64,000 nucleotides of DNA, taken from Aldrovandia affinis. Its lineage: Eukaryota; Chordata; Actinopteri; Notacanthiformes; Halosauridae. The position numbers were made by a program, and so were the translations under genes. Under the pieces are notes generated by a model, which was not told the origin of the DNA, ran no database searches, and saw only the letters and a list, made by a program, of their open reading frames with translations. The stretch's first letter is position 1, and each line of letters starts with the position of its first letter. The stretch is taken from assembly GCA_029706075.1 (NCBI GenBank), contig JAINUG010000114.1:806001-870000 (forward strand), written 5' to 3'. Below, piece by piece: positions 1 to 64,000 of the stretch.

Positions 1-416
1 CACTCCAAGAGTTAAAACAAAATACGGTGAAGCAGCTTTTAGTCATTCTGCCTCGAGCATCTGGAATAAACTTCCTGAAGAACTCAAACAAGCCCAAACT
101 CTAAATATATTCAAAACTAGGCTAAAAACCTTCATGTTCTGCAATATCTATGACTAAACACTAGCACTTTGATTTACTCTTTTAATGATTTATTTGTATT
201 TTTTACTCTATATATTTTGTTTTTTATCTGTTCTTATTTCTTTTTATATCCTATTTTTAAAATTATTATTCTTATTTTTATTCTTATTTTTATTATATAT
301 TCACTTATTTGTATTTTCTTACCTATTGTCCTTGTTCTGTATTTTCTGTGTAAAGCACTTTGAATTGCCATTGTTGTATGAAATGTGCTATGTAAATAAA
401 CTTGCCTTGCCTTGAA
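1..416 (+). mobile_element. 3' end of an L2/CR1-type LINE
   Basis: The first 150 bases translate in one frame to the typical C-terminal end of fish LINE polymerases (trypsin-like sequence, an RYGEAAFS motif, a WNKLPEEL motif, then FKTRLKTFMF) followed by a stop. A T-rich 3' UTR follows, and the copy ends with a TAAAGCACTTTGAATTG motif and an AATAAACTTGCCTTGCCTTG tail. The short repeat at the end fits target-primed insertion of a 5'-truncated copy. The copy runs off the left edge. The small ORFs in the T-rich part are low-complexity and not genes. Confidence 0.7.
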
Positions 417-2700
417 AATTAAATGTAATTTTTATTTACAATTGAAAAAGTAACATTGTACAGGGCACCAAGTGAGGTGATGTTCCTAGTTGATTGAGTT
501 ATATGACAATAAACCTATTACAATAACATATTGCCATTGCCTATTTAACAACATGACTGTTCTATAGAGAAGGGTTGTATTTATTACCGTCTATAGACTC
601 TTTTACAAACCCTCCCTGATGCAGGTGATGCTATACAGCCATTTGTTCCTTCCATGAATGCTGTGGAGCATGCCAAAGCCATGGGTGGTGTGTGTTCTCT
701 CTCAGCCCCGCTCTCAGGTGATCTCAGAGCTCAGTTAGGGGGCTGTTGGCACCTCATCTCCACACTGGTTGCAGGGATCTGTGAACCCAGTGGGACACTT
801 CATTGCAGTTTGCTCAGAAAACCCTAAATCTATGCCTGCTTACAATATTGTTATTCTTATGGTGAGCACCGGTATAGCATTAATCAGCAAAAGCACTGCT
901 GATCCACCATAACACCCACAGGACAAACTCTAGCTGAGAGAAACAAGGAGAAAAGATTCAAAAACAGTGGGAGTGGGAATTACCACGAAACTACAAAGTG
1001 ATCCCTTTCAGATTGACTTCTCAAACTCTTGCAGAGCTTTCATTTGTACTTCAAAAAATAAAAGGCAGTAAATGGAAAAAATACACCAGTCAGTATTTAA
1101 TAAGTCTGATTTTAAAAGCCAGTTGCTGTTTTCCCCGCCGCCCCCAAAGACACACACACAATTGGCAGCAAGCCTGTTTATGAAGCTGTATAACTACTCT
1201 TTGCCTGAGGAGACGTTACCTACCAGGAGGAACATATAAGTAATTTGAGACCAGAAGAGAACATTCTTCATCCTTTGATTTAATCAGAGCATGGAAAAAA
1301 TAATGGAAAACCCAAATATACTTAGAAAACAAAAATACTTGTATTTTAACCTCAACAATGGCACTATACATGACAGCACACCACAGTTATTTAATTAATT
1401 TGTTTTTAAACGCTCTTTTGGAGTGCTGCTACGATTACGTAACCCCTATGGTAGAATTATTGAGTTGGTAAAGAAATAAAGGAGAACATCTAAAGGTTTA
1501 AGATTTATGGTATGCTTTAGTGTCTAAAGCTTCTGTCAGACATTTTTTATCAGAGATTTATCAAGCCATGGGCCTCAATTTATATCCAAGGGAATGGAAA
1601 ATGCCATAGTCCCTTCGTGTTTGACTGTCTTTATTATAATTGGGAGTATTGCACATTGAGAGATTCACAGAGACTGCCTGTGTTATGACCTGTGTATATA
1701 CAAATTAGTATAGTGGGCCATGCTTTTTGTTTGGCATGTAATAACGCTGTAGTTACAGCTTTTAGCCTTGAGACACTTCCAGACTTTTTGTTTGCAAAAC
1801 TGCAAAAAATTATTATAAAATATTTTTAAAAATGTATTACTGAATTCCATTGATATTTCCAAGATATTTGATAAGGTGCATCCCAGGTTTGAATTGTAGA
1901 AGGATGGGCTTTATTAATACATGCAACAGAGTGTTCAGACAAAATAATGTTTTTGAAATGGTTAAGAACGTTTTGAGTTTTTAGAAACCTTTTTATAGTT
2001 AAAGAATATATATATCCATGGTTTTTCTCATTATGTAATTTACAGTTGCTTGTATTTGTAATTTAGTTTTATTAATTGCTATTTTGCTGTATAAAATGGG
2101 TGTAATTCTTATATTGTTAGAATTAACTTGGAATATGTATGATTGTCATGACAATGGATGTTCAGCATTGCATAGCCTACATATACATCAGGGAAGAGGC
2201 AACAGACTGACGAAAAAAACGAATGACGAATTAATCCCCAGTCATTTGAAACAAAAGCTGCTGTTGGCCCCATTCCAGTCTAAAACTCCAATCCGGGTTT
2301 TATTACAGATAATTGAGAGGTGGATCCCGAGGAATGAGCGTTTAAAGGTGGGGGCGTGGAAAAAACTTTATGAGTTGAACTGGGTTAGTTGTACAGTGAA
2401 CGGGACAGGATGGAAGTATCACGGATGACCTGCGATGGATACTCACTAAACTGTTAATTACAAAAGACGAAGCTCACGCCCTGAACTTCGTAACCTCGCG
2501 CCAGCATTGTGCAAATACAAAATGCTCTGTTGCTTTGTGCAAAATGATCGCCAGATGTTTCGCGTTTCACTGATGCTCAACTCGTAAAAAGGGAAAGTCC
2601 GCAAAACTCATGCTTTCTGTGAGAGTTATTGTACATCCATTCACGTTTTGCTTGAAAAGAAAATCTATGCATTCTAATTCAACGTTTTAAAACAACTAGC
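417..2700. other. Upstream intergenic DNA, no gene seen
   Basis: No credible coding exon, RNA gene or transposon with recognisable ends was found. Small ORFs at 998-1183 and 2084-2428 have no domain-like composition and no splice support. The stretch lies just upstream of the kcp promoter, so it may hold distal control elements that cannot be identified by eye. Confidence 0.5.
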
Positions 2701-2727
2701 TGAAACTTGGGAGGAACGCGTTGACAG

Positions 2728-2735
2728 TATATAAA
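2728..2735 (+). promoter_or_regulatory. kcp: TATA box of kcp
   Basis: The sequence TATATAAA followed by G lies about 100 bases upstream of the first ATG of the signal-peptide exon at 2833. A start site 25 to 32 bases downstream (about 2758-2765) would give a 5' UTR of about 70 bases with no ATG before the proposed start codon. This is inference from spacing; there is no transcript evidence. Confidence 0.5.
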
Positions 2736-2832
2736 GCAGTATACACTATCTATAAGTGATAGTCGAGCCATCTCTAGTAATTTGCTTGGTCCTCGGAGCT
2801 GCGGGGCCGTGCAGTGAAGACTGGTGCAGATA

Positions 2833-2956
2833 ATGGGGATCTCTTGGATCAGAACAGCTTCGTCTCTACAGTTCTGTGTCTTCGCTTTTTGGAGCTTTCG
2901 TTTGGCAACGCGAGCTGAAGAAGACGCTCCTCTCCAATATTACGACGATGAAAACG
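2833..2956 (+). CDS. kcp: kcp exon 1: signal peptide
   Basis: The start ATG at 2833 opens a 41-residue segment with a hydrophobic core (LQFCVFAFWSF) and a likely cleavage after the RLATRA motif, so the product is secreted. After it comes an acidic EEDAPLQYYDDEN stretch. The donor GT at 2957 splits a codon after one base (phase 1) and the G joins the TC of exon 2 to make the Val of VIDLLEALN, a typical TSPN start. Upstream in-frame codons lack another ATG. Confidence 0.75.
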
Positions 2957-3205
2957 GTATTTCGAAATGGATATCCATCAGTTTAAGTTCTATTCTGAAA
3001 GTTGTTTTAATGTGTGACATGCCTTTCAGAATAAAAAGGCATGTCACACATCTCACTGTTCATCTACTCTAATTACTGTTCAGTTAAAATATTGACAAAT
3101 GTTAACCGTGCCTAACTATAGTGTAGATATTAATGTCGAGTAGTAATATGTGGTAAAATTAGTTGCATATTTTTCACAAAAACTAATATTTACTACACAG
3201 TACAG

Positions 3206-3260
3206 TTTACATTTACATTTTGGCATTTAGCAGACGATTTTATCCAGAGCGATTTACAAA
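3206..3260 (-). repeat. SINE tail fragment
   Basis: Carries the fish SINE/LINE tail TTTACATTT, GCATTTAGCAGACG and TATCCAGAGCGATTTACA in the reverse orientation, without a tRNA-like head. Confidence 0.6.
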
Positions 3261-3680
3261 ATGTGCATTTATACATGGTAGTTAATCATAACATCCCCCC
3301 CCCCAATTATAAGCATACCATATATGCCATGCATAAATAGCCAAGGTATTAAAAATGCAGTGAATAAAAGGTCTACATTGTAACACCTCGGTTTCAAAAC
3401 AGTTATTTAGCCATTTTCAAAGAATTGTCCTTACTTTAATGAGTTTTGTGATACAGATATGACATACTTTACAGTTTACTTTGTTTCCTTTTTTAGTGTT
3501 TAGAAACTGGGCAAATTGCCAGTTGTAACTTTGTCATGCCCTACACAGAAACTTAAAATGACTATGTTATTAAACAAATCTGTATTCATCCCTAACGATG
3601 TAAATGTGTGCAAAACTATCATGGAATATATATATTCATATCTATATCAAAGCAATGTTCAATAAAATAGAAAATTGTCT

Positions 3681-4830
3681 CTAAATCTTGGATTTCTCAA
3701 AATAGCTATCCTTTGCCTTGAGAACAGCCTCACAAACACGGGGCATTTGGTTAACAACTTTCAGCAGGAAATCACCCAACATGTCCTTCCAACTCTCATG
3801 CAGCAATTCCCAGAGATTTAGGGCACGTGGGTTACTTTGCTTTGACTCCGCTATCCAGTTCATTCTGTACAAGTTCTATGAGATTGAAGTGTGGAGACTG
3901 GGGAGGCCAGGTCATTAGTTTGAGTTTTCCTTCACGTTCCTTCTTCACCAGATAGTTCTTGCACAACTTCAAGGTGTGTTTTGGGTCATTATCTTGTTGA
4001 AGAATGAAGGACGATAGTCTGACTAGCCGTAATCCAGATGGAATGGCGTGCCTCTGAAGGATGCTGTGATAGCCATGCTGGTTGAGACTGGCATGGACTT
4101 GCTAAAGATTACCAACTCTGTCACCAGCAAAGCAACACCAAGTCATGACACTGCCTCCTCCATGCTTGAAGGCGCTCACCACTCAGGCGCTCACCCTCTC
4201 TGCGTCTTATAAACATTCGGTAGTTGAATCCAAATGTTTCAAATTTTGATTCATTTGTCCATAGGACTGACTTCCACTCCTCAGATGTCCAGTTTCTGTG
4301 TTGTTTAGCCCAGGCAAGTCTTTTCTGTGACGATCAGGATAAGGACCCAGAGGCAGATCAGGATATTGGCAAAAGAGGAGTTTAATGGGAAGCAGGGGTC
4401 AAAACCAGGAATCAGATATGGCAAAGGTACAAAATCACAAGGCAAAAGGGAGGTCAAGAAAACAGTCAAAAAGGTCTAAACGGGCAGGCAGAAAGGCAAA
4501 CAAAACAGAATCGCTAGGCAGGCTCGGGGTAGTCAACAGAAGGGGTGTCTCGGAAAATTCAATAAACTCTGGCTTCGGAAAAGTAGGCTCAGGGAATAAT
4601 GATCAATAAACAAAGTACAAAAACAAACCGAACAGACACTCAGAACGTAACATTTTCCTCTTATTCTGCACTCTTAACAGTGTTTCTTTGCAGTGATTCA
4701 AATCGTTTGATGGTGTTAGCCGCTGCAGTAACAGACACTTGCAAAGTTATTGCGATTTGTCTCAAAGATTGTCTTTGAATTGTCTTTTTTCTTTGCATAA
4801 CTGAACTTTTTCCCCCATTTTCTCCCTTAC
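3681..4830 (-). mobile_element. Tc1/mariner transposon fossil, interrupted by a solo LTR
   Basis: On the - strand, 3681-3872 encodes a Tc1-type transposase C-terminus (NPRALNLWELLHESWKDM to AVLKAKDSYFEKSKI). The sequence continues to about 4830 with transposase-like remnants around 3900-4320 and 4653-4830, broken by stops. A solo LTR (4326-4652) splits it. Outer terminal repeats were not located, so the ends are approximate. Confidence 0.6.
4326..4652 (-). mobile_element. Solo LTR of a Ty3/gypsy chromovirus-like element
   Basis: A 327-base block starts TGTGACGATCAGG and ends GAACGTAACA (TG..CA), flanked by identical 5-bp duplications TTTTC (4321-4325 and 4653-4657), which are consecutive in the Tc1 fossil when the block is removed. 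Its order of motifs (GACCCAGAGG near the left end, a GTTTAATGGG motif inside) resembles the LTRs at 49306 and 54245, also on the - strand. No internal region remains, as expected after LTR-LTR recombination. Confidence 0.75.
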
Positions 4831-6002
4831 ATTCAGGAATGACAAACCTGTGCCTATGCTAACTATATTGTCTTGTTATCAGAAAGTACATTTTTTCCAA
4901 CCGAAATCACAGCAGACTGTTGGGCTTGTATCGGGCTACTGTTGTGTGCATTTGTAGCCATTATTAAGCTGTAAAACACACTATATTTAATTTTGAACAA
5001 GACTGAAACTATTTCTGCCATTACTGCCGTGCTCACAAAGCGTAACGAAGGACAGACGAGCATGCGAGGCTTCAAGAACCGCTCAAGACCAACCATAACT
5101 TATAACACAGCATCTCAAATTACAATATTTAGTGAAATTGTATTAATATGGTGATCTAACATCAAAATACATTAAAAGAGACAAAGAATAAGAAATTGCT
5201 GTAAAGTTTGTTTTAACCCCCTTTGTAACACCAAATGGAGGAGTGATTGTGCTATTGATCAGCAGGGTCCTCAACCTTTGCTTCACTCTTCATAGAAACA
5301 GGACTTTAGCATATTGTAGTATTGCACACATGGTATGGTCTAACACCTTCTGTCAAAATACTCTTAATTGATTAGATGTCACTGAATTGCTTTGAAACAG
5401 AATGACTAGATAAGCTGTTATATCTTGATTTTAATAAAATATCATGCAAGCTTGTTCAGGTTGACCATCTTGTGTCCAGAAGTACAGGTATGTGGAACCA
5501 TAAGCTGTTCTCAACTGACATGTATAATTGATTTATGAAGATACAATTGGGGTGATGTCAAACCCTCAAAAATATGGTTGTTGGACAAAACTACTTTGGT
5601 GTGTTAGTCTAAAAGCCTCCGCTGGTGCTGGGGGAGGGGGGGGTCTTCCTGTCTGCCGCTGTGTTGCCTGTGGGCCAGCACTTCCTGTGCATCTAATGGG
5701 GTCCACGTGTCTGTTTCCTGAAGAGATGGACACTCTAATGAGAGCAGTGTGTGTGAGAGAGATGCACCATACAGACATTTTGTGCATCATGGGAATATAT
5801 CTAGTCTCATACTGCCTTTACAGCTGCAGTGGGAATAGTAATTTGCTCAACAAGTGAAAAGCGTAATTTAGGCACAGAAGTGTGTGTCTCGTAGTGGATC
5901 TGCATGAACCCAAAGCAGAGTTTATGACAAATCCATGCTGGTTTATTTCTGTGGGACAACCACACCTTGCGCGCACTGATCTGGGGATGATGTAATCTTC
6001 AG

Positions 6003-6150
6003 TGGTTCCCTGTGGCTCAGTGGGTAGAGCATGGCATTGGCAACGCTTAGGTTGTGGGTTCGATTCCCACTGGGACCACATATACTGAAAAATGTGTGCA
6101 TTCACTACTGTAAGTCGCTTTGGATAAAAGCGTCTGCTAAATGGTTAAAA
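6003..6150 (+). mobile_element. tRNA-derived SINE
   Basis: Has an A-box-like TGGCTCAGTGGGTAGAGC and a B box GGTTCGATTCC in tRNA spacing, followed by the tail GTCGCTTTGGATAAAAGCG and TCTGCTAAATG. The tRNA-like head is not a real tRNA gene because the rest of the cloverleaf does not follow and the fish SINE tail does. Confidence 0.75.
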
Positions 6151-6239
6151 AAATGCTTAACATGAATGGAAAGGGAAATCAGAGAATTGCAGGCAGTACT
6201 ATTAGCTGGGAGAGGGCTCAGTGTTATGACAGAGCTGGA

Positions 6240-6420
6240 AAATCTACTGAACAAGGACATGGGTGGGCAGGGACATTTAGGACAGGGTAGGCGTGGACAT
6301 GTAGGATGGTGGGTGGGGACAAATAGGATAGGATGAGCGGGGACATGCAGGATAGGTGGAGGGACATGTAGGATAGTGTGGGTGGGGACATGTAGGACAG
6401 GTTAGGTGGAAATGTGTGCA
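6240..6420. repeat. Minisatellite, about 30-bp unit
   Basis: Repeated GGACATGTAGGATAG and GTGGGTGGGGACA motifs, about six diverged units. Confidence 0.7.
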
Positions 6421-8757
6421 ATGGTGAAATACAGATTGTGGAAGAGTTTTAGACCAGCTTCCTTCTTCTTACTCGCTCACTCTGAGAGGTACAGTAGTCG
6501 CAAAGCATCATCTAGATCCATTAATAATGATGTCAAGGCTCATTCATTTGAGTCTGATGATTTATTTTCTTAGAATTTGATTAACTTTATAACTTCTGCA
6601 TGCTGCAACTCAATCATTTCTCAGTTACACTTGTAAATTCACTATCATTTATAATATTTATTTATTCCTTTACATTACTTTACAGTCATTAACACCTGGT
6701 TAGTTAATGGTTCATTGTGACTACTGCTAATGACTTTATATGAATGCCAAAGATTAATTACTGATCTATACCTGAGTCTTAATGTAAATAGTTACCAGTT
6801 ACAAGTCTGTCAGCATCAAGTGTCTACAGAATTTGGTCCTGATTTCTCCAGGCTTAGTTTTCCTTTGCCATAGTGATTTCATAATTGATATGAATGTGCA
6901 GTGACACGTAAACACATCTAAGATGTGTCTGAATGCCCTTCAGAGTGCTCACACAGAACAAGCAATTTTTCAGCAGGCCCATGAGGAGGAACTGCAGGTT
7001 AGTCCATAAGGTAGGACTTGCCAAGCAATCTGACAGAAATCAAACCATGCTGGATGATCCCATAGCAGGAAGAAAGTTACATTGCAATAACAATGCTGGT
7101 TGGTATGGAGGCCCTCAGAGACCTTAAGTCCCAGTCTTCTGATTCTGTGCCAGTTTATCAGGGTGGATATCTCTCTTTGACGCTACCCTTATGTTTGAGT
7201 CTTTGTGGTGCCAGGGCCTTTGGTCTTTAGGGAGGATACCTTGGCCGGCTGCTAAAGCTGGCAGAATGCACACCTTCCTATGGTGCCTAAGACTGCATTA
7301 GTCTCCTTGCTATTTTAGATGTGAAATTGAAGCATCTGCTGTTCTGCTCTGTCTTTTGTATGACCCTGATAAAATGTTGAACAGAAGAAAAATGGTTTCC
7401 TATTTATTCTATGTTCACATTAAAAATGAATTATTAGCAAAACATTGAACATGTTCTTGCGGTTTTATGGTCAGAATCACAAAAAATAATGTGCTGCAGA
7501 AACCCAGCCATTAATTGTCATTGGAGTTCTTCACTCACTTACCTGAAGAGGATTATTACAATAATTACAGGCATCATACTGTATCCTTATCCAAAGTTCA
7601 GAGCAGGCAAGCTGGCATCTAAAGTACAGCTCAAAAATACTCATTCCTCAGTGCAAAACTTGATTATATTATTGATAAAGACTTTAAACACATGCGACTG
7701 AAGGATGTAAACAAGTCTTTTGGTGGGCATGTGTCCATCAAGGCTCAGGATTGGCACACTTGGGACAGTGAAAAACCACAGCAGAACAAGTGGTGACTTG
7801 GAAAAACAATCAGCTCTTAATGCCTAAGACTTTTTACTGATCCAATGAGGGGTATACATTTCACTGAACTTGGTTTTGGCAGGAGAGGTCTGTCTCATTC
7901 AGATGTACTTCAATAGAGCATGCCAAAGATATTTTCACTTTGTTTGGAGCTGGCTGTAGCTCAAAACTATGGTGGCGCTTCTCAGCGTGAAAACCCATTA
8001 CCATTGCTTCCCAATTTCCGTAAACCCTGTGTTATTTAATTAATTTAGCAAATTAATATGTTTTGTGCCAAACCAGATGTTAAACTCCATTCTGGGGTAT
8101 TTTTTGTCTTTTGGATTTTTGTCATCAAATAACAATTTGATAAACACTTAACGTCTTAATCCTACCCAAAAACAGACTACAGAAAGATCTTTGTGTAAAT
8201 GTGAATTGTTTTAAATGGGATGCCATCTGTGGTCTCTATCAGGTGTAATACTAGTATTCCTGCCCACACAGCTGTCTACACGAGAGAGAAATAACTGTGT
8301 CCTCCATTTTCATGCTACTTGCAGATGGACTGTGTCTATTTCTTTCACAGACCTCTGCATAATAGCATGTTATTCTTCTTTAGCCAGTTCTGTTGAAAGC
8401 GAGAAACGGTCAAAGTGCTGCCTGTGTCAAGTGGCAGGAATTTATTCTAGACTCTGGACCCCATGCTGTGGCCACACAGATGTTCTTGAGAGAGGCGCTG
8501 GCGCATGAGACATCCCCCCCAATGACAGCAAAGACAAAGAACCACAGTGCCACTGTTGGCTACACACTGCAGGCTTTCACTGTATATACTCGTATGTGTA
8601 TTTGAAAAGGTTCGAAATGTACAGATGAGCAGAACTCATGCACTGTCAGTAGGATTGTGGATTATTTCAGTGTAATTCAAGTCTGAAATTAGCAGTCACT
8701 AATTTCATATAATACTCGGTAGAAATGAACCTCTTTGATTGATGGTCATAGCTGTTA

Positions 8758-8806
8758 GTCACTTTGGTTAAAAGCGTCTGTATTTAAGCGTCTGCTAAAT
8801 ATCTCA
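8758..8806 (+). repeat. SINE tail remnant
   Basis: GTCACTTTGGTTAAAAGCG then AAGCGTCTGCTAAAT, the fish SINE tail with a small internal duplication. Confidence 0.5.
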
Positions 8807-8966
8807 ATTGTAAAATTGTGGTTGCCTTTATTCAAGCTGTTGTCCTGTGCTGTCCTGTGCTGTTGTATTATGGTATAACGGTCATTCTCTTAACCAGAAT
8901 CCCTATCTGAGTGAACAATCATGAATGAGTTAATAGCACCTAAATATGCTATAATTATATTTTCAG

Positions 8967-9523
8967 TCATTGATCTCCTGGAAGCTCTGAATATCACACG
9001 CTCCATCAAGGGTGTGACTAAGGCCAAGGGCCTTGAGCCAGAAGTCCCGGCCTGGAAATTCCGTCAGCGGGTGCCCCACCTCACCCTACCCCGGGACTTC
9101 TCCATCTACTTCCTCAGCACAATGCAGGGCTCCATTGGGTTCCATTTCGTGGCCCAACAGGCCAAGAACTCTGACGGCACCCTCGTCTCCTTCATTTCGC
9201 CGGCCGCCCTGAAGAAAGATGGCCGCCCACTTCTCCAGCTGGTCTCCAGCACCCGCTCCAACCAGCTACGCTTGGACTACCGTGCGGTTCACAGCATGGA
9301 GCCTGCCAGCATCCTTTTCCCCGGCGGCACACCCTTCTCCAACGGCCGCTGGGCCCGCGTGGCCCTCAATCTCGAGGCCCACAAGATCTCGCTCTTCATC
9401 GACTGCGAGGAGGCTATTGTCTTCGAGAAAAGCCGGGGCGAGGACGTGCTGAGCCTCACTCTGCCCATCGACCTGGAAATCACCTTTGCCAGTGTGCCCG
9501 ACGACAAGGCGAGCAAGTTCCTG
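8967..9523 (+). CDS. kcp: kcp exon 2: TSPN / laminin-G-like domain
   Basis: The acceptor TATTTTCAG precedes 557 bases encoding a complete thrombospondin N-terminal-like domain. It opens with VIDLLEALN and carries FSIYFLST, GSIGFHFVAQQ, the RWARVALNLE strand and the LFIDCEEA turn typical of this fold. The donor is CTG|GTGAGT, phase 0. The domain is a jelly-roll module found in thrombospondins, NELL proteins, collagens and Xenopus kielin, often binding heparin or matrix partners. GC content and third-position GC are clearly higher than in the surrounding intron. No internal stop. Confidence 0.9.
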
Positions 9524-10968
9524 GTGAGTCACGCGGTGGCCCTATGATAATTACGAAAGAAACAGTACAAGATTGGTTCCTAGTGGAATGACATTTCACA
9601 TTTGTCATCTTATCCTTTATCCTGGATACTGTGAGTGGAGTAGGGTTTACTCAGGAAGCCTTTTTATTTATTTAATTTCATTTAATTATAGCTTTTTATT
9701 GGTATTCTCTAAGGGAAGAGTTGTGCTTTGAAATCAGTTTGAACAGAAGCAGTTTGGTTTATTTATGAGTGGAATGAGAGATAAACGCTGCAAAACTGAA
9801 GGAAACATGGCAAATGAGACCAATCTGGTTTAAACTGCTGGTCTAAACTGTTGATCTGCTGAAACTCTGTAGTCTGGAGGGGCCAATGATCAGAGCAGGG
9901 CTGTTAGGTTTGTTATTCTAATCTGTTTTGGAAGACTGGAAGTGGAGAGAGTTGAGGGACGGGATGTGAGGGATTCTGAGAAACTTGGGAGGAAGAATTC
10001 ACACAGAGCTGACAAGCCTTCTCGCTCTGCAGATAATGAACTCAGATGGCTGGTAACTCCTTATTTGTGGAATGTAGCGATAATGGACCAGGGAACGCTA
10101 CAAAATAAACTTAATGCTAGTGCCTTAATAAAGAAAAGTTTACCTTGAGGCTCAATTTGAGTATGCAAATACTAATTGTGCATTGGGTAATTGCTTACTG
10201 TGGTTGCCATGGTTTGCAGAAAAACAATACATACGCTACATGATAAAAGAACGAGTATAAAAGTATAGTTATTGTTAACCCTTTATGTGTATTATATTTT
10301 GCTGATATTAAGAAATGTTTTACTGTATCGCTGTATACAGTAAACTGATAAACTGTACACAGCCAGCATTGTGTAACTATGATTTACACTGCAGTAACAC
10401 TCAAGTGAACCAGGAATGCTCAGCTAAGGAATACGATTTATTGTTATTGTTAAAAGTCACTTAAAAAGGAAATGTGTGATCAATCATTATAACATTTACA
10501 TCCAAAATATATTTATGTGTGTAGTTAGTCACTTGTGGTTTTTAGTTTGCTTCGTGGAAAAAAAACTTTGGGTTTCGGGTTTCTAGTGTGAAAATGATTT
10601 TATCAAAGCTGCATTAACTAATGTCAATTACATTACAATGACATTAAATAATGCTCAACAGACATTAAAGAATGACAAATAAATATTAAAGAATGTCAAC
10701 AGAGCATTATAAAATTCTAAAGGAACATTAAAAATACCAGTGGCGCAGTATAGAAGGTTAAAGGGACATTACAGAATGCCATTGTGTCATTGAAGAGTTT
10801 CAAAGGCTCAAATTGTAAAAATTCAAATGGACATAAGGAGTATTATAGACTGCCAAGGGGACATTGAAGACATCAAAGGGAATGTCAAATCAACATTATA
10901 GGTGGCTAAAGTGTCATTAAAGTCAAGATGTCAAAGGGGCATGAAAGAAAGTGGGCTTCTCTTTCCAG
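9524..10968. other. kcp: Intron 2
   Basis: No coding exon seen. The last 400 bases hold a degenerate tandem repeat (see 10615-10950). Confidence 0.6.
10615..10950. repeat. Degenerate short minisatellite
   Basis: About a dozen diverged units with the core GACATTAAAGAATG and the spacer TCAAAGG recur every 20 to 30 bases up to the exon 3 acceptor region. The repeat is old, as units differ by substitutions and indels. Confidence 0.5.
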
Positions 10969-11041
10969 GGTTACTGGCAAACAGCAGAGGTCTCCACCAG
11001 TGGCTACATGAGACGCCCATGGCACTGTGAAAATCTATCAG
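10969..11041 (+). CDS. kcp: kcp exon 3: TSPN C-terminal linker
   Basis: A short exon of 73 bases between a CTCTTTCCAG acceptor and an ATCAG|GTACCT donor. It starts in phase 0, in frame with exon 2, and ends in phase 1, in frame with exon 4. It encodes 24 residues beginning GYWQTAEVST and including PWHCENLS. The assignment rests on splice sites, matching phases on both sides and the open frame; the family relationship of the peptide itself is not clear. Confidence 0.6.
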
Positions 11042-13476
11042 GTACCTTTTCTGTTACTGTTTGCCATTTCATTATTTATAACTTTCATTCATTTAACAAG
11101 TTCATTAATTGATTATACAAAGAGCCCCACCAAGCATAGACTATGATGATAGTCTATGGTTGGTGAGTCTATGAGAACAAGGTCCAGGACAACCATAAGC
11201 CAAAGACCTGGACCGCACTGTGTTTCTTCCAGTAGGGATGGCATTATCTGTAACATAGAGCTACTGTCTGTTCTTATACATACTTTTAAGTGCTTCATTT
11301 TGGAATTTAGTCTAAGATTGCTGGGGTTACTTTTATTGTATTTTATATGATCTTTTAGCAGAAGAGATGCTTTTCCATTAACTTTTCAACACTTGGAAGC
11401 AGTCTACATTTTTTTGGATTCAGGGGTAGCTTATCAATGCCTCTGCTTTGAAAGGACCCAGGAACTGTGACAGCAGACAGACTCACTGCTATTTTGCAAA
11501 ACCCCATTTGGAAGGGGAAACAAAGGCAAGACCAAGAGAATGCAGTTTTCACACTCTCCTCCTGAATGCATTACTGTTTGACCTTTATCTTCAGCCTGCT
11601 TCAGCTTCTCTTTGAAGTGACTGCTTTCTTCTTGTTGCCAAGTGGGTAGTTATTTCCAGGGTGCTGGGAGGCAAGCAGGCTCTCATTGTCCTTCAGATCA
11701 GGCTGTGTGTACAGGGATGTGACCCCTCACCCCAGCCCTCAATCGGCTGTTATTTTTCTGTCAGACGCTGCACACAGTGGAGTGAGTGCAGACCCCTGAC
11801 CTGGCCCTCTGGTGTCTGTATGCTCAAAAGTATTGGTTGCCTTTTCCACTGAGACTAGAGCCGATCCCATAAACTTCATTTTACTTTGTATTCAGCAAAC
11901 AAATTCCTTGTGTTTGTGGTCTGTTTGCAGCCTGCATCTCTGCATCTTTCAGAAGAACACTGCTTTGATTCTTTATACTCACAGATGAGACTGCTTAAGG
12001 GCAGAATACAGCTGGAAAAAATTGAGCATGCAGAAATAACTGGAGCATTTCTGATGTAGACACTTATTTCTACAAACTGTACAATATATGTGTGAGTCAG
12101 TCAGCTTACTCGTATAATAAATCAGTTATGCCTATATCATCTTGTTGTGAAATAGGATAATAATTGTAATCAGATGCAATAAGTAACACATGGATGGAAG
12201 ATGCATAGAAAACGGCACTTCTGTTTCTTTGTCAGAAATGCATTTAAATTGGATCATCTCAGCAATCATGCTGTCCTCCTCTTTTGCCAGCACAGCTTGT
12301 GGAAATGACAAGAATGAATCATTTTTAATCATTGGGTCAGAGGGTTGCACTTTGATGTCTCTATGATAGATATTTATAGGTTATTTTATTGTCCTTTATG
12401 ACTTGTCGACATGCACACCTAAGCTGAACCACTGAATACAAGCTAATAATGAATGAACCGCCGGCGCGCACACATAAACAGGCTCAGGCTCAGATGATTA
12501 TTAGTTACAGTACGTAACAGGATGTGTTTCAGCAGCAATGCCTATTTTGTTATTCTGACCTGTTTCTTGTGCTGTTGTATTTCCCAGTGAGTCATGAGTT
12601 CCCGCACTGTGGACAGCTGACTGAGTAACCCTGCAGAGAGTATCTCTCTATTGCTCAGTCAGGAATGAGATGTATTTGTTTAAGGGGAAATACATTCTAA
12701 ATGGCATCCTTGCCGATGACGGGCTTGTAAATTGAGTGGAAATAATACAGGAATGTAAATCTAAGCGGTCTGGTATTTTGGCGCTTGAGAGTCGATCACT
12801 GATGCCCCTTCCCTCAGGGAACTTCTTAATACATCTTGACTTATTCATTTGCTTCTCCCTAATGGCTTTTTTCCCTTTTCTCAATTTGGAATTCCCAATC
12901 GTGATTGATAGCCTGTCCTATCATGCAATGTCCTCAGTTTGGAAGGACGCTCACTAGCACGCACACCCTCTGAAATTTGTACGGTCAGCTACTCTCTATA
13001 GTTCACCAGCTGCGCTGCACTTACTGCGCCAGAGGGAAAATGACAATGTTACACACGGTCCTCAATGTCTGTTGACAAACACTCTGGGTGCTGAGAAATC
13101 CTTTCAGCTGGCACTTCTGGCACTAACAACCAAGCTTCTTTTGTGAGCTGCAGTATCATTCTGTACTTACTTAGCTGACTGATATTGTACCTGTACATTA
13201 AGGCACATAGGCTGTTGGAAGCTTTGATGCACATGACTTGTATTTGACATCATGTGTTTCCAAACAGCAATTTTTCTTGTGAGTGACATATCATGCGGGT
13301 CTTCCACTGTTTCTTGCCCAGGGACCCCAGTTATATATTTTATTATTTGAAGTCGGTTTTTTGGTGTAAATCTTTATATGCTGTTCAAACCACTGAATGG
13401 TACTAATCATGGCACTGAAAAAATAGAATAAGATATATTAAATGTTTAAACTGTACTTTAGAAAATTATTAATGAA

Positions 13477-13482
<6 letters not shown>

Positions 13483-13530
<48 letters not shown>
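13483..13530. repeat. (TA)n microsatellite
   Basis: An uninterrupted run of TA dinucleotides of about 46 bases. Confidence 0.95.
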
Positions 13531-13531
<1 letters not shown>

Positions 13532-13538
13532 TATACTG

Positions 13539-13660
13539 TATATACAGTCATCTCTAATATCATTCACACGCTTGATAAAGATGAGCAAAAAAGGCTGTGT
13601 AAAATGAACAATACAGGTAATGAGCTATATTGTATGGTCAAACAATTTGGGAAATTATAT
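13539..13660 (+). mobile_element. Tc1-like 5' end remnant
   Basis: The sequence from TACAGTC through CTTGATAAAGATGAGCAAAA and AATGAGCTATATTGTATG is clearly the same as 16160-16260, the start of a Tc1 fragment. Only the 5' end remains here. Confidence 0.5.
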
Positions 13661-13727
13661 TCTTTGCTGGGTTCTTGTTAAGATCAATGGAGTCATGAAC
13701 TCCAGCAAGTAAACAAGACATTTTGTG

Positions 13728-13836
13728 GACTATATCTTACGTGTGAATCATTTTGGAGTGGACTGTATCTTTGAGTGTGAATCATTGTAGAGTGGACTGT
13801 ATCTTAGGGTGTGAATAATTTGGAGGACTGCATGCA
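13728..13836. repeat. Minisatellite, about 37-bp unit, three copies
   Basis: Three units contain GGACTATATCTT or GGACTGTATCTT followed by GTGTGAATCATT. Confidence 0.7.
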
Positions 13837-14195
13837 GTACTCCGATGGATCCCCGGTTGAAGACCCCTGACATATCAACATTCACTAGTTAGCTTCGCCA
13901 GTAGCAGAAGGCAACGTAACTAATCAGGACCCTCTTCCCAGTCTCTTTTGTGGTCCAATACTGCTATCTACCCATTTAACAATATGCAGGCTACTTTAAC
14001 AGAAAATAAAATTTGAACATTGGAGAATTTAATAGTACACCTATTAGCAAATAGTTGAGACAGAAATTATTCTGTTTCATCCCTAGTATGTAAGGGGCCA
14101 TGCAACACTCAGCAGCCTCAGCAGGGACAGACTATTGCATCATACAAAATACATGAGTAGCAAAGAAAAGATAAGCGGCCAAGAACGCAATAGGT

Positions 14196-14322
14196 GACAT
14201 TGGAGTGGAGGACGGTCTGATGACAAGGACAGTGGAGTGTGGTCACATGATGGGGACAGTGGAGTATGGCCCCAGGTTGGGGGTGGGGGTGCAGTGGAGT
14301 CTGGTCACATGATGGGGACAGC
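14196..14322. repeat. G-rich minisatellite
   Basis: Units with GGGGACAGTGGAGT and GGTCACATGATG recur three to four times. Confidence 0.65.
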
Positions 14323-14589
14323 TCTGTTCCTTGGGAATGTGTGAACAATAACTGACACTTCCAATTTTTTCCCTTTTGTCATTTTATTTTCACTTTTTTA
14401 GATTTTAGATTATTACGTTTTTCTAACTTCAATGGCAGTGCATTAAGAGGATTTTCACATGATTAAGCCTAGAAAGACTGTGGGAGGCAGCACTGCCACT
14501 CTACTCACTGATGTTTTCATCACACTGATGTTTTAATGTTGAATAATACAGGAAACCAAAGGATGAACACACTGTGGTTCCTCTGTTTT

Positions 14590-14612
14590 ATACACACACA
14601 CACACACACACG
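14590..14612. repeat. (CA)n microsatellite
   Basis: A run of CA dinucleotides of about 22 bases. Confidence 0.9.
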
Positions 14613-15030
14613 CTCATTCTTCATATAGAGAAAGAACTCAGCACCTGGAATGCGTCCATCCTGGAGTGTAGAACGGGTTCGGAAATAAACAGGAAATGAA
14701 AAGTCTTTCCTTACTGGCCTGTGGGGTCATACCCATAATTCCTCTGGGAGACACTGCGTCTGCTGCAGGGAACGATACAGCTCTTATTATAAAAGCTTCA
14801 GATCGTAATTTTACCTCCTGACCGCAGACCAAGTGCGCGAGAGAGAGAGGGACAGGGAGAGGACTCCAGTTCAGTCTTCAGTCTTACGAAGAGAGCGTAG
14901 CTATATTTCTGAAAATCCCTTGACAATATGTAGAATGAAAAAATACTAAATGAGTACTTACACAAACAGACACACAGAAAGAGATACACAAACAAACTCA
15001 TGAAGAAACACACACACCCATATAAATACA

Positions 15031-15334
15031 TACAGGTAGCCACCAAAATAAAGGAAACGCATGAATAAATAAGGGACACAAAGTATATTGAAAGCAGGTG
15101 CTTCCACATAGGTGTGGTTCCTGAGGTAATAAAGCAATTAACATCCCATCATGCTTAGGGTCATGTATAACAATTATTTTGACTAGCATGGCTAGAAGAA
15201 GAGATCTCATTGACTTTGAAAGAGGGGGTTGTTGGGGCAAGTTTGGCAGGAGCTTCAGTGACAAAGACTGCTCATCTTGCTGATGTTTCACAAGGAATAG
15301 TGGCTAAGGTGGAAGTCTGAGGGAAAGACATTAT
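15031..15334 (+). mobile_element. Tc1-like transposon fragment, 5' part
   Basis: Begins near GTAGCCACCAAAATAAAGGA, a Tc1-type terminal sequence, and encodes the N-terminal helix-turn-helix start (MARRRDLIDFERG) with stops thereafter. A SINE abuts it at 15340. Confidence 0.55.
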
Positions 15335-15339
15335 CAACT

Positions 15340-15565
15340 ACATTTACATATAAATTTTAGTCATTTAGCAGACGCTCTTATCCAGAGTGACTTACACAGT
15401 TTACATTTCTCTACATACAATCCATTTATACAGCTGGATATTTTACTGAAGCAATTCAGGTTAAGTACCTTGCTGAAGGGTACAACAGCAGTGCCCCACC
15501 TGGGAATTGAACCTGCAACCTCTAAGTTACAAGCCCAGCTCCCTAACCATTACACTACACTACAC
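15340..15565 (-). mobile_element. tRNA-derived SINE, full-length-like
   Basis: Read on the - strand it starts TGTAGTGTAATGGTTAGGG (A box region), has the B box GGTTCAATTCC, a conserved body (AAGTACTTAA, TCCAGCTGTATAAA) and the tail GATAAGAGCGTCTGC. The copy at 25075-25284 is the same family. Confidence 0.8.
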
Positions 15566-16143
15566 AAAAATTTCTAATTTTGATTAATTGGTCCATAAGA
15601 CCTTCTTCCAGTCTTCAGTAGTCCACTGGCGGTGCTTCATGGCCGAGGCAAGCCTCTTTTTCTTATTTTGCCATATTAGCAATGGCTTTCATACTGCCTC
15701 TCGACCTGTCAAACCTGCAGCTCGAAGTCTTCTCTTCACAGTTGAAACTGAGACTTCCTTACTTCAACCAATGTTAAGCTGTGTTTGAAGCTGTTGTCCT
15801 GTGACATTTTACATTTTACATTTTTTACATTTTAAGCATTTAGCAGACGCTCTTATCCAGAGCAACTTACAAGATGTGACCCACCTATCACGCAAGCTGT
15901 TGACTCTCAGAAACTTGTCTTCTGATTTTGTTGTGGCTTTGGGTCTGCTAGACCTCTTCCTGTCAGTTTCAAAGTGCTTTTTGATGGTGTAGGGCCTTTT
16001 TATAACTCTGAAATGTACATTATTTCTCAGTTTTTGGAAACCTAAACTTTTTTTTAAACCTCTGGCAGAAACTTTGTACCATTTCAGGTTATTCACTGAC
16101 TTTTGGAAAATGGGGGTGTTCTAAAACTTTTGACCGGTAGTGT
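15566..16143 (-). mobile_element. Tc1/mariner fossil with SINE-tail insertion
   Basis: The right end, AACTTTTGACCGGTAGTGTA, is the reverse complement of a common fish Tc1 terminal repeat. The left part is transposase-like with stops on the - strand. A SINE tail (15806-15871) interrupts it. Confidence 0.6.
15806..15871 (-). repeat. SINE tail fragment inside Tc1
   Basis: TTTACATTTT repeats then GCATTTAGCAGACGCTC and TTATCCAGAGCAACTTAC. Confidence 0.7.
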
Positions 16144-16145
16144 AT

Positions 16146-16919
16146 ACATATACAGCAGACTCTGTTTTTATTCATACCCTTGATAAAGATGAACAAAAGA
16201 GATCATATAAAATAAACAATATAAGTAATGAGGTATATCTTATGCTCAAAAAAATCAGAAAATTCAAAATGTACAATACTAATACAATTGTTCAGAAAAA
16301 CTTATTTTGTTTTATTTAATATTTTTTTTCCAGAAAACATCTGGATCACAATTATTCACACCTCTAACTATTATTTTAAATTTAATACAACAAAAACAAA
16401 TCTTCATAAATATACAACTTATTTGGAGTTTATTGGAAGGTTACTGAACTATGCTTTCCTGTTTCCCTAGGGTATAAAAAAACACACGTTTGAAATACTG
16501 TGGTCAGCCATCATCATGGTGAAAGGCAAATGACTCCCTGAGAGCATTAGACAAAAGGTTATTGACCTCTACAGATCAGGAGATGGCTACAAAAATTTCA
16601 ATGAAAAGTTAAAGATACTGCTTTACACTGTTGTGCCAATTATTAGGAAGTTTAATGCCACTGGAACAGTGGTTAACCTGCCAGGTAGAGGACACAAGTC
16701 TATCTTGCCCCCACGTGTAGTGAGATGGATGGTTTGAGAGGAAAAAATAAGTCCAAGGGGCACAGTTCAAGATCTCCAAAGTAACCTGGCATCTTGGGGT
16801 TACAAGGTGTCTAAAGCTTGACAATGCCCTTTATGGCAGAGTTGCAAGAAGTCAGCCTCTTGTGAAGACAATTCACCAAAAAAGGCGTCTTGAATTCACC
16901 AAACTACATCTGGTTTCAT
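16146..16919 (+). mobile_element. Tc1/mariner fragment, N-terminal half
   Basis: Encodes with stops and shifts the helix-turn-helix part of a Tc1 transposase (VIDLYRSGDGYKNF, FNATGTVVNLPGRG, PRVVRWMV). The 5' end resembles 13539-13660. No catalytic DDE part follows, so the copy is truncated near 16920. Confidence 0.65.
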
Positions 16920-17743
16920 GAACAGTGAGGGACTTCACACAGGGAATGAGCAATAACCGTTTAATAAGCTAATCTACCAACAAAACACAGCGGTTTTCTG
17001 TAAACTGTGAGGCACTCTTGTAGAGAAAAAGCAAAAATCAACGAGAGAATAAAAATTGAATAAAAAAGATACAATGAAAACGATGCCAACGCCAAACCAA
17101 AATACACACTAGAGAGAAACGGAATATGAGGAATTTATTGAGCTGTAGTGAGAAGATTAGGGTTTATTGAATCAACTATGGCAAGCAACAGAAGCACAAT
17201 AAGTAAAAAGTGATAGCTGTGCAGTTTTGTAGAAGCAGCTGGTGACTTTGTTTGTCCTGGAGTTATTGTGGGAGTTTTATGACCTCATTGGGCAGCATTA
17301 GAGACCAGTAGGCAACTCTCTAAAAAAATAAAAAAATAAAAAAATTGTTTCCTAAAAAATCCTGAGATGGAGACACATGCTATGATTCACCAATACGACT
17401 CATAATGGGTGTTCTCTTTACTTGCAGTGCTTTTTAAAAAGACTTGTAATATGTGTACTTATTTAGAGTGTTCCATACCTTTCTGGTTACAGGAGTTAAG
17501 GACTTAAGCAGTAAGTTAAGGAGTTAAGTGAAGTGAACTACTGAGTTCAGGTTCTTAGCTAAAGGTTGTGCATCCGTGCTCATGAAATGTACTATAAATA
17601 TGTGATTATGGTCAAAAATCTGAGTTGTGATTTGTGTTTTTAAAGTTTTTTTTTCTGTATTTATCACTCTGATCATCAATGCAGACTGATGCCACATTTA
17701 AAAAATAAAACTATGTTGCATAAAACTACCTGCCCTCTCTCAG

Positions 17744-17976
17744 ACTCCATGCCCTATACCCTCCCCAATGACGGATTGGAGGAAACCTACAGCAAAGATC
17801 CCAGCATGCACCTGGAGCCACAGTCAGACTCAGCACACGACCAGCCCCAGCGCAGTCACCTGGGACCCCCGGGGTCACAACGAGGGTCAAAGCCCCAGAA
17901 CCCCGAGGAGAGGATTCGGAGATTGGAGGAGCTGGTTGATGGACTCAGCACCATGATGGACATGGTCAAAGCTCAG
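17744..17976 (+). CDS. kcp: kcp exon 4: Pro-rich and coiled-coil segment
   Basis: The acceptor is CCCTCTCTCAG with a good pyrimidine tract, and the donor CTCAG|GTATGC. The exon enters in phase 1 and leaves in phase 0. It encodes 78 residues: a polar Pro/Ser/Gln-rich half (HLGPPGSQRGSKPQN) and then a helical heptad-like half (EERIRRLEELVDGLSTMMDM) that continues into exon 5 as NTNLLSRVQYLE. Mammalian KCP has a coiled coil directly before its first VWC domain, so position and character agree. It probably drives oligomerisation, as in NELL and thrombospondins. Confidence 0.75.
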
Positions 17977-18311
17977 GTATGCACTGTATTGTGGGAAGTC
18001 ACAGGTGTTTACGTTCTTCTGCAAGCATGGAATCAACACAAACAGGTGCATTAGTAATCATTTCGAATAAAAGCTGGAGCCCTCGTAGCAGTTGCTGTCA
18101 GGGTTTTGGTCAGTTCCATTTCATTTCAGTCTATTCAGTAAATGAAATTCAATTCATGAATTGAAAAGATCCCACAATATTCCATAAGGATTTTTCACTT
18201 AATGAATTGAATTTGAATTCATGTCCTGAACAGACTGAATTGAAATTGAATTGAGCCCATCTCTGGTTGCTGCTTTAGGTTTGACCCTGTGACCCGGATG
18301 TGTCTCTGCAG

Positions 18312-18477
18312 AATACGAATCTACTGTCACGGGTTCAGTACCTGGAATCGTGTGAGTGCCGCCGACCCACCTGCACCTGGGAGGAGCGGGAGGTAGAGGA
18401 TGGGACACGCTGGGAAACAGACCGGGGCTCTGTCTGTGTGTGCGTCACGGGGAAGGTGCAGTGCTCAGTCACCGATG
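18312..18477 (+). CDS. kcp: kcp exon 5: end of coiled coil and degenerate VWC1
   Basis: A 166-base exon after CTCTGCAG, starting phase 0 and ending phase 1 at GATG|GTGAGT. It closes the coiled coil (LLSRVQYLES) and encodes a short VWC-like domain, CECRRPTC to VCVCVTGKVQC, matching the reduced first VWC of KCP (LESCEC start). This exon is the branch point: its phase 1 donor fits both the EGF exon at 20220 and the VWC2 exon at 35982. Confidence 0.85.
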
Positions 18478-18755
18478 GTGAGTGACCCGGTTCCTACCAA
18501 ACCATGTCTCTGTGGCGGTCTGCCTGCGGTGCTTGCAGCATTACTGCAAGGCTGAAACAATGATGAACACCAAATTTAGCTCATGTCCGTGGTTGTTTGC
18601 TCAGGCCACTAAGAGTTTTAGGAAGCTGTTCATCAGATTCATCTGGTTAAATATTCCATGGCTTTGGCTTGTTTTCTGAAGAGTTCATGGTGGAGGGTGT
18701 GTTTGCCCTGGCCAGTATCCTGTTAGTTTTACTGAGCCAAAGGGCACTGCCCAGC

Positions 18756-19439
18756 CAGAGATGGGCAAAGATACATCAAAATGTATCTTGTTACAAAATA
18801 CAAAATACCTCTCAAATAAATGTATCAGATCAAAATACAAAATACTGGTGCCAAAAAATGTATCAGATAAAATACATGTATTTTGTATTTTCAAAATACA
18901 GGAAAATAAACTTGTCTCCAATTGGCTATCGTAGGCCAACATATGAATAGGTGGCTGCCTTTCTCTATGAATATGAGCAAAAAGCCAAAATCACTTAGGC
19001 TATCGCCGTGTTAGAGGCACAATCACATCTTTAGCATCTCCTAATTAGTCACGTCACGATTTCTCAAAATGCCACTTCAAATACTGTGAGTAGGCTTGTG
19101 TGAAAACAAGCGCCGAAATCTCAATAGCTGCCTGTGACCAGATACATGCATGCATCCATGTGTGCATGCATTCACTGCCTTGTCCAACCGACAGAGAGCG
19201 GGTCTAAAAATCACTGTGTGAGTGTGTCTAAGTGTACTGTTGTTCTTTTTTTATGTTCTTTGAATCATGGATAAAGTATTTTGAGTATTTTGAAAATACA
19301 AAATTACTCCACCCTAAAGTATCTTGTTACAAATTACATTATAATTTTTTCAGCCCTGTCAAATACAAATTACGAAATACTCAAAAGTAATTGAAATACG
19401 TATTTCAAATACAAGTAACAGAAATACTGCCCATCTCTG
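18756..19439. mobile_element. Non-autonomous hAT element with 8-bp TSD
   Basis: Ends are inverted, CAGAGATGGGCA on the left and TGCCCATCTCTG on the right. Identical 8-bp duplications TGCCCAGC flank it (18748-18755 and 19440-19447). The body repeats AAAATAC/GTATTTT motifs in inverted order and has no transposase. A second copy lies at 44016-44902. Confidence 0.85.
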
Positions 19440-20219
19440 TGCCCAGCGCAGGTCAGCTCTACAGCAAGCTGTCAGATTGAGTGATAAGGAACATGCCTTT
19501 GGAATGGAGTTTAATAGAATTCCACAGTAACAAGGATTTCTGAACCGGCAGTTAAGATCAGAATCCTTAAGGAATGGCAGAGTTGGTCTCAGAGCCTGGG
19601 AAGGTTACAGAGCATCTCTGCTCACATCTGATTTGGAATTTACTCGGCAAAAACATCACTCACACTGAGCCAGTTATGACTAGGCCTATAATATACTGTA
19701 TATTTGAAGTTGATCACATTTGAGTTGTTATCTCTCAGTCTGGACATGTTCTTTCTGATGTGGTATCAAACACCAGAAGCATTCTTAGTGGTGGTTCCCA
19801 GCATTTTTACTTGAAAAATAACATGCATAAGTGATTTCTTACTTCTAGTGTCTATATGTCCTAGTGTGGCATAGACTGCATCTTACATTTTAACTTTTGT
19901 TACAAGAGAGATATTATGGGGTAAACTATAAAAGCTCTTGTTCATTTAATATCAGTCACCTATATCCAGGTTTAATTACAGAGCTTAAGATACACATGCC
20001 TTAAATAATTATTGTCTTTGTTCATGCTTTCCTTCATTCATCCATGCCATTCATTTATTAATTTGTACACTCATCCATTCACTCATTCAGCCATCTGTGA
20101 GTCATGTGTACAGGCGTATTGAACTTTGGGTAATGTTTACAGGGTGCTCTCAGCTTTGGGTAGTGTTTTCAGGGTGCTTTAAACTAGGAAGGGTTCTGAA
20201 CAACCCAGTTTCCTTGCAG

Positions 20220-20359
20220 ATCCCTGTCTCTCCAATCCTTGCCTAAATGGGGGCTTGTGCCAGGTTTTGACCTCTGAACATGGGCAGCACCCCTTGGGAT
20301 TTAGGTGTTCTTGCCCGCTCTCTGCATTGGGGCGCTTCTGTGAGAGACCAGTGACCCAG
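20220..20359 (+). CDS. EGF-like domain exon of the alternative module
   Basis: The acceptor TTTCCTTGCAG is followed by a phase 1 to phase 0 exon of 140 bases encoding one EGF domain. It has the six-cysteine pattern from DPCLSNPCLNGGLC through GFRCSCPLSALGRFC. There is no calcium-binding D-x-D/N start of the classical cbEGF type. The order TSPN, coiled coil, VWC, EGF resembles NELL proteins, but mammalian KCP has no EGF here. The donor CCCAG|GTACAG is the first unit of a 68-base tandem repeat (20355-20693). A downstream donor copy, if used, would add an in-frame TAG after eight codons. Confidence 0.75.
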
Positions 20360-20693
20360 GTACAGCAATGTCACCCTCTGTTGTAGACTAGTCGCCTGTA
20401 GTGGACTAAACTTACCTTGGTACAGCAGCTTCCAACCCCCCCTTTATGTTGTAGACTAGCTGCTTGTAGTGGACTAAACTGGCCCAGGTACAGGAGTCTT
20501 CATCCTGCCCTTTGTGTCTCAATCTATGTGCTTGTAGTGGACTAAACTGACCTGGTTACAGCAGTGTTCCACCCTTCTTCTGTGCTGTAGATTCGCTGCT
20601 TGTAGTGGACTGAACTGACCTAGGTACAGCAGTGGTCCTCCCTTCTTCTATGTTGTAGACTAGCTGCTTGTAGTGGTCTAAACTGATGCAGGA
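20355..20693 (+). repeat. 68-bp minisatellite that starts at the EGF exon donor
   Basis: About five tandem units of 60-70 bases with core GTAGTGGACTAAACTGACC then (A/T)GGTACAGCAG; the first unit includes the last five bases of the EGF exon and its donor. A sixth unit continues after the SINE, at 21078-21160. Confidence 0.8.
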
Positions 20694-21077
20694 ACGGGCC
20701 TTGCGTGTGGTCTAGTGGTTACAACATTCAACGCTGGCCACTGCGACCAGGGTTTTATTCCACCAGCCGTGCCAGAGTCAGCTCTGGCCGGGAGTGCCAC
20801 CAGGGGTGGCAATTGGCTGTCCGCCCCAGGGAGGGGGGAAGGAAGCCGTCAGAAAGTTTGCTGCGCACAGGAGTGGCTCTGTAGTATCGGAGTTATGGTC
20901 GACAGCCTGGTGAGTGCTATCTCAGAGGAGACGATACTTATTTTGCCTTTGTCACTACCGGTCACAGGGCTTCGGCAGCAAACTCACTATACGAGGGGGG
21001 GATTGACATGAAAAATAGAGGGTGTAATTGGCTACTAAATTGGGAGAAAATTGGATAAAATCTGGAAAAAAAAATAA
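20694..21077 (+). mobile_element. tRNA-derived SINE with 14-bp TSD
   Basis: Head with a degenerate A box (TGGTCTAGTGGTTAC), body GGCAATTGGCTGTCCGC and G-rich segment, 3' part AGAGGGTGTAATTGGC and A-rich tail. Exact duplications AAACTGATGCAGGA lie at 20680-20693 and 21078-21091. The insertion split the minisatellite. Its 3' part is shared with the SINE at 56272-56649. Confidence 0.8.
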
Positions 21078-21624
21078 AAACTGATGCAGGACCAGCAATC
21101 GTATACTCACTGTTGTAGATTAACTACTTGTCATTGTCTAAACTGTAGATTAGGTTTTCTGTAGCAGCCTGAAGGAGTTGTTTAGATTTGTTGGAACATC
21201 ACTCTTAATAGACCTTATTCAATTAGGTTCCATGAAACATAAAATATTTATCTTAGAGCTGGAATATAACTTGAGGAAATAGCAACACTTTGAAACTCTT
21301 TATTTCTGTACTCTTAAGTACTGTGTATTGGCTATGATTTATTTAACAGTGTTGGCTTTCATGCCAATTTATTACAAGGTCATTGCACCCTGTGCTAAAA
21401 TATTTAGTGCTTATTATATGTGGTTGTTATATTTAAAGTCTGATTTATGGTGATGTATGAATATGAACAGTCCGATTGTGTCTGGCACGGTCATAGTTTC
21501 CTGTAGTGTGAATGAAATTGTTGGATCCTACTGAGTAAGGTCTATAACAGATTGCTTTGTAGTAGTGTTCTGGCTCATGTTTGGTTGCATATAGACATTT
21601 GGCATTGTTATTTGTAGGGCTGAA

Positions 21625-24314
21625 TATAAAGTGCAATCCGTAAGTATTTGGACAGTGACACATTTTTTGTTGTTGTGGCTCTACTCCAGCAGATTGAATT
21701 TGAAATTAACCTCATAGTCATTGTTTCAAGTGCAGACTGTCACCTTTAATTAGAATTTGAGGGTGTTTACATCCATATTGGGTGAACCGTGTAGGTATTG
21801 CAGCCCTTTTAATACATTTTCCCCCAATTTTAAGGGACCAAAAGTAATTGGATGATTGGTTCCTCAGCTGTGTCTTGGGCAGGCGTGTTTCATTTCATTG
21901 TTACTTCTTGCACAAGATTAGGTGTGTCAAAATCAACTGTTTGGTACATTGTTAAGAAGCAAGAACACAATGGTGAGCTCAGAAATGGCAAACGAGCTGG
22001 TAGACCACAAAAGACTAGTGTAGTGGATGACATAAGAATACTTGGACTGGTGAAGAAAAACCCCTTTTCAACTGTAGGGGCCAGGTGTGGTTTTACCACA
22101 CCAGGTTATATTTAATCAGTCTCATAAAATTAAATAATTATAATCAGCCTCATTTGATTATTCACTTATGGATTATGGATATATGCATGCTTCAATTTTT
22201 AAATGAAAGCTATTGACTAGACTATTTTGGCTATATTCCCATGTTTCTATAACATCAAAACAGACACAATGTTTAACAAAGAATATTTATTAAAAACATA
22301 ATAACAAAATCAACAGAAACCAAGAAATTATAAGGGAAGCAAACGTTGGATTGATGAAAATAAATATATGAGAAAAAGGTGTGTATATGGGTGAGGAATG
22401 TTTGCTTGTTAAATATATGAGACGCGAAGCACTGAAACTGACCACGTGGAGTAGCCAGCGTTTGCGTGCTTTGTCTCTGAACAACGGCACACAGAAGTTG
22501 TCATGATACTCCGAAAAGGGCAAACGGTACTATGCGTGTGTATACATGAATAGTGGGATTGCGCAATGGATTCGCTGCATTTTGGTGAATAACTTTATGT
22601 TAGTTTCCTAAGGAGTAGCATTGCATTGTGGAGGGGAAGCATAGATTCAGAGTGCAATCTATGCTACCGACCAAAATTTGAATGAGTTATTTCAACTCTG
22701 CGAAACACGGAGATCATACATGTGACAAAGATTGTTAGTTACTGGGAAAGTTAGAAAGGATTAAAATGAACTCTGTTAAGGTAGCTATGGTCAACATGAA
22801 GGCAGCAAGTTAAACAGCTAACTAGTTAACCTGTTGTTACAATTCTTAATCCTAACACACTCGCTAAATGGTAATATAATATAACACAGTGTCGATGTGC
22901 TAATTATATAGTTACTATCCTAACTATTGCCTGCGATGTTTGTCAGTCCACTGAGCGTGTCGTTGCTTCCGATGGTGGTTCCAATAGTTGCACCTGTGGT
23001 GCATGGGTCCCTTTTGTTCAGCCTGGGGTAGAGTTCTTCACTGTGCTTTGTGGTTGTAGTGACTGCGCGCAGTTGTATTCTTCTACTCCGGTTCGTTCTG
23101 GTGATTCGTGACTTCGTTGTCGATGAGAAAAAAGGCCTTTCTCTTGGAGTTGGTAGCTGGTTGAGCTTAATTAACTAGAAAAAGTGCCAGGATGAGATGC
23201 TAGTACTCTGTTTTGGTGAAACAGATTAGTCTATGCAGGAATTTGTTCCTACGTAGGAATTAAAGCTCTTTTAAGTATTTCTGCCGAAAATACTAACTAG
23301 TTACTATGAGGTAGACTAGCCCAGCTTTTAGCTGCGTGACCTTACAGGAAGTAAGGAGGCAGAACAATGCGCGCAAGTGCAGGATAAAAAGGGCAATAGG
23401 TGCTTGCTAGTTTTATTTTGCGTTACAGTGGGGGAGGTGAAACGCTACTGTACTAGGTCATCCATTGGCTAACAGTCTTTTGAAGTTGCCGCTTAGAGTC
23501 GCGTGCAAGTGACATCTATTCGTCGTCACAACTACACAACTGTTGAACAGATCAAGAACAGTCGCCAGGATGTAGGATGTAGATGTGTCAAAGGCTACCA
23601 TCAAGAGAAGACTACACCAGCATAACATCAGAGGGTTCACCCCAAGATGCTAACCCCTGGTTACAGTTTGCAGAAAAGCGCATAAAAAAACCTGTAGAGT
23701 TCCGGAACAAAGTGTTATGGACAGATGAGACAAAGATGTACCAGAGTGATAGAAAGAGGAAAGTGTGGAGAAAAAAAGGAACGGCTCATGATCCGAAGCA
23801 TACCACCTCATCTGTCAAACATGGTGGAGGTGGTATTATGGCTTAGGCATGTATTGCTGCCACTAGAACTGTCTCACTTGTGTTCATTGATGATGTCACT
23901 TGCTGAAGACCAGTGAAGGCAAAAAGCCCCCGAAACAAGCAAGGACTGAAGATGGCTGCAGTACAGGCCTAGCAGAGCATCACCAGGGAAGATACCAAAC
24001 ATCTGGTGATGTCTATAGGTCGCAGACTTAAGGCAGTCATCGATTGCAAAGGATTTGCAACAAAATATTAAATATGATGACTTTATTTACGTTTATGTTA
24101 ATTTGTCCAATTACTTTTGGTCTCTTAAAATGGGAGGACTATGTATAAAAAGGGCTGCAGTTCCTACACGGTTCACCTGATATGGATGTAAAACCCCTCA
24201 AATTAAAGGTTTAACCTCGTAGTCATTGCTTCATTTCAAATCCAATGTGCTGAAGTACAGAGCTACAAGAATAAAAAATGTGTCACTGTCCAAATACTTA
24301 CGGACTGCACTGTA
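21625..24314 (+). mobile_element. Tc1/mariner fossil carrying a 1.46-kb LTR insertion
   Basis: Terminal repeats match: GTGCAATCCGTAAGTATTTG at the left and its counterpart CAAATACTTACGGACTGCAC at the right, each next to TA. The + strand encodes transposase pieces: the helix-turn-helix part (GVSKSTVWYIVKKQEHNG, NGKRAGRPQKTS) at 21900-22070 and, after the insertion, the first catalytic Asp region (NKVLWTDETKMYQS) at 23700. The C-terminal part is missing or too decayed to read. Confidence 0.75.
22073..23536 (+). mobile_element. Solo LTR, retrovirus-like, 1,464 bases
   Basis: The block starts TGTAGGGGCC and ends CACAACTACA (TGTA..TACA) and is flanked by 4-bp duplications CAAC (22069-22072 and 23537-23540). 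Removing it restores continuous Tc1 sequence (CAACTGTTGAACAGATCAAG). No coding region for gag, pol or env is inside. A TATA-like GATAAAAAG at 23383 near the right end suggests + orientation with a short R-U5. Length and 4-bp TSD fit an endogenous retrovirus LTR, but the family is not identified. Confidence 0.65.
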
Positions 24315-25074
24315 TATGGTACATTCATTATTTAATATGAGCAAAATGTTTTCATATTATGTATTAGCCTATGCATTGATTGTGTGTGTCTGTGTGTGCA
24401 TGTATGTGTGTTGCTCTTCTAATGATACCAAAAGGGCCTCTAGTTTTCACTGGCACATCCCAGTGAGACGGTTGTTATTTTTGCATTGACACATCCTATG
24501 GAATCCAGACTGGGCCAGTGCCCGCTGTAACTGGTGATGCATAATTGGCCACAGCGTCACTCAGGGAGGGACGGCTTCAATCGGCAGGGGTTCCCCACCT
24601 CAACAGTAGCGACTGTTCAGGATGATCGGGTGCCTGAAATCTGCCTGAAACAGCTGTGCCAGTTTCACAGTTCTCTGGTGCAGTAACTGCACAGTCCAGC
24701 TGGTGGATTGCAGGATGAAAAGAAGCAGCAAATTGCTACACATGTTTCTGAGGATGTGGACTAGTGTGGACCCTCCCAAATTGATGGAGGAAGTTGTAGT
24801 GATGCATTTTTACAGTTTTTACATTTACAATTTATTAAGATGGTTAAGAAAGGACAGAACAGTTGTGTGAAAGTACATCAGTTATCAGTAAGTTATTACA
24901 TTGGAACAAACTGTAGACCACTAATGAACATCTTTATCTTTTAGGAGTTTTTGGGTACCTTTTAGGATTTGTGCCTGTATATATTGTGTCAGTATATGTG
25001 TGCCACTTTAATACAAGTTCAGATAAAGCAGGTATCAGTCAAATTGGTAGATCCGCCTTCTCCCTTTTACATTT

Positions 25075-25284
25075 ACATTACATTTTCAGGCATTTAGCAG
25101 ACGCTCTTATCCAGAGCGACTTACATTTCTTTACATCCAATCCATTTTTACAGCTGGATATATTTACTGAAGCAATTCAGGTTAAGTACCTTACTCAAGG
25201 GTACAATAGCAGTGCCCCACCTGGGAATTGAACCTGTAACCTCTGAGTTACAAGCCCAGCTCCCTAACCATTACACTACACTGC
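25075..25284 (-). mobile_element. tRNA-derived SINE
   Basis: Same family and orientation as 15340-15565: tail GCAGACGCTCTTATCCAGAG, body AAGTACCTTACTCAAGG and B box complement GGAATTGAACC, ending in the tRNA-like head. Confidence 0.8.
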
Positions 25285-25834
25285 CAGCCATTTTATTGTT
25301 GGGCAAAACCTAAGAATTACTCAATTTTGCATCCAATATTTATTTCTGTTTTCGAAAGTCCGTTTTCTTCTGTGATTATTGCTTAGCAGAAAACCAGGGG
25401 CCCTAAAGCGTCTGCTTTATTTTATGTATATTTTGTGTGTGTTTGCTTCATCGGTCATCCTCATGTCTGTCATTTCAGTTAGGATATTAGATGGGTAGTG
25501 CTTTACAGCAATCTCTAAATTATGATTGCCGCATATTAATTCATGTAACTGCCTTAATTTGGGAGTTGCTTAGAACCTCTTAATTAATTAATGCATTATT
25601 TTTGGGGGGTTTGTAGTCGGTTTTAATGGGTATTGCCTTACTGGAATTACTTTATTACTGCTCTTACATATTTGCTGTAAAGTGTTGCTCACATTAGTGT
25701 GGTAGTTATATTGCAGTTGAGGCTCTTGAACAGACAATATTATCAAAATAAGTTGACCCTGAAGTGAAAGAGGTGAGTAGAGACCTCCTCTCTTGGGTGA
25801 AACGAGGCCTCCACCCAGCTTATGTGCCCTCTAG

Positions 25835-26750
25835 GCCTGCACTCTGCCAAAGATGGAGGGCCACTGCAGGCGCAGGCAGGAGCCCCGGTGGCGCTGGTTT
25901 TACAGCTCCCTCACTGCCACATGCGAGGTATTCCTCTACAGCGGCTGCGGAGGGAACAACAACAATTTCGAGAGCCTCCATGCCTGTCAGCAGCGTTGCA
26001 TGCTGGGAGCTTGCTGCTACCGCCAGCCCAGGCTTCCAGCCATTCTGGTGGGGTTCGATCAAGATGGCTATGACCGGTACGGGTACAACGTTTCTAACCT
26101 GGACCGGCACGGGCAAGAGCCAGGAGTGGCCAAAAGCCAGGAGTGGGCGGGTCCGGCTCTGTTTGGCCTCAACGGGAAAGTCTTCAGCAGGCTGAGAGAC
26201 GGGAGGACGTTCAACAAATATGGCGTTGATCGCAATGGTTATGACAGAGAGGGGTTTCACAGAGACACTGGGTTCAACCTGACCGGCCACAACCACAAGG
26301 GGGACTATGACGGTCGCTCAAAATTCAACCGGGACGGGTACGACCGCAAGGGCTTCAACAGGGCAGGCTTTGACTGCAGTGGCCTGGACGCTCATGGCTT
26401 TAACTACCTGGGCCTGAGCGCGGGGTTCGCGTACAGCTGCGAGCACCTCTCCCTGGTGCAGTGCCAACTGCGCAGCCAGAATGGCCTGCGCAGGGAGGCA
26501 GTGAGCTTCTCCCCCGGGCGGAGCTGTGCAGACGTGCGCTGTAGAGAGGACTGCGGCTGCTCTTTCCACGGGTCCTCCTACCGCCTCGGGGAATCTTTCG
26601 AGTACGCATGTGAGGTATGCGTGTGCAGCTACACGGGTTCTGTGGAGTGCAACTGCCGACACCTGACCCAGCGCAAGGAGGTGAGGGATATGACCCCTGC
26701 GGAGAGAGCGGTGTACCAGCAGGCCATTGGGGTGCTTTACTCTATGCCAG
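25835..26750 (+). CDS. Kunitz, GYD-repeat and VWC-like exon
   Basis: One long exon (916 bases, phase 0 in, phase 1 out at GCCAG|GTATCA). Residues 2-55 form a Kunitz/BPTI domain with six cysteines spaced 8, 18, 7, 12 and 3; the second gap is normally 15, so the loop carries three extra residues, and the P1 residue after Cys2 is Arg. Residues 72-195 are two runs of a five-residue repeat of type G-(Y/F)-(D/N)-x-x, for example DGYDRYGYN and RKGFNRAGFD, split by a QEWAGPALFGLNG segment. Residues 200-275 form a Cys-rich VWC-like half domain (GCSFHGSSYRLGESF, CEVCVCS). The end (RKEVRDMTPAERAVYQQAI) is the helix that opens tyrosinase/hemocyanin domains. Third-position GC is high and there is no stop. 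Confidence 0.85.
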
Positions 26751-27267
26751 GTATCATATTACTGTCATTTCTGTCTTTCACATGAGTTACTGCACCACAC
26801 TAACAAGCATAGCCTCATGTGGCTTACCTATGAATACATGAAGCATGAATGCACAACCTTGTTTAGATTAATACATATCACTGCTCTAGTTTCCACTAAT
26901 CTGACTAACAGAAACAGACTTTTAGTTTTATTTATCTGATTTATGACAGGACCAGTATATGTTTAAATTTTGTGCTGGGGTTCCCAAGTAGAGAATCCAG
27001 CTAAAGCACTAATTCTGAGTGAAGCAATGCACCCCATGATCTAGATAGAATCCTGGTAATGCCAGTACTGACTGTGGATGGGAGTCCCTGAGGGCAAGGC
27101 ACAATTAGCCATTGTGTCACCAAGGGAGGGAGGAATTTAGATGTTAGGTTTTAGTATTTAATACACTATTGTGCTCCTCCCCCAAATTTAATAAAAAGGT
27201 TTCATGTCTGATAATTAATCATTTCCTGCCCCCCCCCATTCCCCCTACCTTGCCATTGTGCTATCAG

Positions 27268-28705
27268 GAGTTTGGGAAAGCTTTGCTAGAATACGGGCTG
27301 ATTATATGCCTCAGGCCAATCGGCAGTTCTCCTTCCTGCCCTGGCACCGCTACTTCCTGAAGGTGGTGGAACGGGAGCTGCAGAAGGCCTCGTCTTGTCA
27401 GATCTCCATCCCCTACTTTGAGTGGACAGTGGATGCAGGCTCCCTGGAGACCTCTGCCATCTGGCAGGCTAATTTCTTTGGGGGCAATGGGGACCCCAAG
27501 ACTGGCTGTGTCTCCCACCACCCCTTCCAGGGCGAGGCGCACTGGTCCCCCTGCCTGCGGCGGAAGTTCAACTCCTCCATCTCCCTGCCCGACGCCGTTA
27601 ATCTGCAGCTGCTACTGGCGGAGGAGGATTTTGGCCAGTTCTCCACTCAGACCTGGATGGTTTCGGCGCTCTTCCACCTCTGGGTGGGGGGTCACATGGC
27701 GTCTGTACTCAGCCCGTACGACCCCGTCTTCCTGTCCCACTACGCCTTCATGGACAAGCTGTGGGCACAGTGGCAGGAGCGCAGGCGCGATGCGCTCTCG
27801 CAGTTTCCCGGGGAACTGAGGTACACGAAGATGAAGCCTTTCAACGTGGCTCCGGACGATGTCCTGCGGTCCCAGCAGCAGCTGTGCACTCTCTATGTGC
27901 CCATCACCCTGGGCACCCCCTGTAATGTCACCTCATCACGGAAACCGTCTGGCCCAGATAAGGACCAATACAACAGGCATGCCATAGACTCTGACGATTA
28001 TGACCAATATGACTACAGCAGGAAGGATGTTGGACTTAAAGTGAACACTAACCATCAAACTACGTACGACAAAAATGGTTACAACATACATGGCTATGAC
28101 CAGAGCGGTTTTGACCAAATGGGCTGGGACAAATATGGCTTTGCCCAGGACAAATTTGATCGCGACTACATGGATGTCGACGGCTACGATATTTTCGGGT
28201 ACAGCCGCTATGGGTTCAATCGGTCTAATGTCACGTCTTTTGGGATGAGAAGGGATGGGACCTTTGTCTCCTCTGTGAGTGAAAAGGTCATGGACCAGCT
28301 CTTCGAAGATGGATACAACAAGTACGGCTTTGACGCCTTCGGCTTGGACAGGAACGGCTTCGACATGTTTGGGTTTCGCACTGACAGCTATGACAAGGAC
28401 AAATGTAACTTCTTCTTCCAGGGCCCCCACTACATGAGGTTTTACTTCTTTGCTCAGCTCCAGATCAGCATGGCGGGTCCAGGGACTCTGTCCCGAATAA
28501 AGCGCATCTGTCCTCACATCACACCCTTGCCCGAGAGCTGGGTCATTCAGAACTGGTTGGCTCTGGACACTGGGGAGGGCATGGCTGCGATTCGCATCAT
28601 GGAGCAGGAGTGGACCTTACAGCACCCGTTTGACAGGGACTACATACCCAATATCTCCTCAGTGAAGGAGAGCGGCTTGTGGCTTCCCATCACCCCCGAC
28701 CTCAG
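27268..28705 (+). CDS. Tyrosinase-like (copper-ligand-poor) and GYD-repeat exon
   Basis: The acceptor GCTATCAG starts a phase 1 exon of 1,438 bases (479 residues) ending phase 2 at CTCAG|GTAATA. Residues 1-175 carry the tyrosinase/hemocyanin signatures FLPWHRYFLKVVERELQ (CuA) and HLWVGGHM plus DPVFLSHYAFMDKLWAQWQ (CuB). Of the six expected copper histidines only H27 (PWHR) and H137 are seen: the second CuA position is Asn18, no His lies in the usual range for the first, and the CuB positions are Ser133 and Tyr159. Residues 230-380 are a second block of GYD/GFD pentads, and residues 380-479 a mixed domain with NFFFQGPHYMRFYFF. It is probably a secreted, catalytically inactive tyrosinase relative. 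Known vertebrate tyrosinases (TYR, TYRP1, DCT) are membrane-bound and lack these flanking modules. Confidence 0.85.
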
Positions 28706-28895
28706 GTAATACAGACACCTCCTCACCCCTGACATCAGGAAATACAGACACCCCTTTACCCCTCACCTTCGGTATTACAGATGCCCCTTCACTTCTAGCC
28801 TCAGGTAATACAGACGCTCTTAACACCCATAAAATTAGGTAAGAGTAATGCCACTTCACCTGTAACCTCTGGTAATACAGACAGACCCCCCTTAC
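28697..28895 (+). repeat. Minisatellite that starts at the tyrosinase exon donor
   Basis: Four to five units of 40-50 bases with (C/A)TCAGG(T/A)AATACAGAC; the first unit contains the exon's own donor and a near-exact copy of the donor recurs at 28801-28817. Confidence 0.75.
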
Positions 28896-29159
28896 CCTCA
28901 AGTAATTTGTATGACTTACTCATTAAGGTTTCTATTCATAGCCTGTTTAATATTTTCTGAATGTACACTGGATTACATGTGCAATTACATGCAGGAACAA
29001 TCAGAGGCTCACAGCTGAAGGCTGAAGTAGAAATCCAGTTATTAGGCAGCCAGAAGGAACAGGCTCAATGTGTGCACAGAGTGTGTGTGTAGTGGTTGTT
29101 CCCTCTCCGTTTAGAGCCACAGCGTGATTGCTTGTGCTTGGCTGCTCTCTCGTCCCCAG

Positions 29160-29352
29160 GTTTTGCTTTGAGTTGCACTGGTTCTCAGGCTGTCCAGTGG
29201 GCCCCGCCCCAGTGACCTGCCCTGACCACTGCAAGAACGCCCGCTGCGTGGGCTACCCGGACGCTGAGTGCCATGTCCATAACTGCGGATCCTGCTTTAC
29301 CGAGTGGTATGACAGAGACACGGGCAGCCATGTCATGTGTCAGGGCTGGTAA
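29160..29352 (+). CDS. Cys-rich last exon with stop
   Basis: The acceptor TCGTCCCCAG joins in phase 2 to the preceding exon (AG plus G makes Arg). The exon encodes 64 residues and ends with TAA at 29350-29352. It has eleven cysteines in a pattern CPDHCKNARC, YPDAECHVHNCGSC, FTEWYDRDTG and VMCQ, resembling small Cys-rich modules of matrix proteins. I do not recognise the family with certainty. The only GT near the stop that could act as a donor would leave phase 2 and cannot join the phase 1 VWC2 acceptor in frame. Confidence 0.75.
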
Positions 29353-30300
29353 CCAGGGGGCACTGTTGAGTTAAGGAGCCGTCAATATGGGGGCCACTCC
29401 CAGGATGGGGGGGGAACACCCTGGGCCTCTCGGACAAGGACACCAAATCCAAGATTTGCCGGATGCTTCAAATACCTGATAAATCTTTGTATTCATAGGA
29501 ATTTCTCTGGTCGACAAGTGACTTGATTGATTTCATAGCATCTGTTGGAGTGACTGGAATTGTGGTTTGACACCAGCATAAAAATACATGGTGAACACAT
29601 TTGCCAGGCTAAAAACAACAAAATGGAAATATTACAGTACTGTTAATATAATGTTAGCAAAAAGGTCTTAAAGATATGAAACATTTGAAAAGACTTTCCA
29701 AAAGAGCAATGTATTTTTTGTGTGCTCACTAAAACATACCAGTATATGTGAAAGATCACCTGCTGTAGTTTAAAAAACTGTGCACACTATTCAGAGATGG
29801 TATTGTGGAATGGCAGAAGAAAACCCAGTATATTATCATATTTATGATAATTGCTCCATTTATCGCCAATGTGTTTTAAATTGTATTTGGCTCTGGCTTA
29901 TTGGACAGTGTTGTATTTATAATACATCAGGCATGTTTACCTTTTATTTGTGCCTGCCCACACTTTTGTCATAGCATAGTTTTTTGAGAAGTATTTTTGT
30001 TAATCATATGTAAAAGGACACTGCAGTGGAAATTGTTGTTTTATTTGACTATCATTACTATAGAATTACACTCTAAAATTGAGGAATGAGAATGATGGTT
30101 TTGCAAATGCACACTAATAGCTCATGTACACTAACCCCCCTCCCCTTAATAGTTTCTGCATGTTTGATTGTTGCACAGCTCAGATCATGACTTTCTCATC
30201 TCTTGCACAAGAACCACAGCTGCATGGACCACTGCTAAATCAAGAGCAAAGCTTTTCTCTCTTCCTTTTGTATTCAATAAAGATAAGGGGTTGCACAACC
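29353..30300 (+). other. Probable 3' UTR of the tyrosinase-like isoform
   Basis: No coding exon seen after the stop at 29352. The first good polyadenylation hexamer AATAAA lies at 30276-30281, giving a 3' UTR of about 0.9 kb. The extent is inferred from this signal only. Confidence 0.4.
30276..30281 (+). promoter_or_regulatory. Candidate polyadenylation signal AATAAA
   Basis: The first canonical hexamer after the stop codon at 29352, in the sequence TTCAATAAAGATAAG. GT/T-rich stretches follow within 60 bases (GTGTTCTTGTTCC). Its use would end the short isoform before the VWC array. Confidence 0.4.
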
Positions 30301-31179
30301 ACATCAAGTGTTCTTGTTCCCATGTTCTGCATGCTGTATTTTCAATCCCTTCACTGTGCACATATGGTTCCCTTCCTAATCGCTTGGCCTTGCAGAAAAA
30401 GCACTGACCAGCCTTTTCTACAGGGCAGTTTTGTACTGGTAAGCAAATGTACGATCTTCAGTTGAAAATTATGCACATTACTTCAGTGAGGTACAATATA
30501 CCTCACTACCGAGGTATCGTAACTCTACATATTATGGGCAATTTAAAATGCTTTGTGACTTCAGTGAATCCACAATCCCTGCACCAGTGGGTGTACTGGT
30601 TACAGTATAGGGTAGGAATGTCACTCAAAAAAGACTGAAGACATTTTTAAGGTCATTAGTAATGAATAGGTACCTTGGAAGATTTTTTGCAATTTTTCTC
30701 AAATTTTGCCAGTTGAAAGTGTTTTGTGTCTCAATCTCTATCTCAGTCTCTATCAGCACAGAAACAATTTTGACTAAAATGGTTCAAATGACTGGCACCA
30801 TAGTGACCTGAAGCTGAATCTGCTTGGAATTTGTGGAATGATGCTGCAGGCTCTTGACTTCAGCCCCAAAGAAAACGACTGAAACAGTTGTCTGACTGAA
30901 ACAGGGTTTGCAAGTAAAATATAAAAGGATATGTCGACAGTGCATTGATTTGTATGGCCCATATCTATTATAATAATAGAGCATTTCTGAGCATCACTGT
31001 ATGTTACAGTGTAACTCCTGTGATTATTGCTTATTAAATATCCTGGTGTGTGATAAGCGAAAGTTAAGAGACTAAGGGCAGGTCAGGATGTTGCGATCAT
31101 GCTTTCATTGGCATGTTTTTAGAGCTTATCCCATTTGAATAGGGTGGCTGCAGTCCTCTACTGTGTTTCTATTCTTGCT

Positions 31180-31340
31180 CACAGTATATAAACTTTCCTT
31201 CTACATTCAGGGTCATTTCATTTTTACAGTATGCAAACCATATCTATATTCAGGGTTCTCACAGTATGTGAACTATTCCTCTACATCCAGCACACTTTAA
31301 TGCTCACAGTATGTAAACTTTCCCTCTACATGGGCCATGC
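31180..31340. repeat. Degenerate minisatellite
   Basis: Diverged units with CTCACAGTATGTAAACT and CCTCTACAT recur four times. Confidence 0.6.
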
Positions 31341-32996
31341 ACTCTACATGTAGGGTGCTTTGCGGAAGCAGGGCCTGGGTTTAACGTCAGGCCAAAAGAT
31401 GGGCTTGCACTCCTGAATTTGCAAACCAGGAGTGTGCTGCACTCATTACTGGCAGGAGATTTGGGGTTGTGGAGCCAGATGTTCCCCTGGGTGATGTGCC
31501 GAAATGTATTTCTGACTGTCCCATCCTGGCCAGGGTAGAAGAAGGGGCTGTATAACCCCCCCCCCCCCCACCCTTAGAGAGTAAAAGAGAAAACCAGGAG
31601 TAGTCTGTAAAAAAAAATCTTGTTGATTATTTACTCTTGTGAGGAAACAATTACATAACTTTTTTACTCTGTGTTTAATGCTCTGCTACTGGGTGTTGAT
31701 CAGAATCCCGCTGAGTTAAAATTATTTATAGTAGCCCAGTCTCTATAGCAACTGACAACATGGGATATATTTTTATTCTACTGAATTACATACGTGGACT
31801 TCTAATATGGTGTGAATCAGTGCTGTTGTTATGTGTCACCTCTCTACACTTCTGTATATTTGTGAGTTATGTTTGTCATGATTGCAGGCTTTACTTCTAG
31901 CACTGTTTTCAGGTAATGTGAAGCAGCAACTGCACTGATATAGGGATATAGGGGACTCTTTATTTCCAAACCACCTCTATTTTCCAGTTATACTATGAGA
32001 AAATACATTTGTACCATATGGCCAAGAACTCTTTGCTTAGTTTACTTTTCATGAAATAATTCCACAGTTAAATCTGATAATTCTCTAAATGTTCTCATTA
32101 CCAGCGGTTAAAGTCAAAATCCTTAAAGGAGTCAAATGAGCTTGCCTAGTTAATGCATCAATACACAGGTCTTGAAAAGAACTTGCATATTGGCCTCTTT
32201 TTGTCACAACTCCCACAGATTTGATTTATAGAGTGCCAGCATGATTGGTAGGCTGAGCAGACCCCCCTCCCCTTTCCCCACAATGGCTGAAAAACTACCG
32301 GATTAAAGCTGTAAAGGAAATATGAGGGAGGTGTGTGCCTCTGTGTGTGTTTGGGGGGTCATGGGAATAATCAGGGAACACAGGGTTTGGGCATCCAGGA
32401 TTGAGCCCTATGAATATCAATCAACTTCGTGTTGCCTTTTAGTTGATGGCTTTGCCTTATGAACCCTTGGAGTGGATCTGCTAGAGCGCTTTCCCTATTG
32501 ACTTCTCTGTGGATTACACTGTGACACTCCTGTGAATGAAACGAGTCAAAATGGTTTCTCTGGTAAATGTGAGATGATATGAAAGGATTTGCATGTGGAT
32601 GGGTTGACTTTCCCTTACTCCATAAAGTCTTTTGAGATCCCTGAAACATTTTGTTTATTTGAATAGAATGTGATGCTCATAATTTAATAGCTATAACATA
32701 TTCTCAACATGTTAATCAGTCATTTCCTAAACTATGTGATTCAAAGTTGACTTTTTAACGGTACTAGTGCATTGATACTTTGTTAGGTTAACTGCAATTA
32801 GATGCCATTCTGGAGAAATCTCCCTCAGTCCTATATAATGTTCGGTGATTGGCCAAATATGGACATTGTCCAGCCATTGACCCCAACTGAAAGTTCAGAA
32901 AAATATGAAATAACTGGCATTGAATGGGCATTAAGTTAAATGTAAACTTGAAATTCATATAACACTACACTAGTCAAGTACACTACAGTACAGTAC

Positions 32997-33069
32997 CACT
33001 TACCTTTGCACCATTTCAGGTTAAAAACTGGAAAATGGCGGTGTTCTAAAACTTTTGACTGGTAGTGTA
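32997..33069 (-). mobile_element. Tc1 terminal remnant
   Basis: Ends with AACTTTTGACTGGTAGTGTA, nearly the same as the terminus at 16143. Confidence 0.55.
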
Positions 33070-33118
33070 CATTGGCTGCATTACAAAATAAACCATTCTC
33101 ATATGGAATGATTAAGTA

Positions 33119-34851
33119 AATAAACATTGAACAAAAAGTTCAGAAATTTGATTATTTCTCTGTTGTAACAATGCTTCTTGGCAATAAATTGTATACCATT
33201 GGAAAGCCTGTTTATTTCCCTTTTAAATGGTGCCCCATTTGTAAGGAACATGCATTTGTGGGATGAGCAGCACAGCTGAATATGTGGGTTGCGCCCATGA
33301 AAAATTTGCCAAATCTTCTCTGCCAATGCCAAACAGCTTATTCTGCTGTTGCTATTGACTCTTGTTTTGAGCTTCGGTACCCCAGGTGCTGACAATCAGG
33401 TGCCTGATTGGCACCTGATTGGCAGCACCTGTGAGCATGGGCCCTGCTACAGTGGTCAATTGGTGTCTGCTCCAAGAATCGGCATGCCACGTTTGTCTGA
33501 TCTCGATAAGGCCCGTGCGATAGGGCAACTTCAAGCTGGTGTTCCGCAAAAGCAAGTTGCAGCATTATTTGAAGTGAGCCCTAGTACCATCTCCAAACTG
33601 AAGGCCAAGTTCCATGAAACGGGGGATGTCAGAGACAGACGCGAAGTGGGCGTCCCAAGAAGACGACACCCTAAGAAGACCGGTTCCTCACCCTTTCAGC
33701 ACTTAGGAACCGTAGGCTGTCTTCTACAGATTTGCAGTCAAGGTTTGCAGGACGATATGGCACACGGCTTTCGGCTCAGACAATCCGGAACAGACTGCAC
33801 GCAGCCAATCTCCGGGCTCATAGGGCTGCCAGGAGGCCTGCCATGACTGCCCTTCACCATCAGGCCCGTTTGCGCTGGTGTTGGCAATACCTGCACTGGA
33901 ACCTGAACATGTGGAGGAACGTTATGTTCAGCGATGAGTCCAGATTCTGCCTACGGAAGTTGGATCATAGGGTCAAAGTGTGGAGAAGATGGGGAGAACG
34001 CTATGCTGATTGCTGGACCGATAGAGTAACACCTTTTGGTGGAGGCAGTGTGATGGTGTGGGGCGGCATCTCCATCACTGGAAAAAACGAGGCTTATCAT
34101 CATTGGAGGCAATCTCAATGCAGAGAGATATCGAGATGAGATTCTGCAACCAGTGGCAATCCCATATCTCCACAGTCTGGGACCGAACTCCATCTTCCAA
34201 GATGACAACGCTCGCCCCCACAGAGCAGGGTTTATCAGAGACTACCTCCAGAATTTGGGAGTAGAGAGAATGGAATGGCCTGCCAACAGTCCTGACCTCA
34301 ACCCAATTGAACACTTGTGGGATCAGCTTGGGCATGCTGTTCGTGCTAGAGTGACCAACACAACCATGTTGGCTGACTTGCGACAAATCCTGGGTGAGGA
34401 GTGGAATGCCATCCCACAGCAGTGTGTGACCACGCTGGTGACCAGCATGAGGAGGAGGTGCCAGGCTGTTGTGGCTGTGTATGGTTCTTCCACACGCTAC
34501 TGAGGCTCCTGACTGTTTGTTAAATGAATAAATTGTAAAATTGCCAATATGTCTTGTTTCTTCCTTGTTACTGATAGACTTCAATCATCCAATCCACCAA
34601 ACAACACCAAACAAGAGTCAATAGCAACAGCAGAATAAGCTGTTTGGCATTGGCAGAGAAGATTTGGCAAATTTTTCATGGGCGCAACCCACATACTCAG
34701 CTGTGCTGCTCATCCCACAAATGCATGTTCCTTACAAATGGGGCACCATTTAAAAGGGAAATAAACAGGCTTTCCAATGGTATACAATTTATTGCCAAGA
34801 AGCATTGTTACAACAGAGAAATAATCTACCAAACACAAATTTCCGAACGTT
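33119..34851 (+). mobile_element. Tc1-like transposon with long terminal inverted repeats
   Basis: The arms 33130-33366 and 34607-34840 are inverted copies of more than 220 bases with few differences (ATTATTTCTCTGTTGTAAC at the outer side, AATAGCAACAGCAGAATAAG at the inner side). Between them lies a Tc1 transposase gene with frameshifts. The outermost bases differ more and TA dinucleotides lie at both ends. Confidence 0.85.
33484..34503 (+). pseudogene. Tc1 transposase, frameshifted
   Basis: ATG at 33484 opens MPRLSDLDKARAIGQLQAG with a helix-turn-helix (VAALFEVSPSTISKLK). The frame shifts near 33690-33740, continues with TIRNRLHAANLRAHRAARR and the first Asp region NVMFSDESRF, shifts again near 34090-34150, then gives FQDDNARPHRAG, WPANSPDLNPIEHLW (DD34E-type second Asp and Glu) and a stop after SSTRY at 34503. 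About 340 residues in total, the normal length for the family. The intact motifs and few breaks suggest a fairly young copy. Confidence 0.85.
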
Positions 34852-35664
34852 GATACCACTTTTCCCAACATGAAGCTATTTTAAATCGCGTTTCCTTGTG
34901 ACTGTTTTGGACAAGTAAAAATTATTGTTTGTAATGTTCCAAGACATACGTTGACAACTTGGGTTCTGGAGGGCCATGGGCCCTGGAGAGATGTCTATGT
35001 TTGTGTTTATTTCAGCTAATTACCCAGACAAAATTAGCTAATTATTAACTAACCCTGGTTCATATCTTAGGCTACAGTGAAATGTTTTAGATAAAGATGA
35101 AGGTGCCTGCAGAGCAGAATTTGGTATGAAATCCCCTGTTACAAGGTAAATTTGCTTTGATACTCTGGAAACAGAAATATAAATGTTGCTTAAGACAGAT
35201 GAAGGGGACTAGAAGTTTAGCAGAGGGGAGCATCTGTTTAGAATTAACCTTTTTGTCAGGTTTCACAGGTGGCTGTCAGGTCCCTAAAACCCTGAAGGCT
35301 ATCAAAGGTCCTTTTGATAGCCTACCCTGGGGGCCTCTCTCTCCATCTCTGCTCCAATGTGGCTTCATTTAAAAGGCTGCTTCAGACACCCCAGCAAGCC
35401 TAGATTAATATAATACCTGAAACAGTAGTCAGTAAAAATGTGGTCCTATTGTCCGTAAATTTTCCTCCAACAAACAAGCCACAAAAAATATAATGGTCTG
35501 ATCCGGGAGTCGGTAAATCTCATGATGAAGGTCACAGACATTGATGTGAATGGAATCAGATGAGGGCAGGTTACAGAAGATGCCAGCATCATAAAGCCCT
35601 CATGTGGACCTGAGTGAGAGTCTGTTGGTATGTATTTAAACGCTTCAACAAGTCCTGAGTGTCA

Positions 35665-35800
35665 CGTGTGAAAAATGGACTGTGTCATGTGTGAAACATG
35701 TACGGCTTGATGTGTGAGATTTTTGCTGATTCATGACTGAAACATGTACTGCTTCATGTTTGAGATTTGTGCTGCTTCATGTGTAAAACATATACTGTAC
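35665..35800. repeat. Minisatellite, about 48-bp unit
   Basis: Units with ATGTACTGCTTCATGT and GTGAGATTTTTGCTG recur three to four times. Confidence 0.6.
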
Positions 35801-35981
35801 TTTATTTCCACATGTATATTGCGTGTTGAGTGTGTTGTATTTTTCTTGTAGCCTTGTAGGGAAGACTAAGTAAGAATACTGTTAGCATATCCCACCACAG
35901 AGACCTGAGACTTGTTAAATCTCAGAGCCTGGTCCCTGGTGTGTCTTCTAGTTTGATGTGGGCATATTGTGTCAGTTGTAG

Positions 35982-36058
35982 GTTGCACTTTTGAAGGGAA
36001 GAGGTTCGCCAACGGAGATGTGTTCAGCCCAGATCCTTGTGTGTCCTGCCTGTGTGAG
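35982..36058 (+). CDS. kcp: kcp exon: VWC2 first half
   Basis: Acceptor TCAGTTGTAG, phase 1 in and phase 0 out at TGTGAG|GTGAGT. It encodes GCTFEGKRFANGDVFSPDPC and then VSCLCE, the C-x(n)-F-x-P-D-x-C-x-x-C-x-C half of a VWC domain. VWC1 (exon 5) joins it in phase 1, as in mammalian KCP. The last exons of the tyrosinase-like module do not fit this phase; the Kunitz exon (phase 1 out) would. Confidence 0.85.
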
Positions 36059-36776
36059 GTGAGTGCTTCTGTAAAGAACTTAAGTGAGGTCACAATCCTC
36101 TTCATACTTTTTAGGAAAGTAGCCTTGTGTCTGTAATTAGTGACACAATTTTTGACTCTGTAAGCCATTTTTATTATAACTGAAATTAAAAGCTTTGTCT
36201 ACTGTGAGATGTCATTGAAATGAGTAAACAGCAATCAGTCCCACACTGTAGTCTTGGGGACATGGCTTCCCTGGTCATAAGCTGCAGCAACATAAATCCC
36301 CAGGTTACACATTACAATACACAGTACAGTACACAGTATCCATTGTTTGTTAGATAATGTGTGTTTGAAGGAGAGTTCTTTTCAGAAATCTGGTTATTTG
36401 ATAAGTTGTCTGAGATATTATTCTATATCTTTTGTCCTTGATGCAATCAATATGCTGCAGGGAGGCATTATGGCAGGCCTCATGGCCGGGACGTTGCATC
36501 CTTGAAGGAACCAAATTAGTTTATTATTTGTATCGTGCTGTTGGAAGCAACACTATGAGGGTCAACACTCTGTATTAATCAAGTCTATTTGAATGACATT
36601 AATATGCTGAATGACACTATCCCCACATGATTTTAAGCTTATCTTTTCAGTACTGTGTGGGTTTGTAATTTTCCTCGTATTTGTGCCATCGGCAGTTTGA
36701 TAATACATTTGCAGTTTCAAGACAGGAGGGAATTTAAGCGAGGTAAAGCATATAATCCATATGTGTGACTCTTCAG

Positions 36777-36873
36777 AATGGGCATGTCCAGTGCCAGCGG
36801 GGGCGCTGTCACCCTCTGTCTTGTCTGAACCAGTATATCCCAGAAGGGGAGTGTTGCCCCGTCTGCCGTCCAG
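36777..36873 (+). CDS. kcp: kcp exon: VWC2 second half
   Basis: Acceptor GACTCTTCAG, phase 0 in and phase 1 out at CCAG|GTAAAG. It encodes NGHVQCQRGRCHPLSC to EGECCPVCRP, with the CCPxC signature ending a VWC domain. Confidence 0.9.
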
Positions 36874-37340
36874 GTAAAGACCACCCCATGACACACGCAC
36901 ACACACAAACTCACCTTGTGTAGCAGCAATACTGTTACTTTTAGACACACCCATATGCTCTTTTGCTATGGCATGCACTAATTTGGTTATTATGGGTTGG
37001 ATTTAAACTTTACAGTTGAGCTCTCAAATAATAGCTGATTGCATTTTGGGGAGAGGAGAGCAGGAGAAAGGTTTAGCTGTTTTAAATATACTAACCACCT
37101 GCAGGTGTCAGATACTGAGGAAATATTGAGATGTTCACAGAAAAATGATCTTAACTGCATCAGCCCTGTGCCTTTGACAGTACAGTACATGTGATGCAAC
37201 AGTACATTTGATATAACTTCATAAATTCCTTTAATGCTTCTGTTCTAATATCAAACCTGTTTATAACAAATACAAGTGTTTTTAATTTTGCTGACTGAGA
37301 GGGTGACTGTTAAGTGCTCTAAAAGCCATATCCTTTGAAG

Positions 37341-37423
37341 GCTGTGAGTATGAAGAGGAAGTCTACGAGAATGGAGATGTCTTTGTACCCAGATCCAACC
37401 CCTGTCTGAACTGCTCCTGTACA
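37341..37423 (+). CDS. kcp: kcp exon: VWC3 first half
   Basis: Acceptor CCTTTGAAG, donor ACA|GTAAGT, phase 1 to 0. It encodes GCEYEEEVYENGDVFVP and ends SNPCLNCSCT, closely like the GCDYEGQLYEEG domain of mammalian KCP. Confidence 0.9.
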
Positions 37424-37836
37424 GTAAGTCTGCCAGATGAATACACTCGCTAAGATGCTTTATAGGTTAAATATGATTCCAGCCTATCCTGCAGCTCAGA
37501 AATATGTTCTATTTGGTTGGCAGTAGAATTACCTTGTGTATTTCTGTAACCCCTGCTTAAAGAGGTGATGTGTTTTGTATGTTTTTGTATGTGTAAGTGA
37601 ACCCTAATTGAAGACAATTTCAATAAGCATGTAAGTTTGAATAAGTGTACCTCTGCTAGACATTCTTTTGTTATAGTTTGTATTTCTTAGAGAATTCCTG
37701 AATGGTTGAACTTTTTGTGTATTTTTTCCTTTTGATCCTTCTCAGTTTTCACCCAATGAAATTAACCAGTAGCAGTCAGGTTAATGATAGAATGTGAAAA
37801 TTCATCATCATCAGTATCATCATTATGATATCAGGT

Positions 37837-38265
37837 GCTGATCTGACCTTGACCTTCTCTGACGCTCCGGTGATAATGCTGCTGACTGCCCCTGCTGCTA
37901 TGACGATGACGATGATGTTGTACTCACTGCCCCTAATGCTGCCTGCCTGCCTGCCTGCCTCACTACTGCAAAATATAGATTATCCTCATATTAAATGCCT
38001 GATATCATATAATTTAAGACAATCATACCATCTTCATTCAATAACATATTGACAAATTAGGGGGGATCTGACCTCCTCTGCTGCTCTGGTGATATGGTTG
38101 CTCATTGCCCCTGCTGCTCTGATGATATGATGATTAACTCACTGCCCCAGATGCTGCCTGCCTGCCTTTCTACTGAACAATTCAGGGATTATCCTCATAT
38201 TAAAAGCCTGACATAATATTATTTAAGACAATCCTACCATCCTCATTCAATAACAAATTAGTACT
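37837..38265. repeat. Tandem duplication of about 215 bases
   Basis: Two diverged copies share ATCTGACC, GCTGCCTGCCTGCCT, GATTATCCTCATATTAAA and CATTCAATAACA in the same order. Confidence 0.75.
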
Positions 38266-39225
38266 TTTTTCATCAAATTAGTACTTTGATGAAACATTAG
38301 AAACTATAGCTAATGCAAATGTTATTCAACATAACAGTAAATACATTTTGGTACACTTGGTAATACTAGCCTCACAAATAAATTGTTGACCTTTAAATGC
38401 CAAATCTTATAGAGAAACAATACAGGTTATGGTAGCTAAATCATTTCCCTAAGTAAGGTACAAAGACTTTCTTCTAAAACGTCATGCTAACTAGCTAGCT
38501 AAAATTGTTTGATCTAAACTGCAAAAGTCAACTAGCTAGCTAATGTTAGCTAAATGTTAGCTAATGTTAACAGACTGACAAATCAATGCAATTACCTAAC
38601 ATTATCTAGCTACTGTGGCTAACTTTCAATCAATTGATCAATTTAGAATAGAAATGATTAATAGTTCAATTAAAATGCCGAATTACAGTAATAGAGGAAT
38701 AAAGACCAAATAATTCAAACTATTGCCAACCTCACCTGTAACAGACGTCACTCTCCAAAAACTTCTGTGCTCAAGCCGCAAATATTGTAGCTATTTGATG
38801 GAGCCACAGACTGATCCTGATTGACGGAGGCATGTCAAAATCTGATTGGACATACGGCTTGAAAGCTGAGCTTCCAGGTGGGTCAATATTGTCCAATTAA
38901 ATTCCCCAAAACCCAGCACGTTATTCCATTAAATACAGTAAGTCCATAGAAACCCAGCGGCAACTGCAACTGGCCGAGCTTCCACTGACAGCTACAAGCA
39001 CGTGAGACGATAGATAGTGCCGGGTTAAACAAAACATTTCAGTCTAAGTGACATACCATGGAATTAAAATACCACTCTCTATCTGTGGTATTTTTAAAAA
39101 TAGATGTTAAGTAAAAATGTTTATTAATGTTGTATTTCAAAAATATTTCGCATCCCCCCAAAAATTATACAGGAAGTCAAGCTTCCCTTGTTGTCTTAAA
39201 GAAATCGCCACTGGTGTATCAGGGG
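38266..39225. other. Probable DNA-transposon debris
   Basis: An AT-rich block with GCTAGCTAATGTTAGCT repeats that ends with AGAAATCGCCACTGGTG, which looks like a transposon terminus. The other end was not found. No coding region. Confidence 0.3.
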
Positions 39226-39251
39226 TGAAAGGTGTGACTTTCTTGTTTTAG

Positions 39252-39345
39252 AACAGCCTGGTGAAATGTAATCCAGTTCAGTGTCAGCCCACACGATGTA
39301 CGAACCCCCTACAGAGGCCAGGCCAGTGCTGCCCGACATGTTCAG
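39252..39345 (+). CDS. kcp: kcp exon: VWC3 second half
   Basis: Acceptor TCTTGTTTTAG, donor TTCAG|GTACAC, phase 0 to 1. It encodes NSLVKCNPVQCQPTRC to RPGQCCPTCS. Confidence 0.9.
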
Positions 39346-39637
39346 GTACACACGCAACACCACTCCACTGCCACCTCTACTCCTGTTTCAATTTCACTGC
39401 AGGAACAGTCATTTCTGCTTGCTCTTAATGATGTGATCAGGACCAGTGGCATAGCCAGGAATTTATTTTTGAGAAAATACATATGCAAACTAATTGTTGA
39501 TGGAGTGGGGGTTGGGGTTAAGAGCAGTAGAGTAACAATTTGGTACTGCCATAAAACATGTCAGGTGGAGTTTAAACCTGAAATCCCCCAGCTGCACTAG
39601 TGATCAGGTCAGGACTACAGTTAAAAAATATTATTTT

Positions 39638-39930
39638 AGGCCTGGCGGATGGCGCAGCGGTCTAACGTACCACGCTTCGGAGTGGTGTGCGCTGCCCATT
39701 AGGGACGCGGATCGAAACCCGCGTCTCTACCAGACCGGCCCTGGTCGTCAGCCCGATCGGAGGCGGCATTTGGCTGTCCGCCTCCGGGGGAGGGGGGAGG
39801 GAGAGCCGGCACGAGTTCATCGAGGAGAACGTTAAGGAGCCCGTGGAAGATTTCCCGTCTCGAAAGAGGCGGGAACACTGAAATTGAGAGAAAAATCAGA
39901 AATAAATGTATGAAAAAAAAAAAAAAAAAG
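39638..39930 (+). mobile_element. tRNA-derived SINE with poly-A tail and TSD
   Basis: A box TGGCGCAGCGGTCTAACG and B-box-like GGATCGAAACC sit at tRNA spacing, followed by a G-rich body (GGCATTTGGCTGTCCGC) and an A17 tail. Duplications ATTATTTT flank it (39630-39637 and 39931-39938). Confidence 0.8.
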
Positions 39931-40127
39931 ATTATTTTCATCCTTTCAATACAACTGTACAACAAGTGTATTTATATTGGAGCAGACTTCTTTGAAGAGT
40001 ACACTGTGTGTGGAATCTATTGATTTACAACAATTTCAGAATGATAGATAAATATCTGCCAGGACTTGTAGATGTGTTGTGATTCTTGACAGTGAGGGTA
40101 ATCTGGATGATTTAAAACTATTTTCAG

Positions 40128-40201
40128 CCTGCAACGGAGATGGCAGACCTTACAATGGATCCTTCAACACTCTGGACGGCTGCCAGATATGTACCTGCAG
40201 G
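40128..40201 (+). CDS. kcp: kcp exon: VWC4 first half
   Basis: Acceptor ACTATTTTCAG, donor CAGG|GTAGGT, phase 1 to 0. It encodes ACNGDGRPYNGSFNT and ends DGCQICTCR. The half domain is slightly shorter than its neighbours and lacks the usual F-x-P segment. Confidence 0.8.
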
Positions 40202-40744
40202 GTAGGTGAAATCCGGCTTGTGCCTGGTTGCCATGTGCCTCATGTTCTTTTGTCCTGTATGCAGAACTCTCAGGAAGCACTGATTGAGGCCATGTTGGGG
40301 CAGCTCTGCTCCCACATGTGAGGTCGCTGTGGAGAGAAATCCCAGATACTTCCTGTATGGGAGTATGTTGTGTACAGCCGTCTCAGTGCACAGACTTATG
40401 ACATCATGTCCTGTGCAAGAGAGTCTTGTGTATGGCTGTCTTAGTGCACAGGTCTTGTGAACTGGTCTTGAAGGATCTGGACTGCTGGTTACGTTTCTCA
40501 CAAGACTATAGAAAATCAGGAGAAACTGACATTGTGAAGCTGGGGGTATGATATTGTTTTGAAAATGGATTTTTCCAATTCCATGGAGCTTAATGCATCT
40601 GTTTAGCAACCTGTGGACAGACATATTGTTACTTCTGAGTGTATTTGTCTCTAAAGATGTTTGATGTCTCTTGCTGTGCATGTTTGTCTCTGAGTGTGTC
40701 CCTGAGTGTCTGAGTATCTCTGTGTGTGTTATATTTTCCTCAAG

Positions 40745-40924
40745 AATGGTGACATGTCATGTGTGGATGTACACATGTGTCCCCACACCTGCACCCACGG
40801 GGTGAAGCCGCCATATGGACCCTGCTGCCGGGACTGCTCACGCTGTGACTTCCATGGGCAGGTCTTACTTGATGGTGTGTCCTTCTCTGACAGCCAGGAT
40901 GCCTGCAAGCGCTGCATCTGCACG
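40745..40924 (+). CDS. kcp: kcp exon: VWC4 second half fused to VWC5 first half
   Basis: Acceptor TTCCTCAAG, donor CACG|GTGGGC, phase 0 in and 0 out, 180 bases. It carries NGDMSCVDVHMCPHTC to GPCCRDCS and continues without an intron into RCDFHGQVLLDGVSFSD and CKRCICT. The usual intron between domains is absent, so two half domains share one exon, unlike all other VWC repeats here. Confidence 0.9.
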
Positions 40925-41747
40925 GTGGGCCAGGGTGCCTTTGTACTGATTGTTCCCCACACGTAACCTACCTCTGCAATATCTCTCTAACACTGTAATA
41001 ACATCATACATTTGAGTGAAATTGTTTCACCTTACTAGTGGCCAGATTTCAAGGTTTGTGTGGTCATTTTATTTTGATCTTAATTAGAGGGGTATAGCTC
41101 CCGCATTGTCTGTGAAAGACCTCCTGTGCTCCGGTGAGTCTGGGTCTGTGAGTAAGTGACAGGGAGGGGTCCCTGCAGCAACTGTCTAAGTAGGAGGACA
41201 AATGCAAGGTCAGGTCCTGCAGTTCCAGACGTTCAGATGCTAATTGACTGGCGGGACAAGAGTCGGAAAGAACAGCAGCGGCTCCAGCAGAGGATGCAGG
41301 TTCATTAGTCGCTGTGTTGGTTTCCACCTGCAGAGTTCTGAAAAAGGCACAAAATCTCCTGTAATCTGAGGGTATCGGCGGAGGCTGAGGTTTTGCACAG
41401 GAGTGGCCTCTCCTTTGAGAACTGCAGTGGTGCGCAAAAGGGTTTATTGTAAAAGAGAGGCTGTTGATGTTTGATGTGTGGTATTCCTACCCCTGCTCCA
41501 CCCCCGTGGGTCTAGAATCACAAACAAGAACAGTTTTTGTGGGCAGGGGACAGGGACGGGGACGGGGCGTGGGGGGTGAAATTCGCAGCCAGCGGCAGTT
41601 TCTGGAAGAGCAGCCATGCGTGGTGACCGGCCTAATGAACGCTAATGAAGGGTGGATGGTGATGGCAGAGACTTTGGGTGGGCTGGGAGAGTTTCTGCCA
41701 CTCACTATTGTCCCTTTAATTTTTTGTTGTTGGGGAGGTGGGGATAG
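40925..41747. other. kcp: Intron inside VWC5
   Basis: No exon or recognisable transposon seen. ORFs at 41064-41437 (- strand) and 41464-41862 lack domain features; the latter only overlaps the real exon in another frame. Confidence 0.5.
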
Positions 41748-41841
41748 AATGGGAACGTGGTGTGCACTGGCGTCCCCTGCCCTACCCTGGACTGTGTTGC
41801 CGTGGAGACTAGCCAGGACGAGTGCTGTCCCAGGTGTCGAG
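41748..41841 (+). CDS. kcp: kcp exon: VWC5 second half
   Basis: Phase 0 to 1 exon encoding NGNVVCTGVPCPTLDC and DECCPRCR, donor TCGAG|GTGAGT. The acceptor GGGGATAG has a poor local pyrimidine tract (a T-rich run lies about 20 bases upstream), so it may be a weak site, but the domain is clearly required by frame and sequence. Confidence 0.85.
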
Positions 41842-42172
41842 GTGAGTTGTCTGTTTGGCTGAACTCCATCTCAAGCACCAATCCTGGCGTCCTGCACCCT
41901 CTTATCACAAGCCAACCTTCTGACTCCACACCACGCGAAGAGATAAGGGATATAAAGACAATATGTACTTTACCCAGCCTAAAGTAGGATTTATAATGAT
42001 GCAGGGGGATAAAGCAGCAGAACTGGACGGTGAAGAATATTAAATTGACAGAGTTGGAGATCAGTGGCACTGATGAAATCTTCTAAAGAAACATAGACCT
42101 TTCATCTGGGTTCAGGGGTTTCTGAGAGTCACCTTCACCTCTAATCTTCTGTCAGATTTGAGCATGTGTTGG

Positions 42173-42350
42173 TACTGAAATGTGCTGGGAGAACCAGGTG
42201 TGTTTGGCACAGAGGTGTGCTGGCAGAACCAGGTGTGTTTGGCACAGATGCATGCTGACAGAACTAGGTGTGTTTGGTACTGAAATGTGCTGGCAGGACC
42301 AGATGTGTTTGGTACAGAGGTATGCTGTGAGAACCAGGTGTGTCTGGTGT
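42173..42350. repeat. Minisatellite upstream of VWC6 exon
   Basis: Five units of about 35 bases with core AACCAGGTGTGTTTGG followed by CACAGA or TACTGAAA and TGCTG. Confidence 0.85.
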
Positions 42351-42386
42351 GCTGATTTTGATATGAGATATTTTTTTTATACGAAG

Positions 42387-42469
42387 GCTGCATTCACAAC
42401 GGCATCCAGCATGAACATGGTTCCCAGTGGAGATCCCCGGACAGCCCCTGTACCACCTGCACGTGTTTG
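42387..42469 (+). CDS. kcp: kcp exon: VWC6 first half
   Basis: Acceptor TTTATACGAAG, donor TTTG|GTGAGT, phase 1 to 0. It encodes GCIHNGIQHEHGSQWRSP and CTTCTCL, resembling the HWEHGQEW domain of mammalian KCP. The exon is flanked by minisatellites on both sides. Confidence 0.9.
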
Positions 42470-42580
42470 GTGAGTGTGCACACATATGCATGTGTGTGTG
42501 CATGTCGTCAGTGTGCACATGCATGTGTGTGCAGTGAGTGTGCACATGTGCTCAATGAGTGTGTGCACATATCAGGTGGG
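42470..42580 (+). repeat. GTGAGTGTGCACA repeat at the VWC6 donor
   Basis: The donor sequence GTGAGTGTGCACA recurs as GTGAGTGTGCACATGTG and ATGAGTGTGTGCACAT within 110 bases. Confidence 0.7.
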
Positions 42581-43825
42581 TGTGTGCTGTTTTCCAGCTG
42601 TCGCCATTACTCCCTTTACTGTCAGTAAAGAGGCCTCAATGGGGACTATAGGGGATGTGGACCCTGAATCAAAGGGTTAAACCCTTTGTAGGGCGTTGTT
42701 ATAGTACTAGGGAGCATGGCTTCTGTATATCCAACTGTATAGATAGAATGCAGAAATGTAAACCAAGTTGCACTGGCAGGGCTGTACAGTGCGACATATA
42801 TGTCGCACGTGCTACGAAAACAATTGTCTGTGCGATGAATCATTTTACTGCCGTAGCACCGGTGCGATAGCCAATTTTTTTCTCTTGCTTATGAAGTTAG
42901 ATTCTGTGTGACGTGAATTAAAGTGCCTCGCTATTCTACTTGGTAGTTGTAGTCTATCGTGCGGTCCCCGTCTACGTAGAGTCCACACATCCAACACCAA
43001 ATCCCACAATTCCTAACGAACAAGCCCATTTTCCTCTGCGATTCGAGAACGGAAGACGACAAAATGAAGAGATATTTTCATGTCCTAAATCAGGCGGCCC
43101 GCGAACCTTTGTTTTGTGGCCCCCAACATGCCTGGTTATTCATGTATAATCATTATAATTAGCCCCCAGAAGTCGTGTGAAAATTAGGCAGTGCCAGGGT
43201 TTCCATTAGAAAAAACGTGTCCTGGAAGATTTCAATGTCCCGGACAAATGGGAGAAATTCGGGTCAAATATTATCTGTGTTTATTGAGCTTAAAAACAAT
43301 TGATAGGCAAGCTATATAAAGGCATCATCAAGGCATGTAGATTTATAATATTTTTTATTGAAAAGTAGTCTACTTTTGCTTATACATTATATTCCAAATA
43401 AAATAAGTCCCGTCAATAGACTCACGTGCATAAGTGCACGTGCACGTGCTATTTTAAAACTAAATAAATATTACGCTAGCCTACGCTCGTTGGGGCAACA
43501 CGTAAACACAAAGAATTTCCTTCAGCTTTAGGCCTACATATTCTCAGATAAAATAAAACAGAATAAAAACTATTTGCAAACAAACAAAAAGTTACATGTA
43601 GGCCTATCTGGCTCATAACATTTTAATTACGGCGTGCTGCTGCCGACTTGAAATCAAATAATTTCCGTTCGCTACAGACCTGTTCTCAGATCAAATAAAA
43701 TAGAATAAAAACTATTTGAAAAAATAAATAAAAAATAACCTATTGGTGGCTCATATCATTTTACTTCTTACCCTTTTTCGCATTGTGCTTAGAGGGAAAA
43801 CAGGGTTTTCAACCCTGCGTGGGAA

Positions 43826-44015
43826 ATGGAATTTGCTTTTGCGGAGATACATGGGAAACCAATGTGTCTCATCTGTCAAAAAACAATTGCTGTGTCAAAG
43901 CGAGCTAATCTACAACGCCACCACGAACAGCTTCACCCCGAGTTCCGAGATGTCTATCCACCTGGCAGCGATCTCAGGAAACACAAAATACAAACGTTGC
44001 TAGGTGGGTTTCAAG
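43826..44015 (+). pseudogene. BED zinc-finger N-terminus of a hAT transposase
   Basis: C-x2-C (CLIC) followed by H-x4-H (HHEQLH) with the linker FRDVYPPGSDLRKHKIQTLL, as in many hAT transposases. The frame is cut by the insertion at 44016; just after it (44911 onward) a short in-frame-like QSMF segment and stops follow. No DDE or dimerisation domain remains. Confidence 0.75.
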
Positions 44016-44902
44016 CAGAGATGGGCAAAGATACATCAAAATGTATCTTGTTACAAAATACAAAATACCCCTCAAATAAATGTATCAGATCAAAATACAA
44101 AATACTGGTGCCAGAAAATGTATCAGATAAAATACATGTATTTTGTATTCTCAAAATTTGTCTCCAATTGGCTATCGTAGGCCAACATATGAATAGGTGG
44201 CTGCATTTCTCAATGAATATGAGCAAAAAGCCAAAATCACATAGGCTAAAATATGTGTTAAGTGTTAGAGGCACAATCACATCTTTAGCATCTAATTAGT
44301 TTGCCCACATTACTCCCTCCATTTTGGTTGTTTGGGCTATTGACAACCAACCAATTTCTTATCTTTGATGCTATTTGTATATAAAAGAAAAATACTGAAA
44401 ATAGTACAGTACAAACTTACAAACAAATCAGCATGAATTGTATATGCTAGCTAGTGTTTCTGGAGTCACAAAGTGGCGTTTTGAGAAATCGTATTTTCTA
44501 ACTTTTCACGTCTCGTCACGATTTCTCAAAACGCCACTTAGAATACTGTGAGTAGGCTTGTGTGAAAACAAGCGCCGAATTCTCAATAGCTGCCTGCGAC
44601 CAGATACATGCATGCATCCACGTGTGCATGCATTCACTGCCTTGTCCAACTGACAGAGAGCAGGGCCTAAAAATCACTGTGTGGGTGTGTTAAAGTGTAC
44701 TGTTGTTCTTTTTTTATGTTCTTTGAATCATGGATAAAGTATTTTGAGTATTTTGAAAATACTAAATTACTCTACCCTAAAGTATCTTGTTACAAATTAC
44801 ATTTGAATTTTTTCAGCCCTGTCAAATACAAATTACAAAATACTCAAAAGTAATTGAAAAACGTATTTCAAATACAAGTAACAGAAATACTGCCCATCTC
44901 TG
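44016..44902. mobile_element. Second copy of the CAGAGATGGGCA hAT element
   Basis: Inverted termini CAGAGATGGGCA and TGCCCATCTCTG and long internal identity with 18756-19439. This copy is about 200 bases longer in the middle (44290-44510). The 8 bases on each side (GTTTCAAG and CCCAGCAA) do not match. Confidence 0.85.
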
Positions 44903-45753
44903 CCCAGCAATCCATGTTCCGCAGCGTTGTTAACAGCAGCTACAACTGAGCAACAATCAGATCTTAAAGTACTTGTGAAAAGAATGCAGACTCAGATTTC
45001 TCACTAGGAATAAGTAAGCTATTTTCCACCATGGCTTGCAAAGTTTATTTACCCACATAGGCTAACTGTGGTTTTTCTTTACTCAAATTGAGAATATTTT
45101 TTTCCACATTCAATGATGCTTTGCGATGCATTAAAAAAGAATAGCAAGACAAACTTTATTTACCCACATAACTGTTTTGTTACTCAAATTGAGAATATTT
45201 TTTAAATATTCCATGATGCTTTGGGATGCATTAAAACTAGCAAGACTATGCAGCATATTAAACATCAGTATTAAATACAGTGAATACAATTGTACAAATA
45301 TCTTAATAATATGTTGTGGCCCTTTGCATCTGTTGTGGTTTAAATGTGGCCCTCTTGGCCTCTGAAGTTGAGTACCCCTGTCCTAAATAAAAGTAACGAT
45401 AAAGAAGCCGAAAAAGCTACACCCAAACGAGCCCACGTGGAACCACTGCCAAATAATGAGAAACGAGAGAAAACGTACAAGTATAATCCCGAGTGGAAGA
45501 AAGATTTCCCGTGGCTAATTTATAACGAAGAGAAGCTGTTCTGTTTGAAAAACCCTTACTCTCCCTGGACGGAAATGCTGGATAAACAGGCCAACTGCAG
45601 ACCTGCGCAGGGGAGTTGAGTGGAAGTAAACATGTTTGTCCTGTGCAAATAATCAGAAAGTCTTGCAAATTGGTTAATCCTTGCTCCATGGCACAGATGT
45701 GTTTTCATAGATCATTGGTAGTTCATTATAGAAAACGTTTTAACCTTCCTAGC

Positions 45754-46184
45754 CAGGGCTGTACAGTGTGACATATATGAAGGCATCCCTGGCAAGAATG
45801 TGATGATGGGAAGTGCTATTTGATACTATGATACATTTAAACTGAGATGTTCCCTGTAATTTAATGTGGCAAATAAAGAAAAATGTTTGTCTGAAAACAT
45901 TTCTTGTTACGGTTTGTATTTTGTGTACCCTTAATGCTACATTCATGTCTTTTGCCAGTAATATACCCGTTTAAGTCATGAACTGCACTACTGGTTGTTT
46001 TTAGAGATTTTAGAGACGTTTTATACTTCATTTTTACATTTTACATTTTAAGCATTTAGCAGACGCTCTTATCCAGAGCGACTTACAAGAAATACTTGTG
46101 CTACAAGTTTTTGGCCTGTGCTACAAAACTATCAAACTCTGTAGCACCAGTGCTACGGGCAAAAAAAGTTAACGTACAGCCCTG
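45754..46184. repeat. Internal repeat of hAT element A left end plus right end
   Basis: Starts with CAGGGCTGTACAGTGTGACA, as at 42777, and runs to the element's right terminus. It may be a separate 431-base deletion derivative, or a rearrangement of A. It contains a SINE tail at 46031-46088. Confidence 0.5.
46031..46088 (-). repeat. SINE tail fragment
   Basis: TTTTACATTTTAAGC then TTAGCAGACGCTCTTATCC and GAGCGACTTACA. Confidence 0.7.
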
Positions 46185-46599
46185 ACTGGGCAAAGACATA
46201 TTTTATAAACATAAAGATAATTGTGTACCATGGGTTCTGAGGCCCCGTGCACATCACTGTGGCTTTTATTCATGGGTCAAAAGCACAGAAGTGATGGAAG
46301 AGTGCGGCTATGTGCAGCCCAAAATGGAGGGGCTCTCATGTGCTGTCAATGACCCGAGTGATTGAAGCTAATCATTGTGTTTTCAATGGAGAAGCAAAGT
46401 ATTTGATTGGAACATAAAAGCCTGTGATTGACAGCACATAGCTCCACCCTTTACAGGGTGAATGAAGCCTCAGTCTCCCCTCACTGCTGTGAACTTGCCT
46501 CACTCTGCACTGAGTGAATTTTTCCACAGCCCTAGCTGACAGTTTAAGGATTATTTTTATCTTTGTCATTATTATTAAGAATACTATATAATATAACTA

Positions 46600-46601
46600 T
46601 A

Positions 46602-46637
<36 letters not shown>

Positions 46638-46650
46638 CAGTATATACATG
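46600..46650. repeat. (GT)n(TA)n microsatellite
   Basis: A short GT run followed by a TA run. Confidence 0.85.
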
Positions 46651-47632
46651 TTTTTTATGTATTCAATTCAATTCAGTTAAAAAAGCGTTATTTATCCCCG
46701 AAGAGCAATTATGAAGGCAGCATAGTAAAACATAAAACCATCAAACAACAACAACAACAATAAACCAATAAAACCAATAGTGCATGACAGACAAGGCAAA
46801 CAGTACAGACATCTGTGCAAAACCCTCAATATCGATATCATTAATGCTGAATGAATAATAAATAAATATAATCTAATAATAGTATTAAAATGATAGCTGC
46901 GTATGTAAGTGAGTAAGGGAGGGTAAGTTATGACATTCAATCATAAAAGGGGAGGGCTGAGGTGAGGCTGGAGTTGAGTAGATGGACAGCCTCTGGTACA
47001 AAGGTTGCCCTCCTCCTATTAGTCCTACACCCTGGCCAGCATAGGCGCCGGCCTGAGGGAAGCCAATCAAATGCTGGGGTCTTGGAGGGAATGTATTTGA
47101 TATGTTTTATATATAATGTTCTTAATAAAAATCTGTTCTTAAGCCTGGCCAAAAACAGTGAAATGGTGAATTAAATGTCTGAGCCCTCCAACCAGCACAG
47201 ATTCACCGTGCTGTGACAGAGCCGGATGCATGCCTGTTGCCAATTGTACTGAGAAAGAAACTTCAAAAGAAGTTGAAAACCCTACAGGACTTCCTCTCTG
47301 GAGAAAGAGACTGTGAAAATGCATTTTACATGCACTTTGAATTTTATTACTCCATAAATCTGTGCGCAGGTCATACAGTGCTCTTGTGTTATTCCAGCTC
47401 CTGTGATGTACAGCTACAGTATGCAAAGTCTCCTCTGTATATATGTGCATAGAGCAGGCATACCATGATTTTATATATTGAATGGCTTCTCTTTCTCCCC
47501 CTCGTTCTCTCTCTCTTTCTCCCTCTCTGCCTCCCACCCCTCTCCTTTGCCACTCCTTCCCCCTCTCATTTCCTCCCTCTGTATCTCATTCTTTATCCCC
47601 TCATCACTCTCCCATCTTCCTCTCTGGGACAG

Positions 47633-47726
47633 GAGGGCAGGGTAGAGTGTCAGTCAGAGAAGTGTGACCCCCCGTGTAATCACCCCTCCAGTCCCCGCCC
47701 AGGCACCTGCTGTCCCATCTGTGAGG
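47633..47726 (+). CDS. kcp: kcp exon: VWC6 second half
   Basis: Long pyrimidine-rich tract and GGGACAG acceptor, donor GAGG|GTGAGT, phase 0 to 1. It encodes EGRVECQSEKCDPPC to RPGTCCPICE. It is separated from its partner half exon by a 5.2-kb intron filled with nested hAT elements. Confidence 0.9.
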
Positions 47727-48486
47727 GTGAGTGGGGCACACCCCAAAATCCCGCCCACCCCCTCTGTGCGTAAACCCAGCCTCACCACCAGATGGCCTCC
47801 CAGCACTTTTTAAACCAAATATGCTCTCAGTTAGCTGCAGGTCTTGATTGATTTATTATTCAGTCACCTAATGGAATGGTTCACCTTTACCAGTAAAGCA
47901 ATGGTTTCAAAACACCCAATCTGAAACTTTTTCTGGATTTAATGATATTGTGCAGAACATTTGTGTATCATACAAAACATGATTCTTAAAACACTATTCA
48001 ACAATAAAAAATATATATTTTAACAATTTGTATCAGCATGACATTAAAATGGAACTGTACTAAGAATGAAATGCAAGTCTTTAAAATTGAGTTATTGCCC
48101 TGAGCTATGCTGACAAGGTGTTCCAGAGTCTTAGGGCCTGCACAGAAATGCAAAGTCATCCTTGGATCATTTGGGGTTTTCCTTTTTTGGCATTAAAATA
48201 ATGATAATATTGTCTTCAGCACCCCACATTATTGGAAAGAGTTAATACAGTATATGCAACTTTATGCAGCCGTTGCTGTGCGTCGTGAGATTATATTTGT
48301 TCCAGTGTTAAGGTTCAGTAGGAAAATGATTCAGTAATAACCGTCCAACAGCATCCAACAGCCAGGACCCCTACCAAGAAACATAAACTGTAAAACATTT
48401 AAATGATTAAAACATTTACACGTTTATTAATGTATTAGCTATTAATCTCTAGAGCTTTTCAAATAAGAGTTTTTTGTTTGTTTTAG
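47727..48486. other. kcp: Intron between VWC6 and VWC7
   Basis: No exon or repeat of recognisable type seen. Confidence 0.5.
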
Positions 48487-48566
48487 GTTGTGGCATGAAT
48501 GGTCGGGACTACCTCAATGGGGAACAGGTTCCGAGTGCAGATCGCTGTCAGGACTGCGTCTGCGTT
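48487..48566 (+). CDS. kcp: kcp exon: VWC7 first half
   Basis: Acceptor TTTGTTTTAG, donor GCGTT|GTAAGT, phase 1 to 0. It encodes GCGMNGRDYLNGEQVPSA and CQDCVCV, like the GCFLNGREHRSGE domain of mammalian KCP. Confidence 0.9.
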
Positions 48567-49300
48567 GTAAGTTTCCAGCTGCTCTTTATAACCCTTTGGC
48601 CTCATTATTTTGATATCATTCACTTATTTTGTGATGTTGTCCTTGAGCTAAATGAAACTGACCTTCTATTGTGCAGAAGTAATAACTATTGTTTCAAATG
48701 GTTGACAGGCTCTTGCACTGAAATGATCTCATGGATAGTATTACCAACAATGTTGGAGCAAACTGCAGCACCTGGCCTCACTTTACACAATGCTGAAATT
48801 TAGGTCAGCATTATGCATATGCTCTATGCATATGACCTAGTTCTGCTGTCCTGCAGAGCTTAGGCTGCAGCAGAACCCGGATTTGCCAGAGCAGTGCTGT
48901 CAGTAGTGGGAACTGACAAGAAATCAGGAAATTGACACATTTGGTGTTCCAGAGGAAATCCTGACCCCAAGCAAATAGGTTCTGCTTTGACACAAACAGC
49001 ACAGTACTGGAACACTACACCAGCTACTAGGGATGCAAATTTGGGCAATTTTTTCTAACCTCATTAATCGGTTAACCGATAAGCTATAGGCTATAAACTA
49101 ATGGACGTAAATCCATGAACCATTACAGCCGCATATTCAAACAGTCTACCCTGCCGCGCTAATCCGATAAAACCGCTATAGTTTAGGCTAACCTATTCAT
49201 TGACATTTTAAAATAGCCTAACAGGGAGAAAAAAAGCGAATATTAGCCAGAAGAGAGGCCGTTTTTGCTGTCATGGTCCCGCGAGCACAGTGATTTAGTA
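48567..49300. other. kcp: Intron left of the chromovirus
   Basis: No exon seen. The 49050-49090 motif TTAATCGGTTAACCGATA recurs at 55800-55890, suggesting an older transposon around the chromovirus. Confidence 0.4.
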
Positions 49301-49305
49301 GCTTC

Positions 49306-49921
49306 TGTTACGTGCGGTAAATGCAGACCTGGACCCAAAAGCGGACTCGACACGGAGATGGTAATTGCGCTCCGCTCAGGAGGCGTTTAATCACGGAACA
49401 AATAAAAGTGACGGAAACAAGCCGTCCAAAAACAAACAGGCAAAACAGGAAAGCCGTGCGGCTAAATAAACGAGAAACAGGGAATCCAAAAACAACCGGC
49501 AAAAAACAGGAAAGCCGTGCGGCTACTAAACAAGAAACAAAATAAACACAGGCAGATTCAGGAATATTCGCGAAGTCAGGAACAGGTAACCAAATGAAAG
49601 CAGTGCTAGAAAAACTAGTACGCAAAGGCAATGGGCTAAACGAGTGCCGGGTTTAAATAGGCAAAAGCATTAACTAATAAGGGCAGCGTGCAGAATGTGT
49701 TAGGGGAAAACAATGTGACAGGCTAAACGAAACGAGGGAACAAGAAACAGATTGGGGCAGCGTGCAAAATGTGCAGGGAACAACAATTGACAGATTGCGG
49801 CGAAGCCGCGCCCCGCAACACAGACAACCCAGGGAGAACGCAAAAAACCAGACATGACACGCAAGGAACAAAGTGGCAGAAAAACACAAGGAAAGTGAAC
49901 AGGGCGGACAGCGATGTAACA
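49306..49921 (-). repeat. 3' LTR of the chromovirus (616 bases)
   Basis: Nearly identical to the other LTR except for small indels and one missing tandem copy of about 70 bases. Confidence 0.95.
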
Positions 49922-49932
49922 GAACCCCCCCC

Positions 49933-52900
49933 TCAACGGGAGCCTCCTGGCGACCCACCAGGCCTGTTCTTCTGAGGGTGGGTTCGGTGGAAGTCCCGAA
50001 TGAGGGAAGGGTCAAGGATGAGCTGGCGGGAAACCCAGCTCCTCTCCTCGGGGCCATAACCTCCCAGTCCACCAAATATTGGTGGCCCCGACCCCTGCGC
50101 CGAATGTCCAGGATGCGCCGGACGGTGTATGCTGGGGCGTTGTCGATGATCCGGGGCGGAGGGGAACGGCGGAGGGCACAGTGAGCTGGTAGTGACAGGT
50201 TTGATCTTTGAGACGTGAAAGACGGGGTGAATCTTGAGGGCTGGAGGGAGTTGGAGTTTGACAGCAGAGGGGTTGATGATAGACTGTACCTTGTATGGAC
50301 CGATGTAACGTGGCTGGAGTTTCTTGGAGGTGGACTGGGGGAATGTCAGTGGTGGAGAGCCAGACTTGCTGTCCCGGAGAGTATTGGGGCTGCGGTGCGG
50401 TGGCGGTCCGCCAGGCGTTGAGTGCGCGCGGTGGAGCGACGGAGAGCAGAGCGGGTGTCCTCCCAAATCCGAATACAGCGCCGGATGTGGGTTTGCACAG
50501 ACGGGACGGAGATCTCCTCCTCCTGGGCCGGGAACAGGGGGCTGATACCCTAGGGAGCACTCGAAGGGGAGAGACCAGTGGCAGAGCTGGTTAGGGAATT
50601 GTGCCATACTCAACCCAGGGTAGCAGATTGCTCCAGGAGGAGGGGTTCCGGTCTGTGATGCACCGCAGTGCAGTCCCCAGGTCTTGGTTGGCCCTCTCGG
50701 TCTGGCCATTCGTCTGGGGGTGGTAGCCGGAGGACAGGCTGACAGAGGCCCCAGGGCCTGGCAAAACGACTTCCAGACGTGGGAGGAAAACTGGGGACCA
50801 CGGTCCGACACAACGCCGACGGGGATCCCATGTAAGCGAACCACGTGCTGGACCAGAGCTCTGCGGTCTCTGAGGCTGAGGGAAGCTTGGGAAGGGGAAC
50901 GAAATGGACTGCTTTGGAGAATCGGTCGACAATGGTCAAAATAGTGTCGTTACCTTCAGAGGGGGAGTCCACAGACAAAGTCCAGACCAATGTGACTCCA
51001 AGGACGACCTGGGATGGGTAGGGACGGAGGAGAGACCGCTGGCGGGCTGGTGGGATGCCTTGCTCCTGGCGCAGGTGGTGCAGGCCAGTACGAACTCCCG
51101 GGCGTCCGCGGCCATGGACGGCCACCCAAAGCTGCGTTTGAGCAGCGACAGGGTGCGCTGGACCCGGGGTGGCAGGCCAGACGGGAGGTCGTCCACTGCA
51201 GGACCTGGGAACGGACGGAAACAGGGACAAACAGGTGAGGGCTGGGGTTAGGTCTGGGGTCAGGTTGAGTGGCCTGGGCCTCCCTGATCTGCCTCTCAAT
51301 TCCCCAGGTCACTGCAGCAACCACACAGGAGGGGACAGGATGGTGTCGGGACTCGTCTGTCCGGTTTTGGAGGAGAATTGGCGGGAGAGGGCGTCGGGTT
51401 TAGGTTACGGGATCCGGGTCTGTATGTGATGGTGAAGTTGAAGCGGCCAAAGAACAGAGCCCACGGGCCTGGCGAGAACTGAGTCTCTTGGCCGACTGGA
51501 TATATGCCAGGTTTTGTGGTCGGTCAGACGATAAATGGGTGTTCCGCTCCCTCCAACAAATGTCGCCACTCCTCCAGGGCGAGTTTGACCGCCAGCAACT
51601 CCCGATTCCCAACGTCGTAGTTGCGCTCGGCGGGGACAGCCTACGGGAGTAGAAGGCGCAAGGATGGAGCTTTTGGTCCTTACCCGAGCGTTGGGACAAG
51701 ATGGCCCCCACCCCGGAGTCCGAGGCATCCACCTCCACCACGAACTGACGAGACACCTCAGGATGGACCAGGACAGGAGCGGAAGTGAAGCGGTTCTTTA
51801 AACCGATGAAGGCGGCTTCAGCTTCAGGGTTCCAGGAGAAGGGGATGGATGGGGAGGTGAGTCGGGTGAGGGGTTCAGCTACCCTGCTGTAGTCCCGAAT
51901 GAATCGCGGTAAAAGTTTGCAAACCCCAGGAATCGTTGCAATTCCTTTACCGATGACGGTTGAGGCCACTCCACCACCGCCTGGATCTTGGCCGGGTCTG
52001 GTCTCACCTGTCCACACTCCACGATGTACCCCAGGAAGCTCACCGACGAGGCGTGGAATTCGCACTTCTCCGCCTTGACAAACAGTTGGTTCTCCCACAA
52101 CCTCTCCAAGACCTGCCGGACATGGGTAGTGTGTTCCTGTAGGTTGCGGGAGAAAATTAAAATGTCGTCAAGGTAGACGAAGACAGAGCGGTTGAGAAAG
52201 TCCCGGAGCACATCGTTGACCAACGCCTGGAACACAGCGGGCGTTGGTGAGCCCGAACGGCATCACCAGGTACTCGAAGTGGCCCAGGGGGGTGTTGAAC
52301 GCCGTCTTCCACTCGTCCCCTTCCCGGATTCGAACAAGGTGGTAGGCGTTACGGAGGTCCAATTTAGAAAAAATAGTGGCCTCCTGTAGAGGTTCGAATG
52401 CGGAGTTGATGAGAGGTAGAGGGTACTTGTTTTTAACGGTGATGGCGTTGAGGTTGCGGTAGTCGATGCAGGGACGGAGTGACTTGTCCTTCTTGGCCAC
52501 GAAGAAGAACCCTGCGACTGGGGATGAGGAGGGTCGGATGATGCCTGCCGCCAGTGAGTCATGAATATATGACTCCATCGCTGCTCTCTCCGGCCGCGAG
52601 ATGTTGAAGAGGCGACCGGAAGGCAGGGAGCCCCGGGAAGCAGGTCGATGCCGCAGTCATAGGGCCTATGAGGGGGCAACGAAGAGGCTCGGCTCTTGCT
52701 GAACACCTCCGCCAGGTCGTGATACATGGGGGAACCGAGGACATGTCTGGAGGAACCAACCTGGCGGGAGGTGAAGCACCCTCCGTGGGTGCTCGAGCCG
52801 ACTGGAGGCAAGTGGCGTGACAGTAGGGACTCCAGCTCTGGATCTTGCTGGTGATCCAGTTCAGATGAGGGTTGTGGAGTTGGAGCCAGGGTTGGCCGAG

Positions 52901-53295
52901 AACCAGAGGGGACTGGGGTGAGGAGATGACCAGGAGCTGAATGGTCTCACGGTGGTTGCCGGACAGGATGAGCTGTAGGGGTTCGGTGGTGTGAGTGACC
53001 TGGGCTAGGAGGTTCCCATCCAGTCCGTGGACCCGGAGAGGGACGGCCAGAAGGCAGTGGCGATGCCAGCCTGTCGCACTAGCTGGGCATCAATGAAATC
53101 TCCATCCGCCCCGGAGTCCACTAGGGCACACAGCGACAGGGTTGGCGGTTCCAGTTGAGCGTGGCCTTCAACTGGAAGCGAGACTGGGCGGTTGTGGAGC
53201 CCTGGGTGTGGCTCACCAGTAGGCCCAGTTTTACTGGTGAGCCTGGGCTTTTGGTCGCGACGGGCAGGTGGCCAGGTAGTGGCCCGTGTTACCAC
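49933..53295 (-). pseudogene. Chromovirus pol, several frameshifts
   Basis: Reading the - strand: protease motif LVDSGADGDFID (53005-53295); reverse transcriptase with [14 protein letters not shown] and the VYLDD active site (52578 to about 51980); RNase H start [12 protein letters not shown] (51400-52098); integrase zinc-binding region (CTTCARSK, 50936-51196), core pieces [21 protein letters not shown] and [12 protein letters not shown]; and a C-terminal chromodomain-like end ([19 protein letters not shown]) in 49933-50844. At least five frame changes make it non-functional. Confidence 0.9.
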
Positions 53296-54228
53296 AATAG
53301 AGGCAAACCGCCTTGAGTCTCCGCTTGCGTTCCTCCCGGGGAGAGGTGAGCTCTGCCCAGCTGCATGGGCTCTTCAGTTGCAAGCCCCGGGGCTGACCGT
53401 TGCTCGGTGGTTCGGGAGAGGAAGGAATCAGGAGGTGACGGAGAAGAAGAGCTCGCTGGGGTGAGGTGACCGGTCTTCTCCCTCCGACGCTCCCCAAGCG
53501 GTTGTCGACCCTGATGGCAAGGAAACCAGAGCGTCGGGAGTCAGGGTAGTCCCTCGTAGCCAGCTCGTCCTTCACCACTTCACCTAACCCGTTCCGGAAG
53601 GCCCCTTGGAGCGACGCGTCATTCCAAGCGGATTCCGCCGCCAGGTTCTGAACACCACCGCGTACTCCGCCACGCTGCGGTCCCCTTGACGGAGATGGAA
53701 TAAGCGCTGGGAGGCATCCTTCCCACCCACCGGGTGATCAAAAACCTTCCTCATTTCTGTCACGAATGTGGAGTACTGGGAACTGGCTGGGAGCTGGCTG
53801 TCCCAGATGGCAGTGGCCCACTCCAGCGCCCTACCCCCAAGGCAGCCCATGATGAATGCGATCCTTGCCGGCTCAGAGCCGTATGAAGATGGTTGTAGGT
53901 GGAAGATGAGGTCGCATTGCATGAGGAACCCCTTGCAGTTCCCCAAATCGCCATAATAGCGATCCGGGTGGGGAATGCGGGGTTCCCTGGGTTGTCCAAC
54001 CGGCAGGCTGGCAGGCGGCGATGACGCAGGGGGGTTGGGAGAAGTCGTCTGCGTCAGAAGAGAGACGTTGGAGCTGAGTTGGGACACCTGTTCTCCCACC
54101 TGAGAAATATGGCCTCCCATACTCCTCAGTGCCTCCATAGTCTCCTTCATGTGTCGCTCCTGCTGGTCTATACGAGCCTCCTGGCAGGCGAGTAGGTGGT
54201 GGAGCGCAGTCGAGTCTGCTGGGTCCAT
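53231..54228 (-). pseudogene. Chromovirus gag, frameshifted
   Basis: ATG at 54228, only 16 bases inside the LTR. The first part (214 codons) has a coiled-coil N-terminus (MDPADSTALHHLLACQEARI) and a capsid-like core with HPDRYYGDLGNC and RQGDRSVAEYAVVFRTW, similar to Sushi/PEG10 Gag. Near 53580-53600 the frame shifts; the next frame carries a CCHC zinc knuckle (CLYCGNTGHYLATC). The shift is likely a mutation, as it is one of several. Confidence 0.85.
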
Positions 54229-54229
54229 A

Positions 54230-54244
54230 ATGGCCTTTGCGTTC
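54230..54244 (-). promoter_or_regulatory. Probable self-priming site of the chromovirus
   Basis: In element orientation the first internal bases are GAACGCAAAGGCCAT. Ten of them (ACGCAAAGGC) are exactly complementary to the predicted first ten bases of the transcript (GCCTTTGCGT), which lie in the LTR at 49620-49629 and 54558-54567, 23 bases after a TATA box. No TGG-type tRNA primer site is present. Confidence 0.6.
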
Positions 54245-54928
54245 TGTTACGTGCGGTAAATGCAGACCTGGACCCAAAAGCGGACTCGACACGGAGATGG
54301 TAATTGCGCTCCGCTCAGGAGGCGTTTAATCACGGAACAAATAAAAGTGACGGAAACAAGCCGTCCAAAAACAAACAGGCAAAACAGGAAAGCCGTGCGG
54401 CTAAATAAACGAGAAACAGGAATCCAAAAACAACCGGCAAAAAACAGGAAAGCCGTGCGGCTACTAAACAAGAAACAAAATAAACACAGGCAGATTCAGG
54501 AATATTCGCGAAGTCAGGAACAGGTAACCAAATGAAAGCAGTGCTAGAAAAACTAGTACGCAAAGGCAATGGGCTAAACGAGTGCCGGGTTTAAATAGGC
54601 AAAAGCATTAACTAATAAGGGCAGCGTGCAGAATGTGTTAGGGAAAACAATGTGACAGGCTAAACGAAACGAGGAACAAGAAACAGATTGGGGCAGCGTG
54701 CAAAATGTGCAGGGAACAACAATTGTCACAGGCTAAACGAAACGAGGGAACAAGAAACAGATTGGGGCAGCGTGCAAAATGTGCAGGGAACAACAATTGA
54801 CAGATTGCGGTGAAGCCGCGCCCATAACACAGACAACCCAGGAGAACGCAAAAACCAGACATGACACGCAAGGAACAAAGTGGCAGAAAAACACAAGGAA
54901 AGTGAACAGGGCGGACAGCGATGTAACA
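54245..54928 (-). repeat. 5' LTR of the chromovirus (684 bases)
   Basis: Contains an extra tandem copy of a segment with AAACAGATTGGGGCAGCG (about 54655-54799). A TATA box (TTTAAATA on the +, 54590-54597) lies 23-30 bases before the predicted transcript start at 54567. Confidence 0.95.
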
Positions 54929-54933
54929 GCTTC

Positions 54934-56271
54934 CCCAACACTGGCAATAGAACAACACAGGCAGCCTATAATTGGCTACGGCGAGCGAAAAAAAAAAAAA
55001 GGAGACACATTTTCACTCACCCGTTGTCAAATAATGTTGAAACACAAGGCCAAGCAGCAAAGTTTCTTAATTCAGCTAACGTTAGCTAGCCATTCCGTTT
55101 TGGTAGGTCTATGGCTTTGAAAGCGTGTTCCACCGGCAGACTTTGTTATATCCGCTGCAGTATGGGAAAAAACGTGGCTAGAGCCGTAGATAATAGTAAT
55201 GTTATTGTCGGCTAGATAAAGGCTACAGCAGCGCTACAGGAGCTGAAATCGTAGCCTCTAAACAGTTATGAATATTTAACTTTACAAAACAAATTAACCG
55301 AGTGATTTTCCCTATAGCGTATAATTATAATTTTCCCTCAAGCAAATAGGTCAAACGCAAGCACATGGCATTAAAATCACCACTCGCGCAACGTACGTAG
55401 ATTCTGCTATCGGTCGGAGTTACACCTCCTGCTCTGTTGTCCCCCAAATTTAGCTATTGTCCTCTTTTTTAAACTTTTGTAGTAGTGCTGCTGCTAAATT
55501 TTAAGACAGCATCGCACATTTTGCAGCGCACTTCATCGTCGTTTTTAAGGAAATGGTCCCAAACTGAACTCATTTTGTTCTCTGACTCTGTGAGAGCTAA
55601 CGTTGCCTACAAGTAACAGCCACGTGAAAGCTAAGGAAACAAAACTGAAGGTTAGCGAAACTAAACCTAACCTAGCCGATATCAGGTTATGGTGGCACCC
55701 ATAAGAGTTGGATTTAAGAATTGTTTTCCCCCACACCCCAGTTGATATGCATGGAAATTCAAATTGCCAACATTATGCTGCGATTTGTTTAAAATTAACT
55801 GTTTAACCGATAAGATTAATCGGTTAAAATTCCTATTGTCGGTTAACAGTTTGTCGGTTAACTGTCGGTTAACAGTCGGTTAACCATTAACATCCCTACC
55901 AGCTACTACTACTTTGGGTTGCTAATTAATGCATCAGAGAGATTTGGCTTGGCTTTAAATGCTCCCTGGTTCATCGCAAATGAAAGGCATGGAAGCCTTG
56001 CCTCTGGCAAAAGATAAGCTCCATAAAAATACCCCTTAAAATGTCCTGCTTTCCTGTACCTTGCTAGTATTATTAACAACAGGTGGTTGACTGTATGAGT
56101 TTAAGGTGACCCCAATTCTGCCACCAGGAACAAGTTTTATATGAATATTGTACTTTTAAAAATGTTTTGCTTATGTAGCCTATTCTTAATAAATTATGTT
56201 TCTCTGAAAGCCAGCAGCACACAGCAATTAGTGCTGATTGTCATTCTTGGATGAAAACATGAGCCAAGTTT
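54934..56271. other. kcp: Intron right of the chromovirus
   Basis: No exon seen. 55800-55890 holds a cluster of (A)TCGGTTAACNG motifs in both orientations that mirrors TTAATCGGTTAACCGAT at 49063, consistent with the termini of a DNA transposon (about 49020-55900) into which the chromovirus inserted. Confidence 0.4.
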
Positions 56272-56649
56272 GTACATTTTATTAATTTATTTTTCCCCCT
56301 TTTTCTCCCAATTTGGTGGCCAATTATACCCTCTATTGCTTTTGATTTTACCCTCCCTCACAAACTCGCCCCCCACCCCCACGGGACAAGCTAAGCAAGC
56401 TTGAGACAATGATCCGCCTCTTCCGTGACTGGACTCGCCCAACTATGTTTACCAGGTCGCCTTACCGCTCCTCGGCGAGCTCATGCTAGCTCTCCCTCCC
56501 CCCTTTCCCTGGGGTGGACAGACCCTTGCTGCCCCCAATCGGGGCTCCCGGCCAGGGCCAGACTGGCACAGCCGGGTTTCGAACCGCGGCTGCAGTGGCC
56601 AACTTGCATTCTGGATGAATGCTTAGACCGTTACGCCACCCGAAGCCCC
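56272..56649 (-). mobile_element. tRNA-derived SINE with 16-bp TSD
   Basis: Read on the -, it has A box TGGCGTAACGGTCTAAGC, B box GGTTCGAAACC, G-rich body and tail AGAGGGTATAATTGGC. Exact duplications AACATGAGCCAAGTTT lie at 56256-56271 and 56650-56665. Confidence 0.85.
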
Positions 56650-57065
56650 AACATGAGCCAAGTTTACCTAAACATAAATATTTTAATTTTTGGAAGGTTG
56701 ATGTTTTATTTCTTAATGAGCTTAATGATCTTACCTATATATTAATAAGACAAATCGCACAAGGACAGTCAGTGACTATAGTGAACAAGAAGAGAAGATA
56801 TACAAATCTTGTATTAATTTTAAAGCTGCTACATTAGTAGTTATTGTTATGCTAATAGAGTACATTTAATAAATTAAAAAAATTGGTTTATTTTTCATAG
56901 CCATAGCTGCATTGTTACAAGCAACAGGTGCATTGCATTAAGTGTTTATAGCCAAAGGCTAATTTCTAACACCTGTCCCCAGAATAGGAGTAGGGGAGAG
57001 AGAGAGAAAGAGAGAAGAAGAAGACAGATATAACTTTCCACAATTTTCCTCTGTATCTATGCCAG

Positions 57066-57151
57066 AATGGTGACCTTAACTGCAGCCCCGCCCCCTGCCC
57101 CCACGCACCCTGCAGAAATCCAGTCAGGAGACCTGGAGAGTGCTGTCCACG
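57066..57151 (+). CDS. kcp: kcp exon: VWC7 second half (phase 2 end)
   Basis: Acceptor ATCTATGCCAG, donor CCACG|GTATGA. It encodes [16 protein letters not shown] and RPGECCPR. The exon ends in phase 2, not phase 1 as in the other second-half exons, and the following exon starts with one extra base plus the displaced Cys, so the boundary has slid while the frame is kept. Confidence 0.85.
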
Positions 57152-57536
57152 GTATGAGCACACACATGAGGCATCTACGTATCTATATCTATGAGCACAC
57201 ACACCTGCCTGCTTTTCCCAGAATGCACTGCCCACAGTGACTGCAGCTCCCTCAGTTATGAAGATGTGTAATAGTAATAGTAGTAATTCCATGTCAGGCT
57301 GGATTTATGTGTGCATACACCATAACACACTGTCTAACACTTGAAATCCAGACCTGTTCAAATTTGCAATACATTAACGCTTTACATGCTGGTAAAATTT
57401 GTAAACACTTCTGATCCTGAGAATTTTAAACAAAATCTTCATAATATGAAATCAATTGTCAGTAATCTGCAGGAAGAGTTAAAGTATTTCAAATAGTTAT
57501 TTGACATAGGTCTGTTGAAATGTGCTTTGCTTAGTT

Positions 57537-57995
57537 CAGTGCTTAATTTGTAAAATAAGAGATGCCGGGGCTCAACCTGCCTCCCCCAACCACCCCGCGG
57601 AGGAAAAAGGGTAAACTTCCTACCTCTGTGTCGCTGCATTTCTGTCCCTCCCTCTGGTCTAATGGCAACTTTCCAGTGGTGGAGCAACAAGGGTTAAAAA
57701 CAGGAGCGATGATATGGATGCTGTTTTTAAAGACGCTCTTGTTGACGTGCAGATTAGATTCATTTGTGAGAAATCTCTCTCGCACTCTGCGCTGGAAATT
57801 GCTATGGTGTTAACAGCGGTTAAGAGATCCTTCAAGGGCTGTGTAACTTGTTCTCCCGATGTCTCTGTGAACACTCTGAAAGCATGAATTGTTTCTCGGC
57901 TGTTAAGTCTGTTAAAATACGTATTGTTGTTGCACTTTAGATATTTATGAGTCCGGGGCGCTGCCCCTGCTAGCCCCGGCACAAATTAAGCACTG
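57537..57995 (-). mobile_element. Deletion-derivative hAT element with 8-bp TSD
   Basis: Inverted termini CAGTGCTTAATTTG and CAAATTAAGCACTG, with duplications GCTTAGTT at 57529-57536 and 57996-58003. On the - strand 57982-57659 encodes the C-terminal hAT dimerisation domain (AVNTIAISSAECERDFSQMN), so this is an internally deleted copy of an autonomous element. Confidence 0.85.
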
Positions 57996-58549
57996 GCTTA
58001 GTTCCTTGTACACTATTCTAGGCAGTGTCTGTGCAGGTACTTTACCCACAGTCACTTGGTACAACTTTCCAGTGAGCCAACAGCAAGATTTCAACCATAA
58101 ATAAGATGAATCATTTAATATCCTCATGGCTACATTGGCATCATTGCAGTTGAACATTATCCTAAAATTCCTACTGAGCTCAACAATTGGAGCATCTTCC
58201 AGCAGGAGCTGCATTCAATGGCGGTCTTAGCGATTTAACGTATTTCAATCAATCATAATTTTGATGTTAAGGTACAGGGCTGAGAGGTACTACATCTCAT
58301 GGTTCTGTATAGTGATAGCTATACAATATCTAGGAGGCACTGAACTGTCTGAATGGTTGGCTATAGCGTGCTACATTCAATGAGTGATTAGATCAGCATG
58401 TGTTTGGCAAGAATGCATGTGCAGTGCAATGGTAGAATGTAAATGCAGCCCTAAAGTGTGAGAGGACACAGTGTCCTGTTGATGCATGATACAGATGATG
58501 CATGCAGGGTAGGGAGCTTGGACTAATGTGGGGTTCTCTTATGCTGCAG

Positions 58550-58640
58550 GTGTGAACAGTGTGATTATGAATCTCAGATCTATGTGGATGGACAGACCTT
58601 TGTCTCCCGCCTGGACCCTTGCTTGAGCTGTCATTGTTCG
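58550..58640 (+). CDS. kcp: kcp exon: VWC8 first half
   Basis: Acceptor TTATGCTGCAG, donor TTCG|GTGAGC, phase 2 to 0. It encodes RCEQCDYESQIYVDGQTF and PCLSCHCS. The leading CEQ supplies the last Cys of VWC7, showing the shifted intron position. Confidence 0.88.
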
Positions 58641-59203
58641 GTGAGCCCTAATAATGTCAAATAAACTGACCCAATGTTGCCTGCTTTAGCAGTACCCTCC
58701 ATGCCAGTGTAGACCTGGGACGAGGCTTATTATTTTCCCCCTTTCTCACTGTAGAGATGGAACTAGACTGGCTCATTATACCCCCTTATTACTATAGAGG
58801 TGGAACTAGACTGGCTCATTATATCCCTTTCCCATGGTACCGATGGAACTTTGTAATCGTTATGAACATGAAATACAAGCATGTGTTTGAATTAGTATTT
58901 TAGTATTTTAAAAGTATAATATTTAAAATCTGAAGTGTGTAATAATTGTAGATGGAGTGATGAATGATGGAGTGGTAGAAGAAAAATAAATCAAATGATG
59001 GATGGAGCAATAAAGGGGGTGATAGATGATTGAGATGGAGAAATATATGGGGCAATAAAGTGATAGATAGAATGATAGATGGAGTGATATTGCCTGAAGA
59101 ACAGAAAAGGTGTTCACAGATGCATGTTAATGGTAAAGTCGGAATCTTAGAGCCTGTTTCGTGTTGAGGTTTTGTGTGCGGTGTGACACTGTGTCTGTTG
59201 AAG

Positions 59204-59303
59204 GGTGGGGAGGTCTCCTGTGAGCGTATGGACAAAACCTGCCCCCCTATGCGATGCAGTCACCCTGCCAAGACCAAAGGCCAGTGCTGCCCAACCTGTG
59301 ACA
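59204..59303 (+). CDS. kcp: kcp exon: VWC8 second half
   Basis: Acceptor TCTGTTGAAG, donor GACA|GTGAGT, phase 0 to 1. It encodes GGEVSCERMDKTCPPMRC and KGQCCPTCD. Confidence 0.9.
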
Positions 59304-60442
59304 GTGAGTATGTAGGTTATGTGTCATATCTCTGCTGTTATAGGTATGTTATATACAGTTGGGAAGTACAGGGTAAGCTGAAAATCTGTAAAGGTTCTCG
59401 GTTTGTGTTTCTGCACAGGCTGAAGAATCTGTTCTGAAGCTGGTGGCTGTTATTCAGCAGTGCTTTCTCTGCCTCTGACTGTGTTGGTTGAGAGAAGCAT
59501 GTTATGGCTCTAAAAAATATCTGTTCTTTCCACAATGTCTCTGACATTGTAGACCACATCAGTCATGTTTGAGGTTCCTCCAACATTACTATTACTGGCT
59601 CTAAATCACTTCCTTGTGCTGAAGCGATTCTGTGGCTTTAGAGAGGGTTGAGGGATTGGGGGGTGTTGTGTTTATAGAGATCACAGAGGAGGATGGTGCA
59701 GTAATTATGGCCTCTGCTCTGCGATGAGGACAAGGCCACAGTGGAAACGAGGTCGGAGCATTTCCCAGACTTTTTTTTTGTTAGGCCCCCTTACTGATTT
59801 TATGAGTTTATGGACTAGAGTCTGGAAGTGGCTTTTCCTGTAAAGACATGCAATGGAAAGACTGCTTCAAAGTGGCACGGCATGCTTAGCTGCTGTGAGA
59901 TCCTGTGCCCCCTGTGGTTGTGCCCTGTTAATCTTCAGGATTTTCTACTTTACTGGGGACTGGGAGTGGGGGGGGTGTGACTGGTGCCAGGGAGAGAGGG
60001 GCAAAGCTAGGATGCTCAAACAAAGAGTGTTGCCCTGAGAAAGACCAATGTTAGCCCGCCAGTTAGACTGGGAGTGATGATGGTAGTGTCAGTCTATACC
60101 ACACTACTGCCAGTGATAATAAAGGTTTTGTAAATCGCTACTGCCAAAGATGATGAGAGTATCAGTCTATGCAAAATCAGTAAAGAATACCAGCTTACTG
60201 TTACATTGCCCCCAAGCAATTAGCTGCTCACATGTACAATTAAATAGATCACTTGGGAGAATTATAGCAGTGTGCTGGTATTCTTTTCTGATTTTGCATT
60301 ATTCATTTTCTGCCAAGCACCTACACAAATTTAGGGATGCGCGCATGCCTCTGAAAACATGTCAGTCCATTACACACTGCCTCTCTCTGTACATCATTGT
60401 TTCACTGGTGGGTCATGAGATACATAGGATAAAAATACTTAA

Positions 60443-60554
60443 GGGATAATGTACTGCGGACAAGGATGGTGCGACCCCGATGTGAAGCAGAAGGGTCTTA
60501 TCACCCTGAAGTGCTGTTATAATCAACAACCGATTTGCCGCAGTACATTATCCC
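60443..60554. mobile_element. Short inverted-repeat element
   Basis: Perfect 17-bp inverted ends GGGATAATGTACTGCGG and CCGCAGTACATTATCCC enclose 78 bases. It may be a miniature transposon or a transposon terminus with a subterminal hairpin. Family not recognised. Confidence 0.6.
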
Positions 60555-61652
60555 ACTTATACCACGGCCACTTGCCAATGGAAATAATACACAATCAGTA
60601 AATTATGTTATAAATACATTTATTTACAAAATTAGACATTTCATGAGGTACGTCTGCTGCCTAACAAACAGTGGCACCAAGTGTCGCTGATTGCGAACCA
60701 GACTACTTCCACTGAATTCAGTGCATTTTCATTGTATTGTCATTCATGAGCCTAATGTTACGTTCAGTGGTGGGCACATTGATATTTTTACATGTGAAAA
60801 ATGTTACATCCTGAGACCCAAATAACATGTCCGATATCAAAAGTTAATGTACACCCTGTGGCATCCACTTGACCAATCTGAATCTAGTATTTAACCAAGC
60901 CGTGGCATAAATATAGAAATATATGTATGAATGTTATATGTATATTTCACAATTTCCATAGACATCAAATTAAACAGTGCTCCAGTTATATTCACTGTAC
61001 TAGTTAATGTGAACTAATTACATGCAGTTGTCTATAAAAAGCATTTTAATTTCATATTTGACCATATTGTATATATTATTGCTAATAATATATGATTGTA
61101 GCAAAGCTACATTTTATTAAGGGCTGGGTCACAGAAAATGTATTAGCTCATTAACTGGGTCTTTGGCTCGGTAAGTTTGGAAACCACTGCTGTATACCCT
61201 GCAATATACGTTTGATTGAATCTTACTTTTTCAGTTGATATGAATATGCATGATATTGTATTTATCACTACCTTTTTACAGTATGTCCGTAAAAGCACCA
61301 AGGGGATTCTGTGAGAAGATACAGTAAAACCAGGGAAGTAGGGAAAGTGTTTGTTTGGATATGCCAAGCATTTATAAATCATTTGTTTATAAGGGCCTTT
61401 GGCTGTGTTCCAAAGTTGCCCCTTATTCTCTCAAGCCCTCGGCAAGAGCTCTCATATTATCATGTGACATGATATAACCATGGTAAAAAGCACCGCTTCA
61501 GAATGCACATGAAAAATCATCATCATTCTATGCTCCCTTTATTTTAATTCACCATTGGACTCCCCTTCCTTGAGGGCTTAATTTAGCAGCCTCACCTTAA
61601 TGAATACAGACTGGAGCCATTCATTCTGGAGGCATGTTTATTGAGACTTTTG

Positions 61653-61734
61653 ACTCCCAAAATGAGGGGTTGAGGGTTTAAGGGGTGACTGTGGAATGCA
61701 TCCCCTTAAGCCCTCAAGCCCTCATTTTGGGAGT
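61653..61734. repeat. 82-bp near-perfect palindrome
   Basis: Arms ACTCCCAAAATGAGGG and CCCTCATTTTGGGAGT, extended inward by TTGAGGGTTTAAGGGG and CCCCTTAAGCCCTCAA around an 18-base loop. Confidence 0.85.
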
Positions 61735-62028
61735 TGAGAGACTGTTCTAGGGCCTAAGGGTCGTTTCCTAAACTAAAAGGTTGCTTAAATCACCCCTTAA
61801 AATCACCTCTTGATGAAGGGAAAATTGATGGTGACTTCAGGCTAATGGGGTATCCTAGAAACCACCACAAACATCCCACAACCACCACGATTTGCGAACA
61901 ACCAGCCTCTCAAACAGCTGGCGGCAATAGTGCAGCTTGACTTCCTAAGGACGTCTACATAAACCACATAAAATGCTAAATAATAATCGCCAACTTCCCC
62001 ACAAGGACAGAAAAATGATATTAAAGAT

Positions 62029-62060
62029 TATTATTATTATTTTTTATTATTATTATTATT
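62029..62060. repeat. (ATT)n microsatellite
   Basis: ATT trinucleotides with one interruption. Confidence 0.85.
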
Positions 62061-62830
62061 CGCTGGTAGTTATTGGTATAATGAGCATTTAATTCATACT
62101 TTAATTAGCTTATCACAGTGGATTATTAAAATGTGTATTTGTGCAACTCCCTCCAGGAGAAATTGCCTAGCTTCTGAAAACGACAGCTGGAACCCTGATC
62201 CGCCACCCTGTAGTCGGACACGTCTTCTCTTGGGCCACACTTTTATCATACTTATATATATTACAAATATTTACAAATAAAAAGCATGTCAGCTGTGTGA
62301 ATTAAAATGTTCAGCTTTCGCTTAAATGGGCTACAGAGTCATTATAATAATGGATATGCAGTATTTATAATTGTTATAATTAATACGTGCCTAGATCTCA
62401 GAAACTGCAATTCCTAGAAGTATTGTGAGACATGTACTGTAGGCAGATGTAGTGGCACCCAGCTGATGATGATTCTAAGAGTATATTCCAGAGTGCCATT
62501 TTTTACCACCCGTCAGTCCCTCGAGCCCTAGAATGATTGCTTGGTGGCACCGTGGCACGTGATCAAAATGAGAGCCCTCACTGAGGGCTTGAGGGTTTAG
62601 GGATTGAGCCCGTGACTTGGTGTGAGTTTGGTACATCCAGCTGAACACATTCCCTGGGGTCTAATTTTGAACACGTGTAATTGTGTGTAAAATACAACTC
62701 ATTTTTTGCAACAGGTGCTCTTAAGTGCAGTAAAACATGACAAAATGCAAAATTGTCAGAACATGCATGCACATGTTTGAACAACAAATCTGCCATATAG
62801 ACTCCTGCCATTTAGACAGCTGTTTCAGTG

Positions 62831-62835
<5 letters not shown>

Positions 62836-62873
<38 letters not shown>
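62836..62873. repeat. (TG)n microsatellite at VWC9 acceptor
   Basis: About 18 TG dinucleotides directly followed by TCTAG, the splice acceptor of the exon at 62878. Confidence 0.95.
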
Positions 62874-62874
<1 letters not shown>

Positions 62875-62877
62875 TAG

Positions 62878-62963
62878 TGTGTGAGTATGAGCGTAGGATC
62901 TACATCGATGGGAAAAAATTTAACCCCCCAGGGAATGGACCCTGTCTCCAGTGTACCTGCAAG
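62878..62963 (+). CDS. kcp: kcp exon: VWC9 first half
   Basis: Phase 1 to 0 exon encoding MCEYERRIYIDGKKF, NPPGNGPC and LQCTCK. Its acceptor TGTGTCTAG lies at the end of a (TG)n microsatellite of about 40 bases, so repeat-length change could affect splicing. Donor AAG|GTGAGG. Confidence 0.88.
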
Positions 62964-63094
62964 GTGAGGTTTACGCACAGGCATGTTCGCGTACACGCAC
63001 ACATATTCATACACTCTTGCACACACACACACTCATTGTACAGGATGCAGCATTGCTATGCTCATGAGAACTGATAGGTATGTCTCTGTCACAG

Positions 63095-63188
63095 AGGGGT
63101 AATGTTAGATGCCACCAGGAGAAGTGTCCCCCTGCTCAGTGCTCCAACCCCATCATAGACCCACAGCTGTGTTGCCCCATCTGCAAAG
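63095..63188 (+). CDS. kcp: kcp exon: VWC9 second half
   Basis: Acceptor CTCTGTCACAG, donor AAAG|GTACGC, phase 0 to 1. It encodes RGNVRCHQEKCPPAQC and PQLCCPICK. Confidence 0.9.
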
Positions 63189-63814
63189 GTACGCACCGCA
63201 TCACGACACATCACACTCTTCAGCCTGTCAATGATCCTCCATATCCTCACAAGGTGTAAATCCTAGTAAAGATCCATGCCTCACATCACATCACATTATT
63301 TACCCTGTCAAACGCATGGTCTTCCCCATACTTCCCCTTCCACATCCTCTCAAGGTTCAATTCCCTGTCAATTGTGTATAATCTGGTGTCTTTGGCAGTA
63401 AACTTTTGTATGTGTGCGTTGAGTTTTTATTGCCAGTTGTCTTACTTTGGTTAGTTCTTTATTGGAGACGTCTAAGATACATTTCTACTTTTCTGTAGAT
63501 TGTCCATTGAAAACTGTCAGCCTTGTGCCTGGATCATGAGTTGATTTCAATCAGATTTACAAGTGAACATTGTATGCTGTCACATATTGATGGATGTGTA
63601 ATACGTCTGGCAGTTTGCCTTTGCTTGCCTGCAGAGTAAGAGAGAATACCCACAGTGCCTAGGGCTCTTCAGAACATTTGCTATTATTCTCTTTGCCAGA
63701 GGAGGAGATAATAAATACATTTCTCCTTTTTTATCTGAATGCACTTTCTCAAAGATTCCAGATCATCTAACTCACTGTGCTTTATATAATACAAATCACA
63801 AACCTGTAACTTTT

Positions 63815-63973
63815 CCTTTCTCTCTCTCTCTCTCTCTCAATTGCTTTTTGTCCCTTTCTCCCCCTTACCTTCTCTCTCTCAATCTCTCTTATAACACCTC
63901 TTTCTCCCTCCCTGTCCCTCTCTCATCCTCATGCTCTCCCCCCTCTCTCTCTCTCTCTCTCTCTCCCCCTCAG
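63815..63973. repeat. CT-rich tract before VWC10 acceptor
   Basis: Two pure (CT)n runs in a 150-base pyrimidine-rich stretch, forming the polypyrimidine tract of the last acceptor. Confidence 0.85.
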
Positions 63974-64000
63974 TGTGTGTGCTGGAGGGGACAGAGTTTG
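63974..64000 (+). CDS. kcp: kcp exon: VWC10 first half, cut by window edge
   Basis: A long CT-rich tract ends in CCCCCTCAG, then phase 1 coding VCVLEGTEF runs off the window. It matches the start of a further VWC domain. Confidence 0.8.

Follow-up and report, generated by a model that had tools for sequence, protein, structure and literature searches.

In human KCP the coil and VWC1 are joined to VWC2, and mammalian KCP is not known to contain EGF, Kunitz, pentapeptide or tyrosinase-like exons. For Xenopus Kcp, an exon 2 allele has been described that is mutated in the LaminG domain, located ahead of the Cys-rich domains (PMC6750614, in excerpt). In the available portion of a 2013 survey of type-3 copper proteins, vertebrate tyrosinases form part of the gamma subclass and the alpha subclass is given as absent from cephalochordates and non-tunicate chordates (PMC3658974). 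The nearest chordate alpha-type protein found in the literature is Tuphoxin, a tunicate alpha-type phenol oxidase which, according to the excerpted text, is secreted and combines EGF with a haemocyanin-like tyrosinase domain (PMC9395347). NELL2, which has a coil in addition to LamG, EGF and VWC domains, forms trimers by way of that coil (PMC7083938, in excerpt).

The locus analysed here lies in a 64,000-nt stretch of an Aldrovandia affinis contig (hereafter the window), which ends inside the VWC array of kcp. It resembles KCP/kielin in having a LamG-type head before Cys-rich domains and a VWC array downstream, but differs in that EGF, Kunitz, pentapeptide and tyrosinase-like exons, followed by a stop, are found between VWC1 and VWC2. 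With Tuphoxin it has in common the association, in a chordate, of EGF and an alpha-type tyrosinase domain (PMC9395347, in excerpt), whereas Tuphoxin is a putative enzyme with a TSP1 repeat; here there are Kunitz and pentapeptide sequences, the copper site is lost, and TSP1 had no match in the six exon pieces submitted to Pfam. The combination of LamG, coil, VWC and EGF domains is also reminiscent of NELL1/NELL2 (for NELL2, PMC7083938, in excerpt), but NELL2 contains six EGF domains (flanked by VWC) and five VWC domains, while here a single EGF exon is followed by Kunitz and tyrosinase-like sequences. The vertebrate TYR, TYRP1 and DCT proteins (gamma) belong to the same Tyrosinase superfamily, with a weaker similarity to exon 8 than the bacterial 1wx2. 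Among the literature matches listed, none mentions kcp or TSPN together with tyrosinase and Kunitz in its title or at the start of its abstract; a gene model of this kind may already exist in public fish annotation.

Exon chain and reading frame

A preliminary description, made from the letters of the window, had placed four open exons on the kcp strand between VWC1 and VWC2 and had followed one frame through nine exons, from the ATG at 2833 to the TAA at 29350. Recomputation returned the same exon ends, AG/GT sites and phases (Table 1), and the same length of 3,840 nt, i.e. 1,279 codons plus the stop with no frame break, a sum which depends on the candidate exon 3. Together, the four exons 6 to 9 contribute 2,687 coding nt, with all AG/GT sites present and no stop or frame break, the open length being 305 codons in exon 7 and about 479 in exon 8. 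The phases match at the three junctions 6-7, 7-8 and 8-9 (phases 0, 1 and 2, respectively), for which the probability by chance is about 1 in 27. What had been said about the fit to VWC2 was also correct: exon 5 (phase 1) is compatible with both exon 6 and VWC2, exon 7 (phase 1) is compatible with VWC2, and exon 8 (phase 2) is not. The Kunitz/pseudo-tyrosinase module is indeed in frame with the kcp N-terminus and has its own stop (TAA) and poly(A) signal (AATAAA). Contamination or an assembly gap is an unlikely source of this arrangement, since there is no N in the whole window and kcp exons are present on both sides.

Table 1. Exons and signals of the kcp locus in the window
Feature	Positions	Strand	Remarks
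Exon 1: ATG, signal-like stretch	2833-2956	+	out phase 1; donor weak
Exon 2: TSPN/LamG-like	8967-9523	+	out phase 0
Exon 3: candidate 73-nt linker	10969-11041	+	out phase 1; best of 3 candidates, not secure
Exon 4: linker and coil-like	17744-17976	+	out phase 0; coil by eye
Exon 5: VWC1	18312-18477	+	out phase 1; donor strong
Exon 6: EGF	20220-20359	+	phase 1 in, 0 out; without methionine
Exon 7: Kunitz, pentapeptide repeats, Cys-rich VWC-like stretch	25835-26750	+	out phase 1
Exon 8: tyrosinase-like domain, then pentapeptide repeats	27268-28705	+	out phase 2
Exon 9: Cys-rich last exon	29160-29352	+	TAA at 29350-29352
AATAAA	30276-30281	+	924 nt 3' of the exon 9 stop
VWC2 first exon, kcp resumes	35982-36058	+	6.6 kb after exon 9

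The head of the gene was compared with known families. Exon 2 approached Pfam Laminin_G_1 (E = 0.0014, below the cut-off), and a search of the fish's own genome with this TSPN exon found five places, namely exon 2 itself and four relatives at 26-35% identity, three of which look by eye like thrombospondin N-termini. A LamG-type head fits kcp, because in Xenopus Kcp the LaminG domain also precedes the Cys-rich domains (PMC6750614, in excerpt). VWC1 remained below the Pfam VWC cut-off (E = 0.004), and all four of the downstream VWC units submitted (halves joined by eye) exceeded it, with 51.1 bits for the joined VWC2 against a cut-off of 27.6.

Splice sites were scored in bits with weight matrices and, for donors, against background GTs. 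The donor of exon 5 reached 10.2 bits; for the acceptors, 7.8 bits were obtained for the EGF exon, 6.0 for VWC1 and 5.9 for VWC2. Lower scores were found for the donors of exon 6 (4.4 bits; 8.6% of background GTs score as high), exon 7 (4.1 bits; 10.2%) and exon 1 (at 2957; 3.5 bits; 13%), and given the weakness of this last site the true end of kcp exon 1 may differ from 2956. The GC3 values are 0.61-0.75 in exons 6 to 9 and 0.69-0.79 in exons 2, 4 and 5. TATA-like words occur at 2728, before exon 1, and at 19927, in intron 5.

Domains encoded between VWC1 and VWC2

In the Pfam run, exon 6 matched EGF (22.8 bits, E = 1.1e-4; cut-off 21.5 bits) and exon 7 matched Kunitz (E = 1.3e-16). Another stretch of exon 7 had been described as VWC-like; by eye its cysteine spacing agrees with that name, but Pfam gave no VWC match, the sole match being PDZ_1 (E = 0.025, below the cut-off). 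The 'GYD' repeat of the same description is present and can be refined to a pentapeptide, G-[YFWLV]-[DN]-x-x, with a period of 5 within runs. These runs begin at residues 73, 130 and 168 of exon 7 and at residues 270, 305 and 348 of exon 8, on both sides of the tyrosinase-like domain (25835-26749 and 27870-28703), and neither Pfam, NCBIfam nor PHROGs assigned the repeat significantly to a family (best E in PHROGs not below 0.067). Exon 9 had no Pfam match, and its two matches among PDB sequences (E = 0.74 and 2) were taken as chance; the tail of exon 8 had none in the PDB.

The main domain of exon 8 was recognized by the Pfam Tyrosinase profile (E = 1.7e-24). Against all PDB sequences, the leading single-domain matches were bacterial tyrosinases, with 87-91 bits for 1wx2, which we take to be from Streptomyces. 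For whole haemocyanin chains the scores of eight units added up to as much as 245 bits; the highest for a single unit was 45.9 bits among the alignments shown. The nearest NCBIfam family was MelC2, at 103.8 bits for an equivalog cut-off of 450. As judged from similarity scores, the domain is of alpha-type affinity, being nearest to bacterial tyrosinases and mollusc haemocyanins. A duplicate of TYR (gamma subclass) was considered and rejected: TYRP1 chains of the PDB do not exceed 26.6 bits, where 1wx2 reaches 87, and the TYR- and TYRP1-like exons of this genome (named by eye) are other loci. An alpha-type domain inside kcp would, if true, change the history of vertebrate type-3 copper proteins. 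AlphaFold2 run on exon 8 alone returned a mean pLDDT of 33.9.

The copper site was examined in the alignments of exon 8, using a ligand assignment that is our own assumption and in which two CuA ligands are expected before PWHR. On this basis, two of the six copper histidines are kept. In CuA, the PWHR histidine is retained, the preceding 53 residues lack histidine altogether, and the AHES histidine of a TYR-like exon (L003) aligns to an asparagine. In CuB, the haemocyanin alignments indicate that only the second histidine of the HNxxH pair survives, the first being lost, and that LHH aligns to SHY, so that a tyrosine stands in the place of the third ligand; the alignment with another TYR-like exon (L004) agrees with this loss. 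Because only two of six histidines are kept, catalysis by this domain appears unlikely. A scan of genome contigs matched six stretches, one of which codes for a relative (L028, from the bacterium Shimia; 28% identity). The Shimia sequence (L028:606-2561) is a 652-codon frame with membrane-like stretches and a C-terminal tyrosinase-like domain, in which most copper histidines seem to be gone in the alignment. Its use as a yardstick for the copper site was dropped, its own site looking degenerate.

No second copy of the module was found among the best candidates scored in the fish's own genome with the exon 7 protein and the Pfam Tyrosinase profile. The profile gave seven matches among these candidates: one is exon 8 itself, and the others are six TYR- and TYRP1-like exons (local tblastn and inspection by eye) distributed over four further contigs. 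The exon 7 protein matched 27 places; only the copy in the window covers all 304 residues, and the other 26 matches are confined to residues 1-65, which correspond to the Kunitz domain.

A proposed start shared with kcp and its alternatives

The EGF exon needs a preceding coding exon, because it starts inside a codon and is without a methionine. The best reading, which we favour by a modest degree of confidence, is a single start common to kcp and the module, which would differ by alternative last exons. Exons 1 to 5 (signal peptide, TSPN, coil and VWC1) would then constitute a head common to two splice outcomes, the near EGF acceptor competing with the far VWC2 acceptor for the donor of exon 5. 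Joining of exon 5 to VWC2 and the remainder of kcp would give the BMP modulator. Joining to the EGF exon would give a shorter protein in which EGF is followed by Kunitz, pentapeptides, pseudo-tyrosinase, pentapeptides and the Cys-rich end at 29352, from a transcript presumably polyadenylated after the AATAAA at 30276. The hydrophobic, signal-like stretch carried by exon 1 reaches the tyrosinase-like protein only if the splice between exons 5 and 6 is real; in that case the short form could be secreted, as a matrix or adhesion protein that perhaps forms multimers by means of the coil, and its tyrosinase fold might act as a binding scaffold rather than an enzyme, partners being bound by this fold and by Kunitz. 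The complete proposal, i.e. that a single vertebrate gene gives rise both to a BMP modulator and, with the same TSPN-coil-VWC1 head, to a secreted matrix protein built on a non-catalytic scaffold set between pentapeptide repeats, of an alpha-type fold reportedly missing from vertebrates, we hold to be about evenly balanced. If it is true, a BMP-modulator head has been joined to a second, matrix-type body, and a knock-out in exons 1 to 5 of a fish would remove two proteins, one in the VWC array only one.

The in-frame chain, the strong donor of exon 5, the higher score of the EGF acceptor relative to that of VWC2, the AATAAA at 30276 and the similar GC3 of module and kcp exons are consistent with a shared start. 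The domain set of NELL2 with its trimerising coil (PMC7083938, in excerpt) and the LaminG head of Xenopus Kcp (PMC6750614, in excerpt) also count in its favour. The match between exons 5 and 6 is by itself a single phase match, expected by chance in about 1 case in 3 and likelier among phase-1 extracellular modules; it is not decisive against a separate gene, nested in a kcp intron on the same strand, that would have a promoter of its own, begin at a first exon lying further upstream or of a type missed by our scan, and share only its place with kcp. We regard such a nested gene as the main rival, and as less likely than a shared start. The TATA-like word at 19927 would suit it, and speaks against a shared start, as do the mediocre donors of exons 6 and 7, the insecure exon 3 and the weak donor of exon 1. 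However, a scan for first exons (ATG, hydrophobic stretch and phase-1 donor, with the reverse strand as control), which recovered exon 1, found no signal-peptide-like phase-1 first exon in the part of intron 5 before the EGF exon (18478-20150) and none on its reverse strand. This absence is a stronger point for sharing than the phase match. Introns 1 to 4 do contain nine weak candidates of this kind, but these do not exceed the control (11), and a first exon so far upstream must skip VWC1, whose acceptor (6.0 bits) is usable. Six candidates (against three in the control) were found before the Kunitz exon; a gene starting there would omit the EGF exon.

It is very improbable, in our view, that exons 1 to 5 belong to the short protein and that kcp from VWC2 onwards has its own promoter within 29353-35981. 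The same scan found seven candidates in 29353-35930 against three in the control, but these start in three places and every donor is off consensus. The junction of coil and VWC1 to VWC2 in human KCP also argues against such a division, as does the LaminG domain that precedes the Cys-rich domains of Xenopus Kcp (PMC6750614, in excerpt). We give equally little credence to the module being a decaying remnant whose protein is no longer made. Such decay would be in line with the loss of four of six copper ligands and with the mediocre donors of exons 6 and 7, but it is at odds with 2,687 nt of uninterrupted coding sequence in four exons with every AG/GT site in place, and with a GC3 similar to that of kcp exons.

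Neighbouring elements in the window

Other sequences in the window were characterized by eye. At 33100-34870, in the stretch separating the module from VWC2, there is a Tc1/mariner-like element that carries transposase-like frames and has inverted ends. Further downstream, a frame at 43793-44000 has the look of a BED-type zinc finger, as in hAT elements, and long frames on the minus strand at 49300-54600, in a G+C-rich stretch, resemble a Gypsy-type LTR retrotransposon.
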